Positions 1 through 50,491 of a DNA stretch of 50,491 nucleotides are shown one piece after another (the first letter of the stretch is position 1; every line of letters begins with the position of its first letter). The position numbers and the translations under genes were made by a program. The notes below the pieces were generated by a model, which worked only from the letters and a program-made list of their open reading frames with translations, had not been told where the DNA came from and made no database searches. The stretch is from a virus. The DNA is taken from positions 1 through 50,491 of IMG/VR virus record IMGVR_UViG_3300042402_002333; one strand, 5' to 3'.

Positions 1-341
1 TGTTTAATTTCCCTGACAGGACAATTTAGCATCGATGCCATTGTATTTTTAAGTTGTATTCTTTTGTTATTAAGATTGCGTATGCTAATAGCTCGGCGCC
101 CAATTTCTTCTAACGGCAACAATTGTTCTTGACCAGATTTAAGTTCTTTTTCCAATTCCCATATTAAATTATGTATTTGCATTAATTTAGCTATATGCGG
201 TTGAATGCTATCTATGTTTTGCAAATCTATTTGCTGTCTATACCAGTTGAGCTCCTCGGCGTTTGCTTGTGTTCGTGCCCATTTAACTTCAGCAATAGCC
301 AATCTATCAACTAATTCAATTATGGGAAATTGCGGAGTCAT
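1..341 (-). CDS. Partial hypothetical protein, DUF6165-like pattern (C-terminus off the left edge)
   Basis: An open frame starts at 341 and stays open to the window edge, giving about 113 residues of a longer protein. It begins MTPQFPIIELVDRLAIAEVK and continues as a charged helical protein with IWELEKELKSG and later RRAISIRNLNNKRIQLK. The pattern of an ELVDRL-type start, an LW.(I/L)E segment and a final (R)..N..R..LK helix is like what I remember of the DUF6165 family; this is a recalled pattern, not a search. The start is fixed by an ATGA overlap with the stop of the upstream radical SAM gene, so the two are probably translationally coupled. Its position next to glycosyltransferase-like genes suggests the same accessory operon. 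No catalytic motif is visible and the function is unknown. Confidence 0.7.
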   Translation of the reverse strand, partial: MTPQFPIIELVDRLAIAEVKWARTQANAEELNWYRQQIDLQNIDSIQPHIAKLMQIHNLIWELEKELKSGQEQLLPLEEIGRRAISIRNLNNKRIQLKNTMASMLNCPVREIK

Positions 342-1363
342 GTGTATAGATTTTCTAGTAACGCAGGATCATTGATCACTGATTGTATTTTGTTGTTCTG
401 GTCATTGGGTCTACAATGTGGACAAAATGCTGTGTTTACGCTGTTATAGATGCTGTGATGGCGATCGCTTAGCCACAAGTTCCTAAAGTCTCCTATGTCC
501 CAATCGCCTAATGCAAATCGTGAGTTACCTTTGTTGTCACAGCAGGTATATATCTTGCCGTCTGCACTGAATACAGGAAATTGATACATTTGGTGACAGC
601 GTGTGTAAGTGCGAGGTTCGCTCTTGCTAAAATTCAATTTGACTTGCACGGAATACTTGGTACCAAGCTCGTCGATAATTGGCAATAGTTCATCAAACAC
701 AAACGCACGACCATCTAAAATAGTAGGGCGAAGATATAACAGCCTGGCACCAACTTTTTTTGTTAAAATAAACAACTCTTCCAGGGACTCTGCGTCATTG
801 TTGTATTGATTAATTAGTGCTTTTAAATCTACTCTTGCACCCATCTTGACTAGCTCAGTAACATTACTCAAGACTTGACCAAATAGGGACTGTACAGGAA
901 TGCTGCGTCTAATTTGTTCGTACTTACTTTCTGTACCAGCGTCAATATCAACACCAATCCATTGCAGTTTGCGTATCTTTTTCACAGGCATGTTTTCAAT
1001 CATGCGATCTAGCCGGGTACCGTTTGTGGTTAAACTTGTTAGGAATCCTAGATCTATTGTGTGTTCTAGCACTTGTTCATAATTAGGTAACAATGTAGGC
1101 TCACCGCCACCGGGATATGTAATGCTATGAAGGGTGCCATAACTGTTGGGCGTGTGTGCTCTCCACGTTGCTAATTTATCTAGCAGTTGAATATAATCTG
1201 TTGATCGTTTTTGAACTGGTTGTGCGGCTCGATGATTTGCTGAGTTACAGTAAAAACAATCTTGATTACAGATATTAGTTAAGTCTATGTCCACTTGTGC
1301 AGGAAGGATCGCATGGGTATTGCGATTCTGCATCCAATGGACTATTTGAGCATGCTTGTACAC
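338..1363 (-). CDS. Radical SAM/SPASM domain protein
   Basis: This 341-residue protein has the radical SAM cluster motif C32-x3-C36-x2-C39 (NICNQDCFYC), which binds the 4Fe-4S cluster that cleaves S-adenosylmethionine. It is followed by a GGGEP motif near residue 86 (the GGE loop that contacts SAM) and TTNGTR further on. The C-terminus has a SPASM/twitch-like cysteine set: C before the strand FPVFSADGKIYTCC, then FCPHC, which would hold one or more auxiliary clusters. Family members modify peptides, proteins or small molecules; the substrate here is not apparent. Translation starts at a GTG directly after the TAA of the preceding gene, with an AAGG Shine-Dalgarno about nine bases upstream. 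Unlike the three radical SAM proteins in the gp47/gp46 operon, it keeps a classical GGEP motif, so it is a separate subfamily. Confidence 0.88.
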   Translation of the reverse strand: MYKHAQIVHWMQNRNTHAILPAQVDIDLTNICNQDCFYCNSANHRAAQPVQKRSTDYIQLLDKLATWRAHTPNSYGTLHSITYPGGGEPTLLPNYEQVLEHTIDLGFLTSLTTNGTRLDRMIENMPVKKIRKLQWIGVDIDAGTESKYEQIRRSIPVQSLFGQVLSNVTELVKMGARVDLKALINQYNNDAESLEELFILTKKVGARLLYLRPTILDGRAFVFDELLPIIDELGTKYSVQVKLNFSKSEPRTYTRCHQMYQFPVFSADGKIYTCCDNKGNSRFALGDWDIGDFRNLWLSDRHHSIYNSVNTAFCPHCRPNDQNNKIQSVINDPALLENLYT

Positions 1364-2296
1364 TTACCAGCCTTCTTGTTTGCGAATTACATCAATCTCG
1401 CGTGTCATTATGCCTTGATTGTGCCAGTTAGATCTGTAGTGCTTCTTAAAAAATTCACTTTGTTCTGCTTCCATCACAATCATAGGCAGGCCCAGCTGTG
1501 TGTGCAGTTCTTCTGCCAAGCGTCCTGCGAGCAGTCTAGGCTCTGAAGTTTCCACAGTCCGCCACAGTTCGGCCAGGGCAGCAAAGTTTTGCACCTGTGT
1601 GTGATCCCAGGCTGTAAGCATGGTCATGTATGTGCCTTGACGTGCGCCTGCAATGGCCCAGTACCCATGTTCCACATCAGCACCCACATTGTGCCAAATG
1701 GTTAGATGATCCAAGTTGCGTTGGTGCACACGATCTTGAAACTCTGCTATGGTAGGTTTGCGGCCGCGATCCAGGCACATCTTAACACCTTCGCGGAAGC
1801 CAGCACGCCAAGCATGGAACGCTGACCCATTGGGATAAGTTGTTGAGTAACAGTCGTACATGGGCCAGTATAAGGGATCAAAGCAGAACTCTACTTGTGT
1901 TTCTACTGTGCCGTCTGTGGCTTCATGTGTACGCATGTTTTCCACAAAGTCTTTTGTCCATGAGCTCAAGCCGCCGTTACCATACATCAGTCCATTAATA
2001 TGATTACGTGCCCGCCACCGGAACACAGCACTCTCATATTCTTTGCCAGGAAAAACAAGTGTTTGATTAAAGAACGCCGGATCGGGGAGATTGTCGCCAT
2101 CGATGAGAATGAATCTATCCGTACTACTCGCGTGGGCTGCCGCTTTGTGAGCCGCATCGCTCCCCAGAACACCGTCCACCCTTCGTGCCCAAGGCACCAT
2201 ATTCCTAATCTTGATCCAAAATTCTTCTCGTTGTGGTTCATCGTATGTCAAGTATATGCAGTCTAAATCTGCAATGTCAATTTGATTCAAGGCCAT
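1364..2296 (-). CDS. Glycosyltransferase-like protein (GT-A-like)
   Basis: The protein has 310 residues. The N-terminal half holds a Rossmann-type start (DCIYLTYDEP), a segment GVLGSDAAHKAAA and then RFILIDGDN at about residues 82-90. The DGDN is in the position of the DxD metal/nucleotide-sugar motif of GT-A glycosyltransferases, and YGNGGLSSW follows as a possible acceptor/substrate loop. T4-like phages of aquatic bacteria carry proteins of this kind, described only as glycosyltransferase-like. It probably transfers a sugar, but donor and acceptor are unknown. The ATG at 2296 lies within the end of the upstream small gene (20-base overlap) and has a GGAG Shine-Dalgarno about ten bases upstream. 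It belongs to a tightly packed minus-strand operon with two other GT-like genes and a radical SAM gene. The C-terminal third is helical and unrecognised. Confidence 0.65.
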   Translation of the reverse strand: MALNQIDIADLDCIYLTYDEPQREEFWIKIRNMVPWARRVDGVLGSDAAHKAAAHASSTDRFILIDGDNLPDPAFFNQTLVFPGKEYESAVFRWRARNHINGLMYGNGGLSSWTKDFVENMRTHEATDGTVETQVEFCFDPLYWPMYDCYSTTYPNGSAFHAWRAGFREGVKMCLDRGRKPTIAEFQDRVHQRNLDHLTIWHNVGADVEHGYWAIAGARQGTYMTMLTAWDHTQVQNFAALAELWRTVETSEPRLLAGRLAEELHTQLGLPMIVMEAEQSEFFKKHYRSNWHNQGIMTREIDVIRKQEGW

Positions 2297-2612
2297 ATGT
2301 TTGTTTGCTCCAGTATGTTCCGTTTTCTTTTACTATAACCGCAACTGACTGCGGGTGACACTGTGTGCCTGTGTTGCTGGGCACAAGTTTGTCTGATGTG
2401 CGTACTGTAATGTATCGAAGTTTGCCGTCGACTACTCGCACGTTAGCAGGTGCTAACGCAAATGTTTCAGCGTCTATATCAATGTAGTTACCTGCTAGGT
2501 CTTCCATGCTGTAACAAACAGGCTGCCCTAGATTGTTATAATACAATCGATAAAACACAGGCAGGGGCTCGGGCATGGCATGCAGTATGTCCCAAAACTC
2601 TTCAGGTGTCAT
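2277..2612 (-). CDS. Small hypothetical protein
   Basis: This encodes about 111 residues if it starts at the ATG at 2612 (MTPEEFWDIL). That start is preferred because AAGGA lies eight bases upstream; a longer reading from 2645 or 2630 is open but has no comparable ribosome site. The protein begins with a helix, followed by a beta-rich middle with YRLYYNNLGQPVCYSMEDLAG and a C-terminal part with KLRYITVRTSDKLVPS. It has no signal peptide, membrane segment or recognised catalytic motif. It overlaps the end of the preceding glycosyltransferase-like gene by 11 bases and the start of the next by 20, so it is translated within the same operon. Small proteins of this style occur in T4-like phages beside glycosyltransferase genes; the function is unknown. 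Confidence 0.7.
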   Translation of the reverse strand: MTPEEFWDILHAMPEPLPVFYRLYYNNLGQPVCYSMEDLAGNYIDIDAETFALAPANVRVVDGKLRYITVRTSDKLVPSNTGTQCHPQSVAVIVKENGTYWSKQTYGLESN

Positions 2613-3378
2613 TGTTCCAATCCTTGACATGATAGTGAAACGCACCCCATTGTGCTAGAGTTTGTATGCGTAGTGGATCCATTTCCCATACCAGTTCGTT
2701 GGCCCATTGTTGCGTTTTGGTACCAGCATGTGCTTGTTTCATGTGTACTATTTTGGGATATGTGGCAAATGGTAAGGTAACCAGTTCTCGTCCAATGATG
2801 TCTGCTGCCATGGCATACACAAGATCAGTGCTGGGTTGATCTTCAGGAAACTTAATTAACTTTTTAAACTCTGCCCAGTTGGCAAATATGTCACGTACCA
2901 ACACAAAGAAGTTTCGCGCTGTTTCGCTCAATCGCCAATAGGTAATAGCGTTGTACACATCTGGTAAGTGGTTGGCATCAAACACTTTTCTGTAGTGTCT
3001 GGCTGTGCTCTCCTGATCCTGCCATGTTCTACAACCTGTAGAGATCACAACGTCCCTGTGCCTAAACATGGTCCACCAGTGATCAATGGAACTAGCAATC
3101 ATCATGTCTGCTTCTAACTTGATGGTTTCGCGATATGGCGAATTAAAAAACACCTGCCAGTCGTTTGCGTACAAGTTGGTGCGATCAACGTTCTCAATCA
3201 CGCGATAATGATCGTATAAGGGGTCGTTAGCATAACTCTTGTCTGTAATCAAGCAAACACTAGCGTGAGGGTTCCACTGTTTGATTGTTTTTGTCAGTGT
3301 TCTAGCACAATCCAAGTAGTCAACTTGGGGTGTGTTCAAGGCCATGATCACATAGCCTTGTTCTTCTATGGGTTTCAA
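2602..3378 (-). CDS. Glycosyltransferase-like protein with TTG start
   Basis: The protein has 258 residues. Its first strand (GYVIMALNTPQVDYLDCA) resembles the start of GT-A/GT8-like proteins, ASVCLITDKSY forms the second strand, and TIKLEADMMI at about residues 84-93 sits where the metal-binding DxD-like motif belongs (here EAD). It appears to be a distant relative of the next gene upstream, which has the same order of motifs. The likely start is a TTG at 3378, because AGGAG lies six bases before it; this gives a 59-base overlap with the upstream gene. An internal ATG at 3345 is the alternative. Function is inferred from motif order only; the sugar donor and acceptor are not known. Confidence 0.65.
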   Translation of the reverse strand: MKPIEEQGYVIMALNTPQVDYLDCARTLTKTIKQWNPHASVCLITDKSYANDPLYDHYRVIENVDRTNLYANDWQVFFNSPYRETIKLEADMMIASSIDHWWTMFRHRDVVISTGCRTWQDQESTARHYRKVFDANHLPDVYNAITYWRLSETARNFFVLVRDIFANWAEFKKLIKFPEDQPSTDLVYAMAADIIGRELVTLPFATYPKIVHMKQAHAGTKTQQWANELVWEMDPLRIQTLAQWGAFHYHVKDWNNDT

Positions 3379-4165
3379 CTATTGCTCCTAAATCTCTTTT
3401 GCCCATGGCGTGAAAGTCCAGTCCAACAATTGAGACTGTTTTACATTTGCCTTGTGCATCTTCATACTCAATATTCCAGAACGTTTCATTATCAAGCGTT
3501 AGTTTGTTTTCGGGCACCACACTAGGCATGTTCCAAGGTATTGAATCTACTTTTAGTGTTTGCCCACTTACAATGCCCAATGCTATGCTGAGTGCATAGT
3601 CGTTTCTATATGTGGGTTGTGAGATGTGATAGAGATCTCTGTAGTGCTTCCAGTTCTCCCGAATCATCTGCATGGCATCAAATATGTACTGTGCTGTATT
3701 TGATCTGCGAAACATCATAACAGTGGCCCAGTACATGGGAAATTGGTATGTGCCAAAAGTGTTTAAAAATTCTTCCTCGGGCCTAGCAAGATTGAAAGCT
3801 GATCTAAAGCACATGAAATCTTGCGGGCTGTCAATCACTACTTTTAAATCTTCACTATTGACCACAAAGTCAGCGTCTAGCACTAGAGTTTGATCCCAGG
3901 GCGACAAATTGTATGCATCTACTCGATTGCTGTTGTGCCAGGTCACATGATCTTTTATATCGCCAAACCAGCGTGAGTTCTCACCTAGTGGATCAGCATA
4001 GATAACATGATCAAATACAGTTTCATCCCGGGCAGCAGGATTGTTTGTGACCACTGCTACAGGAATGTTGAGAAACTGTCGGACCCGTTCAGCACACCAC
4101 GCTGCCATATCAAGATAGCGTGTGTGCTTTGTGTCAAACGCAAAGATTAGTGCACCAGTAGTCAT
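3320..4165 (-). CDS. Glycosyltransferase-like protein with DxD motif
   Basis: The protein has 281 residues. It starts with GALIFAFDTKHTRYLDMA, a nucleotide-binding strand and helix, then IPVAVVTNN. At about residues 94-101 it has TLVLDADFVV, a clear GT-A style DxD motif. The segment FGTYQFPMYWATVMMFRRS is the usual mid-domain acceptor region, and the C-terminus has GLDFHAMGKRD, which may supply the late His seen in GT8-like enzymes. It likely acts in the cytoplasm on an activated sugar. The start overlaps the stop of the upstream 100-residue gene by an ATGA, so the genes are coupled. Its 3' end overlaps the next gene by 59 bases, an unusually long overlap even for this phage. Confidence 0.68.
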   Translation of the reverse strand: MTTGALIFAFDTKHTRYLDMAAWCAERVRQFLNIPVAVVTNNPAARDETVFDHVIYADPLGENSRWFGDIKDHVTWHNSNRVDAYNLSPWDQTLVLDADFVVNSEDLKVVIDSPQDFMCFRSAFNLARPEEEFLNTFGTYQFPMYWATVMMFRRSNTAQYIFDAMQMIRENWKHYRDLYHISQPTYRNDYALSIALGIVSGQTLKVDSIPWNMPSVVPENKLTLDNETFWNIEYEDAQGKCKTVSIVGLDFHAMGKRDLGAIVETHRRTRLCDHGLEHTPS

Positions 4166-4467
4166 CGTTTAGTGCTAAGTTCAGTGTGTTCCGTTAGCCA
4201 AGCATTCATTTGCTCTTGCCAGCGTGTCATGGCCATGCCGCGCAGTTCTTCTGGACGTATTTGTACTGGAGTTTCATACAGATCCAACAGCACTGCATCT
4301 CCTGGTGGTACTGTGGCCAGGATGTTTAGGAGTTCGGGACCAGCACGCCACATGCCGCCAGCATGAGCAAAAAGCATCCGTGCTTCATATTTCTCTCGGA
4401 GTATGCGTTTGGCAGCCACGTGATCAAAGCGAGCACGGCTGTGCGAAATTAAATCGTCAGTGTTCAT
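4162..4467 (-). CDS. Conserved small T4-like phage protein of unknown function
   Basis: The likely start is the ATG at 4467 (MNTDDLISHSRARFDH), giving 101 residues; a longer frame to 4509 adds 14 residues that look non-coding and overlap a terminator. The protein is helical, with the central stretch MLFAHAGGMWRAGPELL and, near the end, MTRWQEQMNAWL. I recognise this pattern from hypothetical proteins of T4-like aquatic phages, but no function is attached. It is the first gene of the minus-strand accessory operon. A promoter (TTTACT, 17 bases, TACAAT) ends six bases before the ATG, which would place the RNA start at the ATG itself. No Shine-Dalgarno is seen. It overlaps the next gene by an ATGA. 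Confidence 0.72.
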   Translation of the reverse strand: MNTDDLISHSRARFDHVAAKRILREKYEARMLFAHAGGMWRAGPELLNILATVPPGDAVLLDLYETPVQIRPEELRGMAMTRWQEQMNAWLTEHTELSTKR

Positions 4468-4502
4468 GTTACGATTGTACAGGATGTACAGGGAAAAGTA
4501 AA
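4468..4502 (-). promoter_or_regulatory. Sigma70-type promoter for the left accessory operon
   Basis: On the minus strand, TTTACT (4502-4497) is followed by 17 bases and TACAAT (4479-4474). The -10 box ends six bases before the ATG at 4467, so the transcript may be leaderless. It lies just after the terminator of the structural operon, as expected for a separate early transcript. Confidence 0.5.
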
Positions 4503-4520
4503 GGGGCAACAGCCCTTTTT
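4494..4520 (-). terminator. Rho-independent terminator after the 330-aa fibre-like gene
   Basis: On the minus strand AAAGGG (4518-4513) and CCCTTT (4505-4500) form a six-pair stem around a seven-base loop, followed by ACTTTT. It begins a few bases after the TAA at 4523 and separates the late structural operon from the accessory operon. Confidence 0.7.
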
Positions 4521-4522
4521 GG

Positions 4523-5515
4523 TTAAACTGCTGTGCTTGCCACTGTGGGTGTGCCCCAGCTATTGGTTAGATAAGTTGTTGCGGGTGGCACAAACCTGCA
4601 AAGCACTGTGGGTGCTGTACCATATGCCGTGAATGGACTTGCAGTGTCAGTACCACCAGAGATGTTTGTGCTTTGACCTGCTCCTGCTCGAGCATTACTG
4701 TTCCAAGTTGTGACAAGTGTCAATGTGGTTGCGCCGGCATTTTTGGCAGCAGTTACAATAACAGTATCGCTTGTGTATGGACTCACAGTGTCGTTGAGTT
4801 GGAATATGGTAGTGGCGGCTGCACCAGCAGTTAGTGCGTACCAACCTGTTGCTGTGGATAGTGTGGTTTGAGTGCCACCAGTGCCACCTGTACGGGTAGT
4901 GCCGGTGTAGGAAGTACCGGCTAGAGATTTGGATGCAGCTATACCAGTAACGCTCAAGGTGCCAACTTTGCCTATGAATGTGTTCCAGTCTGCATCATTG
5001 TCTGTGCCAGTAGATGATTTGTTCATGGTCAAATAAACCCTGCCGCCTGCATTGAAAAAATATCTTGCTTGATCGGCTGACGGGAAAGTTACTGTCTGCG
5101 TCCAGGTAATGGTCCAGGCATTGGTGCCGGATCCAGTACCAGTAGTTTTAGCGGCTGCACCTGTCCAAGTGGTACTGGTTGACCCAACAGCAGCAGCGTT
5201 GGCACGATTGGTATTGCAACTTGAAATGTCTGTGGCCACAGCAGCCAACACACTGATGGTTTGCCCAGCTGTAGGTGCAGATCTACTGGTAATAGTTGTA
5301 GCAGTTTGGTTACCCATACTTGCAAGAGTATTAACCAAGCTGGCCCAATTTGTAGCAGTCACGGTGCCACCAACACTCACAGTACTTAGTGCAGTTTGCC
5401 CCCACCCACTGTCGGTTGATCCTGCGCCCCAAATGTTATTGATGTTTGGTGAGCCAGTACTTACAAACCCGTTAAAGTCTGTTGCCTGAATTAGTCCGCC
5501 TGCTGAATATGTCAT
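4523..5515 (-). CDS. Fibre/adhesin-like virion protein, Thr/Gly/Ala/Ser-rich
   Basis: The 330-residue protein has composition typical of phage fibre and adhesin proteins: rich in Thr, Ser, Gly and Ala with almost no long helices. It begins MTYSAGGLIQATDFNGFVS and ends with beta-rich segments such as PPATTYLTNSWG. A middle part, SADQARYFFNAGGRVYL, is a motif seen in many structural proteins of T4-like aquatic phages. It is the last gene of the large structural operon, follows the repeat fibre gene by 11 bases, and has a GGAAC-type ribosome site. Its position next to a tail fibre suggests a fibre tip, fibre partner or virion decoration. It contains few charged residues and no signal peptide. 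Structural role is an inference from composition and position. Confidence 0.6.
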   Translation of the reverse strand: MTYSAGGLIQATDFNGFVSTGSPNINNIWGAGSTDSGWGQTALSTVSVGGTVTATNWASLVNTLASMGNQTATTITSRSAPTAGQTISVLAAVATDISSCNTNRANAAAVGSTSTTWTGAAAKTTGTGSGTNAWTITWTQTVTFPSADQARYFFNAGGRVYLTMNKSSTGTDNDADWNTFIGKVGTLSVTGIAASKSLAGTSYTGTTRTGGTGGTQTTLSTATGWYALTAGAAATTIFQLNDTVSPYTSDTVIVTAAKNAGATTLTLVTTWNSNARAGAGQSTNISGGTDTASPFTAYGTAPTVLCRFVPPATTYLTNSWGTPTVASTAV

Positions 5516-5526
5516 TTTTGTTCCGA

Positions 5527-7305
5527 TTACTTTATGGTCACAATTGCTTCTATTGTACCTGAACCAGTAGTGGGCTTGTCAACCAATGCTCGTCCAATTA
5601 CATTGAATGCTGTGGCTTCGCCTGGTTGAGCAGCTCTAGCAACGCCTGAACCTGCTGATACCAATCTATCACCTTTGCGCACTACCCCAATTACTTGCAC
5701 CGGAACACGGCCAGTCATTGCAACTGGTGGATGCGTGTTGTCTTCGCCAGCGCCGCCATTCATCAGGTAGGCTGCTCTTGTACTTATAACGCCAAACACA
5801 TTTTCACTCAAATCTTGTTGAGATCTAGTAATTTCGGCAACGCCGCCCAGTTCAACCACTGTGCCTGGCGCCAATTCTTCATCAGCTGCAAAACGTTCTG
5901 CAACGTCAGCATACAAAGCTGTGGTAGCTGTGGCAAACAATCGGTTAAAATAGCTGCTGGTAGATCCAATGTTGCCCACGGCATTAGTGCCGGTGTGCTC
6001 AATGCTAGGTGTGCTCAATCCATTAACAACAGCTCCAGTAGTAGCAAGCACCATCACATTAGAAGTACCACCAATGTTGAAGTTGATATTACCACCAGAT
6101 GATCCAGCATTACCTTCTGTGGTACCATTTTGAAATTTTGTAACTGACACAGCAGCACTAACGCCAGTCAATTGACTGCCATTACCAAAAATGTAACCAG
6201 CGGCAATGTTACCAGTTCCGGACACTATGCCTGAGCCGTATAAAATATTACCACCAGTGATATTACCGGTGCCGGACACAACCCCGGATCCATATAAAAT
6301 ATTACCACCAGTGATATTACCTGTAGTGCTTATTGTGCCGCCTATTACATTGCCGATAAAGTTTGTGCCAGTTACATTGCCAGTAGAACTAACTTGTCCA
6401 CTAGTTAACACATTTCCGCCTGTAATATTACCTGTAACACTTGCAAGACCGCCAGTGGTCAAATTGCCACCAGTAACATTACCAGTTGCAGTGATCAATC
6501 CAGCAGTTAGTACATTGCCACCAGTAACATTACCAGTAGCAGTAATTAAGCCAGCAGTTCTTAAATTTCCGCCAATCACGTTGCCTGATGCACTGTATAC
6601 ACCAGTAACAAAAGAGCCTGTGCTGGCAATTGTTTCAATCACGCTACCAGCAACTGCTAATGTAACATTGCCTGGGTTGCTGATATTGCCGCTGTTGTTA
6701 CCAGTATTCCAAACTGTAAAACCTTTGTAAATTGTAGGAAATGCTGTGGCATAACCTGAGCTATTACCAGCTGGCACAAAGTCTGTAGCACCGCTGATAA
6801 TACCAACCAAGTTGTTGTTAGCATACAAGCCTGTTACAATGTAACCGGTTGATCCATCACTAATGGTAATTGGCACAGCGCCGGATGTACCTTGTGCGCT
6901 AGAATATGCAGGACCAACCACAATAAATGTACCAGGAGCACCTGCTACTGAACATACTTTAAGTTGTTGATTAACTGTGTCATACCACAAGTCACCAATA
7001 ATACTAGGACTAGGCTGTGAGCTTGATGCTGTGGTCACACCTAATGTTTTGAAACCAGCGGCACCACCAGCATAGATTTTTAGCAGTGTATTAGTACTGT
7101 CCCACCATAATTGTCCAGTAAGTGGTGCAGACGGTGCTGTTGTGTTGGCTGAATTTTCCAATAAGTGGATAAAGTTATCATCTAAAAACTGGCCGTAACC
7201 AGCATAGTTTTTGCCAATCAACGTCATCGAGCTAGCAGTGTTTACGGTACCATCTGTTATGGTAGCAAACGTTGTGCCGTTTGTTAGATTAATTGTATAT
7301 GCCAT
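5527..7305 (-). CDS. Tail fibre-like protein with GN-TGG repeats and conserved C-terminal domain
   Basis: The protein has 592 residues in three parts. The N-terminal part contains the repeated segment LTGQLWWDSTN and IGDLWYDTVN, a motif pair common at the start of T4-like aquatic phage fibres. The middle, about residues 240-375, is a run of roughly seven 17- to 18-residue repeats built around TGN(V/I)TGGN, which should form a fibrous beta-helix or trimer shaft. The C-terminal 130 residues begin at YADVAERFAADEELAPGTVV and contain AYLMN and GRVPVQVIGVVRKGDRLV, a domain I know from the ends of cyanophage-type fibre proteins. It probably binds the host surface or carries another receptor-binding protein. 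A perfect late box TATAAATA lies at 7342-7335, just upstream. Confidence 0.75.
   Translation of the reverse strand: MAYTINLTNGTTFATITDGTVNTASSMTLIGKNYAGYGQFLDDNFIHLLENSANTTAPSAPLTGQLWWDSTNTLLKIYAGGAAGFKTLGVTTASSSQPSPSIIGDLWYDTVNQQLKVCSVAGAPGTFIVVGPAYSSAQGTSGAVPITISDGSTGYIVTGLYANNNLVGIISGATDFVPAGNSSGYATAFPTIYKGFTVWNTGNNSGNISNPGNVTLAVAGSVIETIASTGSFVTGVYSASGNVIGGNLRTAGLITATGNVTGGNVLTAGLITATGNVTGGNLTTGGLASVTGNITGGNVLTSGQVSSTGNVTGTNFIGNVIGGTISTTGNITGGNILYGSGVVSGTGNITGGNILYGSGIVSGTGNIAAGYIFGNGSQLTGVSAAVSVTKFQNGTTEGNAGSSGGNINFNIGGTSNVMVLATTGAVVNGLSTPSIEHTGTNAVGNIGSTSSYFNRLFATATTALYADVAERFAADEELAPGTVVELGGVAEITRSQQDLSENVFGVISTRAAYLMNGGAGEDNTHPPVAMTGRVPVQVIGVVRKGDRLVSAGSGVARAAQPGEATAFNVIGRALVDKPTTGSGTIEAIVTIK
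6190..6590 (-). repeat. In-gene tandem repeats of the tail fibre shaft
   Basis: About seven imperfect repeats of 51-54 bases encode the TGN(V/I)TGGN shaft. Two neighbouring copies (near 6240-6300 and 6290-6350) are nearly identical, so recombination could change the copy number. Confidence 0.75.
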
Positions 7306-7342
7306 GGTTGTCGCCTTGTTCCTATATTTTTCTATATTTATA
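7306..7342 (-). promoter_or_regulatory. T4-type late promoter for the fibre genes
   Basis: On the minus strand TATAAATA lies at 7342-7335, identical to the T4 late consensus read by gp55. The expected RNA start is near 7328, leaving a short leader with AGGAACAAGG before the ATG at 7305. The box overlaps the stop of the upstream gene. Confidence 0.7.
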
Positions 7343-7961
7343 CAGCATTTATGTTGCTCAGCGTCTGTATACGCAGGGTGTAATCAATTTGAATCTGACG
7401 ATTCAAACTTTTTTGCACTGGGTGAAAAATCACATGAGTAATCAGTCGCAAATCAGTTAAGCTGCCGTTCCAGGATTTTAGTCCTAATTCGTCAAATACA
7501 TATTCACCATTAAAGTTGGTTGAATTATCAAATGCTTGTTGCTGAGGAGGCTCGCCATAGTCTAACAAACAAGTCACTAAAATATCTGTGTACACAGTGC
7601 CTGAAGTATGCAGTACTGTCATGTAATTGGTCGTGGGATCAGTATCGGCTGCTGAGTTATCGTCCACAACTTTAGCATAAGTTTCATTATACAGTCCGGC
7701 GTTTTGTCCCACAGTGTTTGGGGGCAAATACGTAATCACACCTGTGGGATCTACAGAGCTGCCACCATTGCCAAATGCCATGGAATAGATAATGCCCAGT
7801 CTGGAACCGTTTGAATCTAATCTATTGCTCAGTGCCTGTGCCATAGCAATAGATATATTTTCGTAGTGAATTGCGTTTTTCTTATCTACTAGCACTTCGC
7901 CTGTGTTGGGATCATGTATTTTAATAAAGCCTTCGATGCGGGCCAATCCTGGTTCTATCAT
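7338..7961 (-). CDS. Virion structural protein, putative baseplate/fibre connector
   Basis: The 207-residue protein begins ARIEGFIKIHDPNTGEVLVD, a short beta domain that also appears in the 52-residue protein encoded just upstream (SFSVEAHVRIFDPKTREVYM). The body has IAMAQALSNRL, a glycine-rich stretch, then FDELGLKSW and a C-terminal strand region DYTLRIQTL. I recall similar proteins in structural operons of T4-like aquatic phages, listed only as virion structural proteins. It lies between the giant virion protein and the fibre genes, which fits an attachment or joining role in the distal tail; this is inference. The ATG overlaps the stop of the upstream gene by ATGA. Confidence 0.6.
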   Translation of the reverse strand: MIEPGLARIEGFIKIHDPNTGEVLVDKKNAIHYENISIAMAQALSNRLDSNGSRLGIIYSMAFGNGGSSVDPTGVITYLPPNTVGQNAGLYNETYAKVVDDNSAADTDPTTNYMTVLHTSGTVYTDILVTCLLDYGEPPQQQAFDNSTNFNGEYVFDELGLKSWNGSLTDLRLITHVIFHPVQKSLNRQIQIDYTLRIQTLSNINAV

Positions 7962-8116
7962 GCTCTGCCCTCCATATAAACTTCGCGTGTTTTTGGATCA
8001 AAAATGCGCACATGGGCTTCAACGGAAAACGATCCTTGCTCGTTGGGACGCTTGGGCTGAGGTTGTTTTTTCTCAGAATTTGCAGTTGCTGGCTGTTTTG
8101 GCATAGTAGTTGACAT
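7958..8116 (-). CDS. Small 52-residue virion-associated protein
   Basis: This gene encodes MSTTMPKQPATANSEKK, a proline- and lysine-rich tail, then SFSVEAHVRIFDPKTREVYM and a short end. Three things support it as real: the ATGA overlap with the next gene; the similarity of its C-terminal strands to the N-terminus of that gene's product (FIKIHDPNTGEVLVD); and its start at 8116 in an 18-base block identical to the one at the portal gene start. It is too short to fold alone and may bind a partner through the shared beta motif. A longer overlapping frame at 7921-8220 on the same strand is a shadow. Function unknown. Confidence 0.7.
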   Translation of the reverse strand: MSTTMPKQPATANSEKKQPQPKRPNEQGSFSVEAHVRIFDPKTREVYMEGRA

Positions 8117-8131
8117 GATTGTTTATTTACC
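8114..8131 (-). promoter_or_regulatory. Late box and start codon block GGTAAATAAACAATCATG
   Basis: The minus strand reads GGTAAATAAACAATCATG, ending in the ATG at 8116-8114. The same 18 bases stand at the portal gene (48350-48367). The TAAATA core ends seven bases before the A of the ATG, so transcription by gp55 polymerase would begin at or next to the start codon. Confidence 0.55.
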
Positions 8132-8134
8132 TTG

Positions 8135-11100
8135 TTATAATCCACGTAAAAACCTTGCGGCATTTGTTTCTGTAAGTTGTAACGGTCGGCCATCGCTAGG
8201 AGTGCTAACACCCGGAGCATACCAAGTTACACCTCTACGCTGTAGAATGACCACTTCAACACCTGCACCCGGTGCCAGCAAATCGTTGGCTGTAATGAAC
8301 TGTATTGCCAATGGAGCATAGTCAGTTTCTTGAAAATAGTTGCTGGCCAAACTGTCACCTGCTATGCCGGTTCCTGTGCCTACTCCCGTAGCTGTAAATA
8401 CCACGCCAGGTAATGGATAAACATTGCTTGGTAACCCAATAGCATTCCAATTGGTGTTGCCAACACTGGCAATAGTATAAGTTTGTCCAATCACAAACTG
8501 TCCAGCATAGTAGCCTACTCTGGCACGACTGCCACCAACATACACTTCAATACTGTTGATTTCAAAAGAACTGTCGGTTAAATCAAACTCAATAGTTGGA
8601 GCATAGAATATTGTAGTAGATCCATCACCTGTACTAGTGTCACTCACAATATAGTTTTGATCTACTTGTGGTTGTCTATTGCCAATGCCCATGTCATATA
8701 CTTCAGCGTCCGCTGAATGTGCAGATGCGGCAGTCCCGGCAGTACCACGTTGTAGACCACTAATTGAATTTGTAGCAAGATCTCTCACACGATATAAAAT
8801 ACGTTCACCGTTGATTGTAACTACTCCAAAAATACCAGCACTCAAAGTAGGTTCACTTAGTGCAGCAGCGTCTATGACGTATATGATATCAGCAGTTTCT
8901 GAAACTGCTTGCGCCAGTGTAGTTGTAGTTGTAGTAGTAATACGGAATGTGGTTTGAACTCCACGCATGTCTTGGAACAATCTAAATGCCATTGCATCTG
9001 GCACAATACTTTGAGTAAATTCAGTCACTGCCAGCACCTGGGCAGATCCAATGATTCCTGAACCCAAAATCAAATATTGTCCTTCAACAGCATAGTCAAC
9101 GCCAGCATATAGTCTATTGCCGTCAAGTGTTACCCACAGTCTATCAGCAATTAACCCTTCACGACCAAGATTAAAATCATTGTCTGGGATGGCTATGCCA
9201 AGACTAAAATCAAAACTGCCTGATGTGTCGTTGGCAACTCCTGGATAATCATATCCAGTGCTGTCGTAAGGTTCAACAAGTGTAAGTCCAGTAGTTACTG
9301 GTCCAATGAATACCAATGTTAAAGGATCTTGTTGTGACGTATCATTCCAACTGGTGATTGCAAGTTGATCGCCTTGATTTAACAGCGGAATTAGTATCAA
9401 TTTATTAGGAGATCCTACTGCAACTGTGTATTGTGCAATGGTGTTAACTGATATTAAAATCTCTGCGCCATCAACAGGTGGGGTAAAGAACACCACCTGT
9501 CGTCCCGGAGTGTTGCTGCCGTCATAGTTGGTAACATAGTAATTGCCAATCACGCTACCATAATTTTGTACTTGTAGGACATTGTCTACCCAAACTTGAA
9601 TATCAGTGTAAGCATTGATAGCAGATTGTGGATAGCCACCACCGCGCTGTGGTAACCCAAAACTGCTGCTGGTTCCGTCACCAGTCCATTCAATACCCTC
9701 AGGTGGTTGTAAGCGTTTGCCATTTACTGTGACCACAATATTGGCCACATTGGTGCCTTGCATGCTGTTATCGAGGTTAATACTATTGGTTAATACATCA
9801 GACTCGGTAACGATATGATACTGTGTTGTTGCTGTGCTCCAACTGTGTTGCGGATTTTCAAAGCCCATTGCAGTAATAGATACACCGTCACCTACACCGT
9901 ACGTGACCGGTAATGTGACTAATGACTGTGTGGTGGGTACAAATTCATCCCAGTACAATGCATTGTTTAACAAAATTCCTGGCGGCACAGTTTGCAAAGC
10001 TCTATAGTATAATCCACTGTTGTTTACAATAATTTGTTGCGGGTAGGTATTTTGATAATCCCATACTTCGCTTTCAGCATACGCAGTCCAGGTAGCCCCT
10101 GCAACATTCATGCCGTTTACAAACAATACCAACTCATAAATTTCGTCAGCATTTACAGGAATTACAACAGAATTGCCAGCTTCAGAGCCAGTGTAGTTGC
10201 CACGGAACAATTGATTACCGCCGCCCATTTCGTAAGCAGCAATATTAATAACATCACCAGTTGTGATGCCACCGCCGGGGATGGCTGTAATAGTTTGTGT
10301 TTCCCAATCTGCAACATAATCTACATCAGGTGTGAGATCAGTATCGGTAGTCACATTAGACACCTCAATGTTTACAGGATTTTGAACTAGACTGCTCCAA
10401 TCCAACGCTGAATTGTTATACACATAATTGTATGATCCTATAGCAAATCCATGTCCGCGACCAGTCCAGTCTGCACCAGGGCGAGTATAAACACGGAAGT
10501 CTAGTGTGTCATATTCAGATCCGTTGACTAATTCTTCTGGAGCGTACCCTTCATATGGTCCAATGAATTCGCCGCCATCAACGTTGATGTCTGTTGGACG
10601 TAAGCCAAGGTATTGATCGGTAAAACTGCTGGCGTAAGTAGCATCTATTGGTTCAGGTACATCGGCAATCATGGTGCCATTGGCAGAAGTTAAACTTACT
10701 GCTAATCCGTCAGGTGCCAGTGCAACTGTAAAATGTGTGGCGTCAACAATGCCGTTTACATAATAAACAGTGCCAGCTACAATGCCACCAAACACATTAC
10801 CGTAGAATCTTATTGGATCATTGAGCGATAATCTTACTGTTTGAACACATGTGATTTCGTTGGTAGTTGCATTGGTAGCAGTACACACCAAGGTAGGACT
10901 TGCCGGAGCACTACCTAAGAAGTAGTCTCCCCAAACTTGTACGCCCGGATAACTAGTACCATTAACTAATAATTGTAAATCTAATCCAAGTTCGTTTACA
11001 CCAGGAACATAAAATCCCATAGTACGATTAACACCGCTGAGTGTGGCTGCATCTATCAGTGTCCAATCTTCAAGATTGAAAACTGGGCCAATCACTGCAC

Positions 11101-14100
11101 TACTGCCGTCTGCACTGTCAGCTTGCCATACACGATCATCATACCGAACTAGTGTGCCATTTTCGTATGTGCCATCTGGACTCCAGGTCAGCACAGATGT
11201 TTGATATTGATAACGGTCGTATTTGAGAACTGTGCGGAAACTGCGCACAAGTCCGTTGTCCATTTGAGGATATGCAGCAACGCCTGTGCCATTGCCGCCA
11301 TCAAACACCACAGTTGGAGTTGAGCGGTAGCCCGAACCGCCATTGATCAATGTTATCGATACAATGTTGCCTGATGAGTTAAGAACTGCTGTAGCTTCTG
11401 CCCCAGACCCAGTGTCACCTTCAGCCGGCACAATCAACACAGTAGGCGCAATAGTATAGCCTGTGCCTTGATTGGTTACTGTAATTGAATCTACATGTAG
11501 CAAATAGTTGTCAAACCATTGGCTGTATGGCCATGTTGGCCACAAAGTGCTATTAGGTGCAGTGTCACTGAGTGTGTTAAATGCTTGAGCTGTAGCATGT
11601 TGGTATGGCAACAAGATTGGACTTACATACTGCGGAACAGTCAAATTTGTGTCATAGTATGCTGGCAAATCAAAGTCGGTTAAACTGCCTGAGTAATCAT
11701 CAGCACCATCATAGGTCAAATTGAACTCTCGAACTTGCACATGATAAGGTTTAACTTCTTGAAGATAGTCACTCACAAAATCCTGATTATCACGAATGTA
11801 ATTTTGATACGGCACAAGGTCTCTAACTTTGTGTTGTACGTCAATCAAGCTGGTCTTAATCAGCCATTCTGGTGCCAAGAATTCACTTAGGATAAAGTTA
11901 AACATTAAAGTGAGAGACTGATTCCTTTCAATCTTTAAGTCGTCAATGAACAGTTCTTCATTGATAGCTTGTATAATTTTGCGAGTTTCAATTACAGGTT
12001 CTTGATCAAAGTATTGTGCATCGAACACTTCAACGTCAAATCCAAATCTGCCCAATGCATAATCATATATTTCAGCAGAAATTTCAATGGTACCATCTTC
12101 AAGGCCCACACGATCCCAGCCTGTGTCGGTGCGAAGATAAATTTCAAATTTACCTTGTGTGTTAGCAGTTACTTTAACGCTTGATCCAATGGCCACACTA
12201 AGGGTAGCCAGAGTAGCGTAGTTTGGTACTTCTGTCACAATAGTTGAACTAGAATTGTAACCTGGCTTGTACCAATTTACATAACTCCAATATTGACGTG
12301 TGTCATAGTTTTGCACACGACTTAACACTAACTCTCTTACAGACGGATCAGTGGCAGTAGTTTGTACTTCATTTATGGTCCATAAGCCACGATTCAAACT
12401 GTTAGTAACCACAAGATATTTGTAGCCCAATGGTACCGCATATATGTTCTGGAATCCTAAAATTTCCAAATTAGCTACACGTAAATTCCATTCACTGCTG
12501 GCTGCGCTGGGTTCTGGTTCTGCACTGTTTAGTAAAGCAAAACTTCTGCTTTCTGTGATAGGGTACAATGCAAACACATCATTGGCACGTTGAATATAAT
12601 TTTTTAGCGCAAGGAAACGATCCACAAACATGCTTTGACGCGGACGGAACTGTACACCATACCGTTGTGCATAATTAAGGCCTATGTCAGGCACTTGATT
12701 ACCAAACGTGTCTACTCCGCAGAAACTGTCTTGGAGCTTGCGATACAAATTGTCACTCAAAAACGCATCGTCTTGACCTTGCGCAATCAACTCATACTCA
12801 GTGTGAACATTGGCATCTGTAAGTACTTGATCAAATTCCACACTAATAATTGTGTCTGCTGCCACAATGTAATCAAGTGCATTGTAGATTGCTATGGTAC
12901 TAGAATTAATTGGCGCGATGTAGCTGATGCCGCTGGCTTTGGGTTCTTGAATATAAGATGCCACTGTAGCCACACTAAGAGTTTTTCCTAACTGTGATGC
13001 AGTTTCAGTTATGCCGCGCACCCAGAAGTAGTATTCAGTTACAAAAGTTCCAGATTGGTTTAATCGACTGCTTACTACGTAACTGGTAGTGGTGTAAGGA
13101 GTACCAACTCCAATATAATTTGCAGGAGGTACTGTACTAGAAATCCATTGATACACATCAACTCTACTGCCTGGAAATACCTGTCCCCAACGACGGCTGG
13201 CATAAGTTGGATTGTCTTGGTTGGGATTAATAAATCTCACAGTGCTAATATTCCACCAAACTTCACCAACGTGTGCAGTACTCCAGGTATCTCCACGATT
13301 GTTAACTGGTCCAACATTGTAAGAAGCAGGATCAATTGCACTTATAAAGTCTATATTTTCTTGAGCAGCGCCTAAAACTTTTCCTTGTAGTGGATCAAAG
13401 AAATCAAAGAACTGACTCTTTGCAGAAGAAATTCTGTCATACATGTACACACTGGTCAATAGTCGTATGTCGACTACTGGTTGTTGAACAGTGATTGGTT
13501 CCCAGGCCAAACGTCTTGTGGGATTTTCAAATATATAGGCAGCACCAAAATTGCCAAGTGTGCTGTCTTCAAAATCTTCGCCAGGTGCAGTTGTAACCAA
13601 TATACCAGAATTATAACTTACTGCATACCCAAATTGATCCAAATATGATACCGTGTTGGTTTCTACTTGTTGACCAAATACAAACTTGCCTGGGTTTGCC
13701 ACGCTTAAACTGTTGCTGGGCAAATAGTCATATGTATAAACCGCACCACTTTGAGTTAATGATCGAGTGATATAGTAAGAGGCGGTCCCTGTACCTGAGC
13801 CTGATCCAGTTGCAGTAAATCTAATTCCTACACCATTGGATATTGCACCAATTGCGGTAAAATCAGTTGTTCCAACAGAAACAATTGTATACTGTCGTCC
13901 CACTACAAAAGAACCAGCAGCAGCAGTGCCAAGAACCATACTCACTGAACTAAAGAAAGCAGTGGAGTTTCCATCAAATGTAGTGTTTGCTTTTTCTGTT
14001 GTGGAATTGTAGTCAAACACCATTGGTGAATATAATGTTCCCTTAGGTGAACCAACCACAAGATTTAATGCAGTGTCATTTACCGCCACTGAGTAGCCAA

Positions 14101-17100
14101 ATTGACCAAACTCTGTTGGACGTGGACTGGAAATAGTTTGAGTATAAGCAAAAGTTTCAAACCCAAGATCAGCAAATACTGTACCAGTTGATCCTGGTGC
14201 TACTTGTAATTTGTTGCCTACGGGTGCAGCATCAGTGTTGGTTACAAAAATAGTCAAGTAGCCAGTTGCGGAAACTACGGCTGTAGCATTAGGAGCACCT
14301 GAGTTGGTTCCTGCTTCGCCGCCATTTATAGCAGCAGCAAGCCCTGTTACTGTGTTGTTAGGACTGGCCGGTACTGTAATGTCAACATTGTTTACTCGCA
14401 AAGTTTGCCCAGCAGTCAAACTAGTGGGAGCCAAAGTAGCTGTGATTGTACCATAACTTCTGGCCTGATTTACACTGCGTTCAACAACGCCACCTTTCCA
14501 CACTATGCTGGAATCTTGCGGCGCACCCACATACAAACTACAGTTGTATGGACACAAGTCTAAACTTTGCCCATAGTTAGTGTATTCTGCTATGGTGTTT
14601 TCTGTGATCAATTGTTGCTGAACAAACTGATTGATTTCAATTTCAATTACATCGCCCACAAACAAATCTTTGTTGATGGTAATGTTATTACCTGACACTG
14701 AGAATGTGTTGTCAGCACCAACAATACTGTCTGTTTGATTGGTTAAGAACACATTGTTGACTAACACACTAACCGGAGCTGCCACTGTTCCTAACACAGT
14801 GTAAGTGTTAGAACTGTCATCTTGGCGAATAAATTTTTGTACGTTTCTGTCAACCACGTATACTGAACCTGCTTCAACCAATGTGTTGACTGTGGCATTA
14901 GAACATCCAATTATGACTTGACGCCCGTCTGTGCTGCACTGAACGCTGGTACCAAATCTTGCACCAGCTATAACTGCCACTGACGGGGTAATTGTTCCAG
15001 CAAGCTCATAATAGTATTGAGACGTTACACCGATGGCTGCTCCTGGGGTAGGAACATTATAGAATGTCAATGTACCAGCAGAGTAAGTGTAGTCAATGTT
15101 AAGACGTTGTAACACACTATCAACTGTGACTGAGAACGAGTAGATGTTGTCTACTGTGAACAAATATGGTGACAATGAATAAGTTGCACCACTGGCAGTA
15201 AATGCTTTGAAAAACAGTCGAGAAATATTAATAACATCGTTTGCTACCGGAACTGAGGTAAATGTCACAGTAGTAAAACTAGCATTTACAGTGTAATCAG
15301 TTGTGAGTATTAGTACTGCACCATTCTTGGTCACAACAATTTGATTGGCATTGTTAATTTGTATGTTATTGCTGATGTCAGCTGTGTTGCTAACACCATC
15401 AGCTCTGTATTGTAAAAATTGATTGTTCCATTGTACCTGACCGTATGCATAAACTGTGTTTAGTCCAGGAGCACCAACATACAACCAACGCTCGTCAAGA
15501 CTCATGGCCACACTATACCCAAATTCTCCAGCACCTGGGGTTGTGGTGGTGGTAGTACCTGGCAATGTCAACAACTGTGATTGTATCCAAGGACTAGTAT
15601 TAACTGCGCCCGAAGTTGGATCTCGCCACAGAACTACAGCATAACCATTATCAGCTTGTGCGCCCGGACCAAGACTAGCACTGGCTCCACCAACTGCGAA
15701 TGTTTGAGAACCAGCATCCACAGCATTACCATACCCACGCAACCCTGTGGTGTTTAATGTAAGAACAGTGTCTTGATCATTGATAGGACTGATAGGAACA
15801 TACGTGGCAGCATCACTTCTTACATACAAATAGATGCCGCCTTTAGCAGTACCTGATCCAAATCCATAACGTGAACTGCCAACAAACAATGCCGATAGAT
15901 CTGTGGCTTGTGCTACTGATGCTCCGTATTGTTCACTAGCATCAAGTAATACCGGAGCCAATATCAAACGATCAGTAAATGGATTTTGTTTTTCTAATAC
16001 TTCCCATACTCCGCTGCCATCATCGTCAACCCAAACTTTAGCGCCTGGAAAAATTTGTTGAGCATAAGGCAAATTTAGCACATCACTAGCTTGTTCTACC
16101 CGCATGGTCTTTAAAGTAAAACCAATGCCTGTACCATCAACCACAGTGCGATCTCCTTCAAGATCTAATGCAATGTTTACTGTGGTTATGTTTGGAACGC
16201 TTAATATTTTATAAACACCATTGACTTCTGTGTCAAAGAATCGTATGATCAATTGATCACCAGTGCTCAACCCGTGCTGACCACTAAATATTACTCTGCT
16301 GGTGCCATTGAGATTATCGCAAACGTGCTGGATAGTGCCCGGCACAGCTTCTGCACGATAAATGGCCCAATCATAATTGTTCACTTTGGCAACCCAAATG
16401 ATTGTTCCAACTATGATAGAATTTATATTGGCATTGAGATTTGCAGGATCGTCTAACTCAAACACTGTGATATCAACATCATCAATATTGACATATCCAG
16501 CTGATGGCAAAGAAATATCTGTTGGCAATGTAGTTGTGGTCGGTAACAGTGCAGGAGTGGTTAACGGGAAACTGCTTTTCCACACATCACTGAGTAAAAT
16601 TTGTTGATCAGCAGTGCTTGGTTCATTTGGTACTACAACTTGTACCAAACTGGGATTGCTAGACAATAATGCACGATTCAATCGTAAATCAAAGAAACTA
16701 CGATTGGCGTTTGCACCGTAAACTCCACGTTGTATTGCCCAGTTTTCATAAACTTTGTAATCAGCAACTTCTTTGTTGAACTTGGCCTGACCAAACAAAT
16801 CAATACTATTCTTAGTTCCTTTAGTTCCAAGAAATTCTCTATAAATGTTAAGTTGACTGACGTCATCAAGATTTAATGCAGCCATGTATTGCCTTGGTCT
16901 AAAACCTATCAATCCATAACTTAACAAATCATTGTCAGCAATTAAGTTAGCAGAATTAATGTCATAACTGTTGCTGAGTTGGTCAGCTTTGTTTGCTAAA
17001 TTAGCTAGAAGACCTTGTTCAATGAATGTGTAATCGCTTTGATTCCAATCATTGTAGTTGAACTTGGTACTTGGCTGCACAATAGTGGCCGCACTCCAGT

Positions 17101-20100
17101 AAGCACCTTTGTAGGTTACTATTTCACCTTTGGCGTAAGTTTTTAATCCAGTCCAAGTTGGTATGTTGTTTTGATTTAAAATAAAACCTTGTGCATTGAC
17201 ACTCCCGTCCCACTCTGTGCTAGTGGTTCCAGAAAGATATAGTCTACTTTGTCTAGCACCAGTTATGGGTTCAAAGATCAAATCACCAAACAAACTGGCA
17301 TTATTCAACACAATCATACTTTCAAAACTAGTATAACGCATGTCAATGAAACTCAAACTTTGATTGTTTAAAGGCTGAATACTAAAGTTGTTGTTTACTC
17401 GCACAATGTTGAGATCACGTGTGGGGAAATCTTTACGATTCTGATCTAATATTACATGTTCCGCAGTTTGTGATGTTATATTGTCCACTACTGCTTGTTC
17501 TTTGAACACAGACAGTCCTATAGCCAAAGGATTCAAATTAATTAAACTGCCATTGCCCCAGCCTTGTTGACTCCAGTATATGAACTCGTACACCATTTGT
17601 GACCAGGTCATCAAGTAACCATTGGTCTGATTGGTAAATTCAAAGCCTTGTGATTCTAGAAACTTTCCATAACTCAACAAGAAATTAGCCACAGCACTTT
17701 CAGTTGTGAATACAAACCCATAGGGAATTTGAGTAATAGTGTCTGTATAATTGGCAGGCACTTGAATGGTCTTGTCGGCCACACTGTATGTTTCAAATTG
17801 CCCAACTGGAATGCTAGTAAATGTGTTAAAATATGGTCTAGCAGTGCTATACCCAAATACTGCATAACCACCATCCACAACTTGAATCACAACTGAACTA
17901 TAGATCAATCTGTCAAATGGTTGATTCTTGTACACCAGCAGTTGATAACTCTCTGGCGGAATTTGCAAAGAGGCGTTGGTTGAATTAGGGCTGGACTTTT
18001 CGGTGTAAATTTTTAGATATTGTTTGTCAGAGAATGACGCCATTCTGTAACACAGTCGTACATCAAGATTTTGCAGGTCTTTTTCCAATGCCACAGTACT
18101 GTTGGTACCTGTGATACGGTTGTAATCCACAATCCAGTTGATGTAACTGGCTTTGCTGGTGCCGTCGCCATACACTTGCACGCCATTGGCATCAAGTCTA
18201 TATCGACCATTGTAAAGATATTGATCAAACTCTGTGCTGTATTTGTATAAGTCTCTGTCAGCCAACAGTGCAAAGAATTTTGCCGGTCGAGTCAAGGCTA
18301 GCAACCGCATCACAGCAAATGGGTAGTCGCTTGAATTCCACCACGAAGCTTCTGTTGGGCCGCCATCACCGGGCACCCAACTTTTCTGAAACATTTGTGA
18401 ATTATACCCACCTACTACTGACTCCAATGGTGCTAATAGATCACCGGCAGTATCAGTTGGTAGTACAGAAGTTAGTCCGGGCCTAGCATAGGCGAGTAAT
18501 GTGTATGCGCCCACTGGATCCCTCACAAGACCAAGTTCTAAATCATCCCACAAATTCATATTGTCAGATGTATATGGTGCAGGACCGTAAGTGATTTCCC
18601 ACCAGTCTGGTTGAACTGAAAAGCCAAGCATTTCCCAAGGAGTCAATTCTGGCTGTTGAGTATCATAGAAATAACGATAGATACCGCGCCATGCGCCCAA
18701 TAATGTGCCACCATTAAGTTTGTTAGTTGACGAACTGTAGTTGTAGGTAAACGGATTGCTGACACTATAGTTTTGTTCGTTGTAGTTTAATTTGTTCCAT
18801 CCAACATAGGTCAAGAAATTTGTTTCTAATATGGTATTGATTTCTGAAGAACTATACCCAGTGTTTCTAAACTGACCTGGCAATACGTCTGCAACATCAA
18901 GCGGCACTGGGTTGCCATCTAATTTAATGTTGTTGTAAATTCTAGTTTCAAATTCTAACAATACTTCGTCACGAATATCACCAAAAATAGGAGTCTGACT
19001 GCCATCATGTCCTAATATGACCAGTTGTTCACCTGTGCTGGTTTTAACTGGAATAATAGCAGGACGCCATGCAGGATACAATCCCATCTTGCTGGGTGTA
19101 TTGGGCACATAAGTACCGTAAGTGGTAGTATATTCTTGGAGGGACACCACATCACCAATGGCTAGTTCAATTAAAATGTCAATACGCGGGCCATCTGTGG
19201 CTACTGTATATTCTAAGTCTCTAGTTAAAATTTCGTCATTCACATACACATTCATACCAAGGTAATTAGATGATGTATAGTTGTATACTTGCACAGTATC
19301 AAACACTTGACTAGTTGTATAACTTACTGTGTATGTTGTTGTAGTAAACACTGCACTAGCTGGCAGCATGTCACTCCAATAGAATGGATTACTTGATGTG
19401 CGACCTAATGTAATTTCGGCTATAACTGTGTCAAGCACTTGTGATGCAGTTTCATACTGAATAGTTTGTCTGGTCACAGCTTCCAGCATTTGATTTTTGT
19501 ACTTTTGATATTCTCTGCTGTTGTATTCTAATGCACCAAAAATATTGTACTGCTGAGATCTCATAAAGTATCCAGCAAGAGTCAACGGAGAACTTTGTTG
19601 TAAAATTATTTGGCCATAAGGTATAATATTGCCAAGATCTCTAGTGTTATTTGCACCGTTAATTGCGCCACTGAACGTGGTTAAATTTTGGCAGATACTA
19701 TCGTAGTGAGTGCGCAACGTACCCAAAGTAAAACTTGGACTGTCAGCATTTAGTGGATTGTTATTGAGATTTAGTGGAACTTGATAAAATGCCACTTGAC
19801 TAACTTGATCACTGAGCACTTCAACTTCAATTACATCTCCTACTAAATGTACGGTGCTGAATGTAATAGTTGTGGTATTAGCAGTGGTAGCCACTGTGTA
19901 TGTGCCTGGATCTTGGAAAATTGATCCCACAAACACTTTTACACTAGGCACAGTTGTTACTGCATTTGACTGAACAGCAACATCCAATTGCAACGATTGT
20001 AAATTATAAACAAACTTAAACTGCTGTCGCATCAATGTAGGCACCGCAGCAGTTTGCCAGCCAATCAATCTTTCATACACAGTTCTTGACGCATACTCAT

Positions 20101-22894
20101 AAACAAATCCAGAACTAATTGGTGCTGTGGTGCTGACATTGTCACGCACATACACAAATGTGTCTGAATACAAATTGTTATCAAACACAATATCTCCCAC
20201 ATTTGTTAACGTGAGATATTTGAGTGTTAACTGCAATACTGGATCTGTGATTCCTGATCCGGTAGCATAACTAAACAATTTTGTGCCAGCAAATGTTGAA
20301 CTTGGGTATGTGGTTTTGTTTGCCAAACTTACGCCGTTTGCATCAAATATATCAAACAATGGTGCCTGTTGTATTGCGGTTTTTTGTTGTGCTTCTAACC
20401 AATTTACCCCATCATACCAGTAAGTAACACCAGTTTGTGAACCGCCAAGACATACTGTGTTTTGATTGGTTAAAATTTCTCCGTCAACTGCTTCTACCAA
20501 ATTTATAATTGGTTGTGTAATTAACGGCGCTACAGTATCTGGTACAATAAAATTCACTACATAAATTTTGCTGCGTACAACTGGATCTGTATCAGCCGCA
20601 AATACCACACGACTACCATTGACAAATGTATAATCATTCACTGAATAGCCATTGCTGCCTTCTATATTACTAAACGCATCAGTTTCCGTAAAGTCAATAA
20701 TATCTACTGGTTGTTTGGCATCTGTGCCCATGTCATACAATCTAATCCCACCACGGAATTGTATAATTGGACGCTTGCCTTTTTTATCGTTATCAATTAC
20801 AATTGGAGTATCGTTATATGCACCAGTGGCATTAAGTACATCAATATGGAACCAACGATTACTACGGCTCCAAGCATTTAGATCAGGACTATCTCGATTG
20901 ATAGTAAAGTAATCAATATCATTTGCAGAAGCATAGTCTTCTGGAGTAATATAATTTTCTACAGGCAACAACTCTATTGCAGTGCCCACTCCACTTACAT
21001 AGTATTGTGGGTTTTGACTAGCAGTTGCAGTCATAGTGCCATTGGCCGAAGTTAGTGTTAATGCTGGACCATTTTTAGTTACACTTACTTTGAATTGACT
21101 ACTGCTAAAAATTGTGTGAACATAATATGTCACGCCAGTGCTGACTCCGCCAAACACGGTGCCAGTAAAAATAACTTCTTGTCCAACAATCATTCCTGCT
21201 GTAGATTCTGTGGTAATAAGATTAATACCTGATGCAGTGTTTGTACAAATAAAAGCAAAAGACCCTGTAGCATAACTAGCTGGCGATACATTGCCTAAAA
21301 ATTGAACTTTTAGTCCATTGGTGAATACTACACCATTTGGACTGGTATAAGCAGTTTTTCCTACAATGTCTTCTACATAAATTGTGCTGTCGTTGCTTTG
21401 TTCAACCAGTCGTATAGTTCCAAATATTTCTGGGTCAGTACCATCCTGGTAATACAATGTATCCAGCTTGGCAGTAAGCACTGGCATTTCAATGATATAA
21501 CCAGCTTGATTTTTATACCACTGTGTGCTGGCATACTCTGTGCCATACCGTATGGTCCATTTTTCCAAGTTGTTTATGGGTTGTATGCTGCCTAATGAAA
21601 GGTATGTATAGTCACCAACTGTAACATAACTGATGCGCCAAACGTTATAGTAGTCCGTGGCCGGATCACCATAAGAGTTAGCAAATACCAGTGTCCGTGT
21701 GTTAAGTCCGGTAATTCCATCTATGCCGCCATATGTGGCAATAAACTGGTCAAGTCTGGCGCCGTCTATATCTTCAAAACTCAAATTACTAACAAGATCC
21801 ACAGTGCCAATGCTGGTAAGATAGTAAAAGAAATCTTGTGTTGTTTTTTGCGGTACGTTAAAATTTATTGTACCAAGGTCAATGCCATTGTCAGTAACAC
21901 CATACACTGATCTAGAACTTACGTTTGGAGTAACAGGATTTTCGCCGCTGATACCTGGATCGGTTTGAATCCAAAATCCTGGACCATCTCCTGGTTCGGC
22001 ATCAATGATGCTAATGGTGCCTGTCATGAGACTTTGATTTTGACAAGAATAATACAGAATGTCAGGTGCATCTTGAGGCACAACAAATGTCACTGTGCCA
22101 ACTGTTGATCCATTGCGTGTTACACCTAAGTTGTAGGCATCACCTGTGCCTGTAGTGGCAGTAGTTTTAATCCAGAATGGAAAATCACCTTGCAGAAACA
22201 AGTTAAATGTATATGTGTTGCCGCGAATCAAAGTGATAGTAGCATTAGGGTTGTTGTCAATGTTGTAACTGGTAACATTGGTACGTGTGACTTTGTAGTT
22301 GACAGTTTCTTTGTTGTTTTGTGCTACTTGGAATGTGTAGTTACCACCACGCACTAAATTTATTGTGGGATTGTTTCCAGTTATTCCTGAAAATGTGTAA
22401 ACTCCATTGGCTCTATTCACAACAAAATTTTGACTCAGCGGCACACCAGGTGATTGCACAGTAACCACATCGGGTCCATTGGGTACCCAATAGTATTGAC
22501 TGAAGTTTACAAATGTATCAAAATCAATGAATGGATCAAATGTATAGTAATCGCTAGTGTATAGTCGGCTGGGTTGGGTTGATGGACTACCTTGATATAC
22601 CAATGTATCAGTTATGCCTGGATACGTAATAACATCTATTATTTTGTTATTGTCTGCAGGATCAATACTAATAACACCTGGCTCAAGTTGATAGTCCGAG
22701 CGAGTTTTGTCGGGCTCAATCACATACTTGTCGTTGGGGTTTACACCTGGGCCAACTGTGCGGCCAATATAGCCTTGGGTCTTTTTAAACTTTGGTTCTT
22801 GAATCAACTGATCCAGTGTAGCAGCCAAAAACTGCTTGTTGGCGTCAGTCTGAAAAATCTCAGGAAGAAAATCTACACTGCGTACTGTTGCCAT
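8135..22894 (-). CDS. Giant 4919-residue virion structural protein
   Basis: A single uninterrupted frame covers 14.8 kb. The N-terminus (FLPEIFQTDANKQFLAATLD) matches what I remember of very large structural proteins in T4-like aquatic phages. Residues about 175-300 hold two or three cupredoxin-like strand blocks (TLIRGNTYTFNLF). Between about 2330 and 3130 there are at least five FG-GAP-like blades, such as GEFGYSVAMSLDERWLYVGA and GQFGYSVAVNDTALNLVVGS, implying a beta-propeller interrupted by insertions. Two other short modules occur twice: LTSANGTM near residues 618 and 4068, and VGxTYTI(V/A)SVG near 2995 and 4797. Residues near 3800-3866 hold paired GTGY/GSGY strands. The ATG overlaps the gp6 stop (TAATG), so it is made together with a baseplate wedge protein. 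It could be a baseplate-attached fibre or the functional replacement of gp7/gp10; that is inference. Confidence 0.8.
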   Translation of the reverse strand: MATVRSVDFLPEIFQTDANKQFLAATLDQLIQEPKFKKTQGYIGRTVGPGVNPNDKYVIEPDKTRSDYQLEPGVISIDPADNNKIIDVITYPGITDTLVYQGSPSTQPSRLYTSDYYTFDPFIDFDTFVNFSQYYWVPNGPDVVTVQSPGVPLSQNFVVNRANGVYTFSGITGNNPTINLVRGGNYTFQVAQNNKETVNYKVTRTNVTSYNIDNNPNATITLIRGNTYTFNLFLQGDFPFWIKTTATTGTGDAYNLGVTRNGSTVGTVTFVVPQDAPDILYYSCQNQSLMTGTISIIDAEPGDGPGFWIQTDPGISGENPVTPNVSSRSVYGVTDNGIDLGTINFNVPQKTTQDFFYYLTSIGTVDLVSNLSFEDIDGARLDQFIATYGGIDGITGLNTRTLVFANSYGDPATDYYNVWRISYVTVGDYTYLSLGSIQPINNLEKWTIRYGTEYASTQWYKNQAGYIIEMPVLTAKLDTLYYQDGTDPEIFGTIRLVEQSNDSTIYVEDIVGKTAYTSPNGVVFTNGLKVQFLGNVSPASYATGSFAFICTNTASGINLITTESTAGMIVGQEVIFTGTVFGGVSTGVTYYVHTIFSSSQFKVSVTKNGPALTLTSANGTMTATASQNPQYYVSGVGTAIELLPVENYITPEDYASANDIDYFTINRDSPDLNAWSRSNRWFHIDVLNATGAYNDTPIVIDNDKKGKRPIIQFRGGIRLYDMGTDAKQPVDIIDFTETDAFSNIEGSNGYSVNDYTFVNGSRVVFAADTDPVVRSKIYVVNFIVPDTVAPLITQPIINLVEAVDGEILTNQNTVCLGGSQTGVTYWYDGVNWLEAQQKTAIQQAPLFDIFDANGVSLANKTTYPSSTFAGTKLFSYATGSGITDPVLQLTLKYLTLTNVGDIVFDNNLYSDTFVYVRDNVSTTAPISSGFVYEYASRTVYERLIGWQTAAVPTLMRQQFKFVYNLQSLQLDVAVQSNAVTTVPSVKVFVGSIFQDPGTYTVATTANTTTITFSTVHLVGDVIEVEVLSDQVSQVAFYQVPLNLNNNPLNADSPSFTLGTLRTHYDSICQNLTTFSGAINGANNTRDLGNIIPYGQIILQQSSPLTLAGYFMRSQQYNIFGALEYNSREYQKYKNQMLEAVTRQTIQYETASQVLDTVIAEITLGRTSSNPFYWSDMLPASAVFTTTTYTVSYTTSQVFDTVQVYNYTSSNYLGMNVYVNDEILTRDLEYTVATDGPRIDILIELAIGDVVSLQEYTTTYGTYVPNTPSKMGLYPAWRPAIIPVKTSTGEQLVILGHDGSQTPIFGDIRDEVLLEFETRIYNNIKLDGNPVPLDVADVLPGQFRNTGYSSSEINTILETNFLTYVGWNKLNYNEQNYSVSNPFTYNYSSSTNKLNGGTLLGAWRGIYRYFYDTQQPELTPWEMLGFSVQPDWWEITYGPAPYTSDNMNLWDDLELGLVRDPVGAYTLLAYARPGLTSVLPTDTAGDLLAPLESVVGGYNSQMFQKSWVPGDGGPTEASWWNSSDYPFAVMRLLALTRPAKFFALLADRDLYKYSTEFDQYLYNGRYRLDANGVQVYGDGTSKASYINWIVDYNRITGTNSTVALEKDLQNLDVRLCYRMASFSDKQYLKIYTEKSSPNSTNASLQIPPESYQLLVYKNQPFDRLIYSSVVIQVVDGGYAVFGYSTARPYFNTFTSIPVGQFETYSVADKTIQVPANYTDTITQIPYGFVFTTESAVANFLLSYGKFLESQGFEFTNQTNGYLMTWSQMVYEFIYWSQQGWGNGSLINLNPLAIGLSVFKEQAVVDNITSQTAEHVILDQNRKDFPTRDLNIVRVNNNFSIQPLNNQSLSFIDMRYTSFESMIVLNNASLFGDLIFEPITGARQSRLYLSGTTSTEWDGSVNAQGFILNQNNIPTWTGLKTYAKGEIVTYKGAYWSAATIVQPSTKFNYNDWNQSDYTFIEQGLLANLANKADQLSNSYDINSANLIADNDLLSYGLIGFRPRQYMAALNLDDVSQLNIYREFLGTKGTKNSIDLFGQAKFNKEVADYKVYENWAIQRGVYGANANRSFFDLRLNRALLSSNPSLVQVVVPNEPSTADQQILLSDVWKSSFPLTTPALLPTTTTLPTDISLPSAGYVNIDDVDITVFELDDPANLNANINSIIVGTIIWVAKVNNYDWAIYRAEAVPGTIQHVCDNLNGTSRVIFSGQHGLSTGDQLIIRFFDTEVNGVYKILSVPNITTVNIALDLEGDRTVVDGTGIGFTLKTMRVEQASDVLNLPYAQQIFPGAKVWVDDDGSGVWEVLEKQNPFTDRLILAPVLLDASEQYGASVAQATDLSALFVGSSRYGFGSGTAKGGIYLYVRSDAATYVPISPINDQDTVLTLNTTGLRGYGNAVDAGSQTFAVGGASASLGPGAQADNGYAVVLWRDPTSGAVNTSPWIQSQLLTLPGTTTTTTPGAGEFGYSVAMSLDERWLYVGAPGLNTVYAYGQVQWNNQFLQYRADGVSNTADISNNIQINNANQIVVTKNGAVLILTTDYTVNASFTTVTFTSVPVANDVINISRLFFKAFTASGATYSLSPYLFTVDNIYSFSVTVDSVLQRLNIDYTYSAGTLTFYNVPTPGAAIGVTSQYYYELAGTITPSVAVIAGARFGTSVQCSTDGRQVIIGCSNATVNTLVEAGSVYVVDRNVQKFIRQDDSSNTYTVLGTVAAPVSVLVNNVFLTNQTDSIVGADNTFSVSGNNITINKDLFVGDVIEIEINQFVQQQLITENTIAEYTNYGQSLDLCPYNCSLYVGAPQDSSIVWKGGVVERSVNQARSYGTITATLAPTSLTAGQTLRVNNVDITVPASPNNTVTGLAAAINGGEAGTNSGAPNATAVVSATGYLTIFVTNTDAAPVGNKLQVAPGSTGTVFADLGFETFAYTQTISSPRPTEFGQFGYSVAVNDTALNLVVGSPKGTLYSPMVFDYNSTTEKANTTFDGNSTAFFSSVSMVLGTAAAGSFVVGRQYTIVSVGTTDFTAIGAISNGVGIRFTATGSGSGTGTASYYITRSLTQSGAVYTYDYLPSNSLSVANPGKFVFGQQVETNTVSYLDQFGYAVSYNSGILVTTAPGEDFEDSTLGNFGAAYIFENPTRRLAWEPITVQQPVVDIRLLTSVYMYDRISSAKSQFFDFFDPLQGKVLGAAQENIDFISAIDPASYNVGPVNNRGDTWSTAHVGEVWWNISTVRFINPNQDNPTYASRRWGQVFPGSRVDVYQWISSTVPPANYIGVGTPYTTTSYVVSSRLNQSGTFVTEYYFWVRGITETASQLGKTLSVATVASYIQEPKASGISYIAPINSSTIAIYNALDYIVAADTIISVEFDQVLTDANVHTEYELIAQGQDDAFLSDNLYRKLQDSFCGVDTFGNQVPDIGLNYAQRYGVQFRPRQSMFVDRFLALKNYIQRANDVFALYPITESRSFALLNSAEPEPSAASSEWNLRVANLEILGFQNIYAVPLGYKYLVVTNSLNRGLWTINEVQTTATDPSVRELVLSRVQNYDTRQYWSYVNWYKPGYNSSSTIVTEVPNYATLATLSVAIGSSVKVTANTQGKFEIYLRTDTGWDRVGLEDGTIEISAEIYDYALGRFGFDVEVFDAQYFDQEPVIETRKIIQAINEELFIDDLKIERNQSLTLMFNFILSEFLAPEWLIKTSLIDVQHKVRDLVPYQNYIRDNQDFVSDYLQEVKPYHVQVREFNLTYDGADDYSGSLTDFDLPAYYDTNLTVPQYVSPILLPYQHATAQAFNTLSDTAPNSTLWPTWPYSQWFDNYLLHVDSITVTNQGTGYTIAPTVLIVPAEGDTGSGAEATAVLNSSGNIVSITLINGGSGYRSTPTVVFDGGNGTGVAAYPQMDNGLVRSFRTVLKYDRYQYQTSVLTWSPDGTYENGTLVRYDDRVWQADSADGSSAVIGPVFNLEDWTLIDAATLSGVNRTMGFYVPGVNELGLDLQLLVNGTSYPGVQVWGDYFLGSAPASPTLVCTATNATTNEITCVQTVRLSLNDPIRFYGNVFGGIVAGTVYYVNGIVDATHFTVALAPDGLAVSLTSANGTMIADVPEPIDATYASSFTDQYLGLRPTDINVDGGEFIGPYEGYAPEELVNGSEYDTLDFRVYTRPGADWTGRGHGFAIGSYNYVYNNSALDWSSLVQNPVNIEVSNVTTDTDLTPDVDYVADWETQTITAIPGGGITTGDVINIAAYEMGGGNQLFRGNYTGSEAGNSVVIPVNADEIYELVLFVNGMNVAGATWTAYAESEVWDYQNTYPQQIIVNNSGLYYRALQTVPPGILLNNALYWDEFVPTTQSLVTLPVTYGVGDGVSITAMGFENPQHSWSTATTQYHIVTESDVLTNSINLDNSMQGTNVANIVVTVNGKRLQPPEGIEWTGDGTSSSFGLPQRGGGYPQSAINAYTDIQVWVDNVLQVQNYGSVIGNYYVTNYDGSNTPGRQVVFFTPPVDGAEILISVNTIAQYTVAVGSPNKLILIPLLNQGDQLAITSWNDTSQQDPLTLVFIGPVTTGLTLVEPYDSTGYDYPGVANDTSGSFDFSLGIAIPDNDFNLGREGLIADRLWVTLDGNRLYAGVDYAVEGQYLILGSGIIGSAQVLAVTEFTQSIVPDAMAFRLFQDMRGVQTTFRITTTTTTTLAQAVSETADIIYVIDAAALSEPTLSAGIFGVVTINGERILYRVRDLATNSISGLQRGTAGTAASAHSADAEVYDMGIGNRQPQVDQNYIVSDTSTGDGSTTIFYAPTIEFDLTDSSFEINSIEVYVGGSRARVGYYAGQFVIGQTYTIASVGNTNWNAIGLPSNVYPLPGVVFTATGVGTGTGIAGDSLASNYFQETDYAPLAIQFITANDLLAPGAGVEVVILQRRGVTWYAPGVSTPSDGRPLQLTETNAARFLRGL

Positions 22895-25800
22895 TAAATT
22901 ACTCCGCTACCAGGTGCAGTACGCAAGTTGGTACTAGTCAATGCATCAATGACAATAATATTGTCAATGGTAGCGCCATTGACAAATATTTCACTAGGCT
23001 CTGCTCTTACTTCGTACATGTCGCCAAAGTATTTTTGTGTGTCTAATGGCACTAATACCACCGAACTGATAATACTTCCAAGGTATCTGTGCAGGTATGC
23101 TGCCAGCTCTGAGAAATAAAAAGTATCACCAAACCCCCATTTGTCAATGCTGAAATATTCATTCATGGCCGCAAGTACAGAACTTTGTATCTCGCTGGTG
23201 CTGGCTGTGGAATTTTGAGCACGAATAACTTTGATTGTGGCTTGCAATGACTGGGCTGCTTTAGGCCCAAACAATGGTTTGAACACTACAGAATTTAAAA
23301 TAATGTTATCACTTAGCATTTTGTATTCATTAAGATTTTGATACTCTGTACTGAGTTCATCAATGGTTGGCATGTCTGGTTCCAACACAGTGCCAGTGGT
23401 ATCTTTAATCCAATTTTGGTATGCAGTGTAATATGCCTGTGTTACAACATACAAGTCAATGATATTGGTAGTGCCTGGATCAATTCTATTGGTCAATGGT
23501 GAATTGTGGCGATACTGAAAGTACAGTGCCTGACGTCCTGTTCTGGCAATCCATTCGCCTTCTGCATTTTGAGTTATAACTCTTACACCTGCGGTGTTAA
23601 CAGTCAATGTAAAAAATAGTTCGTCGCTGTAAGCATAAAACACTTGCCCCGGTGAGTATTGAAACTTAACCAATTCAATACTGTCGTAGGTGGGATAATC
23701 TGAATTTACCACTCCTGGGTCAACCAACAAATATCTTTGCAAATTGTCAAAATCAACAGTCCGTTGCAAAAACACCAATTTAAGATTAGGAGTAACTGTT
23801 GGAGCAACAATCTCATTAAAGAAGTCTGGGTTGTCTGGCACACCGTCTGAGTCAGAATCTCTATAGCTGATTAACACTTGAAAATCATCAACATAGCCAT
23901 CAGACTCTACTGGTTGGCCAATAATTGTGGTGTAGATGTCACCGGGCAATGGCGATGAGCTGTCTGGCTTGGTGTTTACTGCTAACACGTTGATAAAATC
24001 TTTAATTGTGGTACCTGTACGGCTGTCGTAAATCTTTTGATTGCCATAAAAGAAAAATCTTGTTTGCAATACTGATCCAAAGTAATAGGCAAGACCTCGA
24101 TATGTGATTGTGTATTTGTTGTCCACAGCCACAAACTGCACCATCCAACTGGCATCTAAATTTTGTCCAGATGTATTACCTGCATAAGTTTGGCTCCAGG
24201 TTGCATCAGCGTTCAAATTGGTACTGGTAATAATGTACCATGTACCGGCAGTACCTGTGATTGAGCCGTTGTTGTCATATCCGAGACCAAAATTTCTATA
24301 CAACAAAATTTGTTGTGTCATTTCTTCACGAATAGTGGTACTTAGGTCAGTAAGAAACACAGGAATGATACTGTCTACAACTGCCCCAGTAGGCACAAAG
24401 TTGTTGAGTGCTACCGGACCTTGGCCATTAGTTAAATTGCCAACTCCATCGTTACTACCATCACCTACTACTGTAAGCGGACTAGCCCAAATTTCCAAAT
24501 GGTCTTCTGGTCTAGTTGGTAAACCAGCTTTTAATCTATTGTTAGCATCAAAGTAATATGGTTGTCCGTTAATGACTGGAGGTATAAATTTAATTAAACT
24601 TTTTTGCACCACATACTTGAATACAGTGCTGCTAGAAGTTCCAACCATGACTGGGACACCTAGTGCATTTTGAAAATATCCAGTGGTTTCATTCGCCAGT
24701 GTTGTGCTCTGATGCCAGGTGCTAAGTGCGGTAACACCAGTGTTCACAGTTATTCTTGGAAAGTTGGCGTAGTAAAATTGTTTGAAAGTAGCACCAGCAA
24801 TAGCAGGTTGCACTGTGTTAGTAATAAGATCAGCTATTTCGTTACGATTGGTCCAGGCAAACAAACTGCTAGGAAGAATGTTGTTCTCCCATATGGCACC
24901 ATCGCTAGAGAATGTATTGGTTGATGAATATTTGCCTGTGTTGTCTACCAAATCCAAATAACGACTAGTACCTATTGAGGCACGGTTTACTGCTTTTGAT
25001 TTGATAATAGAATTGTAAAGAGTAAACGGAAACAAGTTATAGTCTTCACCGTTGACCATGCGATTCTGTGTATAGTATCTAGCAGGCGCACGTTGTTTGA
25101 TAGCATCAATGCTTTCGCGACTTTGTGCATTGCTTACAGGTTGTGTGATACCACAAGTAAAAGTAATTGTTTGCAGATTACCATTGCGGTCAATGTAACT
25201 GATGGGCAATACCACGTTTTGCATTTCAGCAGGATTGATAATGTATTGCAAACCGTTTGAAGCACGAACATACGCACGGAAGATGCCAACTGGGATCTCA
25301 GAGAATACCCCATCACCAAACACCATGGTAATCTGATCATTGGTTCTGCTGGTCACAGAAAATATTGGTCTTAGTGTTGCAGTTTGTTCTGCAGCCGCTG
25401 AATAAATGTTTTCAGTAAATGTCCATTCTCGACTGACACTACCCACATTATCTAATTGGAATAACCAACGATCTTCGTTGTTAACACCATCAATGTTGAT
25501 GTTTACTGTGCGGTTGGCAATACGTTCGGCCAAGTTAAAATCTTGATTTTGCAATACGCCTTGTTTGAAAAAGAAGAAAAATCCATTGTTAGCACTTTGG
25601 TATCCTAACTTATCATTGCGATACAATATATTGAATGTGGCATTGGGTTTTGGACTTGGCTCATAAATGTAGTCTCGGCCAGCCGTGGATGACGTTGTAG
25701 CTTCAAAAGGCATATTAACTCCATCTACTGTAGCAGTGTACGGAATCACTGGCAAGAATCCTGGCACTAAGTTAATGCCATATTCATTAGTATCAACACC

Positions 25801-26340
25801 TAAAATAGTTTGGCGGTTTGCAGGTCGGCCAATCTTTTGACTGCTGACCAGCGATGAATTAACAATAGCATTCCATTGTTCTAGCCAGTCAAAGTTTGTG
25901 GGATCAGCCCAGTTAACTGTGACGTTGGCTAGATTAACTCCGTTGTAATCCACAACATTTTCTGTTGTGGTTACTGAGAATGCTTTGAGCAAGCCTTGAG
26001 CTGCGGTATTGCGTTTGGCAGTATAGCTAACAAGATTGGCCAACCGTGTGACTGAATCTCTGCGTTCTGCTGTGTCTAAGTAATTTTCACGAGTATTTAG
26101 GTCAGTGCGGAAGGCAAGTGCTTGGCCCATAAACGCAATAACGTCTAGCAAAGCAATGTATTCTGATGACTCAATATAGTCATTGAACGTTTCTGGATAG
26201 TACAAACGCAGATAATCGGTGAAACTCTTACGTAGAGTTTCAAAGTCATAACTTTGGAAGTCTGCTTCGCGATAGGTTTGATAGATTTGTTTCCAATCTT
26301 CTACACCAAATATCGCTGTTTGTCTAGTGGTTTTTGCCAT
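22894..26340 (-). CDS. gp6: Baseplate wedge protein gp6-like
   Basis: The 1148-residue protein starts with VEDWKQIYQTYREADFQSYD, followed by TLRKSFTDYLRLYYPETFND and IALLDVIAFMGQALAFRTDL. This segment, with ENYLDTAERRDSVTRLA after it, is the hallmark of T4 gp6/phage Baseplate_J-type wedge proteins. T4 gp6 has 660 residues, so this version carries nearly 500 extra residues, mostly beta-rich insertions in the second half. The C-terminal part has QSLQATIKVIRAQNS and the helix pair leading to WGFGDTFYFSELAAYLHRYL, which fits the baseplate wedge core. gp6 dimers join neighbouring wedges into the baseplate ring. The gene has an AAGG ribosome site ten bases before the ATG and a CATAAATA late box upstream, and follows gp25, the same neighbour as in other myoviruses. 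Confidence 0.87.
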   Translation of the reverse strand: MAKTTRQTAIFGVEDWKQIYQTYREADFQSYDFETLRKSFTDYLRLYYPETFNDYIESSEYIALLDVIAFMGQALAFRTDLNTRENYLDTAERRDSVTRLANLVSYTAKRNTAAQGLLKAFSVTTTENVVDYNGVNLANVTVNWADPTNFDWLEQWNAIVNSSLVSSQKIGRPANRQTILGVDTNEYGINLVPGFLPVIPYTATVDGVNMPFEATTSSTAGRDYIYEPSPKPNATFNILYRNDKLGYQSANNGFFFFFKQGVLQNQDFNLAERIANRTVNINIDGVNNEDRWLFQLDNVGSVSREWTFTENIYSAAAEQTATLRPIFSVTSRTNDQITMVFGDGVFSEIPVGIFRAYVRASNGLQYIINPAEMQNVVLPISYIDRNGNLQTITFTCGITQPVSNAQSRESIDAIKQRAPARYYTQNRMVNGEDYNLFPFTLYNSIIKSKAVNRASIGTSRYLDLVDNTGKYSSTNTFSSDGAIWENNILPSSLFAWTNRNEIADLITNTVQPAIAGATFKQFYYANFPRITVNTGVTALSTWHQSTTLANETTGYFQNALGVPVMVGTSSSTVFKYVVQKSLIKFIPPVINGQPYYFDANNRLKAGLPTRPEDHLEIWASPLTVVGDGSNDGVGNLTNGQGPVALNNFVPTGAVVDSIIPVFLTDLSTTIREEMTQQILLYRNFGLGYDNNGSITGTAGTWYIITSTNLNADATWSQTYAGNTSGQNLDASWMVQFVAVDNKYTITYRGLAYYFGSVLQTRFFFYGNQKIYDSRTGTTIKDFINVLAVNTKPDSSSPLPGDIYTTIIGQPVESDGYVDDFQVLISYRDSDSDGVPDNPDFFNEIVAPTVTPNLKLVFLQRTVDFDNLQRYLLVDPGVVNSDYPTYDSIELVKFQYSPGQVFYAYSDELFFTLTVNTAGVRVITQNAEGEWIARTGRQALYFQYRHNSPLTNRIDPGTTNIIDLYVVTQAYYTAYQNWIKDTTGTVLEPDMPTIDELSTEYQNLNEYKMLSDNIILNSVVFKPLFGPKAAQSLQATIKVIRAQNSTASTSEIQSSVLAAMNEYFSIDKWGFGDTFYFSELAAYLHRYLGSIISSVVLVPLDTQKYFGDMYEVRAEPSEIFVNGATIDNIIVIDALTSTNLRTAPGSGVI

Positions 26341-26398
26341 TGCGTCTGGGCCTTGTGTTCTTTATCTGTTATTTATGTAGATAAAAAACGGCGTAGTT
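26341..26398 (-). promoter_or_regulatory. Late promoter of gp6 with upstream CGCCGTTTTTT element
   Basis: On the minus strand, CATAAATAA lies at 26377-26369 and is preceded at 26398-26389 by AACTACGCCG followed by TTTTTT. The same arrangement with the same 13-base distance from CCG to TAAATA occurs upstream of the 438-aa gene (34591-34562). The 56-base gap between gp25 and gp6 holds nothing else but an AAGG ribosome site at 26354-26351. Confidence 0.6.
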
Positions 26399-26771
26399 AT
26401 ACATAGCTAGCCGAACGGCTGACTTGATTGAAGAATACATTCAGTATTTCGGCGTTGACTCCGCCCACAGTCTGTATTTCTAATTCAATCAGCATGCCAT
26501 TTTCTTGTGGGTACACATTGATGTTGCTGATGAACACTCTAGGATCGCCGCCGGCCACTCGTTGCACTTCATTAATAATGCCTTGTTGCACAGCATCAAC
26601 TTGATTTTCAAACAGATAATTCCACAACACTGTGCCATACTCTGGACGGCCGGGCAGTTGGCCTTGACGAATGTTAAACGCATTCAAGAGATCACGTTTG
26701 ACCAATTCAAAATCCACTAGTGTAAATTTTTTGTATTGATTCTGTGTGTTAAAGCCAACAAAGGTAGTCAT
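26397..26771 (-). CDS. gp25: Baseplate wedge protein gp25
   Basis: The 124-residue protein matches the gp25-like/lysozyme-fold wedge family by length (T4 gp25 has 132) and by its core: DLLNAFNIRQGQLPGRPEYG, LWNYLFENQ, and the C-terminal NGMLIELEIQTVGG. The GRPEYGT segment and the (L)FE element are the family's most conserved parts; the EPR-type core seen in T6SS relatives is represented by the LFENQ region. gp25 joins the gp6 wedge and the tail sheath initiation site, and its homologue is also part of type VI secretion baseplates. It precedes gp6, with a late-type TAAATAAATA sequence immediately before the ATG and no clear Shine-Dalgarno. Identification is strong. Confidence 0.9.
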   Translation of the reverse strand: MTTFVGFNTQNQYKKFTLVDFELVKRDLLNAFNIRQGQLPGRPEYGTVLWNYLFENQVDAVQQGIINEVQRVAGGDPRVFISNINVYPQENGMLIELEIQTVGGVNAEILNVFFNQVSRSASYV

Positions 26772-26789
26772 GACTATATTTATTTAAAA

Positions 26790-28487
26790 TTAACCAGCGC
26801 CGCTGTAGCTATTGCTAGATGCTCTGACTGAAATTTTGTTGGCTAGATCTTTAATTAATTGTCTAATTTCTTCACTAAGATCAGTCATTAATTTTGCGTC
26901 TTTTAATGCAAAATTGTATGTGTTGATAATATCGTTTCGGGTGTACGTACCTAGGTTCTGACTTTCAATGGCATCCAATTCTTTAAGAGCAGCACTGTTA
27001 AGATCGACTAACCTTGCTCTAACTGTGGCTCGTAGTGTGACAGCTTCGTTGTTTATAACATTCCATTGCTCTTGAGTGATAGTTTGATACTCTTGGTTGA
27101 TTGAATTAATTTTTGTTTTTAACGCAGAGAATGATGTACTTAAAGAACTTATAAAGTCTGAAAATGCATTGATAGCAGTAGAATTACTTGAGCTATTACC
27201 GCCGACTTGAGGTACTCGTTCATCACCTGTAACCCGTTTGGCTGCGGCATCAACTGTGGCACTGTTAACAGTATTGTCAGCAGCCACTGGTTTGGTTTCT
27301 TGTAAAACCGGCTCATCTACTTTGGCCTGTGTTAAATTCACAGCAAATGCGCCATTTACAGCCGTAGCATCAAATTTGGCTTTGACGTCTGCAGGTAATC
27401 CAGGCACATTCTTTGCCCAGTTGGCAGTGTCTGACACACTCTTTGCAGCATTGGTAGCTAGGCCACTAAGTGCCTGTGGAGTCAATTTATCTGTGGGTAT
27501 GCCAATTGATTTTAAATCATCAAGCCCTGATTTCATCAATCCCTGTTGCACTTTGTCTTGCAATCCACTATTGCTTAACAAGCCGTCGAGGCCTTTTACG
27601 CCATCTTTACCAGTCCATACTGTGGGACTCTTTAGCACACTGGTAAGATCATTTTCGCCTGCGGCCAGGAATGCCGCGGCAGTACCGGGTTTCACAAGGC
27701 CTGCTCGTTCTAGTTGTCCGGCATCAAACCCAAACTTGCCTGCACCTAGTGCATTACTGATTGTGCCGGCGCCTTGCCCCACCAACTTGCTGGCCTGTGC
27801 TAGAGCACCAGTGACGTCAGGCAAACTCATGTTGCCAATACCATTCAATGCTGGACCTTGTTTAGCAAAGTCTGCTACGTTGATTCCTGCGGTAGGAGTT
27901 CCTCTAATTAACCTAGATAGTGTGCCAACTGCTGTGCTGGCTAAACTTCCTGCTCGTGCAGCGGCGCCAGTTATTGCACCTGTGATTGCTGAGCTGCCAA
28001 GGGGGCCTGATTCATTAGATACAATAGATTGAAAATCTCTGTTCCTAAACGTATTAAATGCAGCACCAGCACGTTGTCTAACACCAACAAGTCCTGCTGA
28101 CAACGCTTCACTAATAGAAGCGGTAGCACCACTTGCACCAGTAGTTAGTGAGTTAAATGAAGCCGCTCCACCTTGTAATGCACTGGCCACTTGTGTGCCT
28201 GCACCTTGTCCTAGTGTTCCTATACTGGCTGTGAGACTGCTTAGATTTGTGCCAGCAGGTAATTTACTAGATAATGATGCTAGTCCTTGTGTGAGCTGGC
28301 TTTGAGCGGCTACTAGGCCACCGGCTGCTTGAGTGGCTGGGCTTAGTACATCACCAACTCTAAATCCTGTGAGGCCGCCGCTGGCTGTTTGTTGGTCAAA
28401 CACTGCTTTGGCCTGTTCAAATGTAACGCCAGCAGGGGCCTTGACTTCAAACTTTTGACCATTGAATTCAAAATTAAATGTACTCAT
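26790..28487 (-). CDS. Ala/Gly/Ser-rich virion structural protein
   Basis: The 565-residue protein opens with a small beta domain (FNFEFNGQKFEVKAPAGVTF) and the helix EQAKAVFDQQ, a pattern shared with several phage tail and hub proteins. Residues about 50-400 are low-complexity and rich in Ala, Gly, Ser and Leu, with many short helices. The last 150 residues are a long helical, probably coiled-coil region (SDFISSLSTSFSALKTKINS and later LKDAKLMTDLSEEIRQLIKD). It sits between gp5 and gp25 and shares an ATGA overlap with the gp5-like gene. Proteins in this slot of T4-like aquatic phages are recorded as virion structural proteins; a hub or inner baseplate role is likely. No enzyme motif is visible. 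Confidence 0.6.
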   Translation of the reverse strand: MSTFNFEFNGQKFEVKAPAGVTFEQAKAVFDQQTASGGLTGFRVGDVLSPATQAAGGLVAAQSQLTQGLASLSSKLPAGTNLSSLTASIGTLGQGAGTQVASALQGGAASFNSLTTGASGATASISEALSAGLVGVRQRAGAAFNTFRNRDFQSIVSNESGPLGSSAITGAITGAAARAGSLASTAVGTLSRLIRGTPTAGINVADFAKQGPALNGIGNMSLPDVTGALAQASKLVGQGAGTISNALGAGKFGFDAGQLERAGLVKPGTAAAFLAAGENDLTSVLKSPTVWTGKDGVKGLDGLLSNSGLQDKVQQGLMKSGLDDLKSIGIPTDKLTPQALSGLATNAAKSVSDTANWAKNVPGLPADVKAKFDATAVNGAFAVNLTQAKVDEPVLQETKPVAADNTVNSATVDAAAKRVTGDERVPQVGGNSSSNSTAINAFSDFISSLSTSFSALKTKINSINQEYQTITQEQWNVINNEAVTLRATVRARLVDLNSAALKELDAIESQNLGTYTRNDIINTYNFALKDAKLMTDLSEEIRQLIKDLANKISVRASSNSYSGAG

Positions 28488-29989
28488 GCTTTTCTTGCTA
28501 GTTCAAATCCAGCTGGCACAGGTACAGCACCCGGATTGGGCGGCGGTTGTCCTGCTTCCAATGGAATTTCAATATCCACACCTTTGTTGTGGTAAGGATA
28601 TGGTTCGTGTGTGGGTGCCCGAGTCACAATGCTTTCTAACCCATCTGTTTCAACGCTCCATCCAGTAGCACTACTAAATGTGGTATCATCTAAGATGGTT
28701 GTGGTCAAGTTGTTGGGTGCAGGCACTGAATCAGCAGCAGGGCCGTTGAGATCAATTCCGCCTGCTGTGAATTTCAATGCACTGCCGCCGTCCCAACTAC
28801 CAGTGGCACTTTGCAAAGCCAAGCTGCCATCAGCTTTTATGCCAACATAACTTTTGCTATACAGTTTTAAATTTTGTTGTGCAATAGCTGTGAGGTCTGC
28901 ATCAGCTTGCAAGGTAATATCTTCTACTGCTTTGGCTTTGATGCTGCCACCTGCATACATGTTGATGTCTCTATCAGCATGCAAATTAATGTCTCCACGT
29001 GTGCGCAAGTTAATTGAGTTTGTGGCATACACATCTAGCGTGCCTTGCGCACCAAGTTCAAACCAAGCTAGGCCATTAGCATGAGTAATGTAAAAAAAGT
29101 CTCCGCTGTCACTCATTGTGATCTGATGGCCAGCGGTGGTTCTAAAACGCAACAATCGATTGGTACCGTTGGTATCACCATCATCCATTACCATACTATG
29201 TCCGCCCACACGTCCCACCACTTCAAGATCTTTAGGTTTTAATGTTCCAGCATTAATTTTTTCTTGTATTTCTCCAAATTTCATACCGCCTCGATACACC
29301 GCTGGTCCAGGAGTGCTAACACCAAACACAGCACTGGGACTTTCTCTCTGACTTGAACTGGATATAGGTCCTCGCTCTGGATCTTTAATCAAGCCTTGAC
29401 GAAACATCATTTCTGCAACCACACTGTGTACAGGTTTTGGTTTGTCAAAAAATCGGCCAGATTCTTCCAACGCAAGGTTATTAGTGTTGATTTCTACTAC
29501 AGGCAATCGAATAGCACCATTGAAATAAGCAGATTGACTTTCATTTTCAGTAACAAACGCTGTTGTGGCACCAACAGCAGGAACCATGTGGCCTATACTT
29601 TGGTCGGGTGCTGTGCCAATGTAATAACCTTGACTGCGGTCGCCATTCACAAACACGCACAGCACAGTGATGCCCACATCAGGTGGAGTAAACCACATGC
29701 CATAGCTGTTGGAATTGCCGTCGATGTATTTTCCCACCCCCGTTGCCGCAGGGTTGTAGGGAGTTGATCCAAAGAACTGTGGCATATAACTTACTGTGGT
29801 CCATTTTGTAGGGTCAGTTTCGCCGCCGTTGGAAAATGCTTCAATGTAAACTTGAATACGGCCTGATCTTGCTGAGTCTGTGGTGTTTTTTACTACACCA
29901 TAAAATGGACCAAACTCCGCAGGTGTGCCACCACGATCAAATTTATAATTTGTTGGTCGACCTCTACTGCGTTGTATTTCTGTTGCCAT
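28484..29989 (-). CDS. gp5: Baseplate hub/spike protein gp5-like, no lysozyme domain seen
   Basis: The protein has 501 residues. Residues about 25-125 form the OB-fold of gp5/VgrG proteins (FGPFYGVVKNTTDSARSGRI, then GITVLCVFVNGDRSQGYYIG). Residues about 295-400 are a run of short repeats (INLRTRGDINLHADRDINMY and further DITLQADADLTAI) that make the triangular beta-helix spike. T4 gp5 carries a T4-lysozyme domain between these two parts; here the linker of about 170 residues shows no lysozyme Glu/Asp/Thr catalytic pattern. The C-terminal 80 residues are proline-rich. The spike pierces the outer membrane. A good ribosome site AAGGAAC precedes the ATG, 12 bases after the upstream stop. Confidence 0.82.
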   Translation of the reverse strand: MATEIQRSRGRPTNYKFDRGGTPAEFGPFYGVVKNTTDSARSGRIQVYIEAFSNGGETDPTKWTTVSYMPQFFGSTPYNPAATGVGKYIDGNSNSYGMWFTPPDVGITVLCVFVNGDRSQGYYIGTAPDQSIGHMVPAVGATTAFVTENESQSAYFNGAIRLPVVEINTNNLALEESGRFFDKPKPVHSVVAEMMFRQGLIKDPERGPISSSSQRESPSAVFGVSTPGPAVYRGGMKFGEIQEKINAGTLKPKDLEVVGRVGGHSMVMDDGDTNGTNRLLRFRTTAGHQITMSDSGDFFYITHANGLAWFELGAQGTLDVYATNSINLRTRGDINLHADRDINMYAGGSIKAKAVEDITLQADADLTAIAQQNLKLYSKSYVGIKADGSLALQSATGSWDGGSALKFTAGGIDLNGPAADSVPAPNNLTTTILDDTTFSSATGWSVETDGLESIVTRAPTHEPYPYHNKGVDIEIPLEAGQPPPNPGAVPVPAGFELARKA

Positions 29990-30001
29990 TACTGTTCCTT
30001 G

Positions 30002-32923
30002 TTAATCATCTTTGGCTATCACTTGCGGATTACCTCGCCAGCCTTGCCCTGGCGGTCTAAATCTGCCAAACGCCGCTCTATCTTCACCTGCTATAATTGC
30101 ATTATCTATTGCTCTTATATCTGACGCTGCATTTTCTGAAAGTTTAGGTGGTGAAAAGAAATTTTTAATGCCTGCAATAACGCCATTGCTGGTTGGTGGT
30201 TCTGGAGGTTTAGTTGTAACAGGTACTACATAAGAGTTGCCTGGGATTAAATCAGCAGCGGTGTTAGTTTTAGGCGGCACAAAAGGAACAGCCTTTGCGC
30301 CTGTGCCGCCTTTATTACTGGCAGCCGCTGCGGTTGCTGCTGCCTTACTAGGATTAGTTGTTGTTGTTGCATTGTCTATTCTTCTCACGTCAGCTTGAGT
30401 TGCTGGTGGCATTGGTGCTGTGGCTGCCTTATTAGAGGCATTGGGTTTCATAAAGAAATATAATCTACCTTGAATAGTTTGATAAAAACTACCTTGACGG
30501 AATTCACTAATACATTGCATAGCAGTGTATACTCGACTTTGTACTGGTTGTCGTTTACTAGATCTTGAATAAGGGTCTGCTAGACCAGTATTAATATCAT
30601 AATCTTCCGGTCGTTGCCATGCTATTTCAAACTGAATTTCTCTAGCATCAAAATTTATAGTGCCATCTGGTAAGAAAGGGCTAAAATCAAATTCTTGTGC
30701 GCTAACTCCACCAGCAAAACTGCCTTGCTGTATCCAAGCAGGATCGCCTACAATTTTAAGATTGCAATTGGCTAGGCCAACTGGATCATAAAGATTCTCA
30801 GCTAAATTAGCTTGTGGTTCGTTTTGTTTGCCAGATGAACCAGCACTATTTTCTGTACTAGCAGTCTGAAAATTCAAAAACGGTTGATCTCTCATGCTAC
30901 TAGTTGCGCTTAGCCGTTGCCGAAAGCCAAGATTTCCTTTTTTTGTATCTCCACTGATTGTGAGATTGTAGAGATTGTTCAGGGTTTCTTTGTATTCAAT
31001 CACTGAAGAATTTTTACCAGTGAACCAATAGTTGTATTGTTTATGCAGGCCACGAAATTTGTTTGAAGGATAATAACTACTGCTAAAATTTACCGGTGTA
31101 TATGTGTTGATTGTGAATGTTATTTTTTGTGCATAGTCATTGCGTTTGTAATCATATTCTCCTTGTACCGCCTGAAATGTAATATTAAACCAAACTACAT
31201 CTTTTGCATTGACCTCATCTTTTACTTGCAGTGCATCGTCTTCGTTAAAATATAATGTACTTTGGCCAGTAATAAACGTACTATTTCGTATGGCAATTTC
31301 GATAGCTTGCACTATTTGCATACCAGCGGTGATAGAATAATTTCTAGTTTTGATATCGTTGATAGTTTTTGTCATATTGGCTACAGACGGATCTTCAGCA
31401 GGAGATGCACCGGTATTGCTCTGAGATCTTTCCGCCTTTGTGCCTGGTGGAATCAGTTTGGCGTTCTTAATGGCATTTCCACCGCCGCCTGGACCAGGAT
31501 TAGCAAATACAATTTCGTATACATCAGGATAGTCATAAACACCTTCATCGACTAAGTCTCGCTGATATTGATTCATTGCACCCATAAGTCCTTGCGTGAT
31601 ACCTCTTTTTGTAGTAGGTGCTGCGTCAGCTTTTGGCGGCGGCGTTTGCAAAGACGTTGATGCATTTCCTGTTACTCGAGGATCAGTTGCGGCTGTTTGT
31701 CGGCCGCTTGCATCAAGCCCAGGTTGTGCAGTAGTTGCAGCGCCAGGTGTGCCTGCGGCTGCCTGCGCAGAAGAATATATTACATCTTGGCCTAGCAAGG
31801 ATTCAATGGTAGTAGCTGTTAATTCAATGTTGTAAGGTATAGTTCCTCGACGTGTTCCAGCACCAGCACCCACGCCTGGTGAAAGTGCTTCAAAACTGTA
31901 TGTGACCAGTTTGTTTTCTACAGTCCAATCACATTTACCAATTTTAAATGGTATAAACTTTTCAATCACTGCATTAGGATCAGATTTGTTACCACCAATT
32001 TGAGTGACTAAATTTCCTTGTTCGTCGTAACCATAAAATCTTATAACCATGAGATATGTCACAGCCGCATAATTTATAGGTTGATTTTGTCCTGTAGCTG
32101 GCATAAAATCTTGTACTGCTTCATACAACCGATCCAACAAAGTAATGCCATTGTTTTCAATCACAGTAAATTTAAGATTTTTAATTGCATGTGGTGCTCT
32201 AGTGCCGCTACCTGTGAGAAAGTTTTCAATGGTAACAGAGTCAATGTAAAAATCTAAAGGAAATGCAGGATTGCGTCCAGCATCAGGTTCAGCAGCACCT
32301 GGAATTGATGCATTGGTGCTACTGGATCCGTTGTTTTCGTAAAATGTTTGTGTGTTAGAACTTAAAGCGCCCTTAAAGCCACCTGAGTTCTGTGGAGCGC
32401 CACCGCTTTGTACCAATAACATGTAACCATTAACTACTTTTTTCTTACTGTATACCAACTGTTTGTATTGTGCTGGAGTCATAAGATACCAACTGGCCCT
32501 ATAGGTATAACTGGAAAATTTGTCTAAAATATTATCTTGAGGTATTATTTTTTGATTGCTACCATCAGTGGTAAAACTACCAGTTTGTGTTTTTAGTGCT
32601 TGGTTTAGCGCATCATTTTCTGCTTGACTATAACCACCGTATGATGCTCCAGCATCATCGCCGAGTGCTTGACTGACATTTGTGCCTGCTCCACCAGTGG
32701 CATCATCATACTGACCAACACCAGGACTGGTAGGAGAAATAGCTCCTTGTCCAACTCCGCCAGTATCGTCGTTGACACTAGGGTCTTGTCTGATGCTGCC
32801 TTCAAATCCAGTTTCATAATTTGATGTTGATTGTGTTTGTATGAATGATCGTGTGGCAGCATTGGTGCCTCGATCACCGTCACCAGCATTGGTAGTAGGA
32901 GTAGTTTCAGGAAGGGTAGCCAT
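30002..32923 (-). CDS. Large baseplate/virion structural protein (973 aa)
   Basis: The N-terminal 130 residues are disordered and rich in Thr, Gly, Asp and Gln and include DDATGGAGTNV, an 11-residue stretch that recurs in the neighbouring 438-residue protein. After that come folded beta/alpha segments: SYTYRASWYLMTPAQYKQLV, FPLDFYIDSVTIENFLTGSG, and NYAAVTYLMVIRFYGYDEQG. The middle contains a helical part and FITGQSTLYFN; the end is again low-complexity, Ala/Pro/Thr-rich. Proteins of this kind lie next to gp53 and gp5 in T4-like aquatic phages and are labelled virion structural. A central hub role (the T4 gp27 slot) is possible by position but is not supported by motifs I can see. The start is three bases after the gp53-like stop. 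Confidence 0.62.
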   Translation of the reverse strand: MATLPETTPTTNAGDGDRGTNAATRSFIQTQSTSNYETGFEGSIRQDPSVNDDTGGVGQGAISPTSPGVGQYDDATGGAGTNVSQALGDDAGASYGGYSQAENDALNQALKTQTGSFTTDGSNQKIIPQDNILDKFSSYTYRASWYLMTPAQYKQLVYSKKKVVNGYMLLVQSGGAPQNSGGFKGALSSNTQTFYENNGSSSTNASIPGAAEPDAGRNPAFPLDFYIDSVTIENFLTGSGTRAPHAIKNLKFTVIENNGITLLDRLYEAVQDFMPATGQNQPINYAAVTYLMVIRFYGYDEQGNLVTQIGGNKSDPNAVIEKFIPFKIGKCDWTVENKLVTYSFEALSPGVGAGAGTRRGTIPYNIELTATTIESLLGQDVIYSSAQAAAGTPGAATTAQPGLDASGRQTAATDPRVTGNASTSLQTPPPKADAAPTTKRGITQGLMGAMNQYQRDLVDEGVYDYPDVYEIVFANPGPGGGGNAIKNAKLIPPGTKAERSQSNTGASPAEDPSVANMTKTINDIKTRNYSITAGMQIVQAIEIAIRNSTFITGQSTLYFNEDDALQVKDEVNAKDVVWFNITFQAVQGEYDYKRNDYAQKITFTINTYTPVNFSSSYYPSNKFRGLHKQYNYWFTGKNSSVIEYKETLNNLYNLTISGDTKKGNLGFRQRLSATSSMRDQPFLNFQTASTENSAGSSGKQNEPQANLAENLYDPVGLANCNLKIVGDPAWIQQGSFAGGVSAQEFDFSPFLPDGTINFDAREIQFEIAWQRPEDYDINTGLADPYSRSSKRQPVQSRVYTAMQCISEFRQGSFYQTIQGRLYFFMKPNASNKAATAPMPPATQADVRRIDNATTTTNPSKAAATAAAASNKGGTGAKAVPFVPPKTNTAADLIPGNSYVVPVTTKPPEPPTSNGVIAGIKNFFSPPKLSENAASDIRAIDNAIIAGEDRAAFGRFRPPGQGWRGNPQVIAKDD

Positions 32924-32926
32924 TAG

Positions 32927-33229
32927 TTAAAACCCCAAGACTGATCGCAATGTGGTGATCTTTGGAATGTAAATTCTAGTGTCTGCTTTGAAATCCAATG
33001 GAGGTGCAGTGAGTGTGTTGGGATTGCGTTGATAAAATGTCCACCACAATCCAGCATCTCCATACAAGTCATAAGCCAACAAGTCTGGACGATATTGATA
33101 CGTTACATTTATAATCCATAGCTTGTCATCACTTTCTTTTGGAATTGGTCTGTTGACCATGACGTCCAAATAAAACTGATCATACCCAGTTTGAAAGTAC
33201 GGACTGGTGCTTGTGTAAGTTGCAGCCAT
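32927..33229 (-). CDS. gp53: Baseplate wedge protein gp53-like
   Basis: The 100-residue protein contains VTYQYRPDLLAYDLYGDAGL, WWTFYQRNPNTL and ADTRIYIPK. This is the LysM-like fold typical of gp53/baseplate wedge proteins: an aromatic-rich first half with a D-L-x-Y-x-D pattern and a final strand ending in IPK. T4 gp53 has 196 residues, so this is a short form equivalent to the N-terminal domain. In T4 it holds the wedge onto the hub next to gp25 and gp6. The ATG overlaps the stop of the 438-residue gene (TAATG), and the next gene starts three bases after its stop. Identification rests on pattern and position. Confidence 0.68.
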   Translation of the reverse strand: MAATYTSTSPYFQTGYDQFYLDVMVNRPIPKESDDKLWIINVTYQYRPDLLAYDLYGDAGLWWTFYQRNPNTLTAPPLDFKADTRIYIPKITTLRSVLGF

Positions 33230-34545
33230 TACCAGAACCCTCCACCTGCCAATAACGAACCATTGGCAAAAGATTTCAAACTAAATTGTTTGCTAACTTG
33301 ATTGCGTGTTTGCATGGGCAATAGTGTTATTGAAATTTCCATCTTGGTCGGAACGTAAGTGCTGTTGATAGATGTTTGATTGGTGACATTTTGATTTACT
33401 TGACTGGGACTAGGACGATTAGATAAACTACCGTTGTTTAATCCAGCATTGCTCAATCTATCAAGAATAGCTACTACTGTGCCTAATGATCCACCTATTG
33501 CAGGTCCGGATGATTGATTTCTGCGATTTTCCATGTTAAGTCCAATGTTGTTAAATCCGTTGGCACGAATGTAATCCACATCAGTAGGCAAGCTGTATCC
33601 AAAAGTAGTGACCACACAAGGACTTTCGTTAAACTGATATTTTCCAAATCCACTGAGATATACCAAAGGTGGCGGGGTGCCGGCTTCGGCATCTTGGCCG
33701 TAAAACATCTTTGTTACAGATTTAAAAAAGTGTATCACTGCTAACAGATACGCAGCTTCTCGGGTATCTTGTGCAGTGAATGTGCCTTTGATACTGATAT
33801 TTTCTACTGAACTATTTTGATAAAAATATCCACGATAGTTGGAATGTGTTAGATCATAGTTTGCGTATTTGGCTTGATAACTGGTTTCAATGGCAGGAGT
33901 GTATGGAAATACCACACCGTCAGTAGCAGCCAATGGTGCAAGTATTCCTGGTCCACCATTACCAGCTGGCACTTTGTACAGATAGTTAGCATTTGGTGCC
34001 AATCTCAGTCGCACACGCCAATCGGCCGCAGCAGGTGTGTTTTGGCGTGTTTGCAGTGTACTTTGATTTTGTGCGTTATTGATCAATCCTTTAGTGACAG
34101 CGGCGCCAGCATTAACACCATCTGAGTTCTGTGCTACATTTGTACCTGCTCCGCCAGTGGCATCATCTTGTACTGGTGCTGGGGCTGTAGTTGGTGGCGG
34201 CGTAAAGAGATCAGCAACACCATTTGTGTTGTCAACTGGCAGAGGAGTGGCCGACTCAGCGGCTATTCGCAGATCAGCAACGTCTTGTGCAGCTTCTGTT
34301 GCTGCTAGTGCTTCGTCGCCAGTGGTAGGAACTGGCGTTGGAACTTCCACTTGGGTTGCTGTAGTTGTAAATGTTACTGTGTAAGTGTTATCAGAATTGA
34401 TCCTATCTGATGTGCTGGCACTATCAAAATTAATATTTTGTCCTAATGTAGCAAATGCTTCGCTTCGTGCTTGTGCCGTGGCCAAAGACAAGGCTGTATT
34501 ATAATCGTTAGCAGTTGCGTCGGCAGAAAATGTTCCTGAAGCCAT
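33229..34545 (-). CDS. Tail/baseplate structural protein (438 aa), first gene of the structural operon
   Basis: The first 165 residues are a Thr/Ala-rich, low-complexity lead that includes DDATGGAGTNV, also present in the neighbouring 973-residue protein. The rest is folded: YDLTHSNYRGYFYQNSSVEN, ISIKGTFTAQDTREAAYLLA, and SPCVVTTFGYSLPTDVDYIR, ending in FSLKSFANGSLLAGGGFW. The TFGYSLP and FANGSL parts match patterns I remember in structural proteins of T4-like cyanophages. It may be a baseplate or tail-tube initiation protein, such as the slot of T4 gp48/gp54, but this is position-based inference. The gene has a GGAAAC ribosome site and a GGTAAATAAG late box with the upstream CGCCGTTTTT element. 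Confidence 0.6.
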   Translation of the reverse strand: MASGTFSADATANDYNTALSLATAQARSEAFATLGQNINFDSASTSDRINSDNTYTVTFTTTATQVEVPTPVPTTGDEALAATEAAQDVADLRIAAESATPLPVDNTNGVADLFTPPPTTAPAPVQDDATGGAGTNVAQNSDGVNAGAAVTKGLINNAQNQSTLQTRQNTPAAADWRVRLRLAPNANYLYKVPAGNGGPGILAPLAATDGVVFPYTPAIETSYQAKYANYDLTHSNYRGYFYQNSSVENISIKGTFTAQDTREAAYLLAVIHFFKSVTKMFYGQDAEAGTPPPLVYLSGFGKYQFNESPCVVTTFGYSLPTDVDYIRANGFNNIGLNMENRRNQSSGPAIGGSLGTVVAILDRLSNAGLNNGSLSNRPSPSQVNQNVTNQTSINSTYVPTKMEISITLLPMQTRNQVSKQFSLKSFANGSLLAGGGFW

Positions 34546-34592
34546 GTTTGTTTCCTATTGCTTATTTACCGCTGACAAAAACGGCGCAGTTT
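34546..34592 (-). promoter_or_regulatory. Late promoter of the baseplate operon with upstream CGCCGTTTTT element
   Basis: On the minus strand AACTGCGCCG (34591-34582) plus TTTTT precede GGTAAATAAG (34570-34561). The spacing from CCG to TAAATA is 13 bases, the same as at gp6. It lies back to back with the gp55 promoter on the other strand. Confidence 0.6.
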
Positions 34593-34601
34593 AACAAGAG
34601 G

Positions 34602-34642
34602 TTGACAATTGTTGTAAATATGCTACAATCCTAATAAGGAGA
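34602..34642 (+). promoter_or_regulatory. Strong sigma70-type promoter and ribosome site of the gp55 operon
   Basis: TTGACA (34602-34607) and TACAAT (34624-34629) are separated by 16 bases, close to the host housekeeping consensus, and an AAGGAG ribosome site (34636-34641) follows. This makes the late sigma gene early- or middle-expressed, before the late promoters it activates. Confidence 0.75.
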
Positions 34643-34654
34643 CCTTGTCATACT

Positions 34655-35551
34655 ATGACTCTATTACCAAAAGCGGCACCTCGTGTCAATTACCTAAACA
34701 ACCGTGATATTTTGAAAGAAATACACTTCAGCAAGAACACCTATTGCTGGTATCGCGATCCTGTGCAGGATCACCAATTTGATTTGATCCTACCCAGCCT
34801 AGACAAAATCAATCAACGCACAGTGGTTGAAGCAAGAAAAAATCGTGCCGACCGTATCAAACGAGAAACAGGCGAAGTGATTGATCAAAAGAAAATCCCC
34901 AACACTGATTTAGTTTTCCGCATCACCTGTTGGGATCACATTCCCCGAGCACCTAAAAAAATTACCAAAGCCGAAGCCAAACGCAAAAAGCTAGAAGACA
35001 TTTTTGAACTGGACGATGTTGCCGAAGATCCCTCGGCAGACATTGTGGATGTGCCTGTGTTGGATCTAAATCATGTGCGTGTGAACTTTCCTCCGTTTGA
35101 ACAGTATAGACTGGACGAAGAAAAGAAGCCGTACCTTGTGGGCCGCAGTCACTGGAAGGGCGACTTGACCACAGGAGAGTTTTCCAAGGACCACGGCAAC
35201 ATGACTCGCAAGTTAGCCATGATGTTTATGAAACTGTGCGAACGATATGCTACCCGTTCAAACTGGCGCGGCTACACCTACAACGAGGAAATGCGCGGAC
35301 AAGCTCTACTTCAACTTAGTCAAATTGGTTTACAATTTGACGAATCTAAATCGCAAAATCCTTTTGCTTACTATACCGCCGCGATCACTAATAGTTTTAC
35401 ACGGATTCTTAACATCGAAAAGAAAAATCAAAATATCAGAGATGACATCCTAGAGATGAACGGCCTAAACCCATCATGGACTAGACAGAACTCCGGCAAA
35501 GCTGGCATGGCAGCCATGTCCGGTCCGGTTGTATCTAGCTTGGATGAGTAG
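34655..35551 (+). CDS. gp55: Late transcription sigma factor gp55, N-terminally extended
   Basis: The protein has 298 residues; T4 gp55 has 185. Residues about 185-285 match the phage late sigma region 2 pattern: ATRSNWRGYTYNEEMRGQAL, then NPFAYYTAAITNSFTRILN and a basic end (KKNQNIRDDILEMN). This region would read the TAAATA box and bind the core polymerase. The first 150 residues are an extra domain that starts with LLPKAAPRVNYLNNRDIL and contains WYRDPVQDHQFDLIL, and a lysine-rich helix with DDVAEDPSADIVDVP. Such N-terminal extensions may bind DNA upstream of the box, but this is inference. The gene is the first of the plus operon with gp47 and gp46 and has a strong host-type promoter. Confidence 0.85.
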   Translation: MTLLPKAAPRVNYLNNRDILKEIHFSKNTYCWYRDPVQDHQFDLILPSLDKINQRTVVEARKNRADRIKRETGEVIDQKKIPNTDLVFRITCWDHIPRAPKKITKAEAKRKKLEDIFELDDVAEDPSADIVDVPVLDLNHVRVNFPPFEQYRLDEEKKPYLVGRSHWKGDLTTGEFSKDHGNMTRKLAMMFMKLCERYATRSNWRGYTYNEEMRGQALLQLSQIGLQFDESKSQNPFAYYTAAITNSFTRILNIEKKNQNIRDDILEMNGLNPSWTRQNSGKAGMAAMSGPVVSSLDE

Positions 35552-35563
35552 TATACTAGCAGG
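35529..35563 (+). promoter_or_regulatory. Possible internal promoter before gp47
   Basis: TTGTAT (35529-35534) and TATACT (35552-35557) are 17 bases apart and the -10 box ends six bases before the gp47 ATG at 35564. No well-placed Shine-Dalgarno precedes the ATG (AGCAGG directly abuts it), so transcription could begin at the start codon. Confidence 0.4.
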
Positions 35564-36580
35564 ATGACTAATCTATTCCGCAAGGCCGCAATCTTCACTG
35601 ACATACACTTTGGACTCAAATCCAACTCAACACTACACAATGAAGATTGTTTGGCCTTTGTAAAATGGGCCACTGCCAAGGCCAAGGCGGAAGGCTGCGA
35701 GACTGCTATGTTCTTAGGCGACTGGCACAACAACCGTGCCAGCCTAAACATTGTTACACTGAACTACAGCCTTCGATCACTGGAGCACCTAAATGCAAAT
35801 TTTGACCGCGTTTACTTTATTCCTGGCAATCACGATCTTTATTACCGCGATAAGAGGGATATCCAAAGCGTTGAATGGGCAAAGCATCTCTCTAATGTAC
35901 ATATTTGTAATGATTGGTTCAGCAGTGGCGACGTTGTTATTGCACCTTGGCTATGCGGTGATGACCACAAGCGTATTCCAAAACTGACCGGCAAGTACAT
36001 GTTCGGGCACTTTGAACTGCCTGGCTACTTGATGAATGCCATGGTAGAAATGCCCGACCATGGTGAGGTGCGTAGAGAAGACTTTGAGAATTTTGAACAT
36101 GTATTCACCGGACACTTTCACAAGCGACAGACTAAGAAAAATATTACCTACATCGGTAATGCGTTCCCTCACAATTATGCAGATGCTGGTGACGACGAAC
36201 GAGGACTTACTGTACTGGAATGGGGAGCAGCGCCTGCGTTTCATGCTTGGCCTGCTCAACCCACGTACAGGGTTTACGGACTTGCAAACCTTATTGATAA
36301 CGCTCCATCGCTTCTCAAGCCCAAGATGCATGTGCGTGTTGGACTAGACATTGAGATTTCATACGAAGAAGCCAACTTCATCAAAGAAACATTTGTAAAA
36401 GACTACAATCTGCGTGAGATGAGTCTGATACCAAATAAGAATTCAGATGTAGACACAGACATGGCTCCTGGCGAAATCAAGTTTGAATCAGTAGATCAAA
36501 TTGTTACAGACCAACTCACTAACATTGAATCAGAATTCTACGACAACAAGTTACTATTGAAGATTTATCAAAACTTATGA
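35564..36580 (+). CDS. gp47: Recombination endonuclease subunit gp47 (Mre11/SbcD-like)
   Basis: The 338-residue protein has the metallophosphatase motifs in order: IFTDIHFG at the start, FLGDWHNNRASLN near residue 52, IPGNHDLYYRD near residue 88, and later FGHFELPG and FTGHFHKRQTKK. The Asp, His and Asn residues of DIH, GDWH, GNHD and GHFH coordinate two Mn ions of the nuclease active site. Length equals T4 gp47 (339). Together with gp46 it forms the nuclease that makes 3' single strands for recombination-dependent replication and degrades host DNA. Its stop overlaps the start of a radical SAM gene (ATGA), which separates it from gp46, an insertion not present in T4. Confidence 0.93.
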   Translation: MTNLFRKAAIFTDIHFGLKSNSTLHNEDCLAFVKWATAKAKAEGCETAMFLGDWHNNRASLNIVTLNYSLRSLEHLNANFDRVYFIPGNHDLYYRDKRDIQSVEWAKHLSNVHICNDWFSSGDVVIAPWLCGDDHKRIPKLTGKYMFGHFELPGYLMNAMVEMPDHGEVRREDFENFEHVFTGHFHKRQTKKNITYIGNAFPHNYADAGDDERGLTVLEWGAAPAFHAWPAQPTYRVYGLANLIDNAPSLLKPKMHVRVGLDIEISYEEANFIKETFVKDYNLREMSLIPNKNSDVDTDMAPGEIKFESVDQIVTDQLTNIESEFYDNKLLLKIYQNL

Positions 36581-37461
36581 TTGTTAGAGAAAGCATTAAA
36601 TATTTACAAGTAGAAAATACCACTAAGTGCAATGCTTGGTGTCCTGGATGTTCAAGGAACAACGACGGATACGGATTAAGTAATTTTGTAATTGAAGATT
36701 TGACTACTACTCGGCTTCAAGAAGTATTAGAAGAATATCAAAATCTTGAAGTGATACAATTTTGTGGTACCTATGGTGACACTATAGCTGCCAGTAATGT
36801 TCTTGAACAAATTACATTGGCTAAAAATTATGCCAAAAAAATACAAATTCACACGCACGGCGGTATTAGAAATACCGAATGGTGGCATAATTTTGCTGTG
36901 CTGCTGAGCGACATCGAGCATGATGTTTGGTTTGCATTAGATGGTCTCAAAGGCGTACACGAGATATACAGGCAAGGTACCAATTTTGATAAAACAATTG
37001 CCAATGCACAAGCATTCATCAATGCCGGAGGATATGCAACCTGGCAATTTATTCCGTGGGCACACAACGAACATCAGATCATGCAATGCATAAAAATGAG
37101 CCAGGATTTAAAATTCAAAAAGTTTAAATTTGTAAAAAGTGTTAGAAAACAGTTTCAGGGTCGCCATTGGCAGACTGGCGAACCCATTGAATTCAAAGCG
37201 TGGAAAAACGATTATAGTTTTAATACCTACGAAACAATACCAATTAGAAATCAAGTGTTAAAAAAAGATTGTAGACATCTGTCAGATCCAAGTTTGTATC
37301 TTAATGCCACTGGAAACATATCAGTGTGTTGCTGGTTTAACAATTATCGTCAAAGTGCAGAGTTTGAGTTACTTCCAGATATAGAATCTGAATTGAGCGT
37401 GGCTCCTTTACAAACTTGTTTACAATCATGCGGTAGCTATGCTATAATAGATAATATATGA
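36577..37461 (+). CDS. Radical SAM/SPASM protein 1 of the gp47-gp46 operon
   Basis: The 294-residue protein has the cluster motif C18-x3-C22-x2-C25 (KCNAWCPGC). The GGE position is replaced by FCGTYGDT, the variant CGxxGD(P/T) shared by the two radical SAM proteins downstream. A WW pair (NTEWWHNF), FALDGLKGVHEIYR and a HNEHQI motif follow, all conserved in the paralogues. The SPASM-like tail has C, then YLNATGNISVCCW, and finally CLQSC. It overlaps gp47 and gp46 by ATGA at both ends, so it is expressed with the recombination proteins. Its codons look more AT-rich than those of gp47 and gp46, which suggests later acquisition. The substrate is unknown; the SPASM family mostly modifies peptides and proteins. 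Confidence 0.85.
   Translation: MIVRESIKYLQVENTTKCNAWCPGCSRNNDGYGLSNFVIEDLTTTRLQEVLEEYQNLEVIQFCGTYGDTIAASNVLEQITLAKNYAKKIQIHTHGGIRNTEWWHNFAVLLSDIEHDVWFALDGLKGVHEIYRQGTNFDKTIANAQAFINAGGYATWQFIPWAHNEHQIMQCIKMSQDLKFKKFKFVKSVRKQFQGRHWQTGEPIEFKAWKNDYSFNTYETIPIRNQVLKKDCRHLSDPSLYLNATGNISVCCWFNNYRQSAEFELLPDIESELSVAPLQTCLQSCGSYAIIDNI
37419..37457 (+). promoter_or_regulatory. Possible internal promoter before gp46
   Basis: TTTACA (37419-37424) and TATAAT (37443-37448), 18 bases apart, lie in the 3' end of the radical SAM gene. The -10 box ends nine bases before the gp46 ATG, and no Shine-Dalgarno is present. It may give extra gp46 transcript, though ATGA coupling alone could explain translation. Confidence 0.4.
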
Positions 37462-39539
37462 TCCAAATACGAAATCTCACTGTTAAAAACTTTATGAGTG
37501 TGGGTGCTGCCACACAGGCCATTGACTTTGATCGCAATGATCTTACATTAGTACTGGGTGAAAACTTAGACCTAGGTGGCGATGGTAGCCGTAATGGCAC
37601 AGGTAAGACCACAATCATCAATGCGCTAAGTTATGCATTGTATGGCCAAGCACTGTCAAACATCCGCAAAGACAACTTAGTAAACAAGACCAATGCCAAA
37701 CACATGTTGGTCAGTTTAGACTTTCACATCAACGGCACAGACTACAAAATTGAGCGTGGTCGCAAACCCAATGTTCTCAAGTTCTATGTGAACAACGAAC
37801 ACAAGGCCGCAGAGGACGAAGCACAAGGAGATTCAAGAGAAACACAAGATGCCATAGAACGTATTATTGGCATGAGCCACGACATGTTCAAACATGTGCT
37901 GGCATTGAACACCTACACCGAACCGTTCCTAAGTTTGAAGGCCAATGACCAACGCACTATCATTGAACAGTTGTTGGGCATTACTTTATTGAGTGAGCGA
38001 GCAGATCGTATCAAAGAACTCAATAGACAGACTAAAGATGCCATCCAGTCTGAAGAGTTTAGAATTCGTGCTGTGCAAGAAGCCAACAAGCGCATTGAAG
38101 AACAGATTGAAAGTCTAAAGCGTAGACAAGTGCTTTGGCAAAAGAAGTATGACAGTGACGTGGCTTATCTAGTTGGTCAGTATAACGATCTGGCAAAGAT
38201 TGATATTGAACTAGAACTGTTGGCTCACAAAGATCTAGCTGTGTGGTCTGCAAGAAAACAACAACAAGATGCATATACTGCTCTTGTTGGTCGGCAAACT
38301 GCTTGGAAACAAAAACAAAACAAAGACATTGGTGAGTTAGAATCAACCTACAACCAACTCAGCCACATTAACATTGCAGCAGAACTGCAAGCACACACAG
38401 ACTTGGCTGCTTACACTCAAAAAGCCAAAGACATTGTGGATCTTGAAAAATACATTGCTAGATGTGGTGCAGATGAAGCCAAAGAACAAAAAGTAATTGA
38501 TAAGTTAAAAGCCGAAATTGAAGAATTAAAAGATCACAAGTGCTATGCGTGTGGACAAGACTTCCACGATACCAATCACGAAACAGTATTGGCTGCTAAA
38601 GAGAAAGCCTTGCAAGAGGCAGCGTTACAAGCTCTATCCACAAATACACAGTGGATTGAGAACACTGATGCACTGCAAGCATTAGGCAAGTTGGGTACCA
38701 AACCTACAACATATTATGCAACAGAAACAGAAGCAATTCGACATTCTAGTGAGTTGGAAAACATTCAACACAAGATTGATGCCAAACGTGCAGAAACAGA
38801 TCCCTATGCTGAACAGTTGGCAGAACACACACCTGTAGAAGTTGGCGCACAACCTGTTACGCATTATGATACTGAAACACAAGCAATTGATCATCGCAGT
38901 CGAATGAATACAATGCTAACACAGATCAATAGCAAAGCACTAGAGACCGATCCGTATACAGAACAAATTACCGAAATGCAACAACAGGCCCTACAGATAG
39001 TGAGTTATGATCATTTAAACGAACTCACAAGAGTACAAGATCATCAAGACTTCTTGTTAAAACTGTTGACCTCAAAAGACTCGTTTGTGCGTAAGAAGAT
39101 TATTGAGCAAAATTTGAGCTATTTGAATCAACGTCTCACACACTACTTGGATAGAATTGGCTTGCCACACACAGTAAAATTCATGAACGATCTAAGTGTG
39201 AGCATTGAGGAACTGGGTCGTGAACTGGACTTTGACAACCTGAGTCGCGGTGAACGCAATCGCCTGATCCTTAGCATGAGTTGGGCATTCCGTGATGTGT
39301 GGGAAAGTTTGTACTCGCCAATCAACTTGTTGTTTATTGACGAGATGATTGACAACGGCTTGGACACACAAGGTGTAGAGAATGCCTTAGGCTTGCTGAA
39401 GAAGATGAGTCGTGAACGTCACAAGTCAATTTGGCTTGTGAGTCACAGAGACGAACTAACCAGCAGGGTAGAAAACATTCTCAAGGTCATCAAAGAGAAT
39501 GGCTTTACCAGTTACAACACGGATGTAGAAATTGCGTAA
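37458..39539 (+). CDS. gp46: Recombination endonuclease subunit gp46 (Rad50/SbcC-like ATPase)
   Basis: The 693-residue protein has the Walker A motif around residues 43-52 (GSRNGTGKTT), a zinc hook KCYACGQ near residue 360 at the tip of a long coiled coil, the ABC signature LSRGERNRLILS near residue 594, and Walker B LLFIDEMIDNGLD shortly after, followed by a WLVSHRDE switch. T4 gp46 has 560 residues; the extra length is in the coiled coil, which shows internal duplication: a YYATETEAIRHSSELENIQH unit is repeated as HYDTETQAIDHRSRMNTMLT, each followed by an ETDPY.EQ element. With gp47 it resects DNA ends. The start overlaps the upstream stop (ATGA) and its stop overlaps a TTG-started radical SAM gene. 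Confidence 0.94.
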   Translation: MIQIRNLTVKNFMSVGAATQAIDFDRNDLTLVLGENLDLGGDGSRNGTGKTTIINALSYALYGQALSNIRKDNLVNKTNAKHMLVSLDFHINGTDYKIERGRKPNVLKFYVNNEHKAAEDEAQGDSRETQDAIERIIGMSHDMFKHVLALNTYTEPFLSLKANDQRTIIEQLLGITLLSERADRIKELNRQTKDAIQSEEFRIRAVQEANKRIEEQIESLKRRQVLWQKKYDSDVAYLVGQYNDLAKIDIELELLAHKDLAVWSARKQQQDAYTALVGRQTAWKQKQNKDIGELESTYNQLSHINIAAELQAHTDLAAYTQKAKDIVDLEKYIARCGADEAKEQKVIDKLKAEIEELKDHKCYACGQDFHDTNHETVLAAKEKALQEAALQALSTNTQWIENTDALQALGKLGTKPTTYYATETEAIRHSSELENIQHKIDAKRAETDPYAEQLAEHTPVEVGAQPVTHYDTETQAIDHRSRMNTMLTQINSKALETDPYTEQITEMQQQALQIVSYDHLNELTRVQDHQDFLLKLLTSKDSFVRKKIIEQNLSYLNQRLTHYLDRIGLPHTVKFMNDLSVSIEELGRELDFDNLSRGERNRLILSMSWAFRDVWESLYSPINLLFIDEMIDNGLDTQGVENALGLLKKMSRERHKSIWLVSHRDELTSRVENILKVIKENGFTSYNTDVEIA

Positions 39540-40383
39540 GATCAAAGTATTACATCTTGAACCCACTGATGTGTGTCAAGCCGCATGTCCAGCATGTGCT
39601 AGAGAGACTGACTCAAAGTTTCGCAAGGATCAAAAACATCATTTGACCATTGGGCATATACAACGGCACTTTTCAGATCGCAGAATCAAGAGCTTAGATA
39701 AAGTGTTCATGTGCGGCAACTACGGAGATCCAGCCGCAGGTGCCTATACTGGTGACATGTACAAATGGTTTAGACAGCTAAACCCCACAATCACACTAGG
39801 CATGAATACCAACGGTGCCATACAAAACACTTTCTGGTGGCACGAAATTGGACGCTTGTTCAATCAACCTCAGGACTATGTGGTATTCAGCATTGATGGC
39901 CTAGAAGATACCAATGGCGTGTATAGAAAAGGTGTGAGCTGGACCAAGCTCATGCAAAATGCGCAGGCATTTATTGAAGCAGGCGGTTCGGCACACTGGG
40001 ACATGTTGATCTATCAACACAACGAACACCAAGTTGACGAGTGTGAGCAGCTGGCTCGAAACATGGGTTTTAAATGGTTTCGGGCCAAAGTCAGCAAACG
40101 ATCATTGATTGGCAGATTAGAGTGGCCAAGAAACTATCAGGCACAATCATTTGATGGTGTCATAAAGTGTCATGCACAGCAAGAAAAAAGTGCTTATATA
40201 GATGCCCGAGGCAATCTCGGCCCTTGCTGTTGGATAGGTGCCACACAAACAGATTTTGTTAGCACTGATTCTGTGGTAGACTTTTATCCAAAGAAACACG
40301 CAACTTGTGTTGCAACTTGCTCAACAGATCAATCGCAAACAGCATTTTCAAATCAGTGGCGCAAAGAAATTCAGTTATGTTAG
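39532..40383 (+). CDS. Radical SAM/SPASM protein 2 (TTG start)
   Basis: The 283-residue protein has the cluster motif C15-x3-C19-x2-C22 (VCQAACPAC), then FMCGNYGDP in place of GGEP, MNTNGAIQNTFWWHEI, FSIDGLEDTNGVYR and QHNEHQVDEC. The tail is KCHAQ, then YIDARGNLGPCCW and CVATC, the SPASM auxiliary-cluster pattern. It starts at TTG 39532, eight bases inside gp46, and ends seven bases after the next start. It is closely related in motif order to proteins 1 and 3, so the three are probably paralogues rather than separate acquisitions. The substrate is not known. A small peptide substrate would be expected by analogy with RiPP maturases, but I see no convincing short precursor gene beside it. 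Confidence 0.85.
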   Translation: MRKIKVLHLEPTDVCQAACPACARETDSKFRKDQKHHLTIGHIQRHFSDRRIKSLDKVFMCGNYGDPAAGAYTGDMYKWFRQLNPTITLGMNTNGAIQNTFWWHEIGRLFNQPQDYVVFSIDGLEDTNGVYRKGVSWTKLMQNAQAFIEAGGSAHWDMLIYQHNEHQVDECEQLARNMGFKWFRAKVSKRSLIGRLEWPRNYQAQSFDGVIKCHAQQEKSAYIDARGNLGPCCWIGATQTDFVSTDSVVDFYPKKHATCVATCSTDQSQTAFSNQWRKEIQLC

Positions 40384-41387
40384 CAACTTGGCATTTTCAC
40401 ATTGAGATTTCCAGCAAGTGTACCTTGCGGTGTCCTCGGTGTGCCCGCCAAGAAGTACCTGATGGACTTGTAAACACAGAACTAGACTTAGAATTTTTCA
40501 AACGCAACTTCACTCCAGAGTTTGTGAAAGCCAATGTAGAGAAGATTACATTCTGTGGCGATGATGGTGATCCTATCTATGCACATGATTTGATTGCAGT
40601 AATTAGCTATCTTAAAAGTATAAAACCTGTTGAAATTGTCATTGTTACCAATGGATCACACAAAAAATTAACTTGGTGGACTCAATTGGGTACTTTGTTG
40701 GACTCAAATGATAGTGTTCACTTTAGTATAGATGGATACGACAACGCCAGCAATAACTTGTATCGAGTAAACAGCGATTATGACAGCATCATTGACGGTT
40801 TACAAACATTGCGTAGCATGAGTGATTGCCAAATTGTGTGGGCTGCTATTGCATTCAAGTTCAACGAACATCACATAGACACAATGAAAAAAGTTGCCAA
40901 AAAACTTGGCGTAGACAGATTTCAATTGACCAAGAGCACAAAGTTTGGCAGTGTGTATCCATCGTATGGGGTTGACGATCCACTTGAACCCAGCGTAAAA
41001 TTTGTCAGCAGTTCACATCGCTTTGAACGTGAAGTTACTGCATTAACAGAAACAAGTGAATGGACTAAAATTCCACTCACAAACAATCGACTATTCAATC
41101 AAACTAAAAGTCGTAACGGTATTACTCCGTTATGCGAGATAGGCAACAAAGGATTGTACATTGATGCTCGCGGCAGGCTATTCCCTTGCTGTTGGGTAGC
41201 CAACAGATACAATCACAATTTAGACTGGCAGCAATTAGCAAACAACTTTGATCTAAAAACAAAAACATTAACAGACGTATTGGCAGATAGTTTTTGGGCT
41301 AACGAGTTCCAAACTTTCAAGTGGCAAGAATGTCAAACCAAATGCTCTAGTGCATTGGTTGACGAAAAATACGCTACTTCTTGGTAA
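40377..41387 (+). CDS. Radical SAM/SPASM protein 3
   Basis: The best start is the ATG at 40377 (MLATWHFHIEIS), which gives 336 residues; the longer reading from 40305 adds residues that lie in the previous gene. It has C15-x3-C19-x2-C22 (KCTLRCPRC), FCGDDGDPIY, a TNGSHKKLTWW segment, FSIDGYDNASNNLYR and a NEHHID element. The tail holds LCEIGNKGLYIDARGRLFPC followed by another C and W, then ECQTKC. Compared with the other two it has about 50 extra residues before the SPASM cysteines (KFGSVYPSYGVDDPLEPS). It is the last coupled gene of the operon and looks more AT-rich than gp46. The reaction is unknown. Confidence 0.85.
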   Translation: MLATWHFHIEISSKCTLRCPRCARQEVPDGLVNTELDLEFFKRNFTPEFVKANVEKITFCGDDGDPIYAHDLIAVISYLKSIKPVEIVIVTNGSHKKLTWWTQLGTLLDSNDSVHFSIDGYDNASNNLYRVNSDYDSIIDGLQTLRSMSDCQIVWAAIAFKFNEHHIDTMKKVAKKLGVDRFQLTKSTKFGSVYPSYGVDDPLEPSVKFVSSSHRFEREVTALTETSEWTKIPLTNNRLFNQTKSRNGITPLCEIGNKGLYIDARGRLFPCCWVANRYNHNLDWQQLANNFDLKTKTLTDVLADSFWANEFQTFKWQECQTKCSSALVDEKYATSW

Positions 41388-41421
41388 GAGGACTAACTAT
41401 AGCACATAATCAAAATCACAC

Positions 41422-41850
41422 ATGACATGGCTTTATCAAGATACCCCAATTGAGACACTGCCCGAAGAATGTGTAGGTTTTGTTTATCTAATTACAAATA
41501 ATCTATCTGGGCGCAAGTACATAGGCAAAAAACTCGCAAAATTTAGCAAGACAACTTATAAAACTGTAACACAAAAGAACGGCACAAAGAAGCGGAAGAA
41601 GATACGATCAAAGATCGATTCAGATTGGAGAGAGTACTATGGGTCAAGCCCAGAATTAACCGCAGACGTAATCACTTTAGGCACCGAAAACTTTACCAGA
41701 GAAATACTTTACTATTGTAAATCAAAATCAGAATGTTCTTACATTGAAGCAAGAGAACAGTTCACAAGAAAAGTATTAGAATCAACAGATTATTATAACG
41801 GCCATATTCAAGTTCGTGTGCATGGCTCACACATCATAAACAAACTTTAA
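41422..41850 (+). CDS. GIY-YIG family nuclease
   Basis: The 142-residue protein has the GIY-YIG core in GFVYLITNNLSGRKYIGKK (residues 19-37; FVY at 20-22, YIG at 33-35), a basic linker, DWREYYGSSPEL with the likely catalytic Arg, and a later SYIEAREQF with the expected catalytic Glu. Similar free-standing proteins occur in T4-like phages of aquatic bacteria. It cuts DNA, with roles possible in recombination, host DNA breakdown or homing. It follows the radical SAM gene after 34 bases that hold a weak TTGGTA/CATAAT promoter. Directly after its stop begins the 390-base ORF-free structured segment, which could make it a homing-type nuclease linked to an RNA element. Confidence 0.82.
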   Translation: MTWLYQDTPIETLPEECVGFVYLITNNLSGRKYIGKKLAKFSKTTYKTVTQKNGTKKRKKIRSKIDSDWREYYGSSPELTADVITLGTENFTREILYYCKSKSECSYIEAREQFTRKVLESTDYYNGHIQVRVHGSHIINKL

Positions 41851-42240
41851 TCACGACTCTGTGCTGAGTGTTTGACTCAGCCCCATTGAGGAACGGTGCA
41901 ATACCCGGTCTAGACTTGGGCGTCAAAGGCAACTGTTAACTTAAGGCAGCAAATGGTTTGGGCTCTGTGAAAAAGCAACCCATGCTCGTAGGATTTAGAT
42001 CTATTCTGGATTACTAGGGTTCCGTTGATATGTGAAGCTAGAGTAGGGGGTACCGGTCAACCGCCTCCGTGTGTGCAAACACAATCTCTTTAGAATAGAT
42101 GACTGCGGTCACTCAGATGATGCATTCAATTCACCGTGCATACGGTGAATTATGACCACAGTATCTAGATGATACTAAGTCAAAGAAACAGTTAGTTGTT
42201 GAGCGATAGCGAAAACAACAGACTTGCGTAGCAAGTCTTT
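41851..42240 (+). ncRNA. Candidate large structured RNA with terminator
   Basis: No ORF covers this segment on either strand, although the genome is otherwise packed. It can form many helices: CTGAGT/ACTCAG (41864-41880); AACCC/GGGTT (41977-42021); a nine-pair long-range helix ATCTATTCT (41999-42007) with AGAATAGAT (42092-42100); GGGGG/CCTCC (42046-42068) capped by CGG-TCAA-CCG; TGTGT-GCAA-ACACA with a GNRA-type loop (42070-42083); ACTGCGGTCA/TGACCACAGT (42102-42162, one mismatch) enclosing AATTCACCG/CGGTGAATT (42128-42151); AGTATC/GATACT (42160-42176); GTTGTT/AACAAC (42195-42219). It ends in the terminator at 42220-42240. The strand is taken from that terminator and from the upstream gene. 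I do not recognise tmRNA, RNase P or a group I core. Confidence 0.65.
42220..42240 (+). terminator. Terminator hairpin at the end of the structured RNA
   Basis: AGACTTGC and GCAAGTCT form an eight-pair stem with a three-base loop, followed by TT before the stop of the convergent gene. The short U-run makes it moderate, but it sits exactly between two convergent transcripts. Confidence 0.6.
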
Positions 42241-43021
42241 AAAGTAGTTGTTCTAATCTCTTAGAAAATTGTTCAACATAAAGATTATTAGATTGAATAC
42301 CTGGATGCATTTTGTCTTGGTTTACATCAATTCGTTGATTACGCATATTGTTATATAGATTCAACCAATGCTCTTGATTGATAGTACCTGCACTATCAAA
42401 ATTATTGTGCAGCTTATGATAGAGTTGAAAAACTTCATCATCATTTCTAGTGTTTGAGTTTAATAATTTTTGTGTATATTTGGTATATTGTCCTGGTAGA
42501 CAATCAGTTTTTTTTACAAAAAAATTGTGATCCCACGAACATAATCCATTAACAAAAAACACTTGTGTATTGGTAAGTTTACTAACTTTGAGTATGGTAT
42601 TCACATACTTAACTAAATTTAATATCTCATAACAGTCATGTGCTAAAGTAGTAAATCTATCTCTTATTTCATTGAGATAGTCACTAGAGTAATTGATACT
42701 ATGAGTGTTGATTGGTTGACACTGAGCTCTTGGAATAAACACTTGTCGTGTGGTATACAATTCAAACCCTAGTTCTAACTCGTACCTAGGGGTACTAGTC
42801 CATTCAACTATGGCATAGTCAACTGAATAATCAACTAGTGCTTGTATGGTGTCTTGAAAAATTCCTGCATTTGACCTTCCAGCTTGACTAACATTGATTT
42901 TGATAGTTTTTGAAAAAAATCTGTCATGCAGTTGATTGACCCAAAGTAAAGGTTCGTTTTTTCCTAATGCAAATCCTGTGCCGGCTGTGTATGAGCATCC
43001 AGCAAACACTGTGTGACTCAT
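42239..43021 (-). CDS. SGNH/GDSL hydrolase-like protein
   Basis: The 260-residue protein has the SGNH block I as FAGCSYTAGTGF (Ser in GCSYT replaces the GDS form), block II-like VSQAGRSNAGIF with the conserved Gly/Asn, and a block V-like QDKMHPGIQSNN near residue 243 containing the Asp and His of the triad. SGNH enzymes hydrolyse ester or acetyl groups on lipids or sugars; related phage proteins act on surface glycans or are of unknown use. The gene is AT-rich. Its ATG overlaps the previous stop (ATGA), tying it to the small-gene operon 42239-44287. The substrate is not known; an acetyl-esterase acting on host glycan is one possibility. Confidence 0.68.
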   Translation of the reverse strand: MSHTVFAGCSYTAGTGFALGKNEPLLWVNQLHDRFFSKTIKINVSQAGRSNAGIFQDTIQALVDYSVDYAIVEWTSTPRYELELGFELYTTRQVFIPRAQCQPINTHSINYSSDYLNEIRDRFTTLAHDCYEILNLVKYVNTILKVSKLTNTQVFFVNGLCSWDHNFFVKKTDCLPGQYTKYTQKLLNSNTRNDDEVFQLYHKLHNNFDSAGTINQEHWLNLYNNMRNQRIDVNQDKMHPGIQSNNLYVEQFSKRLEQLL

Positions 43022-43353
43022 AGATTCTGATCAGGCCAATCACGGAACAATGCATGTTGTATTGTGCCCGACACAAACTGATTGAATGACTTGTGTTTTT
43101 CTTCTAGTTCACCTTTGAGTGGTGCTACTCGTCGGAATGCCGAGTCTATCTGGCCCATGTCCTTAAACTCCATCAAGATCATCCATTCGGGCATGTCTGC
43201 AATTGAACGGAATCCCATCTTGCATCTTGTAATTCTGTATGTTTCCATCTTGCCTTCAGAAATCAAATGATCAAAGAAACTTTTCATTCCGTCGACCCAT
43301 TCTAGGTCTGATATGTCGCCTTCTTTGTCTGCCCAAATTGTATATAAATCCAT
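43018..43353 (-). CDS. DUF6614-like small protein
   Basis: The 111-residue protein starts MDLYTIWADKEGDISDLEWV and contains MKSFFDHLISEGKMETYRIT, PEWMILMEFKDMGQIDSAFR and RVAPLKGELEEKH. This agrees with my memory of DUF6614 proteins: YxIWxDxK near the start, an LxxG.(I/M)E.(W/Y)R(L/I)TR strand, and an AFRxVAxxxGE(V/L)E helix. The predicted fold is a dimeric alpha/beta barrel. DUF6614 is, as far as I recall, mainly a bacterial family (including Alphaproteobacteria), so this may be a captured host gene. The gene is packed between the SGNH-like and GNAT-like genes with two bases or a four-base overlap at each side. Function is unknown. Confidence 0.65.
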   Translation of the reverse strand: MDLYTIWADKEGDISDLEWVDGMKSFFDHLISEGKMETYRITRCKMGFRSIADMPEWMILMEFKDMGQIDSAFRRVAPLKGELEEKHKSFNQFVSGTIQHALFRDWPDQNL

Positions 43354-43355
43354 AG

Positions 43356-43790
43356 TTACTCCAGTGGTCCTAGTATTTCAAATCCCGCCATGCTAGATTT
43401 GTATAAGTGTGCTTGCTCAAGGTACAGGTATTTAAATCCTCGTGCCTTGTAGATTGCACACTCGGTTTTCATTGTTTCTATTCCCAAGCGTAATTTGGGA
43501 TTGTTGTAGTTCCATGCAAATTGATCGCACAGTGCGTTATGATCGTCGTAGCGGCGGATCAAGCTGAATGCAACCAATTTATCGTTGTCGTAGTACCCAA
43601 TAACATCTGTCATTGGATCTGTGTATCGACTGTCAAATATAGGCATCACGCTGGCAAAATGTTTGTATTTGCAATAGTCTCTGTAGATACTGTTTAGCTG
43701 TTTGATGTCAGTATCAAGCAGGTACTCCCACTTCACAGTTGGTGTATAGTTTGTTTTTGCTAGATCAATTCTGGCAAACTGATAGCTCAT
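43356..43790 (-). CDS. GNAT-like acetyltransferase fold protein
   Basis: The 144-residue protein has a strand pair DVIGYYDNDKLVAFSLIRRY, then a helix with ETMKTECAIYKARGFKYLYL, the arrangement of GNAT motifs A and B where a helix after a central strand pair binds acetyl-CoA. The classic Q/RxxGxG/A loop is not clear, so it may use another acyl or aminoacyl donor or be non-catalytic. Related phage proteins are listed as GNAT-like. It overlaps the next gene upstream by four bases and precedes the DUF6614-like gene by two bases. The target could be a host protein or a small molecule. The assignment is by fold-like pattern only. Confidence 0.5.
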   Translation of the reverse strand: MSYQFARIDLAKTNYTPTVKWEYLLDTDIKQLNSIYRDYCKYKHFASVMPIFDSRYTDPMTDVIGYYDNDKLVAFSLIRRYDDHNALCDQFAWNYNNPKLRLGIETMKTECAIYKARGFKYLYLEQAHLYKSSMAGFEILGPLE

Positions 43791-44287
43791 CTTGGATCCT
43801 TGCGATGTTCAAACAATCCAGTAAGATACTCTTCTGGCCAGTTGTGATAGAATCCCTTCTCGGCTATTGTTCGGGCTCGAGCATCAAGATCGCTGAGACT
43901 TTGCACTAGAGCCAGAGCGTATGTGCCTTGGTTCATGCACACACCGTTGACCATCTCAACGTCTGCGGGATGATCTTCTAGTGCAAGAAGATTGTTGCGC
44001 AGTAAAAATTCTTTGTTGGCAATTTTTAAACTGTCACTGAATAACTCATATGGCCACTCTATCGGATCATACGCATAGATTACTACTTCCCAGGTTCCCA
44101 TACCCCAACGTGCTTGATTCTTCAAATCAAAGTAAGGATGCACACCCACTCGTACATCATAACTTTTTTTCATGCGTGCTGCTCGTGCGTATGGACAAGG
44201 CGCCCAACCACCTAGTGCTGGATGCGGAACTTCTACAAAGTTCACAATCCACTGTTCTATATCGTGAGTGACTGTTTCAATATCCAT
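43787..44287 (-). CDS. Conserved hypothetical protein
   Basis: The 166-residue protein includes VPHPALGGWAPCPYARAARM, a Cys-Pro-Tyr-Ala-Arg motif near residues 31-35 that recalls the CPFA(R/K) motif of DUF1415-like proteins, and later EVVIYAYDPIEWPYELFSDS, GVCMNQGTYALALVQSL and FYHNWPEEYLTGLFEHR. I have seen comparable proteins in T4-like aquatic phages without assigned function. There is no signal peptide or membrane segment. It overlaps the GNAT-like gene by four bases and abuts the small 62-residue ORF upstream, so it belongs to the same minus-strand operon. The Cys may be redox-active or metal-binding, which is speculation. Confidence 0.6.
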   Translation of the reverse strand: MDIETVTHDIEQWIVNFVEVPHPALGGWAPCPYARAARMKKSYDVRVGVHPYFDLKNQARWGMGTWEVVIYAYDPIEWPYELFSDSLKIANKEFLLRNNLLALEDHPADVEMVNGVCMNQGTYALALVQSLSDLDARARTIAEKGFYHNWPEEYLTGLFEHRKDPR

Positions 44288-44475
44288 TAGAAGAACGGCA
44301 AGTTTGTTTTCTTGGTAGTTTCTATATTTTCTTTGGCCAATGCAGCAATCATTGCACGTTCGTTACTGCTGAGTTGTAATACTTGTTCGTAAGTGATGCC
44401 GCCACGCATGTGCCAGGCCAATTTGAATCCTTCTTCTCGAATTGAATTGGCCTCCTTTTCCATGCCTTCAATCAT
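44287..44475 (-). CDS. Small conserved T4-like phage protein, probable -1 frame extension of the gp26-like protein
   Basis: The ORF gives 62 residues from ATG 44475 with REEGFKLAWHMRGGITYEQV, ERAMIAALAKENIETTKKT and a final LPFF. I recognise the central part from small conserved proteins of T4-like cyanophages. The ATG has no Shine-Dalgarno. The frame is open 5' of the ATG through TASAEQIND and joins the gp26-like gene at a slippery site, so it may be made mainly as the C-terminal part of a fusion. A fusion of this type resembles the G/GT tail assembly chaperones that are made upstream of tape-measure genes. Its independent initiation cannot be excluded. Confidence 0.7.
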   Translation of the reverse strand: MIEGMEKEANSIREEGFKLAWHMRGGITYEQVLQLSSNERAMIAALAKENIETTKKTNLPFF

Positions 44476-45344
44476 GTCATTGATTTGTTCTGCGCTTGCG
44501 GTCAGGAGGCGGCGCCGAAAAAATTTGCTGTATCCAAAGTAAAGTTTTGTTCGTATTCATGTTCACAATTGGAACATTTCATTTTTATCGGCTTAAACTC
44601 ATCATAGGCACGAATTTTAATTGCATGATCTCTAATCTCACCGTAAAGTTGCCGATCGCAATTCATTAAAAAGTCTTCAATAAAATCTGGTTCAGACACC
44701 AGAGCTTGCGGAGTTTTGATTCCGACAATACTGCTTCTGATGGCTTTTACTGTGATCTTGGTAATCTGTTGAATAGCATCGTTTAACATTTTGGTTTTTT
44801 GTTCTTCAGATAGATCTGAAGTTGGCAATTGTGCCAACACACGTTGTTGTTCAAATTGCAGTAGGTTGATTTCAGTTTGCTTTTCGTACACAACAGACTG
44901 GAAGTAAATTTCAAGATCGCCGTGCTTGACAGATTCCGAAAAGTCTGGTGCTTCTAACGTGTCTAATAGATTTTTTAGATCCAGTTCAAAATTATTTTCT
45001 GTAGAACATTTCTCACAAGTGGTATCAACTTCCATCATTGGGCCATAGCTGGCAATACGAATGGCTGTGAGGATAGTGTTGAGATCGCAGTTGGGCATGT
45101 TCCAAGCATTTTTAATGTTGGGTATGCAACTTTGTACCACACTCACAATGGCTGCTCCGTTGAACAGTGCGTCAGGAGTGCGATAGGTAATTTCGTCCAT
45201 GGCAGTCATGGGCAATATTGGCAGTTCTCGATTGACTGGCATGTCTATGCTACCGGGTGGCCAAAATTGTCCATCACTAGGCAAGCGAATGTAAATGGCA
45301 GGTTGACGAAAAAACGCTCGTAACGGGTTCAAAGATTGGGTCAT
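44287..45344 (-). CDS. Predicted -1 frameshift fusion of the gp26-like protein with the downstream ORF (352 aa)
   Basis: If ribosomes slip -1 on A AAT TTT at 44526-44520, the first 275 residues of the gp26-like protein join to FRRRLLTASAEQIND and then the 62-residue ORF. The shorter product ends four codons after the site at TGA 44504-44502. The -1 frame has no stop between the site and the end of the second ORF. This is an inference from sequence only; a ratio of long and short products would be expected, as in lambda G/GT. T4-like phages are not generally known to use this device. Confidence 0.5.
44502..45344 (-). CDS. gp26: gp26-like baseplate hub/tail assembly protein with zinc-finger cysteines
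   Basis: The 280-residue protein begins with NPLRAFFRQPAIYIRLPSDG and PPGSIDMPVNRELPILPMTA, a start I know from cyanophage gp26-type proteins. Near residue 110 is TCEKCSTENN and near residue 256 is CSNCEHEYEQNF, two CxxC pairs that would bind a zinc ion. The middle is helical (QQRVLAQLPTSDLSEEQKTK). T4 gp26 (208 residues) belongs to the set needed for hub assembly. It is transcribed away from the tape-measure gene from back-to-back late boxes at 45354-45376, fitting a joint role in tail assembly. The final codons include a slippery site leading to a possible extended product. Confidence 0.65.
   Translation of the reverse strand: MTQSLNPLRAFFRQPAIYIRLPSDGQFWPPGSIDMPVNRELPILPMTAMDEITYRTPDALFNGAAIVSVVQSCIPNIKNAWNMPNCDLNTILTAIRIASYGPMMEVDTTCEKCSTENNFELDLKNLLDTLEAPDFSESVKHGDLEIYFQSVVYEKQTEINLLQFEQQRVLAQLPTSDLSEEQKTKMLNDAIQQITKITVKAIRSSIVGIKTPQALVSEPDFIEDFLMNCDRQLYGEIRDHAIKIRAYDEFKPIKMKCSNCEHEYEQNFTLDTANFFGAAS
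44520..44526 (-). promoter_or_regulatory. Slippery heptamer A AAT TTT, predicted -1 frameshift site
   Basis: In the gp26-like reading frame the codons are GCA AAT TTT TTC, so the bases 44526-44520 form X XXY YYZ with A, T and T. A GC-rich stretch (CGGCGCCGCCTCCTGACC) follows, which could form a short stem. The zero-frame stop comes at 44504-44502. Confidence 0.6.
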
Positions 45345-45353
45345 TTTTTTACC

Positions 45354-45376
45354 TATAAATATACTTCTACTTATAG
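45354..45376. promoter_or_regulatory. Divergent late promoters in an inverted repeat
   Basis: The 42-base gap between the gp26-like and tape-measure genes contains TATAAATA on the plus strand (45354-45361) and TATAAGTA on the minus strand (about 45375-45368). They lie in an inverted repeat, ACCTATAA and TTATAGGT (45351-45378). The plus box begins 33 bases before its ATG at 45387; the minus box lies about 24 bases before the gp26-like ATG at 45344. Both could be read by gp55. Confidence 0.7.
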
Positions 45377-45386
45377 GTACTAAACT

Positions 45387-48347
45387 ATGGCCACAACAAT
45401 TGATGAACCAGCAGACCGAAGCAATAATGCACTAGAACGAATGGCAGCCTCAGCAGAACGAGCAGAACGAGCCTCTGAAGCAAATACTATAGCAACCGCA
45501 CAAGCTGCTGTTGTGACCAAAAAACTTGCAGACGAAGAAAAAGCTGCTACTGAAGCAGCCGCACGATTCAAAGTCAAAATGGATACTGCTACCGGTGCCG
45601 CTGGTAGTCTAGTAGATGCGTTTGTTACCTACAACAAAGAAGTATACAAAGGATCCAGTGCCAATCAAGCTGCTGCTGCCAGCATAGAAAAAATGGGCGA
45701 AGCGGCCAAATATGCAGGTGCGTTTCTTGCAATTTTAGTTCCTGGCGGACCCGTAGTCAAAGCATTGGTTGCTGGCTTAGGATTGCTAACTGCTAAACTA
45801 CTAGAAGCCGGTGTTGAAGTAGCAAGACATACTGATGAAGTTTACAAAGCCTACCAAGACATGGCTAAAATTGGTGCCACTGGTGCAGGTGGCATGCAAG
45901 ATGTATTCAACAGCCTACAAAAAGTAGGATTAGGTACACAAAAATTTGGTGAGTATCTCAAACTTGTAAATGACAATTCCAAAGATCTAGCCTTGTTTAG
46001 TGGCACAGTACGAGGAGGCCGCAAGATCTTTGAGAACACCATGGCGTCTTTGTCTGTTCAGCAAAAAGAACAGATGGAGTTAATGGGCCTAAACGATAGT
46101 GCTAGAGCTGAAGTCACAATGGCTTACATCAAGCAGCAACGCTTGTTGACCCTGGGCACTAAAACGCAGATGGACACTAGCAGTGCGGCTGTGATGAGAT
46201 ATATCAATGAGACTGACCAACTTACACGCATTACCGGACTGAATCGCCAAGAACAAGAAAAAGCATTAGAAATAGCAATGGCCAACGAAGCGTTCCAGGC
46301 CACTATTATAGACATGCAGGAAAGAGGCCTGCATGAAAGTGCAAAAGTAGCTCAATCAATGCATGCTGTAGCATATTCTATTAGCCCTGAAAAAGGAGCT
46401 CAATTTGCAGCAAGTTTGTCAGAATTTGGCGCAGCTACTAAGTTAGGTGGTCAGGCCTACATGTCTTCGGCTGGCGAGAGCGCCGAAGTATCAAGAAAAC
46501 TACTTGCTGGCGAGATTAGAACGTCCGAGCAAGGCATAGCTGCCACGGAAAGCCTGTTTAAGGCTTACGGCAAAAATACAGAAATGTTCCGAAGCCAGGC
46601 AGCAATGAGCAACTACGGCGAGTCTATGGGCAATTTTCGCGATGATGTCGCTGCGGGAGCCATGGCAGCAAACGGCCTTGCGAAAAATTTTGAAAAAGCA
46701 GGAAAAGATCTTGCAGACGCTAAAACTACTGATCCTCTAGTTAAAGCACAAGCCAAAACTGCGGTAGAAACTCAACAACAGCAATTGCTGTTGCAGAGAA
46801 AACTCAATGAGCTAATGCCAGGGTATGTTGAAGAATTGGGCAAGGCATCAACTGCAAACAGAAAAATATCGGATGACATTGATAAGAATTTATTACCAGA
46901 ATTTAAAAATCTAACAGATGCGTTGAAACCATTGGGCACTGAATTGTTGTATATAGCAAAAACAGTATTACCATCCATGACAACAGTTATTGGATCATTA
47001 ACAACTGCTGTTAGAGGATTAGCTGATTTTCTCAATTGGTTTAACGGCGATCAGAAAAAAGCAAGTATTGCAAAACTTAAAGAATTGGACAAAGCTGGTG
47101 GAAATGCCCAACTCACTGGCGGGCTAGGAGGAGCAGCAATAGGCGGCAGTGCCGGTGCTATTGCTGGTGGACTGCTTGGCTTTTTTGGTGGTCCACCAGG
47201 CATAGCTGCGGGTATAAAATTTGGATCAATAATTGGTGCTGGACTAGGTGGTTACATTGGCAGAAATTACGGAGAAGAAGCAGAAAAAAATGTTGCCAAT
47301 CCTCAACCAACTGCTCCACTACCGCCAGGCAAAGCAGCCGGTGGTCCGGTAATGGGAAAAACACCATATCTAGTGGGCGAAGAAGGACCAGAAATATTTG
47401 TGCCTAGCGTGGCTGGTGATATTATACCCACTGGAAAACTACAAGGCACTACTGGTGCAGCACTAAAACAACGCACTGAGGTTGAAAAACTTGTTGATCA
47501 AATTGTTGTTAATATCAAACAGCAAAAAACAATATCAGACGCTGATCTTAAACTTGAGAAAGAGTACAGCAAGTTTTACAAAGAATTTATCACTGTTAAA
47601 ACCAAATTTGAAAAAGATCAACTTGAAGCAATAAACTATCAACTGACCGAAGGCTCTAGTGGCGCTGCTGGAGCAGGTGGTAGCGGGGGCTCAGGATTGA
47701 AAATGCCAAGCATGCCCGGCATTGCTGGTATGGGCGGCGGCCAAGGTCTTCGAGCTACTAGACAAGATGACTTGTCTAAGATGGGATTGAATATCAAAAC
47801 TGGTGATGTGCAAGCCGAGGGTGCAGGCATTAGTCCTAGGTTAATTGAATTAGCTCGTCAAATACAAGGTGGTGTGCCAGGATTTAATTATTTCAGTGCA
47901 TTTAACGACAAGTTCCATCAAGAAAAAGCACCCAGCAGTCAACATGCCAAAGGCCTGGCACTAGACTTTACTGTGGCACAACAGCCCAGCATTGAAGAAG
48001 GCAAAGCCATTACTGATTGGCTCAAAGGTCTGGGTGCCAGTTTGGCCATTGATGAATACAACAATCCCAGTTCAAAATCCACAGCAGGGCATTTCCATGC
48101 ACAAATTCCCGGCTTTGAAGAAGGCGGAATGCTGGGTGCAGGCAAAATAGGCATTGCAGGTGAAGGTGGCAAACCAGAATTAATATCTGGACCAGCTAGT
48201 ATTACACCAATGAATGACCTAATGGGTGCATTAAATAATCTCAACGCTGTGATGGAACGCAGCCATAGCACACTGTCCGAAATTGCTAGAATCAGCAAAG
48301 CCACTAGTGACTCCAGTGCTAAGATGCTGTCGTATGCACAGAACTAA
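45387..48347 (+). CDS. Tape-measure-like tail protein with embedded M15-type peptidase
   Basis: The 986-residue protein has a helical first part with a hydrophobic stretch (YAGAFLAILVPGGPVVKALV, residues about 109-142), a second glycine-rich hydrophobic segment at about 575-620 (GGLLGFFGGPPGIAAGIKFG), and at about 655-680 the tape-measure hallmark GGPVMGKTPYLVGEEGPEIF ending in VPS. Residues about 840-905 match M15/VanY-type peptidases: SSQHAKGLALDF gives the H-x6-D pair and GHFHAQ gives the HxH zinc ligand. It likely sets tail length and cuts peptide cross-links when DNA is injected. It is transcribed from the divergent late promoters, next to the gp26-like gene and the portal. Confidence 0.78.
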   Translation: MATTIDEPADRSNNALERMAASAERAERASEANTIATAQAAVVTKKLADEEKAATEAAARFKVKMDTATGAAGSLVDAFVTYNKEVYKGSSANQAAAASIEKMGEAAKYAGAFLAILVPGGPVVKALVAGLGLLTAKLLEAGVEVARHTDEVYKAYQDMAKIGATGAGGMQDVFNSLQKVGLGTQKFGEYLKLVNDNSKDLALFSGTVRGGRKIFENTMASLSVQQKEQMELMGLNDSARAEVTMAYIKQQRLLTLGTKTQMDTSSAAVMRYINETDQLTRITGLNRQEQEKALEIAMANEAFQATIIDMQERGLHESAKVAQSMHAVAYSISPEKGAQFAASLSEFGAATKLGGQAYMSSAGESAEVSRKLLAGEIRTSEQGIAATESLFKAYGKNTEMFRSQAAMSNYGESMGNFRDDVAAGAMAANGLAKNFEKAGKDLADAKTTDPLVKAQAKTAVETQQQQLLLQRKLNELMPGYVEELGKASTANRKISDDIDKNLLPEFKNLTDALKPLGTELLYIAKTVLPSMTTVIGSLTTAVRGLADFLNWFNGDQKKASIAKLKELDKAGGNAQLTGGLGGAAIGGSAGAIAGGLLGFFGGPPGIAAGIKFGSIIGAGLGGYIGRNYGEEAEKNVANPQPTAPLPPGKAAGGPVMGKTPYLVGEEGPEIFVPSVAGDIIPTGKLQGTTGAALKQRTEVEKLVDQIVVNIKQQKTISDADLKLEKEYSKFYKEFITVKTKFEKDQLEAINYQLTEGSSGAAGAGGSGGSGLKMPSMPGIAGMGGGQGLRATRQDDLSKMGLNIKTGDVQAEGAGISPRLIELARQIQGGVPGFNYFSAFNDKFHQEKAPSSQHAKGLALDFTVAQQPSIEEGKAITDWLKGLGASLAIDEYNNPSSKSTAGHFHAQIPGFEEGGMLGAGKIGIAGEGGKPELISGPASITPMNDLMGALNNLNAVMERSHSTLSEIARISKATSDSSAKMLSYAQN

Positions 48348-48349
48348 CG

Positions 48350-48367
48350 GTAAATAAACAATCATGG
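48350..48367 (+). promoter_or_regulatory. Late box and start codon block GGTAAATAAACAATCATG at the portal gene
   Basis: The 18-base block is identical to that at 8131-8114 on the minus strand. TAAATA ends at 48357, and T4 late promoters start RNA about seven bases beyond, which is the A of the ATG at 48364. No Shine-Dalgarno is present. Confidence 0.55.
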
Positions 48368-50133
48368 CAGAACAAAACAAACCCGGCTGGCGCAAATATT
48401 TTAAGGTAGCAGACACTACTGGAGTGATGAGTCCAATTTCTGGAACTAATCAATTTGGCTTTCCGGGATACGGCAAGAACGATGGCGGCATGGGCAACAC
48501 CAATGAGTTTGGCTTCCGCAACTATGCCAGCAGACTGCCCGAAGTCTACTCCGGCCACCCCAACAGAATTGAACGCTACAACCAGTATGAGAACATGGAC
48601 ATGGACTCAGAAATCAACGCTTGCTTGGACATTATTGCAGAGTTCTCCACACAGCTAAACGAACAAAACGGCACGCCGTTTGATATTGACTATCAAGACA
48701 AGCCCACTGACCACGAAATTGAAATCATCCGTAAGCAGATGAAGCAGTGGGTTAAACTAAACAAACTAGACCAGCGCATATTCAAACTGTTCCGCAACAC
48801 CATCAAGTACGGCGATCAAATCTTTGTGCGTGACCCAGAAACATTTGAAATGATGTGGGTGGACATGAGCAAGCTGGCCCGTGTGATTGTGAACGAATCA
48901 GAAGGCAAGCGTCCTGAACAGTATGTGATCCGTGACATCAACCCCAACTTCCAAAACATGACTGTGGCAGCAAAGACCACCACAGATTACATGACCAATC
49001 CAGTTACTGGATCAGTTTCTGGTAGCTCTAACTATACCATGCCCAACGGCGGCACAGGTGGCGGTGTGGGCAACAGTCGCTTTATGACTGCCATGAACGA
49101 AGTTTGTTTGGACGCTAAACACGTGGTGCATATGAGTCTGAACGAAGGCTTGGACACGTTCTGGCCATTTGGCAAAAGCATCTTGGAAAACATCTACATG
49201 GTGTTCAAACAAAAGCAATTGCTAGAAGATGCTATCTTGATCTATCGGGTGCAACGTGCTCCAGAGCGTAGAATTTTTAAAATTGACGTGGGCAACATGC
49301 CATCACACTTGGCCATGCAGTTTGTAGAACGTGTGAAAAACGAAATGCACCAACGCAGAATTCCCACTGTTACTGGTGGTGGAAACAACATGATGGACTC
49401 AAGTTACAACCCGCTATCCATCAACGAAGACTACTTCTTTCCACAAGGACAAGACGGACGCGGCTCATCAGTTGAAGTGCTACCTGGCGGTCAGAACCTG
49501 GGCGAAATTGACGATTTAAAGTATTTTAACAACAAAATGGCTCGTGGCCTGCGTGTGCCATCTAGCTATTTGCCCACTGGTCCAGACGACTCAGACCGTG
49601 TGACAAGTGACGGAAAAGTAGGCACTGCCCTTATTCAAGAGTACAGATTCAACCAGTATTGTGAGCGACTGCAAGCGTTGATTGTGCAAAAATTGGACGA
49701 CGAATTCAAGATGTTCTTGAAGTGGCGCGGGTTTAATATTGACTCTAGCCTGTTTAATATCAAGTTCAATGCACCACAAAACTTTGCAAGTTATCGTCAA
49801 TCAGAACTAGATAACACTAGAATAACAGCATTTACATCATTAGAACCCTTGCCTTACATGAGCAAGCGTTTTATGCTAGAACGTTTCTTGGGTCTAACTG
49901 AAGACGAAATTCAGAAGAACGAAGAAATGTGGCGTGAAGAACATGATGACGTTGATGCACCACCTGTGGCTGGCAGCGACTTGCGAGCTGTGGGCGTAAC
50001 CCCAAGCGGTATGGAAGCAGACATTGCTACTGGTGAAGAAATGGCTGCTATAAATCAACCTGGTGCAGAAGGCATGACAGGACCGGGAGCAGCACCTCCG
50101 GCAGCCGGTCCGGGCGCACCCGGAACGTTATAA
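48364..50133 (+). CDS. gp20: Portal vertex protein gp20
   Basis: The 589-residue protein matches T4-like portal proteins (T4 gp20 has 524 residues). Supporting segments are YNQYENMDMDSEINACLDII near residue 75, NTIKYGDQIFVRDPETFEMM, the central IYMVFKQKQLLEDAILIYRV followed by RAPERRIFKIDVGNMP, and EYRFNQYCERLQALIVQKLD. The portal forms a 12-subunit ring at one vertex of the prohead, starts head assembly and is the channel for DNA packaging. The C-terminal 60 residues are rich in Gly, Ala and Pro. The start has the shared 18-base late block and no ribosome site. Codon use is more GC-rich than that of the accessory genes. Confidence 0.92.
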   Translation: MAEQNKPGWRKYFKVADTTGVMSPISGTNQFGFPGYGKNDGGMGNTNEFGFRNYASRLPEVYSGHPNRIERYNQYENMDMDSEINACLDIIAEFSTQLNEQNGTPFDIDYQDKPTDHEIEIIRKQMKQWVKLNKLDQRIFKLFRNTIKYGDQIFVRDPETFEMMWVDMSKLARVIVNESEGKRPEQYVIRDINPNFQNMTVAAKTTTDYMTNPVTGSVSGSSNYTMPNGGTGGGVGNSRFMTAMNEVCLDAKHVVHMSLNEGLDTFWPFGKSILENIYMVFKQKQLLEDAILIYRVQRAPERRIFKIDVGNMPSHLAMQFVERVKNEMHQRRIPTVTGGGNNMMDSSYNPLSINEDYFFPQGQDGRGSSVEVLPGGQNLGEIDDLKYFNNKMARGLRVPSSYLPTGPDDSDRVTSDGKVGTALIQEYRFNQYCERLQALIVQKLDDEFKMFLKWRGFNIDSSLFNIKFNAPQNFASYRQSELDNTRITAFTSLEPLPYMSKRFMLERFLGLTEDEIQKNEEMWREEHDDVDAPPVAGSDLRAVGVTPSGMEADIATGEEMAAINQPGAEGMTGPGAAPPAAGPGAPGTL

Positions 50134-50136
50134 ATA
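50129..50136 (+). promoter_or_regulatory. T4-type late box overlapping the portal stop
   Basis: TATAAATA overlaps the last codons of gp20 and ends five bases before the ATG at 50142. The spacing would start transcription at or just before that ATG, as at the portal gene. Confidence 0.5.
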
Positions 50137-50141
50137 ACATC

Positions 50142-50360
50142 ATGCTACTGACAGAAATCTACAATCAACAGCCTCAAGCCTATCAGGACCTGAGTCAAGA
50201 CAACAGTCAATTGCAACTCAACGACTTGCGTAAAACTCGATTGACCTTGCGTCAGCTAAACAAACTGCGCAAGATGAACGACATTCGTTCTGTAGAATTT
50301 AAAGACAAACTCAAATTGATACGCAAACAGTATCAACCTCCAGCACAACCCTTAGCCTAA
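50142..50360 (+). CDS. Small protein at the prohead-core (gp67) position
   Basis: The 72-residue protein is helical and charged: DLRKTRLTLRQLNKLRKMND and later DKLKLIRKQYQPPAQPLA. Similar short proteins follow gp20 in T4-like cyanophages, in the place where T4 has gene 67, which encodes a prohead core protein. The sequence is basic rather than acidic, so equivalence with T4 gp67 is uncertain. It starts eight bases after the portal stop. A role in prohead core assembly is likely from the gene order only. It has no ribosome site; a late box overlaps the end of gp20 just before the ATG. Confidence 0.6.
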   Translation: MLLTEIYNQQPQAYQDLSQDNSQLQLNDLRKTRLTLRQLNKLRKMNDIRSVEFKDKLKLIRKQYQPPAQPLA

Positions 50361-50411
50361 TCAGTCGACAAGAAAAAACAGCCGTTTTGAGGGTTAAACA
50401 CTATAGTTTTT

Positions 50412-50451
50412 GACTGTTATATTAAATAACAGCACACTTTACCTATAGGAG
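50412..50451 (+). promoter_or_regulatory. Late-box-like hairpin and ribosome site before the last gene
   Basis: CTGTTAT and ATAACAG (50414-50432) form a seven-pair hairpin whose loop and 3' arm hold ATTAAATA, a late-box variant. An AGGAG ribosome site (50447-50451) lies ten bases before the ATG at 50462. Confidence 0.45.
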
Positions 50452-50461
50452 TTTACCCAAT

Positions 50462-50491
50462 ATGAACCGTTTTGAACAATTGATTGAATAC
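50462..50491 (+). CDS. Partial gene, probable prohead core protein (gp68-like)
   Basis: Ten codons are visible before the window ends, reading MNRFEQLIEY. This start agrees with my memory of prohead core proteins that follow gp20 in T4-like aquatic phages, and the gene position is the same. AGGAG lies ten bases before the ATG. The assignment is weak because only ten residues can be read. Confidence 0.45.
   Translation, partial: MNRFEQLIEY

What the first reader, a model, noticed from the sequence alone, without database searches (positions are those of the whole stretch)
41851..42240. A 390-base ORF-free, highly structured segment after a GIY-YIG nuclease gene
In a genome where genes overlap almost everywhere, this gap is large and carries at least eight helices, including a nine-pair long-range helix (41999-42007 with 42092-42100), a GNRA-capped hairpin, a pseudo-palindromic stem enclosing a nine-pair hairpin, and a terminator at the end. 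This looks like a phage-encoded ornate noncoding RNA. The nuclease gene just upstream may be unrelated, or may be a mobility partner. I could not match it to tmRNA, RNase P, a group I core, or to what I recall of GOLLD or ROOL.
Basis: partly seen in the sequence, partly recalled or inferred. Interest (0 to 1): 0.85.

Follow-up and report, generated by a model that had tools for sequence, protein, structure and literature searches.

The report
Phage RNA with twin hypervariable words
This gap in a T4-like phage genome encodes a real, intricately folded RNA that is shared with many uncultured phages and with mobile gene islands in bacteria, and that almost always carries two matching copies of a fast-changing seven-letter word, as if it reads a partner that keeps changing.

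Summary
Window 41852-42240 (+) is an ORF-free gene for a structured RNA. A profile finds it in 197 of 214 fetched loci (165 distinct sequences), and it follows the GIY-YIG gene in 72 of 72 loci with enough downstream sequence. Helix pairs covary against a phylogeny-aware null; G-U far exceeds A-C, so the RNA is the plus strand.

It is not wholly new. In subtype B relatives the 5' half is Rfam RF01718 'Polynucleobacter-1', a 2010 orphan (20 of 20 chosen loci). The window's subtype A shares the 3' half only and fails RF01718.

Unexpected: two units flanking the central hairpin carry the same 7-nt word. It differs between phages yet matches itself (139/139, 137/139, 136/139 at three positions). 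No complement was found in the RNA, its flanks or relatives' genomes.

Bacterial copies mostly keep the twin word (23 of 26) and lie beside a DUF6641 gene (27 of 27 places) in integrase-bearing islands; 8 of 10 neighbourhoods sampled by eye held defence genes.

Best reading: a trans-acting RNA reading one changing partner with two seeds, probably in phage-island conflict. The mechanism is inferred.

The parts
41422..41850 (+). GIY-YIG nuclease gene (SegE-type, PF19835; phrog_447), usual upstream neighbour
   Evidence: RNA downstream in 72 of 72 loci with >=450 nt downstream; same-strand GIY-YIG upstream in 104 of 119 motif-scan loci
41852..42240 (+). structured noncoding RNA, subtype A, approximate ends
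   Evidence: nhmmer 197 of 214 loci; covariation; strand from GU/AC
41855..41924 (+). 5' domain: closing pairs 41855-57/41922-24, hairpin 41863-81, helix 41882-85/41917-20, hairpin 41890-41911
   Evidence: RNAalifold pairs, most with compensatory changes; 41864-41880 and 41894-41907 significant
41928..42158 (+). unresolved long-range pairing of unit 2's TGACC (42153-42158) with 41928-31 or with 41954-58
   Evidence: RNAalifold only; choose different partners, with mostly one-sided changes
41955..41986 (+). hairpin
   Evidence: 41959-41982 is the strongest covarying pair, E=6.5e-5
41989..42016 (+). hairpin; its loop may pair with 42092-42100
42040..42089 (+). stem 42040-43/42086-89 enclosing the core and hairpin 42071-42082
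   Evidence: 42040-42089 and 42073-42080 significant
42046..42068 (+). near-invariant core GGGGGTACCGGTCAACCGCCTCC of subtype A; altered in subtype B and in some relatives
42100..42122 (+). unit 1: TGAC-N-ACTC-word-G
42115..42121 (+). word copy 1 (AGATGAT)
   Evidence: identity with copy 2
42129..42150 (+). central hairpin
   Evidence: 42132-42147 significant
42153..42174 (+). unit 2: TGAC-N-ATCT-word-A
42167..42173 (+). word copy 2 (AGATGAT)
42195..42219 (+). GNRA-capped hairpin
   Evidence: 42198-42216 and 42199-42215 significant
42220..42238 (+). 3' hairpin, terminator-like, short T run
   Evidence: 42223-42235, 42224-42234, 42226-42232 significant
42239..43021 (-). convergent ORF, 260 aa, no confident family; similar proteins (cluster C11, likeness judged by eye) also sit between GIY-YIG and RNA in some loci

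Best explanation
Shown: a plus-strand structured RNA gene of about 390 nt, conserved in uncultured T4-like phages, usually right behind a GIY-YIG gene; it shares its 3' half with subtype B phage RNAs whose 5' half is RF01718, and bacterial islands carry RF01718 followed by a similar 3' half. Inferred: it is a trans-acting RNA. Its 3' domain displays the same 7-nt word twice, on either side of a hairpin, and both copies base-pair with one partner nucleic acid made elsewhere, probably host- or island-encoded. When the partner changes, both words must change together. The fixed differences beside the words (CTC versus TCT, G versus A) are all transitions, so both units could pair with one strand (5'-U, complement of the word, GGG, U-3') using G-U wobble. 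Because islands that carry defence genes hold the same RNA beside DUF6641, the phage copy most likely acts in phage-island conflict, for example as a mimic or competitor of the island RNA. Rough odds: real structured RNA 0.97; two copies reading one shared partner in trans 0.45; conflict or mimicry role 0.3.
For: Covariation against a tree-aware null. Word identity at four variable positions in 132, 134, 134 and 134 of 134 parsed RNAs (146 examined), without requiring equality; word identity pairs are among the significant pairs in all three alignments. Parsimony gives 25, 9, 17 and 22 changes at those positions on the GIY-YIG tree of 126 sequences that were chosen for identical words, so coordinated change recurred. 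Close pair L001/L004: 94% identical, with both words switched. Melnitz-related loci show further words, still duplicated (by eye). Bacterial copies: 23 of 26 untruncated copies carry identical 7-mers, 21 by script and 2 by eye. DUF6641 beside the RNA in 27 of 27 places; integrase in 18 of 21 and clamp-loader-like ATPase in 16 of 21 neighbourhoods; defence genes in 8 of 10 neighbourhoods from which I picked proteins.
Against: No partner found: the word's complement is not enriched in the RNA (59 seen, 63.5 expected, G-U allowed) or in the flanks (82 versus 72.7), and no homologous site stands out in G001-G004 or the window (one coding match between G001 and G002 looks like chance). No exact site complementary to the own word plus GGG in the window, G001 or G002, and G-U-tolerant sites (3, 8, 12) are no commoner than for other words. 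Exceptions to identity among the parsed phage RNAs: L035 and L036 (L201, unequal, is a mis-parse); in bacteria L373, L381 and L386. Word 1 is hardly more unpaired than average in the consensus fold (0.55 versus 0.48; word 2 0.73). An unbiased longest-repeat test is only moderately clear (mean 7.26 versus 6.01 shuffled, 189 RNAs). The likeness of the bacterial 3' half rests on reading it; the phage profile finds it only weakly (E 0.019 and 0.26 in 2 of 4). Phage words and island words are different sets, so mimicry of the word itself is not shown. DUF6641 is absent from G000-G004. Defence proteins were picked by eye. No expression data.
Confidence: 0.5

Rival explanations
1. Housekeeping RNA of these phages, working with replication, recombination or late transcription. 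It sits at the end of an operon with late sigma factor, SbcD- and SbcC-like genes and GIY-YIG, and the islands carry it with a clamp-loader-like ATPase to exploit the phage as satellites. The twin word binds a phage factor.
For: Late sigma factor, SbcD-like and SbcC-like genes precede it in the window; two gene clusters supply 91 of 138 immediate upstream neighbours of GIY-YIG; clamp-loader-like ATPase in 16 of 21 island neighbourhoods, family phrog_168.
Against: Words change fast for a conserved factor; no strong word-to-residue correlation in the GIY-YIG protein (MI at most 0.24). Other phage proteins were not tested.
Confidence: 0.25
2. RNA-guided DNA recombination or nicking: the two units are guides for two DNA sites that must share an identical overlap, as bridge RNAs of IS110 elements do (recalled). 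The partner enzyme would be GIY-YIG in phages and the short tyrosine recombinase in islands.
For: Identity without any complement is what a strand-exchange overlap demands; a 198-aa phage-integrase-family protein lies downstream of the RNA in 20 of 27 island loci.
Against: No enriched target in phage genomes; no homologue of the island integrases in the window or G001-G004; variable word spacing of 47-64 nt, once 79.
Confidence: 0.1
3. Cis-acting 3' UTR or bidirectional terminator between convergent operons, with no trans role.
For: Convergent position and 3' hairpins in the window.
Against: About 390 conserved bases, a near-invariant core, twin words, genes inserted between GIY-YIG and the RNA in 12 loci, and bacterial copies in another gene context.
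Confidence: 0.1
4. Mobile cassette: GIY-YIG homing nuclease plus an RNA passenger.
For: Tight adjacency.
Against: Two gene clusters account for 91 of 138 upstream and two for 76 of 148 downstream neighbours; 17 of 69 Melnitz-related loci keep the gene without a detected RNA; islands have the RNA with DUF6641, and no phage locus held then matched DUF6641.
Confidence: 0.05

Closest known systems
Polynucleobacter-1 RNA, Rfam RF01718 (Weinberg et al. 2010, PMC2864571)
   Same: Its 141-nt model covers the 5' half of subtype B phage RNAs (20 of 20 chosen) and matches 26 bacterial places over the cut-off; subtype B shares its 3' half with the window RNA.
   Different: The window's own 5' half does not match it; the model lacks the 3' half with core and twin words; the 2010 table lists Burkholderiales and fresh water/estuary and 'probably cis-regulatory', with no phage link in the passages I saw; its supplements were not read.
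Phage pseudo-ToxI RNAs against type III toxin-antitoxin (recalled, no call)
   Same: Phage copy of an island RNA without its protein partner, with direct repeats.
   Different: DUF6641 is not known to be a toxin; no sequence relation tested.
IS110 bridge RNA (recalled, no call)
   Same: Two recognition loops sharing an identical stretch.
   Different: No IS110 recombinase seen; no target found.
GOLLD / ROOL / OLE ornate RNAs (PMC12286853, search listing and start of abstract only)
   Same: Ornate RNAs, large like this one (phage association recalled).
   Different: No match to any Rfam family in the window; this RNA is smaller (recalled sizes).

Membership tests
RF01718 Polynucleobacter-1 | window scores above the 37-bit gathering score | tested here: not met
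   no hit at gathering nor at E<=10 in 41400-42400
RF01718 Polynucleobacter-1 | relatives sharing the window's 3' half carry the motif as their 5' half | tested here: met
   20 of 20 chosen subtype B loci; 3 of 20 in a mixed set of divergent loci
Other Rfam families (4227 models) | cmscan match in the window | tested here: not met
   ARAGORN finds no tRNA or tmRNA in the window
Type III toxin-antitoxin RNA | RNA inhibits an adjacent toxin | not testable with these tools
   DUF6641 adjacent in islands only
Homing-endonuclease cassette | jumps between sites | tested here: inconclusive
   neighbouring genes largely constant

The most novel reading that the evidence does not exclude
A class of RNAs with a dual, self-matching, rapidly retargeted recognition word, carried by T4-like phages and by defence-bearing integrative islands, that sets specificity in phage-island conflict or in RNA-guided DNA transactions.
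Probability: 0.3. Interest if true: 0.93.

Novelty: new variant of a known kind. Interest (0 to 1): 0.76.

Why it matters
It turns an orphan 2010 motif into half of a larger RNA shared by phages and defence-bearing islands, and it exposes a rule, two nearly always equal, fast-changing words, that makes a hidden partner searchable. If the conflict reading holds, it would be an RNA arms race with readable specificity.

Tried and rejected
Coding gene: median longest open runs are 31-45 aa in the six frames of 58 subtype A sequences (maximum 87) and lengths fall in all three classes modulo 3. tmRNA: ARAGORN finds none in the window; relative G001 has a separate tmRNA call. Cultured phages: blastn of five RNA variants against 50,697 phage records gave nothing, and the profile found none in the five phage regions L215-L219. 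Motif scan of genome contigs: 13 stretches, none with the RNA except a 40-nt chance match. Word partner searches in the RNA, flanks, whole relatives, word plus GGG, anchored contexts and GIY-YIG residues were negative. A word-like covariation of 42034 with 42132 and 42147 hints at alternative pairing and was not pursued. Covariance-model building, structure prediction and the metagenome collection were not used. Literature: searches listed no paper that I recognised as describing this phage RNA, and none naming DUF6641; the library holds open-licence PMC papers only, so subscription papers and most preprints were not searched.

Full report
What is there. The window is an IMG/VR virus record with a late sigma factor, SbcD- and SbcC-like genes (gp55, gp47 and gp46 of T4 by recalled names), portal and baseplate genes. 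'T4-like' is my reading of these. The 390-base stretch lies between a GIY-YIG gene (41422-41850, SegE family) and a convergent ORF (42239-43021) and holds no substantial ORF. Rfam gives no match for the window, and only two chance-level matches around the region at E<=10.

Homologues. All 72 with at least 450 nt after the gene carry the RNA; of the 8 with less, 4 do. Of these, 104 have GIY-YIG upstream on the same strand; of the 15 without, 10 have under 800 nt upstream and 5 (L089, L130, L144, L153, L201) have 2 kb or more. Altogether the profile hits 197 of 214 loci, 165 distinct sequences. Loci found with the protein of the cultured phage Melnitz add 56 of 80 with the RNA; among those with enough sequence it is 52 of 69, and the 17 lacking it are all 82% or more identical to Melnitz. 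No cultured phage record matched. Habitats of the IMG/VR contigs were not shown by any search.

Structure. RNAalifold on 58 subtype A sequences and on a 25-sequence alignment gives a multi-helix fold with many compensatory changes. I wrote a phylogeny-aware test in the style of R-scape (FastTree tree, parsimony substitutions placed at random); it is my own script, not R-scape. Significant pairs at E<0.05: 11 of 81,810 in subtype A, 10 of them helix pairs and one an identity pair; 15 of 33,670 in the 139-sequence 3' domain, classed 9 Watson-Crick, 4 identity (three in the word, one at 42034-42147) and 2 other; 21 of 90,525 in subtype B, classed 12 Watson-Crick, 3 identity (all in the word) and 6 other. 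G-U cells outnumber A-C cells 718 to 89.

The twin word. Two units, TGAC-N-ACTC-word-G and TGAC-N-ATCT-word-A, flank the central hairpin. In 134 of 146 RNAs that my pattern parsed without demanding equality, the four variable word positions agree in 132, 134, 134 and 134; the two exceptions are L035 and L036. In the 139-sequence alignment three positions agree in 136, 139 and 137. Eleven words occur in the first phage set, where equality was demanded; more occur in Melnitz-related loci (by eye) and in bacteria. On the GIY-YIG tree the positions changed 25, 9, 17 and 22 times (that set kept only RNAs with equal words). L001 and L004 are 94% identical yet differ in both words and in the neighbouring variable stretches. 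The flanking fixed differences are transitions, compatible with one shared partner through wobble; this is inference. All partner searches failed, and word 1 is not clearly unpaired in the consensus fold.

Link to a known motif. Divergent loci match RF01718 in their 5' half (3 of 20 mixed loci; 20 of 20 chosen subtype B loci, out of 88 subtype B sequences). The 2010 paper lists it as a probable RNA, probably cis-regulatory, from Burkholderiales and fresh water/estuary (passages). So the motif is part of a longer RNA, and the window's form is a sister form with another 5' half.

Bacterial copies. That makes 27 places, 26 over the cut-off. Their 3' half was recognised by reading it; the phage profile gave only E 0.019 and 0.26 in 2 of 4. 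Of the 27, 26 have a readable 3' half: 23 have identical 7-nt words (21 by script, 2 by eye), L373 differs at one position, L381 and L386 at two; L387 is truncated. DUF6641 lies beside the RNA, in the opposite direction, in all 27 places. The 21 twenty-kb neighbourhoods share integrases (18), a short tyrosine recombinase (19) and a clamp-loader-like ATPase (16). PADLOC scans of proteins I picked from 10 neighbourhoods found defence genes in 8: Zorya type I, PDC-M33 with a methyltransferase, and type I, II, IIG and III restriction genes; L400 and L406 gave none, and 11 neighbourhoods were not scanned. The islands may be satellites of such phages; that is inference.

Interpretation. The RNA is real, and trans-acting is the likeliest mode because a similar RNA occurs in two different gene contexts. 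Two equal, fast-changing words with no partner found in the phage point to a partner elsewhere or to a process that needs the two copies equal. I favour shared-partner pairing in phage-island conflict, at modest confidence.

Noticed in passing
G001 (IMG/VR record of 346,856 bases, relative of the window), L220 and L225: 27 tRNA genes and one tmRNA call, printed as tmRNA*, in one phage record.
   Followed up: no
window 341-1363 (-), 36577-37458, 39532-40380, 40329-41384: Four radical-SAM-family proteins in one phage, three of them interleaved with the SbcC-like gene and GIY-YIG.
   Followed up: partly
window 8135-22894: One 4919-aa minus-strand ORF.
   Followed up: no
L006, L031, L032, L055, L067, L093, L094, L100, L137, L148, L175, L198: Genes of 238-337 aa inserted between GIY-YIG and RNA; clusters C9, C10 and C11 also occur after the RNA on the other strand.
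   Followed up: partly
L400:13559-15361: Island protein with DUF4379 repeats and a CapR homology domain.
   Followed up: no
window 42031-42036 with 42130-42134: Covariation suggests the 5' strand of the central hairpin could pair with an upstream segment instead (42034-42132), a possible switch.
   Followed up: no
L256, L257, L258, L260-L263, L266: In Melnitz-clade loci a TATAAATA-like sequence (T4 late-promoter motif, recalled) follows GIY-YIG where the RNA would be (by eye).
   Followed up: no

Follow-up and report, generated by a model that had tools for sequence, protein, structure and literature searches.

Reading Frames at the End of the gp26-Like ORF

The window, a 50,491-nt stretch of viral DNA analysed here as a whole, carries on its minus strand a gp26-like ORF with a short ORF directly behind it in the -1 frame. 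The question raised by this locus is whether the two are read as one protein by ribosomal frameshifting, as the first-pass annotation had proposed from the window alone. The features concerned are the following.

44502..45344, minus strand: gp26-like ORF, short form (TAC-N), 280 aa; identified by PF12322, phrog_150 and the AF2 model
44517..44523, minus strand: slippery heptamer T_TTT_TTC, kept across relatives as the slip site; in phase
44520..44526, minus strand: overlapping heptamer A_AAT_TTT; in phase, not conserved
44502..44504, minus strand: zero-frame stop TGA, which terminates the short form; sequence read directly
44287..44517, minus strand: -1 frame extension (C-terminal domain, TAC-C) with its stop TAA; open in window-like relatives

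The 3' end of the gp26-like ORF reads ...GCA AAT TTT TTC GGC GCC GCC TCC TGA. Direct reading placed AAATTTTTTC five codons ahead of the ORF stop and confirmed the earlier claim that A_AAT_TTT lies there in phase. Two in-phase heptamers overlap at this site, A_AAT_TTT (44526-44520) and T_TTT_TTC (44523-44517), and slippage at either would give the identical junction (...TANFFRRRLL...) and the identical 352-residue protein. The -1 frame was found open to the TAA at 44289-44287, so that the open frame and the 352-residue fusion were as first described. The heptamer named at that time was thus correct in phase and product, but the overlapping T_TTT_TTC, which is the conserved one, had been missed.

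When the window ORFs of at least 80 aa (n = 60) were scanned for heptamers, an in-phase X_XXY_YYZ within the last 15 codons was present only in the gp26-like ORF (1/60). No Shine-Dalgarno-like sequence was found at the ATG (44475) of the 62-aa ORF, in agreement with the first-pass annotation. At 44285-44289 (minus strand), the TAA of the extension and the ATG of the following ORF (43787-44287) overlap, which suggests that this ORF is translationally coupled to the frameshift product.

Protein Identity and Gene Order

The gp26-like ORF scored 51.6 bits against PF12322 (T4_baseplate; cut-off 24.5), which places it in the gp26 family, and it matched phrog_150 ("baseplate hub") at 1.4e-17. Its AF2 model (pLDDT 87) matched predicted gp26-like phage proteins with a best E of 1.2e-24; no PDB entry matched this N-terminal model below 0.001 in a fold search. 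The C-terminal domain encoded by the -1 extension was predicted to be helical (pLDDT 88). Nothing useful was returned when its sequence was compared with Pfam, PHROG, NCBIfam and PDB, and a viral fold search with its model gave no structural match. A Helicobacter prophage gave a weak tblastn match to this domain (E 0.4), which lay inside an unrelated 1743-base CDS and was rejected as chance.

The neighbouring gene is divergent:

45387..48347, plus strand: tape-measure-like gene, 986 aa; phrog_5062 local match and synteny

The first-pass annotation had called this a back-to-back tape-measure gene. The adjacent, divergent arrangement was borne out, but the identity depends mainly on synteny, the direct profile match being weak: the local match to phrog_5062 (tail length tape measure) was 6.6e-5, and the gene occupies the position of CBB_251, GAP32_244 and RaK2 ORF088, the last of which is annotated as similar to tape measure protein. 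In S-PM2, the order is a tail-tube-like gene, gp26, a small ORF and then a large gene; phiM12 shows the same order, with a tape-measure-like gene in the last place. In the mass-spectrometry table of the CBB virion, CBB_247 is followed directly by CBB_251 and the gp26 gene is not listed, and PA5oct gp336 is without a mass-spectrometry tag, its neighbour gp335 being tagged.

Two other features of the window were recorded. A 4919-aa ORF (8135-22894, minus strand), downstream of a 1148-aa ORF, gave a weak FG-GAP_2 match (7.4e-6), which hints at a giant structural or adhesin-like protein. Overlapping radical-SAM ORFs (39532-40383 and 40305-41387, plus strand), the second with a SPASM-like domain, lie directly downstream of a gp46-like SMC/AAA ORF.

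Conservation of the Slip Site Among Relatives

Relatives were searched with single proteins as queries; conservation was too low for an alignment-based scan. The gp26-like protein retrieved 90 phage records by tblastn, and among the 60 matches listed nearly all alignments stop at residue 276-277, the position of the slip site; two Atu_ph07 records among them reach residue 280. In all eight cultured jumbo phages examined (Atu_ph07, CBB, PA5oct, XacN1, Phosso, RaK2, Munch and GAP32), NNT TTT TT[C/T] stands just ahead of the gp26 stop and the -1 frame is open. The same slip motif and an open -1 frame were observed in 30 complete uncultured relatives (36-98% identity), as well as in KVP40, S-PM2, P-SSM2, HTVC008M and phiM12.

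In total, 113 distinct loci were compared, and T_TTT_TT[C/T] was in phase in all but one. The 112 comprise 22 window-like, 10 jumbo, 78 cyanophage-like (HTVC008M included) and 2 further loci, and thus cover the window's uncultured clade, the RaK2-like jumbo phages, the cyanophages, HTVC008M, KVP40 and phiM12; in 3 of the cyanophage-like loci, the contig ends within the extension. The codon that supplies the first T varies (AAT, AGT, CAT, GCT, CGT, ACT, TCT, GAT), but it always ends in T. For this constancy, log10 P, uncorrected for relatedness, was -6.1 in window-like, -2.8 in jumbo and -19.4 in cyanophage sequences. Given that the gp26-like ORF is the sole such ORF among the 60 of the window and that the site is kept in 112 of 113 relatives, the slip site is beyond chance.

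Comparison of homologues had been proposed earlier as a check, with a changed heptamer as refutation. A_AAT_TTT is indeed lost in many homologues (ACATTTT, AAGTTTT, CCGTTTT, TAGTTTT), whereas T_TTT_TT[C/T] is kept; such a test would therefore mislead, since it was tied to A_AAT_TTT and not to the conserved T_TTT_TTC.

The single exception, L129, is a 236-kb cyanophage-like contig in which a net two-base deletion at the slip site gives an in-frame fusion. A second PF12322 copy was looked for in this 236-kb record and was not found. Either the frameshift has truly been lost in L129, or the T run was misassembled. L129 also illustrates that an in-frame version may occur, which speaks for the reading that a sequencing error or gene decay split one original frame elsewhere. 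Such an origin can nevertheless be dismissed for practical purposes, because the identical frame break at the identical codon recurs in 112 distinct loci, many of them in genomes of cultured phages, and this conservation refutes it. In Salmonella phage ViI (L054, NC_015296), the C-terminal domain is also in the -1 frame, with the site A_ATT_TTC, which is not a canonical heptamer; this phage may use another route.

Coding Signature of the -1 Extension

The extension is open, free of gaps and exactly 78 codons long from the heptamer in all 22 distinct window-like sequences. Its codons 3-16 precede the first ATG of the window in the -1 frame, and within the window clade they showed 577 synonymous versus 419 non-synonymous single-base codon differences, compared with 284:496 and 84:751 in the other two frames. 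On this codon evidence, selection on the -1 frame acts at the protein level from the slip site on, ahead of any start codon.

These results bear on a rival reading, in which the small ORF is an independent gene with a start of its own or one reached by re-initiation once gp26 has terminated. It is entered as a CDS of its own in several records, and in most cyanophages an ATG directly follows the gp26 stop, so that re-initiation is conceivable in that group. The window clade, however, has no start codon upstream of the mid-domain that is common to all 22 distinct sequences, the ATG of the window is without a Shine-Dalgarno-like sequence as noted above, and the protein-like selection begins at the slip site. 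A separate gene would also leave the phase of the heptamer and the offset of the stem described below unexplained. This reading is therefore given a very low probability, and an independent small-ORF gene was rejected on the lack of a common start together with the selection from the slip site.

Predicted Stem Downstream of the Slip Site

Helix prediction in the window gave two pairing arms downstream of the heptamer:

44504..44510, minus strand: predicted stem 5' arm GCCTCCT; begins 6 nt past the heptamer
44450..44456, minus strand: predicted stem 3' arm AGGAGGC; helix prediction

Across relatives, the strongest downstream helix starts at the 7th nucleotide after the heptamer, which corresponds to a 6-nt spacer. 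The mean helix score at nucleotide 7 was 17.6, versus 9.08 +/- 1.23 over 241 offsets (26 sequences). With one sequence per lineage (n = 18), the score was 16.8 versus 8.93 +/- 0.86, and for the window clade alone (n = 8) it was 18.9 versus 8.60 +/- 1.33. The arms differ in sequence between lineages and are unrelated to one another, as seen in Atu_ph07 (GGCTCTTTGT/ACAAAGAGCC), XacN1 (CCATCAAGTCC/GGACTTGATGG) and P-SSM2 (AGTATGGCTCA/TGAGTCATACT); S-PM2 has a 14-bp stem that starts at nucleotide 10. The cyanophage-like hairpin was paired in 92% of cells (40 sequences), and one of its pairs covaries UA/GC/AU, a value that 0 of 500 shuffles reached. No clear stem was found in a few lineages (L030, L032, L007, L160 and L053). 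According to these predictions, the stem is at a fixed distance from the heptamer in most lineages.

In the window, the stem is modest (7 bp, with a long loop), and the 77-nt region shows no more folding than shuffled sequence does (z -0.44). For the window itself the stem is thus a prediction, the case for which is carried by the offset test and the relatives.

The fixed codon phase and the stem 6 nt downstream are features of the ribosomal type. They speak against transcriptional slippage, in which the polymerase would slip on the T run and produce mRNAs with the long frame restored. The site does consist of a six-T run after AAA, but six T is a short run for polymerase slippage, and we regard this explanation as highly improbable, more so than a separate gene.

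Relation to Known Chaperone Systems

Vladimirov and co-workers are said to have found frameshifting conserved in several T4-like groups, with genes 26 and 51 concerned in T4. The tail assembly chaperone genes of T4-like phages were identified by Vladimirov, Gautam and Davidson (Virology 2022;566:9-15); to judge from the passages that cite this study, it deals with T4-like phages that have separate short and long genes (PMC10885494) and with poly-T slip sites in the TAC-N genes of T4-like phages (PMC12846349). As far as these citing passages convey, those chaperones resemble the window in having a gp26-type gene from which both a short and a long form would be made, and a frameshift in T4-like gp26, of which the first-pass annotation knew no description, had already been reported. 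On the strength of the two citations, the kind of frameshift is already known in T4-like phages. In the open-access literature, no paper was found on a slip in RaK2-like jumbo phages or on the stem.

The locus resembles lambda gpG/gpGT in its predicted -1 slip near the 3' end, its putative short and long chaperones and its tape-measure-like neighbour (PMC5009743); it differs in protein family and heptamer, and the tape-measure-like gene is divergent in the window and not downstream. In the TAC genes of Vandenendeviridae and Andersonviridae, TAC-N likewise ends in a poly-T -1 slip site and the -1 frame is open, but these genes belong to other phage families and their motif is GTTTTT, compared with TTTTTTC in the window (PMC12846349).

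T4 has two PF12322 genes, 26 and 51, whereas the window has one gene with a slip site. Both gp26 and gp51 are listed as hub assembly chaperones (PMC3004832), and gp51 holds the C-terminal domain in one frame. Among 549 ORFs, a profile of the cyanophage C-terminal extension matched gp51 (2.3e-5), the small -1 ORF of ViI (2.7e-4) and the second of two CP81 genes (0.0041). In this Campylobacter phage (L059/L061), two PF12322 genes stand in tandem, the second with a C-terminal extension in one frame. From the matches to gp51 and the CP81 gene, T4 and the Campylobacter phage appear to encode the two forms, short and long, in separate genes. The KVP40 record notes a small ORF resembling the gp51 C-terminus, and a cyanophage gp51 without the first ~200 residues was described by Sullivan et al. 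2010 (PMC3037559). The profile of the window/jumbo extension gave no direct gp51 match among the 549 ORFs, and its hhalign comparison with the cyanophage/T4 extension was weak (E 0.002, probability 14%); the two are tied weakly by sequence and mainly by position.

Proposed Recoding and Its Implications

The comparative evidence strongly supports the G/GT-like reading put forward at first: programmed -1 frameshifting very probably yields short and long tail assembly chaperones in the manner of lambda G/GT. Most ribosomes would stop at 44504-44502, with the gp26-like short form of 280 aa as their product. The others, fewer in number and delayed by the stem-loop 6 nt downstream, would slip back one base on T_TTT_TTC, perhaps aided by the overlapping A_AAT_TTT, and would continue into the 352-aa long form, whose C-terminal domain is predicted to be helical. 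On the model of lambda G/GT, the tape measure protein would be coated by abundant short copies and a few long ones, which would also bring in subunits of the tail tube. We infer the slippage itself and its efficiency from the sequences compared. That the products would act as tail assembly chaperones is suggested by the gene order of S-PM2 and phiM12, by the hub assembly chaperone role under which T4 gp26 and gp51 are listed and by the G/GT precedent.

We lean, with some reserve, towards one ancestral cassette (T_TTT_TTC with a stem 6 nt downstream) common to the T4 superfamily, with cyanophages at one end and RaK2-like jumbo phages at the other. Unrelated arms would have replaced those of the stem time and again, and gene duplication (26/51) would have let T4 and the Campylobacter phages escape the cassette.

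The present analysis adds to the known frameshift the jumbo and uncultured lineages, the exact slip site and the downstream stem. The known range of the recoding signal thereby comes to include giant phages as well as an uncultured group, in whose records the long form is left unannotated, and small ORFs labelled "hypothetical" would gain a function-bearing annotation. The analysis also offers a candidate stimulatory element in a phage superfamily that was once deemed an exception to the G/GT rule.
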